DNA of 64,000 nucleotides from Nannochloropsis oceanica. Its lineage: Eukaryota > Sar > Eustigmatophyceae > Eustigmatales > Monodopsidaceae. Positions 1-64,000 of this stretch are shown one piece after another. Location: positions 1,389,574 to 1,453,573 of the forward strand of contig CP038130.1 of assembly GCA_004519485.1 (NCBI GenBank), read 5' to 3'. How positions within the stretch are numbered: the first letter of the stretch is position 1; each line of letters opens with the position of its first letter. Position numbers and translations under genes: made by a program. The notes under the pieces were generated by a model that saw only the letters and a list, made by a program, of their open reading frames with translations, ran no database searches and had not been told where the DNA came from.

Positions 1-537
1 GTTCTTGCTGCTGTTAGTGGGGAGGCAGGAAGAAATGCATGTGTGTAGCGCGGGTAGCACGCCCTCGAGCTCCAGGGGAGGCAGGCGACGGGGCTGGTGG
101 CTGACGCCATGTAAGTAGTCATGGACGACCGGTCGCAGGTGCCGGCCCCGAGGGAGTAGACGCCCAAGGAGGAGAAGAAGACGTAGACGACGATTGCTTT
201 GGTCGTCTTCTTCTACCTCCTGGTCAGCGGAGGCGGCAGTGTCGTGGTGAAAGGTGGAGACAAGCCAGGCCACCAGGTCCAGAAGGACTGGGCGGAACAG
301 GGTTTCGATGCGTGGAGAGGCTTCGTCGTCCCGAAGCAGCAGCTCTCCCAAGGCCTCAGCGGCGATTGTTGCAGAGCGAGTTGTCTCTTGTCCTCCTCCT
401 GGTTGTAGGGCCCGCGTCATAGCGGCACGCCAATATGCAGAGGCAGAGGGAGAGGAGGTCGACGACTCAAGAGTGCGTAAAAAGTGTTGGCAGGCTCTCC
501 AGAAGGGCGATGCATGGGCTTTAGATGATGTGTCCAT
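1..537 (-). CDS. Unidentified protein, 5' part, runs off the left edge
   Basis: The minus strand is open without a stop from an ATG at 537 to the window edge, 179 codons in one frame. The reading begins MDTSSKAHASPFWRAC. It continues with Leu/Arg-rich helical sequence, for example LRLLLLLGRLLPRG, separated by an acidic stretch near residue 115. This looks like an alpha-helical repeat or scaffold protein, but I do not recognise a family. An in-frame acceptor-like CCAG lies about 20 bases upstream of the ATG, so a further 5' exon is possible. Evidence for coding is the long open frame in GC-rich DNA, balanced amino-acid composition, and head-to-head placement with NAA35. The function is unknown. 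Confidence 0.55.
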   Translation of the reverse strand, partial: MDTSSKAHASPFWRACQHFLRTLESSTSSPSASAYWRAAMTRALQPGGGQETTRSATIAAEALGELLLRDDEASPRIETLFRPVLLDLVAWLVSTFHHDTAASADQEVEEDDQSNRRLRLLLLLGRLLPRGRHLRPVVHDYLHGVSHQPRRLPPLELEGVLPALHTCISSCLPTNSSKN

Positions 538-914
538 TGCCGTGGCCCTTTCTGGTAGGTTTCAACACTGTAGATAAATGCGTATAGTGTTGGTGGAAGG
601 GTTGGTGGTAAATATTGGCGCATATGGCCAGACAGATACTAGCTATCCAACCATTAAAAAATGGAGGGGGAAACAACTCCCAAAAAGTGCCACAGGCCAC
701 AAATCCATTCTACTCTTGAACGGTGCTCTTTACCTCGTGTCTGTGGATGTGCTTGGGTGAATGGAGCGTGGTACTTTGAGAGTTTGTGGTCACAAGCGTG
801 GTGAGGTCGACTGGATGGTGGAGGCGGCGAAGCAAAGCAACGGACGCATCATGCTTTGACTTGTGGCTTACGCAATCTAATACAACCGTCGCACACACAC
901 AGTGCTGCGTGGCC
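538..914. promoter_or_regulatory. Divergent intergenic region, partial gene / NAA35
   Basis: This 377-bp gap separates two start codons that point away from each other, so it should hold both promoters and both 5' UTRs. I see no clear TATA box or repeat. A frame continuous with NAA35 stays open upstream to 786, so a longer NAA35 start is possible. Confidence 0.4.
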
Positions 915-3900
915 ATGGAGGCCGGGACGCAAGATATTGTGACGGACGGCAAAGGTAGCGGCAGCGGCAGCGCGGTTTGGAAAGACATCACAGAGGTACG
1001 TCTACGGTCACCATGCAGTAGCCTCCGATGTCTCTCAGCCGCGTGCACCACGCCCACGCATCGAGTGAAATCTCCTCCTCGATATGAACTGGATAGAAAA
1101 GGGTTTATTGTGACTGCTGACAGCGCCTTGCCGTTCTAGTTCTTTCTTCTCTCCCATGCGTCTTGCCCCTGACCATCCCCTCCTCCAACCCCATATCCCC
1201 TCGCCTACCCCTCCACTCCGATGAATAGGAATGCCGCGCTGCCGCCAGTTCGCTGGGTACGGGCGAAATGATTTGTGCGCCGTCCTTTTCCTTGTTCGAG
1301 TCGATGAGCGCCTTGGAACTGATGGACCCCAAGATGGACGAATCCTTGCTCGAGGTAGGGTGGAAGTATAGGGAGAAAGAGAGCGAATCCTTAGCAGTAA
1401 TGAGTGACCGCTGTAAAGACCCAGTGATTTCATTCATCCTACCTTTGAGCTAATTTGCCCACTTTGTACACTTGAACCAACACAGCCTGTGGAAGGCGTC
1501 TCCTCCCGCCTGGCCCGTGGGGAGCTGCCCATCCAAGTGTCTCTGACGCAGGCTGCCAGGATTGTTGGGGGCATGCTAGCGTACGAGGTAAGGGAAGAAG
1601 GAAGGGAAGGAGGAAGAGAGGGAAGGAGGGAGGGAGGGAGTGTGGCAAAAATTGTCTTGAGGTGCATGAGAAGCTATCAACAGCAGGAAGAAATCCCTGT
1701 GTAGGCTTGTTTGATGCTTATGTTCTTCATCTCCCTTCTCCACCACAGGTGGCATGGTACGAGGGCGCGAGTCTCCTCGACTCCCTTTTCCTCTGCCTCT
1801 ATCCGCACGGGGCCGCTATTCACGCCTTATGCTCGATGGTGGGGGTGAAGCGAGGGGAGCAGAAGGAGGAGGATGGGGAGGAGGAAGGAAAGAAGGGCAG
1901 TGGAGGGAACGGAGGAAACGGGGCAGGAGGGGGGCCGATCATGCGCGGTAAGATAGGAAAGGAAGAGAGAAGGAGGGAGGGAAGGAGCGAAGGAAGGAGC
2001 GAAGGAAGGAGGGGAGAATGGAGTATCGGGGGCGATGCCAATGAAGCATTTCGAGGCAGCAAGCTGGGTTGTTCATAATACGTGGGCTGAGAAAGCCACG
2101 CCTCCCTTCGTCCCTCCCTCCCTCCCTTCCCCAGACGCCATCAGTGAGGATCCTGCCTGCATGCCAGCCTTGGTTCTCCTGGCCCTCGTCTTTGGCACCC
2201 TCAAATCAGTAGGGGCTTTCCGGGAGGTACGGAGGGAGGGAGGGAGGGAGGGGTAGCACGAAGGAAGAAAAATGAATTTCAAAATTGAAGAAAAATAAAT
2301 TTTTAAACAAGATGAAGAAAAAGAAGTTGATATCGAAGCCTACGAAAATAATGAGGAGGAGAAGGAGAAGAAGAAGACGTGGTGCGGGATGATGAAAGAC
2401 AACCCCAACGAGGGGGCCATCTGTTCCAGGAATGCGACCGTTGTATTTCCTCCCCCTCGGGGGGAGGTGTTACCTCTGTCCACGAACCCTCCTGGAATCA
2501 TGGCCTCTGTCAGTGAAGACAACGCGCTTGTTCACACAAGCTGTCTGACGTACGACGTATTCTTTCCTCCCTCCCTTCCTCCCTCCCTCCCTCCCTGCCT
2601 GCCTGCCTATCTTCACCATCCATGCGCATCCCTCCCTCCCCCCCTCCCTCCTTCCCTCCCTTTCTGCCCAGGTCATCCTTGACGCGGACATCTACGAGGA
2701 GGAGGACGCCCATCCCAACAGTCTGGGTCTCTATTTGGGTGAGAATCTGCTCCTGGAGGATGCCGTGTTCTTACTGGAGAAGGTAGGGAGGGAGGGAGGG
2801 GGAGGGAGGGAAGGAGGGAAGGTGGAACGGATTGTCAGGGCTGCCGCTTGTCCTTGACTACGCCTCTCATGCTTGCTCTTATTATACACCCCAGTCACGT
2901 GCCTCTCTCGCATCCCTCTTGGAAGGAGGGAGGGAGGGAGGGAGGGAGGGGGGAGAGGGGGAGGCAGAAGCGATCCAATCACTGCTGGCCCATCTTTCCT
3001 TCCGCCTTGCCCTCCTGAAGATGCAAGCTCTTTTACGTGAGTGGCATGGAGGGAGGGAAGGAGGGAGAGAGGAAGGAGAGGAGGTGGGAGAGAAGGAAAA
3101 AGGGAGGGAGGGAGGGAGGGAGGGGGTAGTAGATCTGGCGCAGGAGTGAGCCACTTTGACAGGGGAGGATGGAGGAAGAGGGGGAAGGAGGAATAACGAG
3201 AGGGAGAGGGAGGGAAAACTCTCGAAACCTGCGCTGAATCATTCGCCGACCTTCTCCCACCATTCACATCTTCTTTCCTCTCTTCTCTCAACTTGCGCCT
3301 ATATATACACATACACATTTTCAGTCTCATTCTCTCCGGCGCTGGGCGAAATGGAGGGGGCGACCCTGCACAAGGCGCTGGCAGAGGCCCTCGCTGCCTT
3401 AGAAAGGGTGAAGGAAGAGGAGGAGAAGGAGGAGGAGGAGGAGGGGAAGGAGGAGGAAAAGGAGAGAGGGAAGCTGGGCTCGGTGGCCTTTGCCTTCGAT
3501 CGAGGCATCACCCGCGCGCTCAAGGTGAGGTTCAAATGGAGGGGACGAAATAAAGCTTCCAGAACAAGTAAGCGAGCGATCGGCACGCTCATCCCTTCCG
3601 TCCCTCCCTCCCTCTTTTTAGGGCAACGCTCCCAGGCGCGTCATTCGCATTCCCTCTCAATCGCAAGCCCTGGAGCGCTTCCGTCAGCTGTTGCTGGAGC
3701 TGCAGGAAAGCCTGCAGGCTTTCGCCTTCGATGTAAATCACGAGGTGAAGAGGGAGGGAAGGAAAGAGGGAGGGAAAGAAGGAGGTGTCTGTATCGACAC
3801 TTCTGATTGCCCGTCTTTCGCGCATTTTCTCTGGCATGGAATTTGGAGGGTTTCCCCCTTCATTCATTCACTCTATCTTTGTTTCTTTCATTCATTCTTC

Positions 3901-6536
3901 CTTTCTTTCTCTCATGTTTATTTTTTCCTCTCTCCCCAGGTCTTCTCCCTCCAGCGGCTCCGTATGGTGCTGGAAGAGCTCGCTGCTTCCTCTCCCGGAA
4001 TCATCGCCCGCTCCTTCCTCCATCGACACCTGGTGGTGAGAAGGGAGGGAGGGAGGGAGGGAGGGAGGGAGGGAAGCTCACAGGCTTTCCTCCTTGTCCG
4101 CCGATGGACCAATAACGTTCCTCCTTGTTATCAATCGTGTTTTCACCCTCCCTTCCCTCCCTCCCCTCCACTCCCTCCCTTCCCCCCTCCGCACACTAGA
4201 AAGAAGAAGAGGACCTCCTCCTGGGTCGCTTCCCCTTCTCCCTCTCTATCGCCGAGCACATGCAAGGGATGGGCCTTCCTCTTGGTCTGGTCTACTCCGA
4301 CCAGTGCCACACCTTCATCCTTTCAGGTACCTGCGCCCTCCCTCCCTCCCTCCCTCCCTCCCTCCCTCCCTCCCTCCCTCCCTCTTTGACCGATTTCCGA
4401 CCAAGTTAAGTTTTTGGGCCCTCCTTCCCTCTCTCCTCCTTAGCGGCAAAAACCCTCGCGGAGGGCTTGCGTGGCTTTTGCCACAATCGGGCCCGGCAAC
4501 GAGTGCGCTTGGAGGTCCTCTTTCAGGTAGGGGGGAAGGGAGGGAGGGAGGGAGGAAGGAAGGGAGGAAGGGAAGAAGGGAGAGAGGGAGGAAGGGAGCT
4601 CGCAAGCTTACGCTGGAGTAACAGGTGAGAAGGAGGGGAAGAGGAAGAAAGGAAGGAGGAGGGGGAAGGGCCACACAGACATGTGGAGATAATCCGTTAG
4701 TTTACTTGATTCATACGTTCGTTCATCGATCTGTTGATTCATTCATCTATAGATTTATTCATTCACTGATTCACTCACTGCCTTCTTGTCTAATTGATCG
4801 GTCGAATGGTCGATTCTTGTCCTGTCGTCCACAGGATCTCGGAGTGCTGCAGGAGCAGGCAGCCTCCTTGGACGCCGACTTCCGAATGTTGAATCAGGTG
4901 AGGGCCCGGAGGAAAGAGGGAAGGGAGAGAGGGAGGGAGGGAGGGAGGGGGGAAGGGAGAAGCACGCATGGGCCTAGGCCATTCACTCTCTCAAATCCTC
5001 CGCATCTCTTGGCTCCTTTTTTTCTCTGGGCAGCTGCCGGACAAGAGCACGAGTTTCCTCGTACAGTGGATCATGGAGGAGGCTCTCAGGTTGGATCGGA
5101 TCCCTCTTCCCCTCCCTCCTTCCCTCCCTCTTTATTTCCCACTTTCCCTCTCTCCGTTTGACACCTCGGAGCTTCACGGTACCCGCTCACATGTATCTCC
5201 TCCCCCCTCCCCCCCCCTCCCTTCCACATAGAGGCATGCAAGCCTACATCCAACTGGGCTTTGAACTCGAGTTGTATGCGGATGTTGAGGCGGAAGCCGT
5301 GTTATGGTACCTGGACTGTGTCTTGAGCATACGGTGAGGGAGGGAGAGGGAGGGGAGGGAGGAGAGGGGAAAGGAGGGAAAGAAGGAGGGTGGGTAGGAA
5401 AGTACTCTCGTTCGGCCCCGAAGGCAAGCGAAGGCAGGGCATACCAAACCTCTTCTCATCCCATTTTTCCCTCCCTCCCTCCCTCCCTCCCTCCCTCCCT
5501 CCCTCTCCCTCGCTTCCTTTCTCCTTCCCTCGCCGTAGCCTCCAACTGCTCAGCAGCCTGGAAAACCAGCGCCTGGAGCTGGAGCACCTCCGCCGCAAAT
5601 CAGAACAAGCCGCTCGTGCAAAAGGGAAAGAGGAGAGGAAGAGCAGCGGTGCAACGGCAGCGACAGGAGTGGCTGCAAAGGGAGGGGGGAGGAAGAAGAA
5701 AGTGAGGGACAAGAGAGGCAAGGCGGGAGGGAGGAAGGAGTTGCAGGGGGAGGAAGAGGAAGAGGAGGAGGAGTGGAGGCCAACAGTTCGTCCGGATGAC
5801 GATGCTTTGGCTGAGGCACAGGTAGGAAGGGAGGGAGGAAAGGAATAATGAAGGGAGGGAGGGAGAGACATGTCTCACTTATCTGCCAGCGCGTTTTACT
5901 CTCTCTCCCTCCCTCCCTCCATCCCCCCCCCTTTTCCAGATCTCCCTCTCTATCCAGCGTCTCCTCGCCCGTGGCACTCACCTCGCCTTAACAGCCTTCG
6001 GCCGTGCCCGAGGACACCCTCCTCCCCCCCCCCCCCATGGCTCGGCAGCCTGGAGGTTCTTCCACCGCTTCAAAGCGTTCTCGGTGTTGAGATACCCGGA
6101 AATGTTGACTTATACAGACTTCCGGGATAATCACCAATGCTGGGAGGAGGAGGAGGAGGAAGAGGAAGGGATGGAAGGGAGAAAGGAATGTGGAGAGGCG
6201 GAGGAGGGAGGGAGGGAGGAGGCGAGAGGGCAGGTGTTGGAAGATGCGAAGGGGTGTTTTAAGGCGGTAAAAACCTTGGTGGACCATGGGATGAGGATCA
6301 AGAGTCACTTAAAGGACGAGCAGGGGAAGGCGGGCTTGAGGGATCTGGCGAGAGTGGCGGTGTCAAATAGCGTGGTTCTAATGCAAGCAGAGAGGGCGTT
6401 GATGGTGGGGGAAACGGAGGGGGAGGGAGGGAAGGAGGCGAGGAGGAAGAGCAGGAAGATGAAGAGGGCGAAGGTAAGCTTGACCTTCGCCGCGCACCGG
6501 CAGTTCCCGGTGCTGTCTGTAACGGTGCCGGAGTAA
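915..6536 (+). CDS. NAA35: N-alpha-acetyltransferase 35, NatC auxiliary subunit (Mak10)
   Basis: This is the auxiliary, ribosome-anchoring subunit of the NatC N-terminal acetyltransferase, which works with NAA30 and NAA38 in the cytosol. Seventeen exons keep frame: 915-995, 1229-1354, 1486-1587, 1749-1947, 2135-2226, 2672-2782, 2895-3036, 3325-3524, 3622-3744, 3940-4035, 4200-4326, 4444-4526, 4835-4897, 5034-5089, 5232-5333, 5539-5821 and 5940-6536. Together they give 860 residues. Family hallmarks are WKDITE followed by the signature MSALELMDPKMD (about residues 54-65), then IYEEED, FCHNRARQR and GFELELY. The C-terminus ends in the family-like HRQFPVLSVTVPE. Lineage-specific inserts are Gly/Glu-rich: exon 4 (GGNGGNG), exon 7, where a GGGA tract encodes REGG repeats, exon 8 and the last two exons. 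The start at 915 is the first ATG compatible with the conserved exon; 786 is an alternative. Identity is very secure, and exon edges in low-complexity parts less so. Confidence 0.93.
4036..4199 (+). repeat. NAA35 intron with GGGA tract at 5' end and CCCT tract at 3' end
   Basis: This 164-nt intron begins GTGAGAAGGGAGGGAGGG with about 7 GGGA units and ends with CCCTCCCTTCCCTCC-type sequence before CACTAG. The two tracts are complementary within one transcript, with a loop of roughly 70 nt between them. Confidence 0.85.
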
Positions 6537-6864
6537 GCGTCATGGGAAAAACATGCAAGTAATGTATATAAAAACACAATGACAGAAACTCAATACAAAT
6601 TCATAGGAATAAGCGCGCAAAGAAAGAAACCAGCCCACTGCAGCCAACCTTTTGTGTGCAAAGACACGCAAGAGCAAGGAAAGCAAACCATGTCCTTCCT
6701 CCTCGTTGCCAGCATCACCGATACAATGCACAAGGATGAGACAAGCAGGCAAGCCGGGTTCCACTCCTATCTTATCAGCAAATACTTAACTGGCACATTT
6801 TAATGATTTCCATTTTTTACTTGCCATATTTTGCCTCACGTGTCACACCATGACATTACCCGTC
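6537..6864. other. Convergent intergenic region
   Basis: This gap between the NAA35 stop and the DUF707 stop is AT-richer than the genes and should hold both 3' UTRs. I see no other gene, and no hairpin or repeat stands out. Confidence 0.5.
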
Positions 6865-9512
6865 TCATTTCAAAATCCTCGCATCCTCTTTCACCCTCTC
6901 CTCCTCCCACCTCCTCCTCCTCTCCTCTCTCTCCTCCGCGCCCATTCTCCCTACCCCCCCCTCTAACGGCCATTCCTTCAGCGTTTTAAAATACCCGGCA
7001 GTCTTCTGGAACTTACTAACCAGCAGCTCCTTCATCCGCTTTTCATACGACGCCCATTCCTCAAAGCCGTATTGCCAGTAGTCTTTCCCTCGGAACTTGT
7101 GGGCGCTCGCCGTCTTCTTGTCCAAGTGGTCCAAGGGAAATGCGTCGATGATGCTACAGGCGCTCTCCAGGGGGAAGCCACACACCTCATGAAGGTACTG
7201 GCACCAGCACACGTCCGGCCCCCAGCCACTGACGGCGTTGCTGTCGATCATTTCCCAGTAGCAAGCATAAGCCTAAGGAGGGAAGAAGGGAGGGAAAACG
7301 TGCTCTTATTTCACCTTCTCTTCTCTTGTTGACATGTAGATTGTATCCCCCTTCCCTTCCCTCCCTCCTTCCAACATTTCCAATTTTCTCCTCACCTGTT
7401 GCGAGACAGAGTAGAATGGACCGTTTTCAACGACGCTTGTTGTGCGATAAAGAGTGTGGTTGTGCACCTGACACACCTTATGGTCGCTCGAGCGCCCAAC
7501 CTGGAGAAAAAAAGGGGAGGAAGGGGGGGAAGGGAAAGGAGAGAAAGATGACTAAGGTGATATACCACGCCCTTTCTTTCTCTACTATTCTACTTTAAAA
7601 AAAAACATTTTCTGTCTACTTCTTCCTTTGCCTTCTTTACCTTGGTGATGGCCGGCTGGGCGATGAGCAGGTCGCGGTCGGACAGGAAGTTTTCATATGT
7701 AGTCAGGTTGAAGGGACGGTCAGGGGGAGAGCCGGCGTCCGAGTCGACAAAATGAATGTATCTGAAGGAGGGTATGAGTAAGAGGAGGTGGGGAGGGAAT
7801 GATGGAGATGTGAGAGCGTTGGCAGCGGGTAAAGGATTGTGGTCGGGGGAACAGCCGGTTTCGGAATCCACAAAACGAAATGGATTCATTTCTCCATCTC
7901 GTGAGAATGTGGATAATAAAATGCATCTTTATATCATTCTCATGCCTTTTCCTCCTTTCCTCCTACACTTCTCTACCTGTAGCCGGAGACGAGCCAGGGC
8001 GAGGCGAAGCGCTTGTAGAACCAGAACTTGGCCTGGTTCTGGGCTGTGATACCAACAGTGTGCTTGTACCAGTCGAACCTTGCGGGCAAGGCAGGGAGGG
8101 GGAGCAATGTTAGAATGTTTTTTTTTCCATTTCCAGCACTCGAATCATAAACACTCCTCCTACACCACACATGAAATGACGTCGAGGAAGAAACAGAACT
8201 TATTCCCATCTGTCACCCGGTCATCGAAGCTTCCTTTCAATTCTGTGAGCAACCCCTACAGCCTGATCAGCCCATCAAGATTCCTCACAGCAAGAACAAG
8301 GGCAACAACCCGACGACAGTTCACAAGGGAGAAGAGAGAGAAGAGAATGTCGCACTTACTGATTCCACTCTGTCGCCGAGTCATCAAAATGCATCAGCAC
8401 ATAGTCAAAATTATCCAATCCCCACAACCGGACCAGCCCATCTATATTCGCCATCGCACTCCTGCCCGCCGTGAACAACACCAAGCTCTTGAATTCAGAC
8501 TGACCCTTCTCGTACGGATAAAACATGTCGCGAAACACGTAGTAATTGAAACCTCGCTCCGACCATACACTTCCACGCGGTCCAACGCATTCCCCCGGCT
8601 TGCGACGGCCCTGGTGCGGGGGTTGCAGAGCGGTGGCATGGTAGGAAGGGCAGGCTTCGGAGGGAGGATCATTTGTGGAGGAAGATGCAGCCACAGGAGA
8701 AGTGATAATGATCGTATTTTCTGCCTCAGATGCTGCTGTTTCTCTTATTGTAGTAGTGGCAGCGACGATAGCTCTTTCTTCTTTTTTTTCGTTGTTTCCG
8801 GCCATTCTTTGCTCTTCTTTCTCAACTGCTTCTGTGGCAGCCTGTACACCAGCTTGTCGCCCTAACTCGTACGCTTTGGATATCTCTTTTTGTAGTTGTG
8901 CTTCTGTAAAAGTCTCGGCCGGGAGGGGAGCCTGTCGGTGTTGGGTGAGGGTAGGGAGAAAGAGGACATCGGGATGGGTGAGTGTTGCGACATGGTGTGT
9001 GATGGCAACAAACTTGCGAGTTAATAAGAGTTCTACCATTTTTATATCACCTAAGCTATAGCTTGAGTATGTTCTCATTCCTAATCCTTCCTCCCCTTAC
9101 TTCCTCAACTTCCACTGTTCTTGACTCGTACTTTTCCGTCCATCCCTTCCTGCATACCTCGTTTAAATCTCGGACTAGCTCCTGACTTGGTGCGTTCGAT
9201 ATTTCAGAATAAAATTTAGGAAAGGTATGCAGCGCCACAAGAATAATCATGGCGAATGCTACCGGGAAAGTAATCTAGAGAGAGAATGTATTGGGGAGGA
9301 GGGGAGAGACGGGAAGAGGGGTTGGAGACAGGAAAAGGATGGAGAAGGGATATGTGGATGGAAGCTTTATCCAATTCTACAACTACATTAGCTTTTCTTG
9401 ATTTATGGGAGGGTTTACTTTTCTACTTGTCCAAGAGCCCACTTACCTGCCGTGCGCCCCGTATTTTGTCTACTCTCGGTCCATGCCACCGATTCCTTGG
9501 CGGTGCCGCCAT
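6865..9512 (-). CDS. DUF707 family glycosyltransferase-like type II membrane protein
   Basis: The N-terminus is basic (MAAPPRNRWHGPRVDK) and is followed at residues 23-43 by one hydrophobic segment (ITFPVAFAMIILVALHTF), the layout of a Golgi or ER signal anchor. The lumenal part matches the DUF707 family: a Rossmann-like start around LVLFTAGRSA, then LMHFDD, FDWYKHTVG, FWFYKRF, YIHFVDSDAG (a DxD-like acidic motif), LLIAQPAITK, NGPFYSVSQQAY and GWGPDVCWCQYL. DUF707 proteins occur in plants and bacteria and are considered glycosyltransferase-like, but no substrate is known to me. Exons on the minus strand: 9512-9447, from 9274 to an unresolved donor near 9157 or 9102, then up to 8360, 8078-7977, 7761-7641, 7500-7396 and 7272-6865. 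The join near 9000-9160 is uncertain because several splice pairs keep frame. The region between the anchor and the core (about 8650-8950) is a low-complexity stem. Confidence 0.82.
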
Positions 9513-9947
9513 GGGCTCGAGCCGGCCTGGTATGCATGCAATGAAGATGGAGGGAAGGGAATGGTATGAAAATCGATGCAGCATGACGTAGGAAGTATTC
9601 ACGTATGCGCATGGCCATAATTAAGGGCCTTGGATAGATTTTGGGGTGCTGCGTGCACGAGAAGCAACGTCCTTGACGTTTACGACCGTTACGCTACCAC
9701 GAATCATCATCCCCCTCTCCTCGTCCCCTAGGCATATGTCTCTTTGACCTTCCATGGTATTTTTGCTTTCACATGTAAATGTACTACAATTGTGCGTCTT
9801 CATGTATTTTTAGCTTGGTGCTGTGGATGTATACAAGGCCTCCCTCCATCAGCTGCGGACCATATTCAAAGCACTACTCAGATACGACTTTCATACGACT
9901 CTCATCATCATCCACCCTAACAAACTGACCCAATGCAGGCACAAAAC
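9513..9947. promoter_or_regulatory. Divergent intergenic region, DUF707 / kinesin
   Basis: The two start codons are 435 bp apart and point away from each other. An in-frame ATG at 9933 could add five codons to the kinesin. The region is more AT-balanced than the flanking genes and carries no tetranucleotide tract. No specific promoter element is recognised. Confidence 0.4.
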
Positions 9948-12900
9948 ATGTCATCAACATCATTCCGGTCGATGCAAGACCGGCGGCTTCTCACCAGCAC
10001 CGGTGGTAATACCAACCGGTCCTCTTTGTCAGTAGGCGAAGGCTCTCCCCGCGCGACCATCACCTGTACTACCCCAGGCAGCAGCAAGGCAGCCCCCCGT
10101 CGCAGCGCTCAAAAGCACACGGAACAAGAATGTATGAAACAGAAAGAAAAAGATGAAACCATGCTGGAAGAGCCTGTAAAGAAAAATCGGCAGAAGAAGC
10201 GAACGACTTGGAGGGTCGAGACGTTTTGCCGGTGCGTGGTAATTGGAGGGAATGTGGGCTCGTTAAGCGTGATCATGATCTGTAATTTGTACCCCTTTTT
10301 TTCCTTCTCTCTCTATAGAATCAAGCCACAAGTCAATTCGTCTTCCCCTTCGGCCAAGCATTTCCGGTCTATCCCTTACGAATTGCGCCATGGACAAGGA
10401 CGTACGTATTCGTTCTATTTGTGGGTGGAGTAAAGATGAGCAATTATTGGATAGGGCTTATACATCCTTGTATCTCTGCTTCCAATCCCAACTATTTTTC
10501 CTCATAACATAGCCCTGGGTGCAGATCCTCCCCACCGCCGCCTTCGTATAGGCGTAGCAGGGAGCGGTACAGGTGGGATGGCCTTTAACTCCCGCCGACA
10601 GGAGATGGACTTCAGCTTCACAGAGGTGCGCCAGATAGCCAGATAGGGCAAATGGCAAGGCTGGAAAGAGCAAGGATGATATCAATAAATAATTGTTTGT
10701 ACATGGATGAGGAAGCAGGGGCTCGTTATTACCTAAACTCTCCTCTCTTTCTGTCCCTCCCTCTCTCCCTTCCTCTTCAGGTGTTCCCTCCCGCCATCAC
10801 CCAAGACCAGGTCTACCACCGTGTGGCCAGTGCCGTCGTGGACTCAGTCCTACATGGATACAACGGCACGATTTTTGCCTGTACGCGCTTCTCACTTCCT
10901 CCCCTCCCTTCCACACTTCTTCCCGCCGTCCACTGACTCTCCTGTTCCCCACCCTCCTTCCCTGCCAGACGGACAGACGGGCTCCGGGAAGACCTTCACC
11001 ATGACGGGCGGCGACTCCTTCGACGAGCGCGGCCTCATTCCCCGTGCCATCACTGATGTCTATGATACCATCAGACAGACGCCTGACCGACGCTTCAAGG
11101 TCCTTGTCCTCCCTCCCTCCCTCCCTCCCTCCCTCCCTCCCTCCCTCCCTACGTAGCCAATCATCCGCCCGAATGTGACCAACCCATGCCCCCCTATCCA
11201 TTCCCCTTCCTCCCCCAGGTCTTAATTTCATATATGGAGATCTATAAAGAGAGCGCATATGACCTCCTGGACGTGAGCACCCGCACTAAACCCTTAGAGG
11301 GGTGGACCAAAGTATGCATGCCCTCCCTCCCTCCCTCCCTCCCTCCCTCCCTCCCTCCCTCCCTCCCTCCCTCCCTCCCTCCCTCCCTCCCTCCCTCCCT
11401 CCATGCGTCCATCTCTTTCCAGCCCCCTACTCCAGCTTTATCGAATCCAGTTCATAGTCAGAAATGCACGATAAGCCTTCACTTGGATCTTGCCTTCACA
11501 CCCACGCGGAGCTTCCCTTGGTCAGCGGTTTAAACTCTCTCACCCACACACTCCTACCCTCAACCACACCTCTTCTTCTTCCCCCCCCTCCAGATTCAGA
11601 TGATGGACGACGAAGATGGGGAAATGAATCTGCGGAACCTGAAGCTGTACGAGGCCACATCGGAGGAGGATGCTTTGAACCTCCTCTTCCTCGGCAACTG
11701 GCACAGGATTACGAGCTCGACGCCGATGTAAGGAAGGAGGGGGGGAGGGACGGACGGACGGACGGAGGGAATGAGGGAGGGACCGAGGGATTTGTGGTCA
11801 AGGGCGTAATGGGCTTTCTGGGGAAGAGAAGTTACAGTGAGGAATGGAGGGAAGGAGAGAAGGAAAGGGAGGGAGGGAGGGGTCCAGCTCGATGTCGCTT
11901 TGATCGCCGATCTTCCCCCTATATTTCTTTTCTGTCTAATTCATGTAGGAACGAGGCGAGCACCCGGTCTCATTGCATTTTCACCATCCGTATCCAAGCC
12001 GACCCACTCCTGCACGGTACAGAGGGAGGGAGCGAGGGAGGGAAGAGGGAAAGGCGGGAAAGAAAGAGGGCAAAGGAGTCCCCGTACTCACGAGAGAACA
12101 AATGCACTAATTCCTCCTCGGGGTTGCTCTCCCCTCCCTAGGCATCCCGAACCGGCCCTCCAAGTCCACCTTTGGCAAGCTCAATCTCGTCGATCTGGCA
12201 GGTAAACCTCTCTCCTTTTTTCTCCTCCTCTCTTCCTTCCTCCCTCCCACCTTTCCTCACGTTCCCTTCCTTTCATTCAGGCTCTGAACGTCTCTTCAAG
12301 ACGGACAACCACCAGAGTAGCAGTAGCAGCAGCGGCAGCGGCCTGGCCGCCAGCAATTACACGCGGATGGAGGGAAAGTACATCAATCTTTCCCTTCACT
12401 ACCTCGAACAGGTCATCATCGCCTTACAAGACAAAGGTATGTCGCCCTCCTTCCCTCTCCCTCCCCCTCCATCCCTCCTACTCTCATCCTCCCAAAATCT
12501 AAATGTCCATTCCTTCTAAAACTTTTTCACTTGCTCTGCCTTCCTGTCGCTCTTCTCACATTGCCTGCCGCCACATACAGCCCGGAGGCAGAAGGATGAA
12601 GATGAGGAAGGACAGGGCCGGCCTGGCCTTGTCCGCGGTTCCTCCTCCTCTTCCTTCACCAGCAGCTCGCTCTACCCCTCCTCCCCCTCCTCCTACCACA
12701 TCCCTTATCGGAATAGCGTCATGACCTCCATCCTCCGAGACTCCCTTGGCGGGAACTGCAGGACTGTCTTCGTCGTCACGCTCAACACGGTAAGACACCT
12801 TCCTTCCCTCCCTCCCTCCCTCCCTCCCTTTTTTCCCTTCTTTGTCTCACGCACCTTCCTCCCTTTCCCTTCCTCCCTCCCTCCCTCCCTCCCTCCCATT

Positions 12901-15900
12901 CCCTCCTCAGGAACTCGATCACCTGGAGGAGTCTTTGTCCACCTGCCGATTCGCGCAACGCTGTGCCCAGCTCTCGACGGACGTCCTCGCCAACGAAGAA
13001 GTGAACCCAGACCAGCTCACGGCCTCCCTACAAGCTGAGGTATGTCATTTCTCCATCCCTCGATCTATTGCTTCCTCCCTCCCTTCCTCCCTTCCTCCCT
13101 CGATTTCCCTCATCCCTCCTTCTCAGAATCCTTCCGCCGCTTTCCTATTTTTCCTTCTCTGTGTGTACAGGTGCTGCGTCTCCGTCGCAAGATCTCGGCT
13201 CAAGAGACCGCACTTGCGACTGCCCTGACCCAAACACGTACGTGCCCTCTACGTCTCTCCCTCCCTTCCACGCAGCCCATCCACCATCCCTTCCTCCTCT
13301 CTTGTACTTGCAACAGAGGAAGAAGAATCGAAGAACGCCTGGCGGGGTCTGACGGGCGCAGAGAAGCATTTGTGTCGCGATGTTGTCCGCGGCTTTGTGC
13401 AGGTACGAGAAAGAAGAGAGAAATGGAGGGAGGACGGAGCCGAGGGGGCATTTGTCGTCAGCCTTTACTCATAATGTCACGTCTTCTGCCACTTAGGTCG
13501 CGTCCTCCCTCCCTGCCTCCCCTCCCTCCTCCCCTCCCTCGGGCCCGCTCTCCGTCCCTCCCCATTATGAATGGATCTATACACTGGCACGGCCGCTCGT
13601 CGCCTACTGCGCGCATTTGCTCTTGCTCTGGGGGGAGGCCGTCAGGGAGGAAGGGAGGAAGGAAAGGAAGGAGGGAGTGATGAAGCACCAGCAGGAGCAA
13701 TGGAAACGCCACCAGCGGCTCGAGCAGGCGCACCACCATCAGCATCGTTCTTCTGTTGGGGAGAGACCCACATCCGGATTTGCCTTATTACAGCAGCAGC
13801 AACAGCAGCAGCAGCGTGAGCCAGACGCTCAGATCACCCCACACATCCATACCTCTCTCTTTGCGACTGCAGCCCCCACCGCGCCCCTTTCCATCGCTTC
13901 CCCCCATCAGGAAGGGAAGGAGGCGGAGGCGGAGGCGGAAGCGAGGAACGAGGGACGGAGGGTCAGGGGGCTACTGCAGCAGGGGCATGTCTTTTTCAAG
14001 CTGGGGAAAGGGGAAAGGAAGCACGAAAGATTTGTGTGGGTGGCTCTAGACATGACAAGACTGCACTGGCGGAAGGAGAGGAAGGGAGAAAAAAAGGGAG
14101 GGAATAAGGGGGAGGACGAGGGAGAGCATAAAAATGGCAATCCTCCTATTTCTTCCTCGTTCCTTGTTCTTTCAGACTGCCAGCGTGTAGCCGCTGGTCG
14201 TGACGGCGAGAGAGGGGAAAAGGAGGGGAAAAGGGAGGAAGAGAAGGGTGTCTTTTTCACCCTGTACAGTCACGACCGCTACGTCACATTTGAGGTCCCT
14301 CCGTCCCCTCATGCCAAGCGAACAAGAAACGCCTGGGTTGCAGCCTTAGCCTCTGTCCTCCAGCAACAGCAACTACAGTCGCAGGCCCTCTCTCCCTCAC
14401 GATCCCCCCCCCTCCCTTGTCTTTCTCCTGTTCCACGAAAGACGTTGACGCGGTCGAAAGCGTCCAGACCTGCCATGAACCTCGCTGTGCATCCCGTACC
14501 GCGCGAGGAGCAGAAGATGAAAGAGGCAGGGCACAGGAGAGAGGAGGGAAAGGAGGGCGACCTCTGCCACCAGCACCACCACCGACAGCAGCATAAGGAG
14601 GTCAAGGAGGGGGAGGAGGAGATGATACGGCAGCAGCAGGTGGGACAACAGCAGCAGCGGTACAGTCCACCGCTGGGCCTCTTTGCAACCGAGCATCTTG
14701 ACCAGGAACAACGACAAGAATACCATTCAAGCAGCATCCCCTCTCTCTCCCTGCCTCCCTCCGAGGAGCCATCGCGGTATATCTACCCCCCTCCCTCGCA
14801 GTTGCAGCCCGTCCTGTCCTCAACCCATGGTCGTCAATACCAGCAGCAAGCGAAAGAGTGCCATGGGCAAGTGTCTGTGGCTCAATCTTCCGTCCCCTCT
14901 TCGTTACACCCTCATCGGCCTACTGTTACTTCTTCTCCACCTTGTTCTTCCCTGCAGGAGCAGCAGCAGCACCAGCACCAGCACCAGCAGTACCAAGGAA
15001 AAATTGAGGAGGGTGGGTATAGCCAGGATCACGATCGAGGGCATCAGCAGCAGCAGAAATCATCGGTTGCCCATCGCTATCCAATTTACCCACCCCTTTC
15101 TTCTTTCTCTTCCAAATGTCCTTCCTCCCGCCATCATCTCCCGCACCAGCAGAACCAAAAGGGGCAAGACGGAGAAGAAGAACCTCGCGCAAGTACGACA
15201 GAAACGGATGACAGTGAAAAGAAAGTGGAGAGCCCCCAGGCCGGAGTCTACCCCATCTATCCTCCTCCGCCTGTTGGTGTTCCTCCCTCCTACTTCTATA
15301 CCCTTCCCATCCCCATAGAAAACACCGGCAGGCGGACTGGCAGAAGAGATGGCAACACATGTGATGCCTCCTCCTCTCCTTCCTCCTCTTTCTCCCTGCC
15401 CTTCTCCCAGCCGTCCTCGTCCTCCATTCGTCCTCCAAAATCTCAATACCACTACCATATTTTGAGCGAGCGAGGCGAACCCCTCCGTCCCTTCCCCCCT
15501 CCATCGACTCCAATTACCTTATGCAATTACCTCTCCCAGAGTAAAACTGGCGATTGGGAAGACAATTTGAAGATCCTGCAATCTGGAGGACGGAAAGGAC
15601 GAGCAGAAGGAGAGAGGGGAGGAACTACGGTCAGGGGCTTCAGCCTCACCACCTCTGTTTCCCCCTCGGCCTCCTCCTTCCTTGGGTCATCGTGCGGAAG
15701 CTTAAGGGACAGCAGCCCTGCTCCTAAAAATGTCCTCTCCACCGCCACTACTACCACCTCTCACTCCATCTCTTCCTGCCCCTCCTCGCGTCCTTTTCTC
15801 CAGCGCAGCAACTCTCAGACTGTCACTGTCCCCCCTGCCTCTCCCTTTCTTCGTCGGCCTCCCTCTCTTCCTACCACCCCCATGACATCGACAAATCAAG

Positions 15901-16013
15901 ATCAAGGAGGGAAGGAGACACATGTACCTTATTCTTCGTCACGGGACAAAGAGGGGAAGAGGTTGAGGAGCGCGGCTCGAGTAAAGCTCGAGTCGCGACC
16001 TGCTTTTTACTGA
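9948..16013 (+). CDS. Kinesin-9-like motor protein with C-terminal PH-like region
   Basis: This is a microtubule motor of about 1405 residues. Fifteen exons keep frame: 9948-10231, 10319-10401, 10525-10625, 10781-10880, 10969-11099, 11219-11311, 11594-11727, 11949-12016, 12142-12201, 12281-12436, 12581-12789, 12911-13039, 13171-13237, 13317-13402 and 13497-16013. Motor motifs are VETFCRIKP, P-loop GQTGSGKT (about 191-198), switch I NEASTRSH (about 310-317), switch II DLAGSER (about 350) and the [11 protein letters not shown] region. [15 protein letters not shown] and LEQVIIAL resemble KIF9/kinesin-9 more than other families. A Ser-rich insert follows DLAGSER and a Ser/Glu-rich insert lies in exon 11. 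The single 839-codon last exon contains a PH-like stretch at about 723-858, from GHVFFKLG through [14 protein letters not shown] to [12 protein letters not shown], then a long Gln/His/Ser-rich disordered tail. The family call is good; the PH assignment rests on pattern only. Confidence 0.9.
11321..11402. repeat. (CCCT)n tract in kinesin intron 6
   Basis: About 20 near-perfect CCCT units follow the donor at 11312. It is one of the longest pure tetranucleotide tracts in the window. Here the sense strand is C-rich right after the donor, opposite to most NAA35 introns. A shorter (CCCT)n tract of about 12 units lies at 11106-11152 in the previous intron. Confidence 0.9.
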
Positions 16014-16564
16014 AAGTGAGATGAGACTGTGAAAGCGTCAGCGTGTGAGTGAGGGAAAGAATATTGACTATTGGATGAAATTGTATAAATCGAAACGGTT
16101 TGGACACGCTTCTCTTTTAGTGTAGATGTGCTCTAGGATGGGGTCGAGCGGCCTGCCAACAGCGGCAGGGTGGAAGGAGGAGGAGGAGGAGGAGGAGGAG
16201 GAGGAGGAGGAAAAAAGTGTCACGAGCACGTTAGTGGCCTCTGGTCACGAGATGGCATGAGAACGCCTGAAGACTTGCTCAAGCGAATGGATGTAGATAG
16301 ATAAGCACGACTAACGCGGACAAAGCTTGGAATGATTTCTTTTCTCCAAAGAACCAAATGTAATTGAAGAAAAGGATACAAACAAGACTTGAAGAGGTGA
16401 AGACCAAGAGCTTTGCATCACATATTATTGTCGTACTTTACTTAATTCCTCCGCCCTTTTTAACTTATACTATCTAAACATGGCACGGACGGGATCTTCT
16501 AATGCACAAACTACTTTTTCTTACCCCCTTCCCTTCCTCCCCCTCGGCCCCCCTCCCTCCCTCC
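16014..16564. other. Convergent intergenic region with GGA microsatellite
   Basis: This 551-bp gap between the stops of the kinesin and the Glu-rich membrane protein should hold both 3' UTRs. It carries a pure GGA tract of about 12 units at 16175-16210, followed by AT-richer unique DNA. No open frame with family features is present. Confidence 0.5.
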
Positions 16565-19500
16565 TCAAACATAGCGTCGCCTCCCCTGCTCTCTTTTCAC
16601 CTTGTACCTGCCCTTATTTTTAAAGAGAAACCAACGAGTGCTCACCTCGCTCATCCACCTCCTCCACCACCACCTACCCTCGGCCCGTCGACTCGCCGCC
16701 TCCTCCGCCTCCACTCGTGCCAAGGCTGCGTCAAAATCTTCTTCCCCCTCCTCCTCCTCCTCCTCCCCTTCTCCTTCCTCCTCCTCCCCTCCCTCCTCCC
16801 CTTCTCCTTCCCCCTCCTCCTCCTCTTCCTCCCCTTCTCCTTCCTCCTCCTCCCCTCCCTCCTCCCTCCTCCCCTTCCGCCACGCTTCCGGCCCAAGCGA
16901 CAACTTGGATGCATACTCCCGTCGTCCTTCCCCCTCCCCCTCTCCATCCACTCCGCCCAGCGCCCCCCACCCTCTCTCCACCCCCGCATCTCCTTGTGTG
17001 TGCAACTGAAACAGCCGCCGCTCTACCCCCCCTTGGGCATCATTGAGCCTGCGGTAGGCGAGACGATCCTCAGCGTGCAAGAAGCGGCGCAAGAGGAGGG
17101 AAGTGCGAGAAAAAGAGGAAGAGGAGGAGGAGGTGGAGGAAGGAAGGGTGGAGTTTATGGAGAAAAAGGCCAGGGAGGGTGGGAGCGAGGGTGGAGACGA
17201 TGACGGAGGCGAGGAGAAGAGGGAATGTGTGAGGTTTTTAAAGGAGGCCTCCAAGTGGGGGAAGCGGGCAAGGAGGCTGGGGTCGTCCGTGTCGTCGCTG
17301 TTGTTGATAAGAGATGTGGTGAGCATCAGATGACGGGCGAAAAACAACTCGGCCAACAAGTGAGTGAGTGGGTGGTCCAAGAGGGAAAAGGAAGGGAAGG
17401 AGAGAGACAGAGACATTGCCAAAAAATGCTGCAGCCTCTTGAGTGAACACGTGTGCTCTGTATTACCCCTCCATACTCCTCTCCCTCCATCCCTCTCTCC
17501 CCCCCCTGCTTCCTCACCTCAGCAACCACGGCGTCTCCAACACTGAAAACGCTTCCCCTCCCTCCAACCCTCCCTCCTTCCCTTCCTGCCTTAGACAGGC
17601 TTGGGAGATGCGGAAGATAAGGTAGGGCAACGGTAGCCCCCGCTGGTAATTGGAATGAGAATGGGCGGGTGGAAATTTCGATTCTGCATCGGCACACCTC
17701 GTCAGCTTCCCTCCTTCCCTCCTCCCCTCCCTCCCTCCCTACCTCCCTACCTACCTCCTCAATTTCCCTTCCATGCTCTCGGTACAGCCGGTCTTTCAGC
17801 GCAGTGAGCAGTCGGGCTCGCACCACCCGGCGTAATGTCGCCCCCAGCCGAAGTGCCCAGTCTGTGGACCTGGAGGGAGGGAGGGAGGGAAAGGATGGGG
17901 GTCACACGAGCGATAGGGTGTGTGGGTATATTTGACAGAAAGCTCCCGTCTCCCCTCTCTCCCTTCATCCCTCCTTCCCTCCCTCAAAACCACTTACTGT
18001 ACAATTCCCGGTGGACCCCGCAAGGGGATGCGTGTCTCCAACCCCAACCCCCTCCACTTCCTCCCTCCCTTCTCCTCCTGCTCCTTTCCCTCCTCTGTCC
18101 TCTCCTTCATCACCTCCTCCCCCCCCTCCTCATCAAGAGGAATGAGACGCCGGCCTGAGGAAGGAGCGAAAAATCGACCATCAGGCCCTCGCACAAGGAA
18201 GCGGGTGTTCTTGTCCTCCTTCGTGGCCAATCCCTCCTTCGTTTCCTCTGGGGATAGACGAGAAGAGATCGGGGAGGAGGAAGGGGAGGAGGAGGAGGAG
18301 GGGGAAGGGGAGTTGTCTCTTTCTCTCATGGCAAAGAGGGATGCCTCTTCCTCTTCAGCGAGGTACTGGAATTCGTCCCCTTCCTCCAACTCGTCCTCGT
18401 AAACATACTCCCATTCTTCCTCCTCCTCCTCCTGTTCCTCCTCCTCCTCCTCTTCCTCCTCCTCCTCCTCCTCCACCTCTTCCTCCTCCTCCTCCTCCTC
18501 CTTCGCCACCTCCTCTCCCTCCTCCTCGCTTTTGTCCCTCCCTCTCTCCTCCCCCGGCCCAAATAGAGAGGAGGCACTACGAGGCGACGACATGAACTGC
18601 CCTTCTTCCCTCCCTCCCTCCAGCCCTACCTCCTTCCCTCCCTCCAACAGATTTTTCAACAGAATCAAATCTTCCCTCACAAGCCGGCGCGGCACGTCTT
18701 CCCCTTCCCTCCCTCCCTCCCTTTTTCCCTCTCCTCCTTCTTCACTGCTTTCCCCCCTCCCAGTCAAGTCAAAGGTGGGCAGCATCGCGTTCCCCTCCTC
18801 TCCTGCCCTCCACATGAGCATCTTCCCTTCCGCGTCCTCTTCTTCCTCCCCTTCCTCTCTCCCACCCTCCAGCTCCTCCTCCCCCTCTTCCTCCTCCTCC
18901 TCTCGGTACGCGAGAGCCTCCAGCCGGGCCGGGTCTTCCAATCCGCCCATGGAAGGGGAGGAGGAAGAGGGAGGGAAGGAAGAAGTAGGGGAGGGAGGGT
19001 AGGCGTCGTCGAGGTAGGGGTCTTCCTCGTCATCATCATCCTCCTCCTCCTCCTCCTCCTCCTCCTTAATACCTGGGTCCTGCAGAGGCTGTCGTCCGTA
19101 TGAGAAGAAGGGAAAATTAATGGTCAAATTTTCTGCCTGCTTTTGAAGAGGATATCGCCCTCCCGCCCTCCTTTCCCTTTCCCCCCCCCCATTTCCCCCC
19201 CTTCCCCCTCTTCCTCCTTCTTCTCACTTACCGAATCTTCATTCCTCTGTACCCTTGAATGCGTTGCCCCTCCTCCGGCCTTCATCTCGCTTTCCCGCCC
19301 GCCCTCCCTTCTTCCCACCCTCCCCCTCCTCCAGGACCCTCCCCATCCCCTCCTCCCTCCTCCCCCTCTCCTCTCCCTCTCCCTTTCCTCCTCTTCCCTC
19401 CACTCCCTCAACGACAACACCCTCCCCCTGCGCTCCTCCCTCCTCCTGATCAAGGATGGAGGATGTCGCGCCTCGTACGTCCTCTCGGCCTCGATCCAGT

Positions 19501-21570
19501 ACCGGCACACCCACAGGTCCAACCACCCTTCAAGGGAGGACGGGGGGGAGGGAGGGGGGGAAGGAGGGGGGGAGAAGAGGCGCACGAGAGAGGGCGTGGG
19601 GGACGGAGGAAGGGAGGGAGGGGGAGAAAGCAGGCCCGAGGCGTCGAGCCACGGGAGGTCCTCGACGGAGGGGGGGCGGCCAAGCACAAGCTGCATCTGA
19701 CGCAGGGGATTTTGGAAAACGGCGAGGGAGGGAGGGAGGGAGGGAGGGAGGGGTTCTTGGAGGAAGGTCGAGGTGGAGGGAGGGGAGGAAGAGGAGGAGG
19801 AAGGGAATGAGGATTGTTGCGGCTGCTGCGTTTCCTCCTCCCTCTCCATCTCCCTCTCCCTCTGTCCCTCCCTCACCGCCAGGCGGGCTGCCTCCTGCCT
19901 CACACCGTGCAGGTCCTCCTCCCATTTCTCCCTCACCTCCCTCCTCCTTCTCTCCCCCTCCATCTCCCCTCCGTCCCTCCTCCATATATCCCCCTTCCTC
20001 CTCCACTCCGGGGCAAGCAAGCCGTCCAAGGCCTTCATCAGCACGGCCGCTTTTTCGCGGGGGTCGAGGGAGGGCGTGAGAAAGGGCGGGAGGGAGGAAA
20101 GGGTGTGGTGGGGCAGCCCCGACAAACCCAAGCGGGCCGCGAGGGGGGGGTAAGGACGGTGGGAGGGGGGGAGGAAGGGAGGGAGGGAGGGGGAGGAGGT
20201 GGCGCGGAGGAGGTGGGAGAAGGGGAGGAAGAGGAGGGAGAGGTAGAGGGGCACCAACCAGGCGAGGAGATGGAGGGCGGGCTGGAGGGCGGGAAGGAGG
20301 AGGAGGGGGGAAGGGAGGAAAGAGGCTGCTGCGTGGGGAAGAGGAATAGGAAAAAAGGAAGAATGAATGAGTGCTGCCTTCCCCCTTATATTCCAACCAC
20401 GCAATCCCTCCCTCCCTCCCTCCCTCCGTCCCTCCCTCCGCAACCCACCGAGCGGTGCGGGCCCTGGTCCTGGGAAGACGAGGGAGCACTGGGCAGCTGT
20501 CGTCAGAAACGCCCGCCACTGGTGGAAGGCGAAACCCAGGAGGGGAGAGGCCTGGAGAGAGGTAGGCAGGGAAGGAGGGAGGGAGGGAGGGAGGGAGGGA
20601 GGGAAAGAGTATGGTAAGGAAGAGAATTCAGAGGGTGAAGAAGTGGGTGTGTCCCTCCCCTCCCTCCCTCCCTCCTTCCCTCCCTTCCTCACCTCCTTGT
20701 CCGTCGCCTCCATCATGCTCGGCCACTGCCACAGGCACCACCACGCCGACAGCTTCAACAACACCGTCCAGATCGACAAGAGCAAGGGGGGGGAAGAGGG
20801 CGGGAGGGAGGAGGGGGTGACTGCCGAGAGGGTCAGGAGGAGGAGGGGTAGCACGCTCAAGCTGTAGTGTAAAAGGAGGCGGAAGGGGGCCCTGCCTCGC
20901 CTTCAGGAAGAAAAGAAGGAGGGAGGGAGGGAGAGAGGGATGGGAATATGTGAGGGTACAGGATGCATGTGTAGTGGTAGGGGAGCATTACGAGTCCTCA
21001 TTCCCCTTATTCACACCCTCCCTCCTCCTCGATCGCTTTCTCCTTATGGTCCAGCAACGACACATCTTCTTCTTTCTTCCACTCTCGATTCCTCGCTCTT
21101 TCACCCTTATCTCCCTCTTTCCCTCCCTCCCTCCCTCCCTTCCTCTCCTTCTCTACGTACTTATGTCCCCGTCCCGTCAGGCCCCAATATGCCCACTCCA
21201 CGCCCGCCCACGCCCCCAGGCACACAGGTACTACCACCAGCAAGGCTGGCGAAAAAAAGAGGCGGGAAGGGAGGGAGGTGGCATCGTGGCGGAGGAAGAG
21301 GAGGAGGGAAGACAGGCCTCGGCCTAGGCGGACACGGAGGTTGGTTTGGGTCCGGTGGAAGAGGGCGAAGATGGGCGGGAGAAGGCGGGAGACGACAGGA
21401 GAGAGGGATGGGGTAGTAATTATTGACGGGGGGGCTAGGCGAAGACGAGTGGAGGGGAGGGAAGGACGATTGAAAGGGGGGGGGCGATGACAGAAGGCGG
21501 CACGTGCGGCGGCGGCAGCCAGGCTGCGGCATTTGTCATGGTGGTCGCCTCCTCCTATTCTAAGCACCAT
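16565..21570 (-). CDS. Large Glu-rich multi-pass membrane protein, function unknown
   Basis: I do not recognise a family. The 5' half is hydrophobic. Exon 1 (21570-21161) has an Ala/Pro-rich basic start and a membrane segment at LVVVPVCLGAWAGVEWAYW. Exon 2 (20861-20693) encodes LSVLPLLLLTLSAV and LLLSIWTVLLKLSAWW. Exon 3 (about 20552-20449) has FHQWRAFLTTAAQCSLVF. A long exon (about 20330-19220) begins with LLLLPALQPALHLLAWLVPLYLS split over several helices and continues into charged sequence. The next exon (from about 19130 to 18005) is dominated by poly-Glu. It is followed by RARLLTALKDRLYREHG and a last exon ending RREQ-like basic sequence. The joins from 21570 through about 17750 keep phase; those between about 17750 and 17430 are unresolved, possibly with a GC donor. 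Coding evidence is phase-consistent GT-AG joins and clustered membrane helices. Acidic runs and the basic tail may be cytosolic. Confidence 0.6.
18411..18510 (-). repeat. Coding TCC/CTC tract encoding poly-glutamate
   Basis: The plus strand is a nearly pure TCC/CTC tract. On the minus strand it reads as GAG/GAA codons and gives one of the longest acidic runs in the window. The longest TCC-rich stretches have a few interruptions that keep glutamate codons. A second, shorter array at 16741-16870 encodes Glu/Gly in the last exon of the same gene. Confidence 0.85.
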
Positions 21571-22003
21571 GGTTTTGATGGGACAGGAGGTGGGAAATTT
21601 CGCCGCTACGTGTCCCTGTGGCTGCTGCCGGTCGTCTCGTATTCATCTACTGATAACTCTCGTCGGGGGACAGGGAAAGGATGCTTGTGCTTGATTAGGA
21701 GGGTTGAAGGGCTGAAGGGTGGAGTGATGATGAAGCAGTCACTGGGACGCCTTGAGTTGGCAATAAATGTGCCGCGTCGCCTGCGTGCCTTTGTTAGGGG
21801 TGCAAGAAGGAGTCGAGACATGAGAAGGAATGTAGTTGTCATGCATTGTGAAGGAGTCAATCTAGCTGCCCACTGCGTCCAGCGAGGCCGGTGGAATGGC
21901 CCGCATCAACATAGCGAGTATCTTGCCATTTGACCTCTAACACTGCCTGTACAAACACAAAACAAACAGGGACTTCACGGGTGCAAATTCAGGAGGGAAC
22001 AAC
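21571..22003. promoter_or_regulatory. Divergent intergenic region, membrane protein / PWP1
   Basis: This 433-bp gap lies between two divergent start codons. It should contain both promoters. It lacks the GGGA/CCCT tracts that fill nearby introns. I see no specific element. Confidence 0.4.
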
Positions 22004-25000
22004 ATGATATCCTCCATCACGTGGGTAAGCCTTTGTCGCATTTCCCCTTTTTCTGAGCCCCTCTCATTCTTCCTCGAATCGATCCTAACCACCCCTCCCG
22101 CCCCTCCGCCCCCCATTGACATGGGACAGGTGCCCCGCGGCGCCGCTAACCCGAACCCACCTCGCTTCCAAGCGTGCAAGGAAGAAGTCGAGTAAGTGGT
22201 CATGGACAAGGGAGGAAAAGGTGGCCGTGATGAAAGCAAGAGCACTGGGTGGTAGAGGAGGCTGACCGCGCCATCCCCCATCCGCCCACTCCAATATAAC
22301 AGGGCCCTGCTCAGGAAGCATGTTAGCGGCGATAACAACGATGAGGAGGAGGGAGGAGAGGAGGAAGCGGAAGATGTGGATGTGGAGGAGGGGAAGAAGG
22401 TGGAGTTGGACCGACATGGCCTGCCGGCCGAGTTGAGGATGGATGACTACGACGACGATGACGAGGCGGCAGGAGGGGGCCAAAAGGCCGCATTTATTCA
22501 TGCAGACGCTAGTGAAAGTGATGAGGAGGAAGAAGAGGATGAAGAGGAAGATGTGGAGGAGATGTTGGAAGGAAAGATGCAGGAAATGGAGGAAGCGGAG
22601 GGTGAAGACGAGGACGAGGACGGGGAAGGGGAGGAGGAAGGGGAGGATAAGACGGGAGAGGAGGAGCTTGCGGGCGTGTTACCGGCCAGTGTATTTATGC
22701 GGGGGATGGAGGACGATGGGGATGATGACGAGGACAGTGAGGATATGGACGACCATATGATAAGGCCCACGGATGCCGTTGCTCTCGTAGCGAACACGGA
22801 AGGTGAGCGGTGGGGAAGGAAGGAAGGACGGCGAGACGGAGGGACGGTGGGACGCAGGGATGGGTTGGTAACACCCGTAAGATTCCATCTTGATCAAAGG
22901 GACTTTCTGACACCTCTCCATTCCTACCTTCCCCCTCTCCCTTCCCTCCCTCAAGACGAAGAGCACTCCTCCCTGGAGATTCACGTGTACGAGGAGGACA
23001 CGGGTTCGCTCTACATCCACCATGACATCTCCTTGCCAGCCTTTCCCCTCTGCTTGGCCTGGGGGCATTGTCCGCCTGTTGCGGGACGAGAGGTGTGGAG
23101 ATGGAGGAGACGGAGGGAGATAGGGAGGGAGGGAGGGAGGGCGGGAGGGAGGGAGGGCGGGCGGGCCGGAGGGCAGACTTGAAGAACACGGGATAGAGGC
23201 AGTCGATCAACCCTCGAACTTACCACCTTCTCTCTTTCTCTCTCTCCTTCCCTCCCTCCCTCCCTCCGCCCTTAGGGCGAGCGCGGCTCCTTCGTAGCCG
23301 TGGGCACCTTCAAGCCGGGCATCGAGATCTGGGACGTGGATGTGATTGACCCTCTGGAACCCACGCAGGTCCTGGGGGGGGAGAGGGCACTGCAGGGGTA
23401 GGGAGGGAGGGAGGGAGGGAGGAAGGGAGGAATAAGAGAGGGTCGCGCGGCAGAGGTATTGCCAGGCCCATGATCGCCCAAGAGCGCTGGGAAGCTCATT
23501 TCTTATCTCATTTCCCTCCCTCCCTCCCTCCCTCCCTCCCTCCCTCGTACCCAGAATCCCCCCCTCCGATAGCAACAGCAGCAGCAGCAGTATCAGCAAG
23601 AAAGAGAAAGGCGGCAAGAAGAAGAAGAAGCGGCAGCAGGAGGAGGAGGAGGGGGAGGACCTGGTGGAGGGCAGTCACACAGGGCCCGTTATGGCCTTGG
23701 CCTGGAACCAGTTCCACAGACAGGTGCGACCGCCCTCCCTCCCTTCCTCTCTCCCTCTCTCCTTCCCTCTCACCGTCCATATTGGTTCCACCATTCACCC
23801 CATAAGAACCGTCCGTGCTCTATTGGTTCCACCATTCCACCTCATAAGAACCGTCCGTACCCTAAACCCCCCCCTCCCCTTTCCCCCCCCCCTCCATCCC
23901 TCAAGGTCCTGGTCTCCGGTTCCGCCGATGCCACTATCAAGTTGTGGGATGTGACGACGGGGCAGTGTTCCTCCACATACACGCATCACGTGGACAAGGT
24001 CGCCTCTCTCGACTGGCACCCTGTTGAAAGTACGCTCCCTCCCTCCCTCCCTCCCTCCTCCTCATGGCTTTCCATTGTGTTGTCTAGTCCCTCGCTGCTC
24101 GTGTGTGTCTGGCTGGCCATGACCACAATGCACCTATCCACCCTCCCTCCCTCTGCCCGCAGGCACCGTCCTGGCCTCGGCGGGTTTCGACAAGGGAATC
24201 TACGTCCTGGATGCCCGGGGGGAGACCCACAGCAGCCACGTCCAGATGAAGGGAGCGGGCAGCAAGGTAGGGAGGGAGGGAGGGAGGGAGGGAGGGAGGG
24301 AGGGAGGGAGGGGACCAAGCCCGGCAGTCCACACATACGATCTTTCACGTGCCTGTCCATCGTCCTTCCTCTTTGTTGTTGTGCTTCTTCCTGCAGACCG
24401 ACCCCGAGTGCATCGGCTGGTGCCCGCACTCGCCCTCAACCCTCCTCTGCGCCACCGAGGACGGTACCCTCATGGCCTGGGACGTCCGGTAAGCCGCCTT
24501 TTGCCCTTTCTTCCTCCCTCCCTCTCTTCCATCCACCCTCCCTCCCCCCCTCCCTTTTCTGTCGAGATAAACCTCCTTTTTGACTCGATCCCTATTTTTC
24601 CTCTCTCACTCTACCCCACCCTCCATTCCTCCCCTCCAGGTCTCCGTCTGCTCCCCTGTGGAAGCTCAAGGCCCACGCCAAAACCTGCTCCTCCTTTGCC
24701 TTCTCCCCCCTCGCTTCCGGTCTCCTGGCCACCTGCGGCATGGACAAGACCGTCAAGCTCTGGGTACGTCCTCCCTCCCTCCCTCCCTCCCTCCCTCCCT
24801 CCCCCCCTCCCTCCTTCCACTCCTCTCCCGTTCCTCGCACTTCACCTTGGGTTGACCTGAGCATTATCCCGCCCTGTTTACTTATGTCTCCTCCTCCTTC
24901 CCCTTCTCCTCCTCTTCGTCCCCTCCTACCCCTCAGGACTACTCGAGCGCCGCCGACGCCGCCCCCCGGCAGCTTGGAGAGAAGGCCATGTCCGTGGGAA

Positions 25001-25413
25001 AACTCTTCACCGTCTCCTTCTACCCAAGGTAAGGCTCTTCCTCCCTCCCTTCCTCCCCCCTCTCCTTCCTTCCCATGGGCACTCTCGGTCTTCTCGTGCT
25101 TGGGTTTACTTTCTTCCACTCTTCCCCTTCCTCCCTGCTTCTCAGCTCGCCCTTCCTCCTGGCCACGGGCGGTGATAAGGGCCTCTTGGCTCTGTGGGAC
25201 CTGCACGAGTGCGAGGGGGTCATGCGACGATTCGGCGGGGAGGGGGGAGGGGGAGGGAAGGAAGCAGGGGCCGAGGCCGCGAGCATGATGGAAGGCATGA
25301 CGCTGGGAGGGGAAGGGGAGAAGGAGAAAGGGGAGCGGAAGGAGAAGAAGATGGAGGGGAAGAAGGAGAAGAAGAAGACGGGAGAGAAAAGCCGGAGCTG
25401 TCGGAAAAAGTAA
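22004..25413 (+). CDS. PWP1: PWP1 homologue, nucleolar WD40 ribosome-biogenesis protein
   Basis: PWP1 (periodic tryptophan protein 1) is a nucleolar WD40 protein needed for large-subunit rRNA processing. Twelve exons keep frame: 22004-22024, 22130-22191, 22303-22802, 22956-23092, 23276-23397, 23555-23723, 23906-24029, 24163-24266, 24397-24488, 24640-24763, 24937-25028 and 25146-25413, giving 604 residues. The N-terminus MISSITWVPRG is family-typical and is split by a 21-nt first coding exon. A long Asp/Glu-rich region (about 40-170) is followed by the PWP1-specific LEIHVYEEDTGSLYIHHD and IEIWDVDVIDPLEP. A Lys-rich linker comes next, then WD repeats with visible GSADATIKLWDV, SAGFDKGIYVLD, DGTLMAWDV, GMDKTVKLWD and GGDKGLLALWD. 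The tail is Lys/Glu-rich and may be a nuclear or nucleolar targeting signal. All exon phases agree, so the structure is secure. Confidence 0.94.
24267..24313 (+). repeat. (GGGA)n tract directly after a PWP1 donor site
   Basis: The intron opens with GTAGGGAGGG and continues for about 11 GGGA units. It is the clearest example of the G-rich donor-side tracts found in many introns of this window. Runs of GGG spaced by single A can form G-quadruplexes. Confidence 0.9.
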
Positions 25414-25822
25414 AGAAGAGGGGGGAATAGAGCCAGCAGCAGCGGATATTGGCATTGAATAAATGCTTTTATTTTAATTTTAATGGGACGTCGGCGAGGT
25501 GAGAGCGGGGGATGGTGCGGACACGCCGGTCTTCGGGAAGGAGAGGGAAGAGGGGAGAAGAAGGATAAAGCAGGCACGGGAGCAAAATAAACCGAGGAGA
25601 GAAAAAATATGAAGAACAAAGAAAGCGAGAAAAAGGAAAGAATTGACGTCGGTTGGTGTGCTTCCTTGTGTTGTGGTTTGAAGGCCGGCAGGGGTCTCCA
25701 TCTCTCATGGCTACTTGATATGTGAACAGGCACAATTTCCAGGGCCTACCTCTCTCCCTCCTCGTCAGTCTTATTACATATACGCCCATCTGGGTGCCTT
25801 GGTAGCGATCCAGCTGCTGCTC
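25414..25822. other. Convergent intergenic region, PWP1 / 2H gene
   Basis: This 409-bp region holds an AATAAA-like element (GAATAAATG) about 45 nt after the PWP1 stop, a possible polyadenylation signal. The minus frame ending at 25774 (AFESSSWIATKAP) overlaps the right part and could be an alternative end of the next gene. I see no separate gene. Confidence 0.45.
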
Positions 25823-27801
25823 TCAAAGGCACCCACGTCCTCGAGCTGCATATCTGACAAGCGACGACCCACCTGTCGCAAGCTCCAACGGTAAAGGTGT
25901 CTCTTTCTCCTCCTCTTTCCCTTGCCAACACAAACCCGACGCCGACCCGCCCGCCATAGAATCAAGTATCCGCCTGCAGGCCGTGAGTGTGGCCGTGATC
26001 TCCCTCACTTCCTCCTCCTCCTCTTCCACCTCCTCCTCATTCTCCTCCTCATTCTCCCGACCGCCCTCCGTTCTTCCCTCTATCCTCCTTTCCAGCACAC
26101 GCATGACCTCAACCGCCAAATCTCGAACCCGAGGAAGAAAAGTACCCAATTGTCCTCCTTTCCTCCCTTCTCCTTCTCCTTCTCCTTTCACGAGCACATT
26201 TACCAATGCCTCCAAAACCTCTGCCGTCCTCCGCCTTGACAAACCATATCCCAGCACACGGACCCGCCCCCAGCGCCGCGCCTCTTGGTCCCGCTCGTCC
26301 TGCCTCTCAAAGCCCAGGGTTACGTGCAAGGGATGATATGCCTAAGGAAAGGAGGGAGGGAGGACGAGAGGGAAGGAGAGGGGGGAGAAAGGGTGGGAGA
26401 GTGTATGCATTTACTAAATTCTTCGTACGCCGCCTGCTTGTGACTGTTGCTCTGCAAGATATTTTCATCCTGCTTCCACCCTCGCCGGCTCCTACCCTAC
26501 AGTCGTCTGCCACTTAACAAGAGTAAAGAGAAGCATCCTTCTCTCCCCTTGCCTCCCCTTCCCGTCCTCCCCCTACCTTTCTTCCTCCCCTCCTTACCCG
26601 CCCTTGCCAATACCGAAGCCACTCCCCCGGCAAGAACAGGACCGACATCGCCAGCGCTCGCCCCTCCCCACTTGTCCGGTAGACATAAAGAGGTAGAGGG
26701 TCATATAGGAGGGGAGGTATGTGAGGGAGGAGGTTTGTGTTCAGGAGAAGGGTCAACATGGCAAGCAGGGCGGAAGCGAACGCCTCGTCTTTGTCGTCGT
26801 CCTTGTAGCGGTCCATGGAAGAGGAAGGGGAAGAAAACGAACGTGGCACCCCTTCCGTACTGTTGTATGGATCTGCTCCTTTTCTCATTATCTTCGTCCC
26901 CTCTTGCTCCTGGGTCTCTTTCTCGTCGCCCTTGGCCTTGTCCTCGGGCATGGTGGTGGCGTGGGAGCTACGCCGAGAGGGAGCTGACGAGAGCAGCTCA
27001 TTTTCGTCCACCCTCTTTTTCCTCTCGGGCTTGCACGGAATGGAAGCGCCCGTAGATGTAGGTGAAGTAGGAGTAGGAGCAGGAGTATCAACAGCACTTG
27101 CTGTATTGTCGTCTCTGTCTCTCCCTCCACAGTCCTCGATTCCGGCCTCCTTCTCACCCTCCGCCTGAATTTCGGTTCGGTGCAGGAGCGTGAGATGGTG
27201 GGCGGGGCCATCGCGCTGTGCACGACGTCTCCGTGCATCAGCAAAGAAGGCTATGTCTTCAGCTGGGGAATTGAAGAGGGTGGGACGTACGTCGAGTGCG
27301 AGAAGGAGGGAGGGAACGAGGCGGGGGAAGGCGAATGAGGGACGGAAAGAGTCATGAACAAAGAAAATGAAGTGGTGGTAAGTGGGGGCACAGTTTACTA
27401 AATACTTTTTTCCTTCTCTCGTCCATCTTCTCATCTTCAACCATTCACCTACCTTGTATTAGGGACGGCATAATATCACAAGCAGGCGCCGCAGCGGCAC
27501 TGGTAGTATGGTCCATGCAGTATGCATGTCCTGCCTCGGCTAAGGTCTCGATTGCAGGGCCCACGACATACAGAGAGCCTCGTACGACCTTATATTTCCA
27601 AGCCGATGCCTCATGTGATGATGAAGTACTACTATTGGCGGCGACGTTGGCTTGAGAGTGACAAGTAGAGGAGGAGCAGGAGGATGAGGAGCAGGAGAAG
27701 CAACAACAGGAGGAAGAGGAAGAAGACAAGGCCGGGAAAGCTTGCAGGGATACGTGCTGCGGGCAGTACTTGACCTCATCTTTGGGGGTTGGCGGTGGCA
27801 T
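25823..27801 (-). CDS. 2H phosphoesterase-like protein (LigT/CPDase fold)
   Basis: Three exons keep phase: 27801-27453, 27262-26598 and 26341-25823, about 510 residues. The 2H superfamily is defined by two HxTx motifs that hydrolyse 2',3'-cyclic phosphates. Here HHLTLL falls just after residue 140, and HVTLGF follows YHPL near the start of exon 3; both have hydrophobic flanks as in the family. The N-terminal lead-in KYKVVRGSLYVVG is also compatible. Eukaryotic relatives include RNA-repair-like plant and fungal proteins, so an RNA-end or cyclic-phosphate substrate is a reasonable guess. Between the motifs lies a long low-complexity insert (about 165-265), which is unusual for a compact 2H domain. 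The last exon may instead be spliced into the frame ending at 25774. The motif pair is seen; the family call is inference. Confidence 0.68.
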
Positions 27802-27966
27802 CGGGCATAGCTGTGTGATTTGTGTGAGATGAGGAGTGAGGGAGGAGGTTTGCGAAGGAGGGAGGAGGTTGCTGTTAAAAAAGCGTTCTTCGTCTTTCCA
27901 CCCCCTTCACACGCGAAATACTCATCAATAACCCGCCACAGGCCTCGACAAGCCGGACCCAAGACC
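27802..27966. promoter_or_regulatory. Compact bidirectional promoter, 2H gene / CSN8
   Basis: Only 165 bp separate the start codon of the 2H gene (27801, minus) from that of CSN8 (27967, plus). This is the shortest divergent gap in the window, so both genes must share regulatory DNA. Part of it is purine-rich (GAGGGAGGAGG on the plus strand at about 27835-27870). No TATA box is evident. Confidence 0.5.
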
Positions 27967-29983
<2,017 letters not shown>

Positions 29984-30279
29984 GCCCGAGGGACGGAGGT
30001 GGCTTTAGGGAGGGGCGCGTGGGTGTTGATAGACAGAAAGCGTTGATAGGGAGAGGAGGTAGAGGACGAAGGGGAAAAGAAAGCGAAAGAAGAAGAGGAA
30101 GCAACTGAGGGAAAAGAAGAAGACGCCATATCTGAATAGAATACGAAAAGAAGTCAAGACTCACAGCTGTACTTTTGCTTTGGTTTACGTCTCGCGCATC
30201 CCCTCCCTCCCTTCCTTCCTCCCTCCCTCCCTCCCTCCTTCTCTCCCTCCCCACATACAGTCATACACACGTACAGCGC

Positions 30280-33200
30280 TCACAGCTTCACCAGCTGCAA
30301 AAACCCTTGCAGTGGCCTCGCCCTCCCTCCTTCCCCCCCTCCCTCCTCCCCCTCCTCCTCCACATCGAGCTTGATGCTTATCCGCCCCCCCGCCGGCAAA
30401 CAGACGTACTCGGAAAGGGAAAGGGAGGGGGCCACGTCCCCACAGGGGGTGACACAGGTCTGGAAAGCGGAGGGGCGGCGGGAGGAAGGAGAGGTCGTGG
30501 AGAAGAGGAGGGCGTTGTTGAGGAAAATTTGGAGAAGGGGAGTCTGCCAAGCAGGGGAAGTGAGTTAGAGATGGAGAGAGGGAGGGAGGAAGGGAAGAAG
30601 AGGTGAGAGGCAGGCGGACATGCTGACGTGAAATGTATGAGTACTTTCCCCGCCCCCCCTCCTCCCTCCCTCCGTCCCTCCTCCCTCCCCGCCCCCCCGC
30701 CCTCCCTCCCTCCCTCCCTCCCTACCTTCCGCGACGTGTAAACACCGACCACCAGTTGGTAAAGCCCGCCAGCCGCCACACCCACATCACTCGCCATGGG
30801 CTGCCACGCAAAGCAGAGTGCTCCTGCTGCTCCTGCTGCTCTTGCTGTTGTTGCCCCTGCCGCTGAAAAGGAGGAGGAGGAGGAAGGGGGAGGAGGCCCT
30901 CTGGCTTGGAGGGAGGGACGAAGTACGGGGTTCGCCGCTTGTTTCTGGATGAGAGGAGGGAGGGACAGGGAGGAAGGGAAGGGCCAGAGGGTGATGGAAG
31001 AGGAAATCAAAAGAAGACATTTCCTTGCATCTTTTTTATGTCTGGCTCTTTTCTTTTCTCCCTCTCTCCTGCCCTCCCTCCCACCCTCCCCTTCTCTCCT
31101 GCCCTCCCTCCCTCCCATGCCCTCCCTCCTGCCCTCACTACCTCCCTCCCCCTCCCTCCTGCCCTCCCTCCCTCCCTCCCCTCCTCACCTCCCACAAAAT
31201 CCAGCCCCCAGTCCTCGTGACCATTCTCCTGGCGCCGCTCTTCCACAACCACCGGCCCACCAACGCCGACGGCGAGGCCGGTGAAGGCGGGAAGAAGGGA
31301 GGGAGTGGATGGTGAGGGTGTTTGTTGCACGGTATTTCGCTGACCTTTTGTGCATGTCTTGTCCTCTTCCCCTCCTCTTCGACCTCCCCCTCCTTCTCCT
31401 CCTCCTCCTCGCCCTGGTGCTCGGCGAGGGAGGTGTGCATGCTGTACACGTCGTGCGTGAGGCGAGTCACCTTGTCTTGCAGGAGGAGGAGGGCTGTCTT
31501 GTCCTTCTCCTTCTCTTTCTCACTCGCCTTGATGTGATGGTGGACGAGGGAGGGAAAGAGAGGAGGGAGGGAGGGAGGGAGGAGGGGAGGGAAAAGAGGG
31601 GAGGGAGGGAAGGAGGGAGGAGTTGGACACGGGGCGGGAGGATTCCAAGCACATTTTCTTCTAGATACCCCAAGCTCTTCCCTCTTTCCCTCCTTCCCTC
31701 CTTCCCTCCACCCATCCCTCACCTCTATAATTGCTTCCAGTCGATCGACACGGGCTGTCAACACGCTGGCCAGCTGCTTGGTGCTCGACGTTGCCTGTGC
31801 CAAGAAAGAAGGGGCGGGAGGAGAGTAGGGAGAGAAGGGGAATGAAACCTATTGCTCGTTGAGCTTTTGGTCTCTTCCCTCCTGAGAATATCAGGAGGGT
31901 GTTGATAAGGCTTATGCTCTTCCTTCCTATGAAGCACAGGAGGGTATTAATATTAATATAAGGTGTTAATAAGGCTTATGCTCTTTCCTCCTAAGAAGGA
32001 CAGAAGGGTATTAATATAAGACCTCGCCTCTTCCATCCTGACAATGTTTGATGTATACGACGCCCTCCTTATCGAGGACCGAGTCCATTCATTGGCTCAT
32101 GTCGTGCACCTGAACCCTCACCGAATCCACCCACAGAACTAACTAATCACGCACCTGGCCCGTCTCCCGCCATTGACGCCCCCGCATGCCCACCTCCATC
32201 TGTAGACGCTCCTTCCAATCCCCTTCCTTTTCTTCCTCATTCGCCTCGTCCGAGTAGTCCTCCTCCTCCTCCTCCTCCTCCCCCTCCTCCTCCTCCTCCC
32301 CCTCCTCCTCCCCCTCCTCCTCCTCTACCTCCTGCCTCCGCTTGTCTGATAAGTGGTGCATCCTCTTAACCTCCTCTGTTGTGCCCTCCACCCTGGCCTC
32401 GAGGCGAGTGGACTGGGTCAGGAATGGGCCGGGGGAAGGAGGGAAGGAGGGAAGGAGGGAGGGAGGGAAGGTCACAGGGACAATGGAAAAAAGCTTGCCA
32501 CCATGATTCTCTCACATACCGCTTCTCTTAGGGCGTCCAAAGCGGTCGTTTCCTTGTACAGCCGATCACGAAGCTGCACATGCATGTATATCGTGTAATG
32601 ATGAGGAGAGTGTGTCAGTCTCCCTCCTCCCTCCTTCCTTCCCTTCCTCCCTTCCTCCCTTCTTCTTGTCTCCTCACCGCTTGCATCCCATCCTCTATCC
32701 CTGCTAGCTTTTTCTTAGCCTCGTCTCGCACCACCTCTAGAGCCACAATCATGCTCCGTTCCTACGTATGTTATATTCGCCCATCAACAAAATTTGCTGC
32801 GACGACCAACAACCCCTCCCTCCCTCCTTCCCTCCCTCCTTCCCTCCCTACTTCCCTCCCTACCTACCTACCTGTTCTTGCACGTTGCTCACCGCCGACG
32901 TCAATGCCCCCACTTTCCTTTCCAATTCCAAGGCCACTCCTCGCTCACTCTCCTGTGAATGAGAATGTAAATAAATTCTCCACCCCTTCCCTCTCTGCCT
33001 TGGTTGCCACTCCTCAGGCATCAACCTCCCGCTTCCTCTCTCTCCCTTCCTTTCTCTCGTGTTCTCACCTGGCTCTCTCGCTGCTGCTTTTTCAATATAA
33101 GGATCTCTTGGTGCTGTTCTTGTAAGGCGCGAGCACAAAAAAAGAGAGCATCCTTGACTGTGTCCTTGTGGAGGATGAGAGGGAAAGGAGAACGTGGGGT

Positions 33201-33621
33201 AGGGGACAACGGAAGAGTGAGGAAAGCAAAAAGCGTCTGTGGCCGATTTCGGACTACGCGGAAGAGATTGATGCACCCTGATTACGATGACGCTGTATTC
33301 AGGGCGTAACTGGATGTCGAAGGACGTGCATTCGAGCTTTCTTCCTATTTCCCCTCTCCATTCCCTCTTCCCATTCACCTTGTGCCGTCCTCTTTATTAT
33401 TTTACCTGCACATTTGTCCAATTTTTGTGGTAGAGGAAACCATCCAGGTGCCGCGTGTAGGGAAATGGCGCAGGAGCCGATGACTGGGGGGGTGGAGGGG
33501 GAAATGAAGGCTCGTCGTCGAAAGCGGGATGGAAGGAAGGAGGAGGATGGTGATGATGATGATTGTCAGCAGAAGCAGCAGACGAGTAGAAGGACGATGC
33601 CGAGGCAGAAAAGGCCTCCAT
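30280..33621 (-). CDS. Coiled-coil protein with C-terminal C1q/TNF-like region
   Basis: Eleven exons on the minus strand: 33621-33406, 33164-33069, 32952-32872, 32761-32678, 32573-32520, 32412-32155, 31794-31723, 31527 to about 31358, about 31246-31189, 30862-30726 and 30543-30280. The N-terminus is Ser/His/Pro-rich and disordered (NHHHHHPPP). It is followed by long heptad-like helices: LQEQHQEILILKKQQ, LELERKVGALTSAV, VVRDEAKKKLAGIEDG, LTARVDRLEAIIE and LLLLQDKVTRLTHDV. Poly-Glu inserts lie in the middle. The last two exons read GLYQLVVGVYTSRK, LLQIFLNNALLFS, CLPAGGRISIKLD and a terminal GFLQLVKL, the order of strands seen in C1q/TNF-like jelly rolls. Such a head on a coiled coil would suit a trimer. 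The join at 31358/31246 is weak. No signal peptide is seen, so it is probably intracellular. The jelly-roll call is from pattern only. Confidence 0.68.
31871..32019. repeat. Degenerate tandem repeat of about 60 bp built from hairpins
   Basis: Two imperfect copies (31898-31961 and 31962-32019) share GGTGTTRATAAGGCTTATG and end in TATTAATATAA. A partial copy precedes them at 31871-31897. Each contains an inverted repeat; the clearest is CCCTCCTGA / TCAGGAGGG at about 31878-31900, with a 5-nt loop. The array is inside the intron between the 32155 donor and the 31794 acceptor of the coiled-coil gene. Confidence 0.75.
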
Positions 33622-33951
33622 TGTAGGCTGCTCGTTCTACTGCAGGTGCTCCTGGAAGTGCCTGTGGACGTTTGGTCGTCGGGTTGGTCTATCAATAATG
33701 AGTCTGTGGTTTGCCGCCTTCCTTCCATTTTGGCGATCGCTCCCCAACGAGAAGCACGCACGCCCCAGCCAGCCTTACGCAGCAGAGTCCATGACATTCA
33801 CCACACGACCGCCGGTCCATCCACCTGTCATCACACTCACCCTACATCCTCTCCATCATTCATAAGATCTCTGGCTGAGCCCTGCTCAAGGACAGTGCGC
33901 TCCTCCCCGTCACAAGCATCCCCATCATCGCCTCCCCACTCTCACTCTACA
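33622..33951. promoter_or_regulatory. Divergent intergenic region, coiled-coil gene / IF-3
   Basis: This 330-bp gap lies between two divergent start codons. A plus frame continuous with IF-3 is open through it, but its residues look unlike a targeting peptide, so 33952 is kept as the start. There are no repeats and no specific promoter element. Confidence 0.4.
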
Positions 33952-35686
33952 ATGCTGCCTCGAGTGAGCCGTCTCGCCGTCCTCCTCCCTACAGCCATTA
34001 CACACACCACCGTCTGCAAAAAAATATGTGCCGTCACAAGCTCAAGAAGGAGGCCAAGGCAAGACAACCCTCCCCTCCTGCCGCAGTCGCTCTCCGGACT
34101 TGGTGGGGGTGGTGGGAGGAGCATCAGCACAACCCTTCCGACCGCCGCCCCGGCGCCCAAGCGAGCCGGTGGCGGTGGTGGCCCTAGAGGGAAAAGCCCG
34201 AACAATCTAGCTAAAGAGAGGTAGGTGCAGGGCGAAAGACAGTATGGGTGAGCAAGTGGTAGGAGTAGCGTGATGCTCCTCTTTCCCTCTCTCCCCCTCT
34301 CACCCCGCCCCTTCCGCCCTCCCTTCTCTCAGTGCCTTTGTGATCAACGAGGCCATCAAAGCGCGTACCGTCCGTCTGGTATTTAAAGAAGAAGGGTCGA
34401 GTGGGCCGCCCACCTCTACCGTTGTCTCTCGACAGGAGGCATTGGCGAAGGCGAAGGAGGTGGGGCTAGACCTGGTGTTGGGTAAGGATTGGATGGAAAG
34501 AGAGCTGGGAAAACGGGAGAGACAGAAAAGATGAAGAAGTTCTAGCCCATTTTCACTTTTTTTTTCATCCGTTATAATATTCAGCAGCCGCACCTTTCAC
34601 TATGCGCTAATTCTCCTCTCCCAACTTTCCCCCCTGTCCACGCTGGCAGTTACCACGGCCTCGGAGCCCTGGGTTTGCAAGCTCATGAACGCCCGTCGTG
34701 AAGAGTACCAGCGGCAGAAGAAGGAGAGACGGATGAAGAAGAGCAGCAACACTTTGAAGGAGATCAGCATCAGGGTAGGGAGGCAGGGAGGGAGGAATAG
34801 AGAGATGTGAAAGCAAGCACGAAGGCGACCCTGCCGTGTCAACGCGCGAAATTGGCCCTCACCGACCACAATATCTCTCCCTTCCTCTTCCGACATCTTT
34901 CAGGGAAACATCTCGGACCACGATTTGCTGATCAAACTGAGGCGTGTCGACGAGTTCTTCGAGCAAGGCCACAGCGTCCGGGTCATCATCCTTCCCACTG
35001 GCAGCCAGGTATGGGCGGCTTCTTCTCCCCTCGTCCTTATTCCGTATTCCTGTCGTTGATATGCCTCTGTTGCGTCGGGTGGTCGTAGGAGCTGTCTTTG
35101 CCATAATTTGTCGCAAGACGTTTGTCGTCCGCTCACATGCCAATATCGTCCTCCGTCCTTCCCTTCTTTTCTCCCTTTCTCCCCCCCCCGCCCCCCACTT
35201 CCACCAATTCACTCTAGATGAATCTCCGCCCCCAGCGCTTGCTCGAGCTTCGAAACTTCATCTTGGACGATTACTTTGACAACAAGTATAAGGTCAGGGT
35301 AGACAGATGGGGAGGGGGGGAGGGAGGGGAAGGGCGTGGAGGAGAGAGGACGTTGAACGCGCGACGTGCTAAAGGTAGGATGAGCGAGGGGGATCGCAAG
35401 ATAGTGATAGAAAAAGAGAATAGGATCAATGATCCAGGAATATAATGAAGCGCAATCAGTATTCACTCGGTATTTCCTTCGTCCCTCCGCTCCCTTTCTC
35501 CTGTCACAGAGCGTGGTCGAGATCCAACCCCCGACCCCGACCTCGGTAAGGAGAGAGATTATCCTGCACCCCAAGCGCCATCCGTCACCCCCACCAGCGG
35601 GGGGAGACGTGCCCAAACAGATACGAATGAAGTCAATGCCGGAAGAGCTGGGGGAAGAGGAGCGGGAGGCGACGACAACCACATAG
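33952..35686 (+). CDS. Translation initiation factor IF-3, organellar
   Basis: IF-3 binds the small ribosomal subunit in bacteria-like ribosomes and prevents premature subunit joining. Six exons keep frame: 33952-34220, 34333-34481, 34650-34774, 34904-35008, 35218-35292 and 35510-35686, giving 299 residues. Residues 1 to about 85 form a basic, hydroxylated leader (MLPRVSRLAVLLPTAITHTT) without acidic residues early, as expected for a mitochondrial or plastid targeting peptide. The IF-3 N-domain follows with VINEAIKARTVRLV and EALAKAKEVGLDLVLV, then WVCKLMN and a Lys-rich linker. The C-domain has LKEISIRGNISDHDLLIKLRR split over an exon border and VRVIILPTG. A Pro/Lys/Glu-rich extension ends the protein. 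Whether it serves mitochondria or plastid cannot be settled here; the lack of an obvious signal peptide slightly favours mitochondria. Confidence 0.92.
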
Positions 35687-36181
35687 AGATAGGAGGATGT
35701 TGACGTGGTGAACGGTAGCTAGTAATGGAGAGGAGGGAGAGGGGGCCCGCGGGCGAAAGCAAAGGAAGTGACTGTAAGCAATATATACCGCGGTTTCACA
35801 TAGCTTTACTTTCTTCTCATACCACATGATGCAATCTAATCTTTTTCATGAGATTTGTTACATTGCTCTGTTCGCTATTTGGACGCCCTCTCCCCCTCCC
35901 TACTCATGTTACAATTTGTGTCTTAAGCGCCACACTGTCGACAGCGTCGTCGTCCATTGAACATCACAGCCGGCTTTATCCTCTCGCATCTCTCCTTTTG
36001 TTCCTTGCGAGCACTTCATTTCTTTCTGATGATTTCCTTCCTTCTCTGCACCAAAAACAACTTCTTTTGCGACCCTTCCTCAAACCTTACCCGTCTAATT
36101 ATTTTTATCATTTTCTATCTCATCCATGCAATCTCACCTCATCGACACCCTCACCTCACCCGTCATCCTTTGTCTTCCCAC
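35687..36181. other. Convergent intergenic region, IF-3 / ABC transporter
   Basis: This 495-bp gap is AT- and pyrimidine-rich on the plus strand and should contain both 3' UTRs. I see no gene, repeat array or RNA structure in it. Confidence 0.5.
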
Positions 36182-47611
<11,430 letters not shown>

Positions 47612-49287
47612 GCGCTAGGGCAGCGGCACTCGACCGCTTTCAGTGATGAAAAGGCTTAGCTAGAATGTAAGACGGCTGCTTGATTGTGTAGGTTGGCACA
47701 GTTCGGAGTGATGCGCTTCGCCGCTTTGTGGTGGCTTCGACTGGGTCTGCACCTCTGAGCGCCTGTGGTGCCGATGAGAAAGGGGAAAAGGTGAGAATGC
47801 ATCTTCACTCCCGGAATATCAATGCCTTTGGTCCCTTCTCCTCGTACGCTGCTCTTCCCTCGCGGTTGTTTGCAACAAAAGAGCACCGCACCTGGGGCAG
47901 GCTCGATGACATACCACAACAGATGGGTCAACGATGGCAACGACTCGCTCATCTCTTGCAACGGAAAGACAAGGCAAGGAAAAGGGCATGTCGTAGAGTT
48001 TTCTCTACCGCCACCGCTTATAAAACACTACATGTGTATTGTAACGCGAAGCGGGGTGAAAAGGTGGTGCGTCCCGTACAAAAAGAAGAACGTTAAACAC
48101 CAAAAACAATGGGACTTGACTTGCCCTCAGTCACACAACGGCTTAGATTACGCGCAAACGACGCCGCCGCGTGCAAAAGCAAGAACGCTGTTGGGCTCGG
48201 CTCCTCTCGCTCGACGACATTCCCCTCTCCAACCATCCACAGTCTCCGCCGCCAGACGTGTCGATGATCACACACGCGCCCATCAGAATCACCAACTGAA
48301 GACTTAAAATTCTTTACGCTATTTCGGTGCACTTGAGGCATGACAAGTGCAATGCTTTTTTTTTGTGAAGTTGCCGCACTAGCCAATTGTGCATGTACCA
48401 TGTCTTGGGGAAATTGATACTGACCCGGGTAAAGCCACCTAACAAATCGAAATGTTTGATGGGCTGTTTGTATCCATCGACATATCTGGTGTCTGGCGGG
48501 GGAGAAGTCGCAAATCTGAATGGTTAGGGGGGGGACCGCGAATCAGGCTCCATCATGCAGACCAACCTCCTCCCTCTATGTTGAAGGGGTCCCATTTGGG
48601 AATATGTCCCAATTACGAGACATGGTTAGACGGAGGTGAAAAAAATGAATATTGTAAACTCCTATCCCCTTGGATTTGCATCGGTCATAGACGAGGGAAA
48701 GCAGTCAGTCGGTCGGAATGCGCCCTTACACCTGCTGAAGACTTCTGCGCAAAAAAGGCGGTAAATTTAGGAGCACATGTCCATAAAACCATGTTGAGAT
48801 GGACAATGAGCTCCTGTCAATATTCAATCAACCTCCATCCAAATCCCTTGGTACATCATCCTAGCGACCGTCCATGGAAAAGGTACACTTTATGAAAATC
48901 AACGACTACAACATAGAAACCGCACTGAAATAAACATAATCATGACGCATTCACCAAACAGCTTGACGACTGGTCTTTTCTTTTACAGCATTTGTTCTTC
49001 GTTTTTTCCTTTCTTTCTCCTCGCATCCATTTTTACCTCTGGTCCTAGCTCGACTTGACGATACGACAGGACGCAAACATACATGCATCACACTTCAGCA
49101 GCACTAAACATACATTCTCTTGTACAAATTGTAACAGTCATTATGCATGAGTAAATCATTTGCCTCCATCCCTTCACCCTTTAATCCTGCCAAAACGGCG
49201 TGAAAAACTTCTCTTCTTGTAAAGGGTTCCTTTGTCCCATATTTTTTCCTCCTATGCACATACCCTTCAAGGATCAACACGTATAAT
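47612..49287. other. Long intergenic region upstream of the ABC gene, with one orphan ORF
   Basis: This 1.7-kb gap is AT-richer than its surroundings and has no tetranucleotide tracts. It must hold the ABC promoter and the 3' UTR of the hydrolase gene. One plus-strand frame at 48452-48895 (147 codons, from MFDGLFVSIDIS) is long for the local composition but matches no family I know and has no partner exons, so I do not annotate it as a gene. There is no tRNA or repeat. Confidence 0.4.
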
Positions 49288-51037
49288 TCAAGCGGCGCTC
49301 AATCCCTTCCGTTTCTGCCTGCGCTTCTCGGTCATGTCATTGGCTGCTATTCTCACCAGCCCCGACTCCTTGGCTTGGCAGTGCATGGCTTCGATCAACC
49401 TGTCCTGTGCACTCAGCGACAGCAGCATCTGTCCGTGTCCAATACCCTTCCAATACACTAGCCGTCCATTTCCTTTCTTATTCCTCTGGTCCTCCAACTC
49501 CTCTCTTTCTTGCTTCTCTTTCTGTTTCACTTCCCACATGCCGTAGTGCCGCTGGACGTAGGCCCGGATGGCGGTCGAGGGGACAATGTCGTCCTCGGAG
49601 GAGAGGGCCACGACCAAGGGGCAGGTCACATCCTGCAGCCACGTCACGTTCTGGTACCACCAGAAGTGCCGCCTCAAGGCATGAGAGACTGTGATCTCGC
49701 TGGAGGGGTCTAGCAGATCTTTCAGAGTGCGGTGGAAGAGATTGGAGGGAGGAGACCTGTACAGGAAGTTAACTGCCACGTCGGGCAGGCAAAGGAGGAG
49801 GCAGACCGGGTCGATCAGCACCAGCTGCTGGACCTGGGATGGAAATGCTGCTACGGCCCATCCGGCAACGATGGAGCCGAAGGAGTGCCCGGCCACGGCA
49901 CAATGAGCTATGGAATGTAGGGAAAGGATCTCGGCCAGCGACTCCACTGTCTCGGCCCGGTCGGGCGCTTCGAAGGAGAGCTGGGTGATAATGTGCGGCA
50001 CCTCCAGCAGGATAATCTCCCGACCCTTGCCAAGACGAGAAAGAAATGGAATATAGAACCAGATACCTTTTGAGGGAGTGGTAGAATTGGAGGAAGAGGG
50101 AGGTGGGGGAGAGAGGGAAAGGTGAAGGAGAAGGGATAGGCAAAGGATCGACAATCCACCAAAAATCCTTTAGGTTCCTTTCTGACTGAATCCAAAGAGA
50201 GGGGGGGATTAAAAAATGATGCAACGTGCGAGAGTAAGTGTAAAATGACTTTATGCTCTACGCACACGTACGCATTATTCCCTCAAACCCCCAAACCCAC
50301 ACACTCACCATCCACCCACCCCCAGTCCCCATCGTAACCAACCTACCTGGACTAATGCCATGAAAAAAGATTAGAGGCGGTTGCTTGACCGAGCCTTCTT
50401 GCTGCTGACAGGGCCGATGCCAATAGACGAGGTTGTGGGTGGGGGTCAGATATCGCCGGTGACCCATGAGGCGGAGAAAGCCGTGCCCCATCATCTGAGC
50501 CACCTTGACAGCAACGTAGAACATGAGTAGGCGGTGGGAGAAGTGGAGGGCCTCTCGGGTGAAAGCCACGTGCTCAATGTCCGGATTATACCCGCGAGGG
50601 AAGGGCTTGCCCTGCAGCCCCTCCATCAGCTTCACCGTCGCCTCCAAAGCGAGGGCGTCTTCAGCCTCGGGCAGGTCTCCTGGCGTGTCCACATTCCAGA
50701 TGGCCCAGCACAAGAAAGCCTTCACGTTCTCCCGCCAGATCTCCGCATGCGCCGCCCCCTTGAACCAACCCGACCAGAATGTTTCTGGGCTGTAGGCACC
50801 TTGTAGCCGATGCAAAGTGTCAGTCAGCCTGGCCAGGCACTCGCGCGGGGGTTGCTGGGAAGGGTGGGAGGGCGCGGTGCGCAGCCGCTCGATCCGGGGG
50901 TGGATGAGGCGGCAGATGACGAAGTAAAAGAGGATCTCCAGACTGGACCACGCAATGACGACTAGCCAGGTCGTGTCTAGCATCAGAATAAAGGAGAAAA
51001 GGGAGGAGGGGGCCGCCTGGAAAGAGCGGCATTCCAT
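49288..51037 (-). CDS. Membrane-anchored alpha/beta hydrolase
   Basis: Two exons (51037-50347 and 50066-49288) give 489 residues; the join is inside FFHGISPG. N-terminal hydrophobic stretches (FSFILMLDTTWLVVIAWS and ILFYFVICRLI, about 14-50) suggest one or two membrane helices. The catalytic domain follows LVYWHRP. It has the oxyanion-hole strand LIFFHGISPG (about 222-231), nucleophile elbow GHSFGS (Ser near residue 310), likely acid in SSEDDIVP and His in GIGHGQM. The order matches a serine hydrolase with a cap between strand 6 and the acid residue. The stretch between anchor and hydrolase (about 60-200) is helical and Trp-rich (AIWNVDTPGD). Substrate is unknown; lipid or ester hydrolysis at a membrane is likely from the anchor. 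The last residues are Arg/Lys-rich (EKRRQKRKG). Confidence 0.85.
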
Positions 51038-52354
51038 GGCTGTTGGTGGGGTGTTGTAGCGTGGAGGAGGAGAGAAAAGGGTGAAAAAGATGGGAGGTAA
51101 GTATGGTCATCGGGAAAAGACCAGGTAACCAAATGTGCAAAAGGATCGACCCAAAGGGAAACAGGAGGTAGGGGTCAATCCCCCCTCGGCAGCAGCACAC
51201 AAGGCCGGGGGGGTACCGGAGTGGGAATCGAGGGGAGGAGGACAGTGGGTATGTAGGTGAATTCGTCTTTTCGAGCTGTACCTGGAAAAGGGGGGCGAGT
51301 ACTTGTATTGATTGGGTTGGAAATAGGCGCACAGAGTGTATGGCCGGGTAGACGCAGAGCATTACGTTCTGGAAAAAGAATATAATGAGCCAAGACGACA
51401 ACGACACTCCGCTAAGCGACCAGAAGAAGTCGTCCCCGACTCCGTCTGTGGAGTCACGAGTGCAGAATCGTGAAAGGGGATGCACATGACTGCTTTGAGC
51501 GAATGGAGTCAAGTATTCATTGGCCAGTGGGTGCGCTTGATTGGACACGACGGGTCGGCAGTCACCCGGCAGAGAATAACAATGTGTGTGAGAGAGTACC
51601 TTCGACTGCAGGGGTAAAGGTTCTGTCGCCCTTATGTAAATGCCGGGGTACAAGGTGTATGTGCAAAAGTGACACGTCGAAGAAAGAGGTTTTGGGAGAG
51701 CATACGTCGTGTCGCAGAACCCGTGCCTTCCTCTGAGGATTCCACTGAGGGGAAGCTCGATGCCGAGGGGTGGCAGGCGATAGAGTAGTTTTCGTCGTGT
51801 TGTATTTGCCCTCTTAAAGAAGTTGTCATGGTGTAGCGAGAACCAGAAAGTTGGGGCTGAGTGCTAGGGTCGACGGCGTAAGAGAGCCCGTGCGGTAGCA
51901 AAGGATCGACCTGCTTATTTTTGAAAAGCTGTTAATCTGCATTTAAAAAAATGACCTTCCGTCTTTTCGCTGATCGGTGACTGCATCCCCCCAAAAAGGC
52001 AGAGAGGCATCCCCAGGGCAAGATCCTTCTGGATATCATAATTATATTGTTCTTTATAGAAAAACACTTGTTGTGTTGGCGGTTGATTTCAATCTCGTCT
52101 TTTGTGGTCTATCCTCTGCAGCTACTGCATGCACAGGCAGTGTCCAAGCAAGGAAGTAACAAGGCCCAAGCCACAATCCTTCCTCACCCTCACTGAGTAT
52201 CACCCCACACATCATCCTACACATGTGTTTTCGCATCTTGCTGTGTTTGTGGCATGCCCTTGCTCTATCCTGTATGGCACAAGACGCGTACACAAGCCAC
52301 CAACCCCGCTTCCCCACACCAACCAACAGCCCCACACGAAACAGTCCCAAAATC
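51038..52354. promoter_or_regulatory. Divergent intergenic region, hydrolase / PEBP gene
   Basis: This 1.3-kb gap lies between two divergent start codons and should hold both promoters and UTRs. Several overlapping open frames (50820-51653 on the minus strand, for instance) have no family features. A 34-codon plus frame at about 51380-51490 is rich in Ser/Asp but too short to trust. There are no repeats. Confidence 0.35.
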
Positions 52355-53431
52355 ATGAAGTTCCTCGTCACCTCTGCCCTGGCATATCTTGCTCTTGGTT
52401 AGTACTCTTCTTTCTTCTTTTTGTTGCCTGTCCATCCTTTACCTCCTTCCATTTTCCCAAGCTTCACCTCAACCCAGCCATTATCATGGTCGTGTCCTTT
52501 TCTTCAACACTTCCTTCCCCTTCTCATTCCCTGTTCACCAAAATCTCGATACATGGCCCTTTCTTTTTTCTTCAGCACCCTTTGCCCTGGCTGTCCCTGT
52601 CACCACGGTGGCTGCCGAGGCCCTGACGTCGCTCAAGACCGCACAGATTATTCCGGACGTGATCAGCAGCTTTGTGCCCACGGCTACGCTGACAGTGGAC
52701 TACGGCAGAATGACCCCTGTTAAAATGGGAGAGGAGATGCTGCCCTCAGAGGTCGCTAAAGAGCCCGTGGTCACTTTCACCGGCACGGATCCCAAGAAGG
52801 TGTGAAGAAGTAGGGAAGAATGGCTGGGTGGGCAGGCGGGAAGGGTGAGAGGTTGAGATAAGAGATGACAGATTGGCCATTGTAGAAAGAATAAGAGGGG
52901 TTTCCACAAGACTCATTTATAGACGAGAGCGACAGAAATATTCACTCCCCATGCTTTCTCACACTCACACTCCTCTGTTTTCCCCGCACTCGCCACATAC
53001 CCACGTCACATCGTATGCTTGTCTTACACTCCTGCATTCCTTCCCTTCCCGCTCCCGCCCCTTATATCCCCTTTCCCTCCATCTCTCTACAGATGTACAC
53101 CCTGGTCATGACGGACCCTGGCGTTCTCGACATTAAGACTCTGCGTGTCGAGCAGCAGAGTGCGTGGCAGTGGCTGCACTGGATCGTGGTGAACGTGCCG
53201 GGCGACATGGCAGTCCCCGCGGCTGGCAAGGTCGTCCAGCCCTACGGCCCGCCTGCACCGCCGGCTGGCAACCACCGCTATACCTTCCTCCTGTTTGAGC
53301 AAAAGGCTGAGATCAACCCCGCAACCCCTAAGGAGCGCGGCTCCTTCGACACTCGCGCTTTTGCCGCCGCCAACAGCCTTACCCCCGTGGGTGGCTTCTA
53401 CTTCCTGGCCCAGCCCGAGGCGGCTCAGTAA
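52355..53431 (+). CDS. Secreted PEBP-family protein
   Basis: Three exons (52355-52397, 52576-52799, 53093-53431) keep phase and give 201 residues. PEBP/RKIP proteins bind anionic ligands such as phospholipid head groups in a small pocket. Residues 1-20 (MKFLVTSALAYLALAPFALA) are a clean signal peptide, with cleavage likely after ALA, so the mature protein enters the secretory path or is exported. Family motifs are TLTVDYG, YTLVMTDPGV, WLHWIVVNVPG (the pocket His), YGPPAPPAGNHRYTFLLFEQ and the C-terminal FDTRAFAA plus VGGFYFLAQ. The usual DPDAP is DPGVL, a change near the pocket that may alter binding. The signal peptide spans intron 1. The last exon has strongly biased C-ending codons, which may mean high expression. 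Identity is secure; ligand is unknown. Confidence 0.93.
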
Positions 53432-55376
53432 AGCGTGGATGCAGAGTTTGAAGGGAGAAAAGAAGCAAGGAGTATACATTCCTGGATTCTTTTAATGAGG
53501 ATATGGCTGGGAATTGCCGAAGAGAGACGGAATTGCCCATGCCTCCCAGACGTACGGAGCCGATTGCCAAAAGGGTGCGGCGTGTTTGCTTGTCGAGGTT
53601 GAGCCCTGTCCAGTTATTAAGTTGTACATTTATATGATGATCAAGAGGGAAAATCTGCGCAAACGTGTACAAGAAGCAGTCGAGTGTCATGACAGATTGA
53701 GTGTCTTCGCTCTTGCTACAGATCGGGGAGTCAGGATGTGTATTTTTGGTACTTTGCTATTTGTGTTCTCCTCTCATCATGTATTCAATTTGTTGGCAGT
53801 TTCTTTGAATCTCCCTCGTCCATTGACCACCCGACGTTATATCCGCCTCTCTTCGGCTTACTACATGCTCTCTTTTTAAGTTATTTTTTATTTTTATTTT
53901 TGCTCTCATTTGTTGGTTTTTTTAAGAGAATTTTATTCTTTCTCGGACATATCTCGCTGAGTGTGCATTATCCGAGGACTACTAAAATGACGAATAGAAC
54001 AGATCTGCAGCATCATCACTTTTACCTGGCTAAATTTCAATCTTCCGCATTTTTATTCATGCTCTCAATAAGTGTCGACTTTTTATTCTCTAGTCCTCCC
54101 CTCTTCTCCTGCTTCTCCTCCTCCATCACCTCCTTTATTTCTCCTCCTGACGCGATATCGCGGTCCACAATTACTTAGCAAGAAAGTGACATCAGAGAAC
54201 TTGCTTCCGCGCCCGATAAGAAGTGATGTGCGGGGATCGGTGAGTCATAGCTTGAAGCCATTTTGTAGGGCGAGATCCGACTCCCCACCGTCATCCTGGC
54301 TGCGCAACCCATTACATGGGTCCTCACAATAAACCATATGGGGCTATGTATGAACCATTTTATGGGGGCAGGTACCAAACCGACTACCAAAGAACAAAAT
54401 ATATATGCTGTAGCAATAAAATACCAACCAAACAAACCACCAATCGACAAGGTTTCCAAAAAAACAGAACAATCAAATGCACAAACAGACAATCGACCGA
54501 TAACCAACATCGATCTGCCCACGGGGCACGCGGTCATTGGACAGCACACGATTCAACGCCCAGCAACGACAACAACATGGGGAAGTGGACGGCTCGAATC
54601 GCTCAAAACGCCAATCAGGACCAAACCCGGAGAAGTACCACAATATCATGGACGTCGTGTCGTCCACTACCTTCCGTCCTTCGACGGGGAGGCCAGGGCA
54701 TCGACTTCACTGCACCACGTCCGAAAAAACAAATCTTCACCGACGACGAAACTCGAGGGGACCAGCCGCCCCGCGGCCTCAATATCAGCAGTCGCGCCAT
54801 GGCGATGAGCGTTGAAGTGTCGTCGTAGCAGTCCACGGCAGTCCACGCCCTCAAGATTCCCTTCTTCTTGCTCAGTGTGATCTCCTCCTCTTAGTAAGGC
54901 GCGTGTGTGCAAAGGAATTGGGGGTGGTATTTTTCCTGAAATGTGGTGCTTTTGTTTTCTTTAAGCTTCTCTGGCTGCAGCACAGGCAGCGGAGAGGGTA
55001 ATGACAACTCCCGTGAACACTGACACTTGTACTGCGGGTTTCGACCTTCGGAAAGTGTTGCTCCTGAGCCTTGCTTCTTGCCCTTGGTCAATTTCTTACG
55101 TCCCATTCCCTTTTCGTCTCTGTCTCCAACACGCTCACACACATGTACGACTCATCGGTCCGCTCACATCGTCCTTAACAGCCACGGCTAGCGATGCGAC
55201 CGACAAGGTGAGTGTGTTGGAGGAGATACAGTCCACACGCAACACGATAATGAGGTACTCGCAGAGGGGATCGATCGCGTCGTACCGCGCAGCATGCATG
55301 TGCCATGTACTTACTCACACTCCGTACTCTGTACTGAAGATTCCATTTCTAGGCAGACCTTCTACACACAACAAGG
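53432..55376. other. Long intergenic region with an A/C-rich stretch
   Basis: This 1.9-kb gap lies between the PEBP stop and the Gln-rich gene. The left part (53740-54160) is T-rich. The part from 54310 to 54830 is unusually A/C-rich on the plus strand (ACCAAC-like words) and carries overlapping open frames of 156-170 codons with no family features. From about 54990 to 55376 there are candidate short 5' UTR exons, for example a donor after GACAAG near 55208 and an acceptor TAGGCAG near 55355. I annotate no gene. Confidence 0.4.
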
Positions 55377-58300
55377 ATGGATAATATTCTCCCGCAGGAC
55401 GACTCGGACCCTAGCACCGGTGGCGACGGCAACCACCATCATGTGAACTCCCTCCACCAACAGCACACTCACCACCTCAGCCACCATCACCTTGTACTGA
55501 CGCACCATTCCCAACTTCTGGGCGATGAGGGTGCGGAGGATGGCCTGGACATTAACTGCATGGTGGTGATGGACTCCGAGGAGGGGGGGAAAGGCAGCGG
55601 GGGGGATGAAGAGGGAGAAGGAGGGGTGGATGCCAGCGTACATCACATCCACCACCACCTTCATCACGATGCAGGGACCGAGGACGAGGACCTGGTTTTG
55701 TTGCTGGCGCGGGAGGACCAGCAGCAAACCGAGGAAAGAATCTTAATCCCCTCGGCGGCGGATGCCTGGCTGCAGCCGATGCAGCAGGACTCAAGGCCTT
55801 CCTATATCCTTCCTTCCGCGCCGCCACTGGAGCCGTCGGGGCCGCCATTGTACTACCAGTCTTTAGGGTTGCCACACTGCACTGCAGGTCCTCTTCAGCA
55901 CCAGCAGAGTCCTCTTCAGCACCAGTACCAGCAGTTTGTGACCCTTCCCCTTCTTCACGTGTTAGATAATCGAAATGTGTCATCAACACTACCACCACCA
56001 TCGGCCGCACGAACAGCAATAGGGACAGTATCAAGAGCGCCTTCTTTGAGTTCGCCATCACAGCAGCAGCAACAACAACAACAGCTGCAACAGATGGAGC
56101 GCCGACGGCAGCGGGATGATGAGGAAATGACGGGGTCGCCTCAGTTTGGGGCCAACGAAGCACTAGTGGCTGCGCAGCAGCAGCAGCAGCAGCAGCAGAG
56201 GAAAAAGAAGATGAGAAAGAGGAAGATGGGAGGGCAGAAAGAGCCTGTGTTTGTGCGTATGCGTGAGGCAGCACCAGCACATATTACAGGAGGGAAGAGG
56301 AATGTCGTGGGAGAGGAGCAGGACGGAGTGGCTGCTGTCCTTGGTGGCCAGGCCCTCTCCTCACTGGCAAGACGAACGCACGCCGAGGAGGAGGAAGAGT
56401 ACGAATACTTCCCGTCGCAGCAGCAGCAGCAGCAACAACAACAGCAACAACAGCAGCAGCAACAGGAGGAGGAGGAATCTCAACAACAGCAGCGAGAAGC
56501 TATGCCCTCCTCTTCTTCTATCCCTGTTTCGACAGCCTCATTGGTAGGCATGACAAGCACGAGCCCTACCACCAACAAGAAGCGCGAGCGTAGCGGTAGC
56601 GGGGTCAGAATAGGAGAAGGGACAGTAGAAGGGAAAGGAGAAGAAGGAAGGGGAGGATATGGAGGAGGAAAAGAATATGGAGAAGGAGAAGAAGGTGGAG
56701 GAGGCAATGGCGGCGAGGGTAAGAATTTGGTAAGGCTCACGCCGGCACCATCGTTCTCAAGTAAGGTCCAGGCGGTAGTGCAGGTGGGCGAGAGAGGAGA
56801 AGAGGAGAGCGGGAAAGCCGATGCACTCATTGTGCAACCACTTGGAACTGCTTCAAGCCCGCCGCTCGTGTCGGAGTCAAGCGAGGAGAGAGGACAGGGA
56901 GCCGAAGCGGAGAGGAAGAGCGAGGAGGAAGGGGAGGAAGAGGGCAGTGAGGAAATATCACGCACTGTCAGCATGGTCATAAAATCGTGCAGTAGGGATA
57001 CTAGTACACCCGAGGGCTTTCGCTCTCTCGACTCCAGCGACTCCTTCTCCTCCTCCTCTCCCCCTCCCCCCATCCCCCCCCACCCGGTAGACCAAAAGCA
57101 CGAGCCACTGCCACTCTCCCGGAAGGCCTTCGCGCGCCGACGGCAGCTGACTGCGCCTAATTTCTTCCCCTGGCAGGAACAGTCGGACAAGAGCTTCTAC
57201 AAGGACGCAGTCTACGTCTTCTACAAAAAAGTCTTGCCCTTTGCCGACCGGCTGCGGAGGACAGGCCGCACCAAGGCCGAGTGGCTGAGGCTGTTGAAGG
57301 AGGCAAACCCGGGCATGCCTGGGATGGGAATGGAAGAGCAGTACTTGCTGTTGGTGGCCATGTGGGATTATTACAGGGATAAGTTTTTCGTGCCCTTGTC
57401 TGTGCCCTGGGGAGGGAGGAAGGAGAAGGAAGGAAAGAAAGAGGAAAGAAAGACGATGGGGGAGATAGAAGAGTCAAAGGTTAAAAAGTGGTCCAAGGCG
57501 GCGGAAGCGAAGCACGAGGCAATGCTAACAGGGGCAGACTGCATAAGCTCTTTCGGTCCAGGCGCCGATGCCGCGTGTGGGGTCCCAGGAGAAGCAGCAG
57601 CAGAGGCCGAAAAGGCCTTAGCAGTGCCTTCGTCTGTGCCTTACACGTGTCCTACCAATGCTGCGGACGTTCTTAACACGACCAGAGAGGGCAAGGGAGA
57701 GTTACAGAAGGAGAAGCAGGGAGACGAGAAAGAATCTACGGAGACAGGAGACGATAAGAAGGAGGAGAAGGAGGAGGAAGAGCAGCAGCAGCTGCAGGGG
57801 GGGAAGAAGGAGGAGGCAGCCTCGCATGAGCAGTGTCTGTATGCGCTGAAGATCTGCTCGTCGAAGAATAACGAGAACTTGACCCTTCGCATCTTTCGAG
57901 AGGCTACTTGGACCAATGGCATGCTCCAGCTCTTCCTCCACCTCTGCTACGGCTACCTGGAGGAGGAGGTTGAGATGGAGGGAGGGCAGCTGGCGATGAC
58001 TCGAGAGGAGTACATTGTGCGGCCGCGGGCAGAAGAGGTGTATGAGGCGAGGGAGGAACACTTCTTGAGAAAGTTCATGAAAGGCTGTCTGAAGGAAGGG
58101 GTATTTGGGGGGGAAGGGAAGGGGGGAAGGGAAGGGGAAGGGATAGTGGTCTGGGAGGAGGGCGGTGCGACCGCGGGGGAGAGGCAGGCAGGGAGAGAGG
58201 AGGAGACGAGGAAGCAATGTGACGCGTTGGTGGCCCGAGGGGTATTGCTTAAAAATCTGGTGGAGATTCCGATGCAGGTGTTAAAAGAGAAAGAGGGGGG

Positions 58301-59072
58301 GCAGCAGGGAGGTGGTGGGGCTGGGCGGGGAGGAAGAGAAGACGAACCGCCAACCACGCCGAATCTCTTGCTGGAGGATCTTCCTAACACGCACAAGCAG
58401 TTCCCTTCGAGACAGAAGCAGCAGGTAGAGGAGAGGGGGAATGCAACTGCCACAGCAGCAGCAGCGACAGGAATCACGGACATGTCGCTCTCCCATCTGG
58501 CTCCCCAGTGCGTTTCCCACTGTCATTCCTCGTCCTCCAACCTCTCTTCCTCCTCCACCACTACCATCCGCCGAGCTGTCTACACCCTCCACCTCCCCAC
58601 GGCCAGCAAAGACATCGAGTACTGGGATTTTACCCACCCTTGTGTCGCCCTCCTCCTTCAGCACATCGACCGCCTTGGCCCTTCCTCTCCCCCTCCCTGC
58701 CCTAACATGCATGAAAACTTTGGGACTAACTCTCTTTCCTTCACTCCCTCTTCCCCCTCCTCTCCCTCCCCTCCCTCCGCTCCCTCTTCTCCCTCCTCCT
58801 CGCGCCTGCTTGCCTCCGTCTTGTCCCTGTACAAGGCCCTTGTGACAGAGAAGCACGCGAAGGACGCAGACGTGAAAGCCGAGCACCTGCGTATGGGCAG
58901 CTTCGACCTGCTCTTCCCTCACCGCCCCGATTTTCTCTGTGCCCGCGCCCAGGCCATCGCTGCCTCTCCCTCCGCCCTGCAGACTCGAAACCGTCTCATC
59001 CCTTCTGACGGTTCAAAGCTGATAGGAGGAGGACAGCAGTATCAGCACCACCACCACCAGCAGCAGCAACAA

Positions 59073-59107
<35 letters not shown>

Positions 59108-60345
59108 TCGCAAGGCAACTTTTCGAGGTGAAACAGCAGGAAAAAGGAAAGAAGAAGCCACGCAAGGAGGTGTAGGGAGGGGGAATGACAGAAAGAAGAG
59201 AAGGGGAATAGAGGGTGTAGCTAAAGGTGGAAGGATCGCCACGTGCGTTGAGGACGAATTGGTCTTCCTGCCATTGGCAGATGAGGGCCGAAGGGGGAAT
59301 TGGAAAAAGGAAGAAAAGGGGAAGGGGAAGGAGGGCAGGACGGGGCCTTATAGTAATGATGGGAGCATCCTAGGCTCGGGTGTACACGGGGAGGCTCAAA
59401 GCTGGGCGAGCAAGGCCGAAGAAGACGGAGGAAACGGGGCTGGAGAGAGGAAAGGTGGGCAGATGAAGGGGGCCGGCAGCAGCTGTAGCAAAGCGTCGCC
59501 CTCGAGGACAGCCAAGATCACGACCAGCAGCAGCAGCAGCAGCAGCACGACCACCACCGCCAGCACCAGTTGTTCGAATAGGATAAAGAGGCCTTTGACG
59601 ATGGCCAAGGGAGGCTGCAAGAGGAAGAAAATCAGCTGGTCTCCTGGTTCACTTCTCGACCGAAACACCTGCCTTCTCCCTTCCACTGTGACGCCGTATG
59701 TCACCCCCCCTCCTTCTTCGCAACCCCGACGACCTTCTCCTCTTCGAAACTGCCAAGAGAGCCAGAAGGGCGGCAGCAGATGCGAAGGCGAAGACAGCTG
59801 CAAAAGTGAGGGCTGCTGCTGTAGCGGCTGCGACAAATGTTAGGGCAGTTGCTGCTGCAGCAGAACTAGTCGTGCACGCGTTGCCTGGTGGAGAAGAGGG
59901 AAAGGGGGAGAAAGGAAAACAGAAAGCGATGCCGCTGAGCGTACCCGAAATAATTATGCCCCCGCCTTTGATCGTAAATGGGGAAGGACGCTTCCGGCAA
60001 TCACAACAGCAGCCACTGCAGCAGCACATGCTACTGCATCATATAGCCGTTATCTCAGGTGATGGGGAGAAAGACGAAGGAGAAGGAAGAGGAGGAGCAG
60101 GAGGAGCAAGAGAAGAGGAGCAAGGAGAGGAAATTTTGGAGCGGAATATCATGGTGTCTCAGCACCAGGAAGAGAGATCTCAAAAGCATCAAGTCGGGTT
60201 TCCAGGGATGGGGGATATGAAGGATATGCAAATAGATTTCCCTAGGCTGGCAGGGGAGATAGAGCACCAGTCGAGATGTCAAAGGGGAGAAGGAGTTTTG
60301 GCAACGAGTGATTGTAGAGATATAACCTGTGTTGTTGCTGTCTGA
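55377..60345 (+). CDS. Gln/Glu/His-rich orphan protein, probably nuclear
   Basis: I do not recognise a family. A single frame is open from 55377 to 59843. The frame ending at 60345 overlaps its end and has the same Gln/His/Glu style, whereas the tail of the first frame turns Cys-rich. An intron of 58 to 70 nt ending in AAG at 59757 would join them in phase and give about 1636 residues. The N-terminus is His-rich (HHHVNSLHQQHTHH), followed by poly-Gln runs near residues 225-245, 265-275 and 345-365, and another near 1225-1240. Folded-looking islands are NFFPWQEQSDKSFYKDAVYVF through MWDYYRDKFFVPL (about 600-680), LTLRIFREATWTNGMLQLFL (about 835-865), IEYWDFTHPCVALLLQHID (about 1078-1100) and HLRMGSFDLLFPHRPDFL (about 1168-1185). 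Poly-Gln, basic KRKK stretches and no membrane segment suggest a nuclear regulator. Confidence 0.7.
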
Positions 60346-60845
60346 GAAAAGGGAAGAGTTTGGCAAGAAGGGTGTGAAATATATCGAATGAAATAAAAAT
60401 GAACACACAAAAAGCGCGTTTATTTTTAGGTATGCGAAATGGCATGAGAAAGCACAGAGAATGCGACAAAGAGAAAAAAGACACTCCCGTAATCCAGGAT
60501 ATAAAGCATATTTGCGGCACGTGGGAGGGTACTTGTCCGTGTACGGCCGCAACCCACGACTCGCTCCTTGAATCGAGAAGCAGCAAATGATTTGCATGGG
60601 GTGGGTGAAAAGGCTTGAGGTTGCATGTCTGCGCGCCCTTGGTCAACCAGGCCACCTCGGTGATAGACACGCAAACGTCTATGATGCTGTGCCTGTTTTG
60701 ATCATCGCGCTTTGCTGGGTGGTTTTTGTTTGTGTGGCGCCTGGAGCTTGCCATTCGTCTTCGCCTCCTCCTAATCATCATCATCGCTCCTCAGGTAGCG
60801 CTCTCCCACAACACACCGTACCGATCCACAGGCACACGCACGACC
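60346..60845. promoter_or_regulatory. Intergenic region upstream of the AMPK beta gene
   Basis: This 500-bp gap lies between two same-strand genes. It contains an AATAAA at about 60392, about 45 nt after the preceding stop, a likely polyadenylation signal. The promoter of the next gene lies to the right. No gene or repeat is seen. Confidence 0.45.
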
Positions 60846-62169
60846 ATGGGCAACTTTTCTGGCAAGGATGACAGCGGTGAGATGCGGGATGGGGCTGGAG
60901 GTACTTTAGATGGGACCATCCCTCCACCGGCTGAGTTCCATCATCGCCGCGAGTCGGGAGGGAGAGCAGGTGGGCGGGATGGAGGCGGAGGAGGCGGGGC
61001 TGGCGGTGGAGGTGCAGGGCTTGCAGGAGGAGGGCACATTATGGCAGGTGGAGGCCCAGGCCCGCCGTCACTAGGTACCAGGGCGTTGCCAGGCGCCGAA
61101 GGAAGGGAGGGCGGGGTGGGGGACGAGATGGTGGTGGACGGGGACGACGTGGAGGAAGATGTGGTACCGACCGTCTTTCGATGGGAGCATGGCGGGCGAC
61201 AGGTACGGCGAACAGGGAGGAAAGAGGTGTAGAAGGGATGAGAGGCGTGTGGGTTTGGTTTTGTCTGAGAGCAGGCCGCTGGATAGCGATGTTCGAGTGG
61301 CCTCTCCGCTTCACGTCACGCTCTTTTACTCATTGCTGCTTCACTCCCCCTCTCTCCCTCTGTTCTTTCCCTAGGTGTACATTCAAGGGACGTTTAATAA
61401 CTGGGAGCGGCAGATTCCCATGCACCGGAGCGGGAATGACTTCACCTATATCCATAACCTGAAGCGCGGCAAGCACGTACGTCCAGGGGGGCTAAGAAAG
61501 GGGGGCTGGGGTGAGGAGGGTATAAAGGAGCAGCAGGGTTAGTGTGCTTTTCTATCCTGTGCCGTCCATATCACTCACTCTCAGTCTTTCCCTACCTACC
61601 TCCCACACTCCTCTTTTCCCAGGCCTTCAAGTTCATAGTAGACGACGAGTGGCGCTTCGCCCCGGATCAACTGACAGTGGCGGATGTGGAAGGCCGCATC
61701 AACAATTTTATCGACGTGACACACTTCAAGCCCTTCAACGAGGACTCTTCTACTCTGGACATTGCACGCAAGGAGGAGGATCTCTACGACACCCACTACC
61801 CCGACGTGGAGGAGTACAGCGTCAAGGAGCCTCCGCCCCTCCCGCCCCACCTTCGCCACATCATTTTGAACAAGGTAAGTAGTAGAGGGGACGGATGGTA
61901 GGAGGAAATAGAGTGCTTTATCATTTTGTAGGGAGGTTGAATGAGTGAGCAGCCCTGTATAAAGACAAAAGGTGCTGAAGAGAACACTTGACCCTCCCCC
62001 CTTCCAGGTGCCGAATGAGATGAACCCGCTGTCACTGCCCGTGCCTCAGCACGTGGCGGTGGACCACCTGTACTGCACAGCCATCAAGGACGGGATGATG
62101 GTTCTAGGCGTCACACAGCGCTTCCGCATGAAGTTCGTCACCACTGTGTATTACTCCATGATGCCTTAA
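60846..62169 (+). CDS. AMPK/SnRK1 beta subunit with CBM48 domain
   Basis: This is the scaffold and glycan-sensing subunit of the SNF1/AMPK/SnRK1 energy-sensor kinase. Four exons keep phase: 60846-61202, 61375-61476, 61623-61874 and 62008-62169, giving 290 residues. MGNFSGK is a good N-myristoylation sequence (Gly2), as in animal and plant beta subunits. A Gly-rich region (about 40-80) follows. The CBM48 module spans about 108-190, with PTVFRW, YIQGTFNNWERQIP, FKFIVDDEW and GRINNFIDV. The glycan-contact Trp (in NNW), Lys and Trp (in KFIVDDEW) and Asn (in NNFI) positions are kept. The ASC domain (about 215-290) has LPPHLRHIILNK, DHLYCTAIKDGMMVLGVTQRF and KFVTTVYYSMMP, which binds the alpha and gamma subunits. 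Exon borders are standard. This is one of the most secure calls here. Confidence 0.95.
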
Positions 62170-63323
62170 GGGAACTGGCGGGAAACGGGAGGAGGAGTTT
62201 GTATAGAAAAAGAAATGGTGAGAAGTAAAGAAAACCACGTTTTCTCCAAAATGCTCTATTTCTTGAACTGTGTGTCTTTTTTTATCATTTTCGTTGACTT
62301 TTTCTGTGCCATTTCATCTCCATCCACTCCTTTGTGCTTGCTTTTCATTTTCTTTTCCCTGCGTTCTACCTATCGTTCAATCCCACTCGACTCTTCTTCT
62401 TTCCTTCTCGCTTGTTCTCTCTCCCTGCCTCCTGACTTTCTTGCCCTCACCTTCTATTTATTCCCTTGTCTTCGAGCCCATTCCATGTTATTCTTTTCCT
62501 TTTCTCCTCTAATTCATCTAGCCATGGCCCCCTGGCTCTTCCCAATTCTCTTCTTCCCTCTCTTGCTCTTAATTCCTCTCCACCCGCAGGATTTCTTCTT
62601 TCTTCGCTTTTTAGCATCTAGCTTTATTGCTCGATGCTCTTTTACCAATCCACGCTCGCGATGGCGGACTCCTGGATCCCTTGTTAAATGTTGTGTATTT
62701 TTTTTATTTCACTCTTCACCTGGACGATACCCCGGAGTATCTCAATCCCATGGGAAGAGCAATCAGGTCTTTTGCATTCCAAAAAATTTCGCTGCCTGTG
62801 CGGTTCTGATACATATATGCACCCTCTCGACTATTATGAATTTTCGATACGTTCCGATCTGTCCCATCAATCCCGTCTATTTTCACGCCCAAAATAATTC
62901 CAGGGTGGGGAACGCATGTGATATGTTTGGAAGCGAGGACTAGTCGAGAGAACGAAGAGAGCTGAGCATTGATGCGGAGGGGTGAAGCGTAAGTGGTTGC
63001 AGTGTGCATACGCTTGTCAAAACACCAGAACAAGGCGAGATGGAAGACATAACTCGGCGTTGTGATTCCGAGTAATTTCGAGCCCCCCTATGCGGGTAGA
63101 CGGCTGCTTCCTTTCAAGTACTGTATATAAGCCCGAGTACAAGGTCTTTTTGTGCCCAAAAGAGGAAAGATGGCGTGAAGGGACGCGCTTTTTGTGACAA
63201 AAGATGGTTTGGGGAGCACAAGCGGCCTTGGCGGTAGCGGCGTCAGGAAAACGGTCAGAGATGGTGTTGACGCTTCTCTCACCGTCGCCCTCTACACGCA
63301 CAGTGGCGCCTCCACCGCCGCAC
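62170..63323. other. Intergenic region, AMPK beta / BET1
   Basis: This 1.15-kb region is T/C-rich on the plus strand from 62260 to 62720 and AT-richer beyond. A plus frame of 242 codons (62215-62943) is only a by-product of this pyrimidine bias: it is nearly all Ser/Phe/Leu with no motif. I see no gene or repeat. The BET1 promoter must lie at its right end. Confidence 0.45.
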
Positions 63324-64000
63324 ATGAGAAGACGGCCAGAGGACAACTACAGCAGTGGCCACATGCCAAGTAAGAGTAACAGCAGCCGGGGCGCGTACGG
63401 TGGTGGAATGCCGCAAGCCGGGCCCGGCAGACCGGTACGTGGGGAGATAGATGCCTGCCCGTGTAGGGCTGGCTATAGGCACTGGCACGTGTGGTTGGAG
63501 GGGATTGGAAACTATTGGCATCGGCTCCCAGTGTGTCGTGTGTGCTTCTTTTCTCATGCATACACGGCACGGCAGCATCATCACGCTTTTACTCTGTCTG
63601 CTCACGCATGCCCCCTTCCCATTCCACCCCTCCAGTCCAACTACTATTCAATGCCAGAGGACCGAGTCCGTGAGTCAAGCCGGAATATGTTTGAGGATGA
63701 GAATAACAGGCGCATCGCAGACTTGGCCGGGCAAGTCTCCATGCTCAAGGAGGTACGTCATGAACTCAAGGAGAGAGGAAGTGCAGGAGTAGGGATGGCA
63801 TGGTGCTGGGCAAATGTTTAGCTAGTCAAGGTTGGTAGCTACTTGCAAGTGATTGAGATGTGTGATGAGCAAGAAGGGGGCGCAGGTGGGAAGCAATCTG
63901 GGCGGGATGCTGATGGAACGGCGCGTGGATGAAAGGAGAAATTTTGTAAGCAATGAAAAAGCTTACAGGAGCTTGAGTGTAGTGAGGCCTTCAGCGGAGA
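63324..64000 (+). CDS. BET1: BET1-like v-SNARE, 5' part, cut by the right edge
   Basis: BET1 is an R/Qc-type SNARE for ER-to-Golgi vesicle fusion. Two exons are visible: 63324-63434 (MRRRPEDNYSSG through a Gly/Pro-rich linker) and 63636-63752. The second reads SNYYSMPEDRVRESSR and then NMFEDENNRRIADLAGQVSMLKE, the start of the BET1 SNARE helix (family pattern LEDEND...L...V..LK). The donor GTACGT at 63753 is followed by intron DNA to the edge, and I see no good acceptor before 64000. The rest of the SNARE motif and the C-terminal membrane anchor should lie beyond the window. An upstream in-frame start at 63204 is possible, but its residues look non-conserved. Confidence 0.85.

Follow-up and report, generated by a model that had tools for sequence, protein, structure and literature searches.

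Within the window, a 64-kb stretch of Nannochloropsis oceanica DNA (G000:C4:1389574-1453573, in a 29.26-Mb genome of 32 contigs), the introns of the gene NAA35 appeared in an earlier note to open with GGGA tracts and to close with complementary CCCT tracts. This raised the questions of whether such an order is a general property of introns, whether it is linked to splice sites, and whether it exists because the two intron ends pair. We found that introns of N. oceanica tend to open with G runs and close with C runs and that this asymmetry is tied to splice sites, which partly confirms the earlier observation; its interpretation, pairing of the intron ends, was supported in part.

Gene models and tract scoring

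We modelled genes in the window and in 25 further 10-kb stretches of the same genome, placed at 400 kb on contigs C1-C20 and at 800 kb on C1, C3, C5, C7 and C9; one of these (L031) was wholly masked, leaving 24 readable. The gene finder was a purpose-written hidden Markov model with a strand-symmetric noncoding model (both strands pooled), splice matrices restricted to -2..+5 at donors and -3..+1 at acceptors, and a coding score from which perfect tracts were masked out. It yielded 348 introns with a median length of 170 nt, of which 292, filtered by flanking coding score and length, made up the confident set. Tracts were defined as GGGA or CCCT repeats of at least 8 nt, and introns of both strands were scored on the sense strand. 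The per-gene tables cover the first and last 60 nt of each intron, arms that overlap where the intron is shorter than 120 nt.

Introns of NAA35 and of its neighbors

NAA35, in the 5' part of the window, was identified because it resembles NatC subunits of solved structure (best E 1.1e-24). Of nine donors that had been named as preceding G-rich tracts, eight (1588, 2227, 2783, 3745, 4036, 4527, 5334 and 5822) are donors in our models, and the ninth, 3037, adjoins an exon at about 2895-3036 that was read by eye and missed by the model. Five of the six named acceptors also matched, while the sixth, given as 5940, was placed at 5958 by the model. Across the 15 modelled introns (from 996 on), a tract of at least 8 nt was present as GGGA in the first 60 nt of ten and as CCCT in the last 60 nt of only seven, with five carrying both; scored in this way, the statement that most of these introns end C-rich amounts to 7/15. 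Two introns that open with C tracts, at 4327 and 5090, had gone unmentioned. The features of NAA35 are as follows (all on the + strand, and from the gene model and tract table unless stated otherwise):

1588..1748, intron: GGGA tract after the donor at 1628-1639; no CCCT tract of 8 nt within the last 60 nt
1948..2134, intron: donor-side GGGA; acceptor-side CCCT at 2111-2126
2227..2671, intron: donor-side GGGA at 2234-2249; acceptor-side CCCT
2783..2894, intron: donor-side GGGA tracts; 3' end read by eye, the model merging this intron with the next and running on to 3374
2895..3036, exon: read by eye, missed by the gene finder; coding GGGA tract at 2928-2947
3745..3939, intron: donor-side GGGA tract
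4036..4199, intron: donor-side (GGGA)8; acceptor-side CCCT tracts
4327..4443, intron, counterexample: (TCCC)11 on the donor side
4527..4834, intron: donor-side GGGA tract
4898..5033, intron: donor-side GGGA tract
5090..5231, intron, counterexample: C tracts at both ends
5334..5538, intron: donor-side GGGA; acceptor-side (TCCC)9 at 5468-5503
5822..5957, intron: donor-side GGGA and acceptor-side CCCT; acceptor at 5958 (model) or 5940 (earlier note)

GGGA tracts also lie within NAA35 exons (2928-2947, 5725-5732, 6206-6217 and 6421-6432), where they encode low-complexity stretches rich in Glu, Gly, Arg and Lys.

Three other genes of the window were examined in the same way:

22121..25410, + strand: PWP1 gene model, 10 introns
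36185..44625, - strand: ABC transporter gene model, 31 introns, tract table
9948-16010: kinesin gene (Pfam Kinesin), in two models (models 2 and 3)

PWP1 had been said to follow the same order, a claim our counts contradict: donor-side G tracts occur in 3/10 of its introns, donor-side C tracts in 5/10 and acceptor-side C tracts in 4/10. The minus-strand ABC gene, when read on its own sense strand, does exhibit the order noted for it, with G tracts in 14 and C tracts in 8 of 31 introns on the donor side, and C tracts in 16 and a G tract in 1 on the acceptor side. The kinesin gene, which the finder split where a predicted exon enters a CCCT tract, carries donor-side C tracts in 7/14 introns, more than donor-side G tracts (3/14). 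Further along the window, at 56772-59126, lies a single-exon open stretch of 785 residues with no Pfam match at E 0.001.

Introns open with G runs and close with C runs

Tract density as a function of distance from the splice sites revealed a strong asymmetry coupled to the sense strand. In the 292 confident introns, GGGA tracts covered 8.5%, 8.9% and 5.0% of positions at 0-20, 20-40 and 40-60 nt after the donor, as compared to 0.4%, 0.1% and 0.6% at these distances before the acceptor. For CCCT tracts, the corresponding values were 8.8%, 10.9% and 7.0% on the acceptor side, as against 2.1%, 6.0% and 4.1% on the donor side. Exon tract coverage was 0.8% and 0.5%, and intergenic coverage, calculated with a denominator that includes 10 kb of masked N, was 0.5% and 0.4%, versus 2.4% and 3.4% in introns. 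Since introns of both strands were scored on their sense strand and the bias persisted, the order follows transcription and not the chromosome strand, as the earlier note had proposed.

Counted per intron, 68 of the 292 had a G tract and 35 a C tract at the 5' end, and 7 a G tract and 85 a C tract at the 3' end; the combination 5'G with 3'C was found in 29 introns, and 5'C with 3'G in none. Donor-side C tracts (35/292) are hence not rare, indicating that G is preferred at donors but not required. When only tracts lying wholly inside the arms were considered, the numbers for 5'G, 5'C, 3'G and 3'C were 37, 24, 1 and 44 in the window (118 introns), and 25, 9, 2 and 39 in the other stretches (174 introns). 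The asymmetry was reproduced under three other gene-finder settings, including one based on GT..AG alone (49, 26, 6 and 66, respectively, in 228 introns).

The gradient is present even where the tracts are not. In the 114 of 216 introns of at least 120 nt that lack a tract in either terminal 60 nt, the frequency of GGG fell from 49.4 per kb at the donor through 15.3 in the middle to 4.9 at the acceptor, and that of CCC rose from 11.5 through 20.2 to 48.8. The tetramer with the highest donor enrichment over intron middles was GGGA itself. Moreover, among the 249 introns of at least 100 nt, G exceeded C in the donor arm of 172, C exceeded G in the acceptor arm of 219, and both were true of 148. 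A pyrimidine-rich stretch lies directly before the acceptor, the purine fraction being 0.37 in the last 20 nt, 0.30 at 20-40 nt and 0.36 at 40-60 nt. Exclusion of AG, which would account for the missing pre-acceptor GGGA, did not show clearly (AG observed/expected 0.85-1.35 over the last 40 nt). Of note, when confident introns at least 100 nt long were scanned over the 60 nt before the acceptor, the commonest CTNAY words were CTCAC (66) and CTCAT (38, raw counts), a possible form of the branch point.

The asymmetry is linked to splice sites

Real splice sites were next to far more G and C runs than decoys with the same words. At positions +7..+46, the 110 real GTRAG donors had 76.4 GGG per kb and the 952 decoys, in five classes, 21.6-39.0, an enrichment of the kind expected of splicing enhancers; G tracts accompanied 30/110 real donors and 71/952 decoys. 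Outside the window, the 65 real donors had 71.2 GGG per kb, as compared to 21.5-36.6 at decoys. Likewise, CCC occurred at 73.6 per kb at real CAGG acceptors and at 11.7-25.3 per kb at decoys, with C tracts at 28/96 real acceptors versus 53/2427 decoys.

Mutation as a possible sole source of the tracts

The earlier note had offered a simpler origin, strand-biased slippage plus selection for a pyrimidine tract, and the pyrimidine tract does fit the acceptor side. We weighed the possibility that the donor side has no role in splicing and is shaped only by strand-biased slippage or transcription-coupled mutation, the acceptor side being no more than the pyrimidine tract. Consistent with a mutational source, the tracts are regional: they cover 58.8 per 1000 bases of the window, as compared to a mean of 16.2 (0-50.2) in the 24 other stretches, and within the window coverage was 47.5-95.8 per 1000 in the six 8-kb blocks of positions 1-48000 before dropping to 4.1 and 11.8 in the remaining two (48001-64000). 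The distance of the window from the end of its contig is about 81-145 kb, and among the matches listed, tracts cluster toward contig ends: 39/56 matches of AGGTRAG followed by GGGAGGGA on C1, and 25/50 of AGGTRAG followed by TCCCTCCC on C1-C6, fell within 200 kb of a contig end, where 13.4 and 13.1, respectively, were expected under a calculation that takes no account of gene density.

Purine-rich words in general also have GGGA neighbors on the same strand. Genome-wide, AGGTRAG was followed within 30 nt by GGGAGGGA 659 times and by TCCCTCCC 161 times (forward counts; the reverse-strand counts, 1538, 350, 124 and 49, include repeated starts), and the non-donor word AGGTCAG had the same two neighbors 71 and 24 times. 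In the sample, the word AGGARAG showed a same-strand bias of 28 to 1, and the sample decoys were G-biased too. As the bias of AGGTCAG is close to that of AGGTRAG, such word counts fail to separate donors from their purine-rich context, and we rejected them as proof of donor specificity. An identical AGGTCAG-plus-tract string occurs at G000:C30:267987-268024 and 275994-276031, two sites roughly 8 kb from each other that may reflect a local duplication.

Nevertheless, a single slippage bias gives one sign per sense strand and so cannot alone set G at one end of an intron and C at the other. In addition, GGG is enriched at the donors of tract-free introns, and real GTRAG donors exceed every class of decoy in GGG. 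Slippage alone is thus insufficient, and we regard a purely mutational origin as unlikely.

Predicted pairing between intron ends

The earlier note had suggested that complementary tracts fold the intron into a stem that brings the splice sites together. Under a strict form of this idea, GGGA and CCCT would be retained because their pairing in the pre-mRNA joins the splice sites, as in the (AC)m-(GU)n introns of zebrafish. The ends are indeed predicted to pair: in the folds of 185 introns with lengths of 120-400 nt, an average of 18.0 pairs joined the two terminal 60-nt segments, versus 8.1 in dinucleotide shuffles, and in the 22 introns with both tracts 34.9 versus 11.0. However, shuffling within 25-nt blocks, by which nothing but local composition is retained, yielded 17.3 pairs. 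Fold energies of the 185 introns were lower than those of both kinds of shuffle (z -1.24 for dinucleotide and -0.77 +/- 0.20 for 25-nt block shuffles). Hence, segregation of G and C accounts for nearly all of the end-to-end pairs, though not for all of the stability.

If pairing had selected the arms, the two arms of an intron should match. Tracts of the types 5'G and 3'C did co-occur (odds ratio 2.6, p 0.005, 216 introns of at least 120 nt), but so, with less certainty, did the non-complementary 5'C and 3'C in the same introns (odds ratio 2.3, p 0.08), and permutation within genes put the co-occurrence of 5'G and 3'C at chance (23 seen, 22.9 expected). Tract lengths were uncorrelated in introns with both tracts (rho -0.02, n=23), as were GGG in the donor arm and CCC in the acceptor arm (GGG5 and CCC3, rho 0.02), and the donor G:A ratio did not track the acceptor C:T ratio (rho 0.04, p 0.54). 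Donor purine and acceptor pyrimidine content were related at rho 0.15, with p 0.027 overall and 0.17 within genes.

Duplex energies favored an intron's own arms (-26.2 kcal/mol) over arms swapped among all introns (-23.6, p 0.0004), among those sharing locus and strand (-25.0, p 0.012) and among those of one gene (-25.5, p 0.079). Own arms also prevailed in the 114 tract-free introns (-22.2 versus -20.3, p 0.0008, unstratified). When swaps were matched by composition, own arms kept an advantage of 0.81 +/- 0.30 kcal/mol with the acceptor arm exchanged and of 0.65 +/- 0.35 with the donor arm exchanged. A small intron-specific excess of arm complementarity may therefore exist. Arm energy was flat with intron length (rho 0.06). 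A reversed acceptor arm was dropped as a pairing control because reversing CCCT repeats yields CCCT repeats again, making the control uninformative. A U2AF65 gene is present, whereas in zebrafish pairing is reported to replace U2AF; this counts against matched arms but does not decide whether splicing here depends on U2AF2. Taken together, the predicted pairing of the ends stands and selection for matched arms is unsupported; we hold the latter to be quite improbable, and the pairing is possibly a by-product.

A looser form would have the G/C layout itself selected so that most intron ends zip together co-transcriptionally. Such a zip would be coded by composition and genome-wide, its arms need not covary, and the microsatellites would only strengthen it in some genes; we give this version slightly less credence still. 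Least plausible, in our assessment, are sense-strand G-quadruplexes or R-loops that pause the polymerase or expose the donor: four-run G motifs were in excess on the sense strand of the first 100 nt (up to half the intron; 57/292 versus 18.5 expected with the arm shuffled), as were template-strand motifs (27 versus 11.7), yet the pre-acceptor C motif was about equally enriched (67 versus 26.4) and perfect repeats generate such motifs automatically.

Donor-side G runs as candidate splicing enhancers

The explanation we consider probable combines G-run enhancers at donors with a C-rich pyrimidine tract at acceptors, on top of which microsatellites have expanded. Its basis is the general sense-strand gradient: runs of GGG, best as GGGA, lie within about 60 nt past the donor, and acceptors are preceded by a pyrimidine tract rich in C. 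The donor-side runs would be intronic enhancers of splicing that assist U1, or a protein binding to G runs, in fixing the donor, and the C-rich tract would be this organism's polypyrimidine tract, presumably read by U2AF65. Regionally abundant GGGA/CCCT microsatellites would then expand where they are compatible with the layout and so become sorted, presumably by selection, with G toward the donor and C toward the acceptor, a sorting from which end-to-end pairing would follow as a by-product.

Components for such a mechanism were found in the genome: a U1 with 82 bits (gathering threshold 69.5) and the 5' end ATACTTACCTG, and a U2AF65 gene that scored 302.5 bits, slightly under the cut-off of 310.3, with solved U2AF65 chains as its best matches (E 1.7e-56). 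The search for SF1 gave no match, but its control also matched nowhere, rendering it uninformative. Compensation for weak splice sites, expected of G runs from vertebrate work, was not seen, which weighs against this explanation: in 249 introns, GGG were more numerous where the donor score was higher (rho 0.22, p 0.0004) and where the acceptor region was richer in T (rho 0.20), and their number was unrelated to the length of the intron (rho -0.01). The donor-side C tracts and the small excess of arm complementarity also weigh against it.

Comparison with known systems

The earlier note knew of no description of such a layout as a splicing aid. This is outdated, as zebrafish introns with complementary repeats at their ends have been reported, and vertebrates are known to have G runs on the donor side. 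For these runs, passages of PMC4463651 describe upstream donors activated by G triplets, possibly through pairing with U1, and list a chicken (A/U)GGG repeat enhancer. The likeness to N. oceanica lies in sense-strand G runs directly past the donor of short introns; here, the runs belong to a small non-vertebrate genome, and no tie of their number to weak donors or to short introns was found. Among the eleven species of PMC9065059, donor-side G-run or G-quadruplex enrichment is reported for mammals and birds alone, with Arabidopsis depleted.

The zebrafish (AC)m-(GU)n introns (Lin et al. 2016) carry one of the two repeats at each end and, according to passages of PMC9198270 and PMC9024468, are spliced without U2AF. 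They resemble the introns studied here in their complementary end repeats and in the possibility of a hairpin. There, however, pairing is reported to replace U2AF, whereas here the arms are uncoupled within genes and U2AF65 is present. Human G-rich and C-rich intronic enhancers accompany weak pyrimidine tracts and, according to PMC2481429, are both located 5' of that tract, whereas here the two are split between the intron ends. The nonconventional and intermediate introns of euglenids have paired ends, which RNA structure unites in a similar way; as characterized in PMC4770533, they rely on conserved short pairing at the borders and have non-canonical ends, whereas the introns here are GT-AG with repeat tracts. 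For Nannochloropsis itself, no work on the G/C layout of introns appeared by title among the literature matches listed, a small share of far larger result sets, which is weak evidence of absence.

The layout is thus real and linked to splice sites. Vertebrates have layouts of this kind, though the work on them gave no reason to expect one in other lineages. A distant and compact genome, rich in introns, that shares this donor-side order even without repeats would provide a separate test case for the definition of donors by G runs, and its natural tracts, being abundant and varied in length, supply many ready-made variants.
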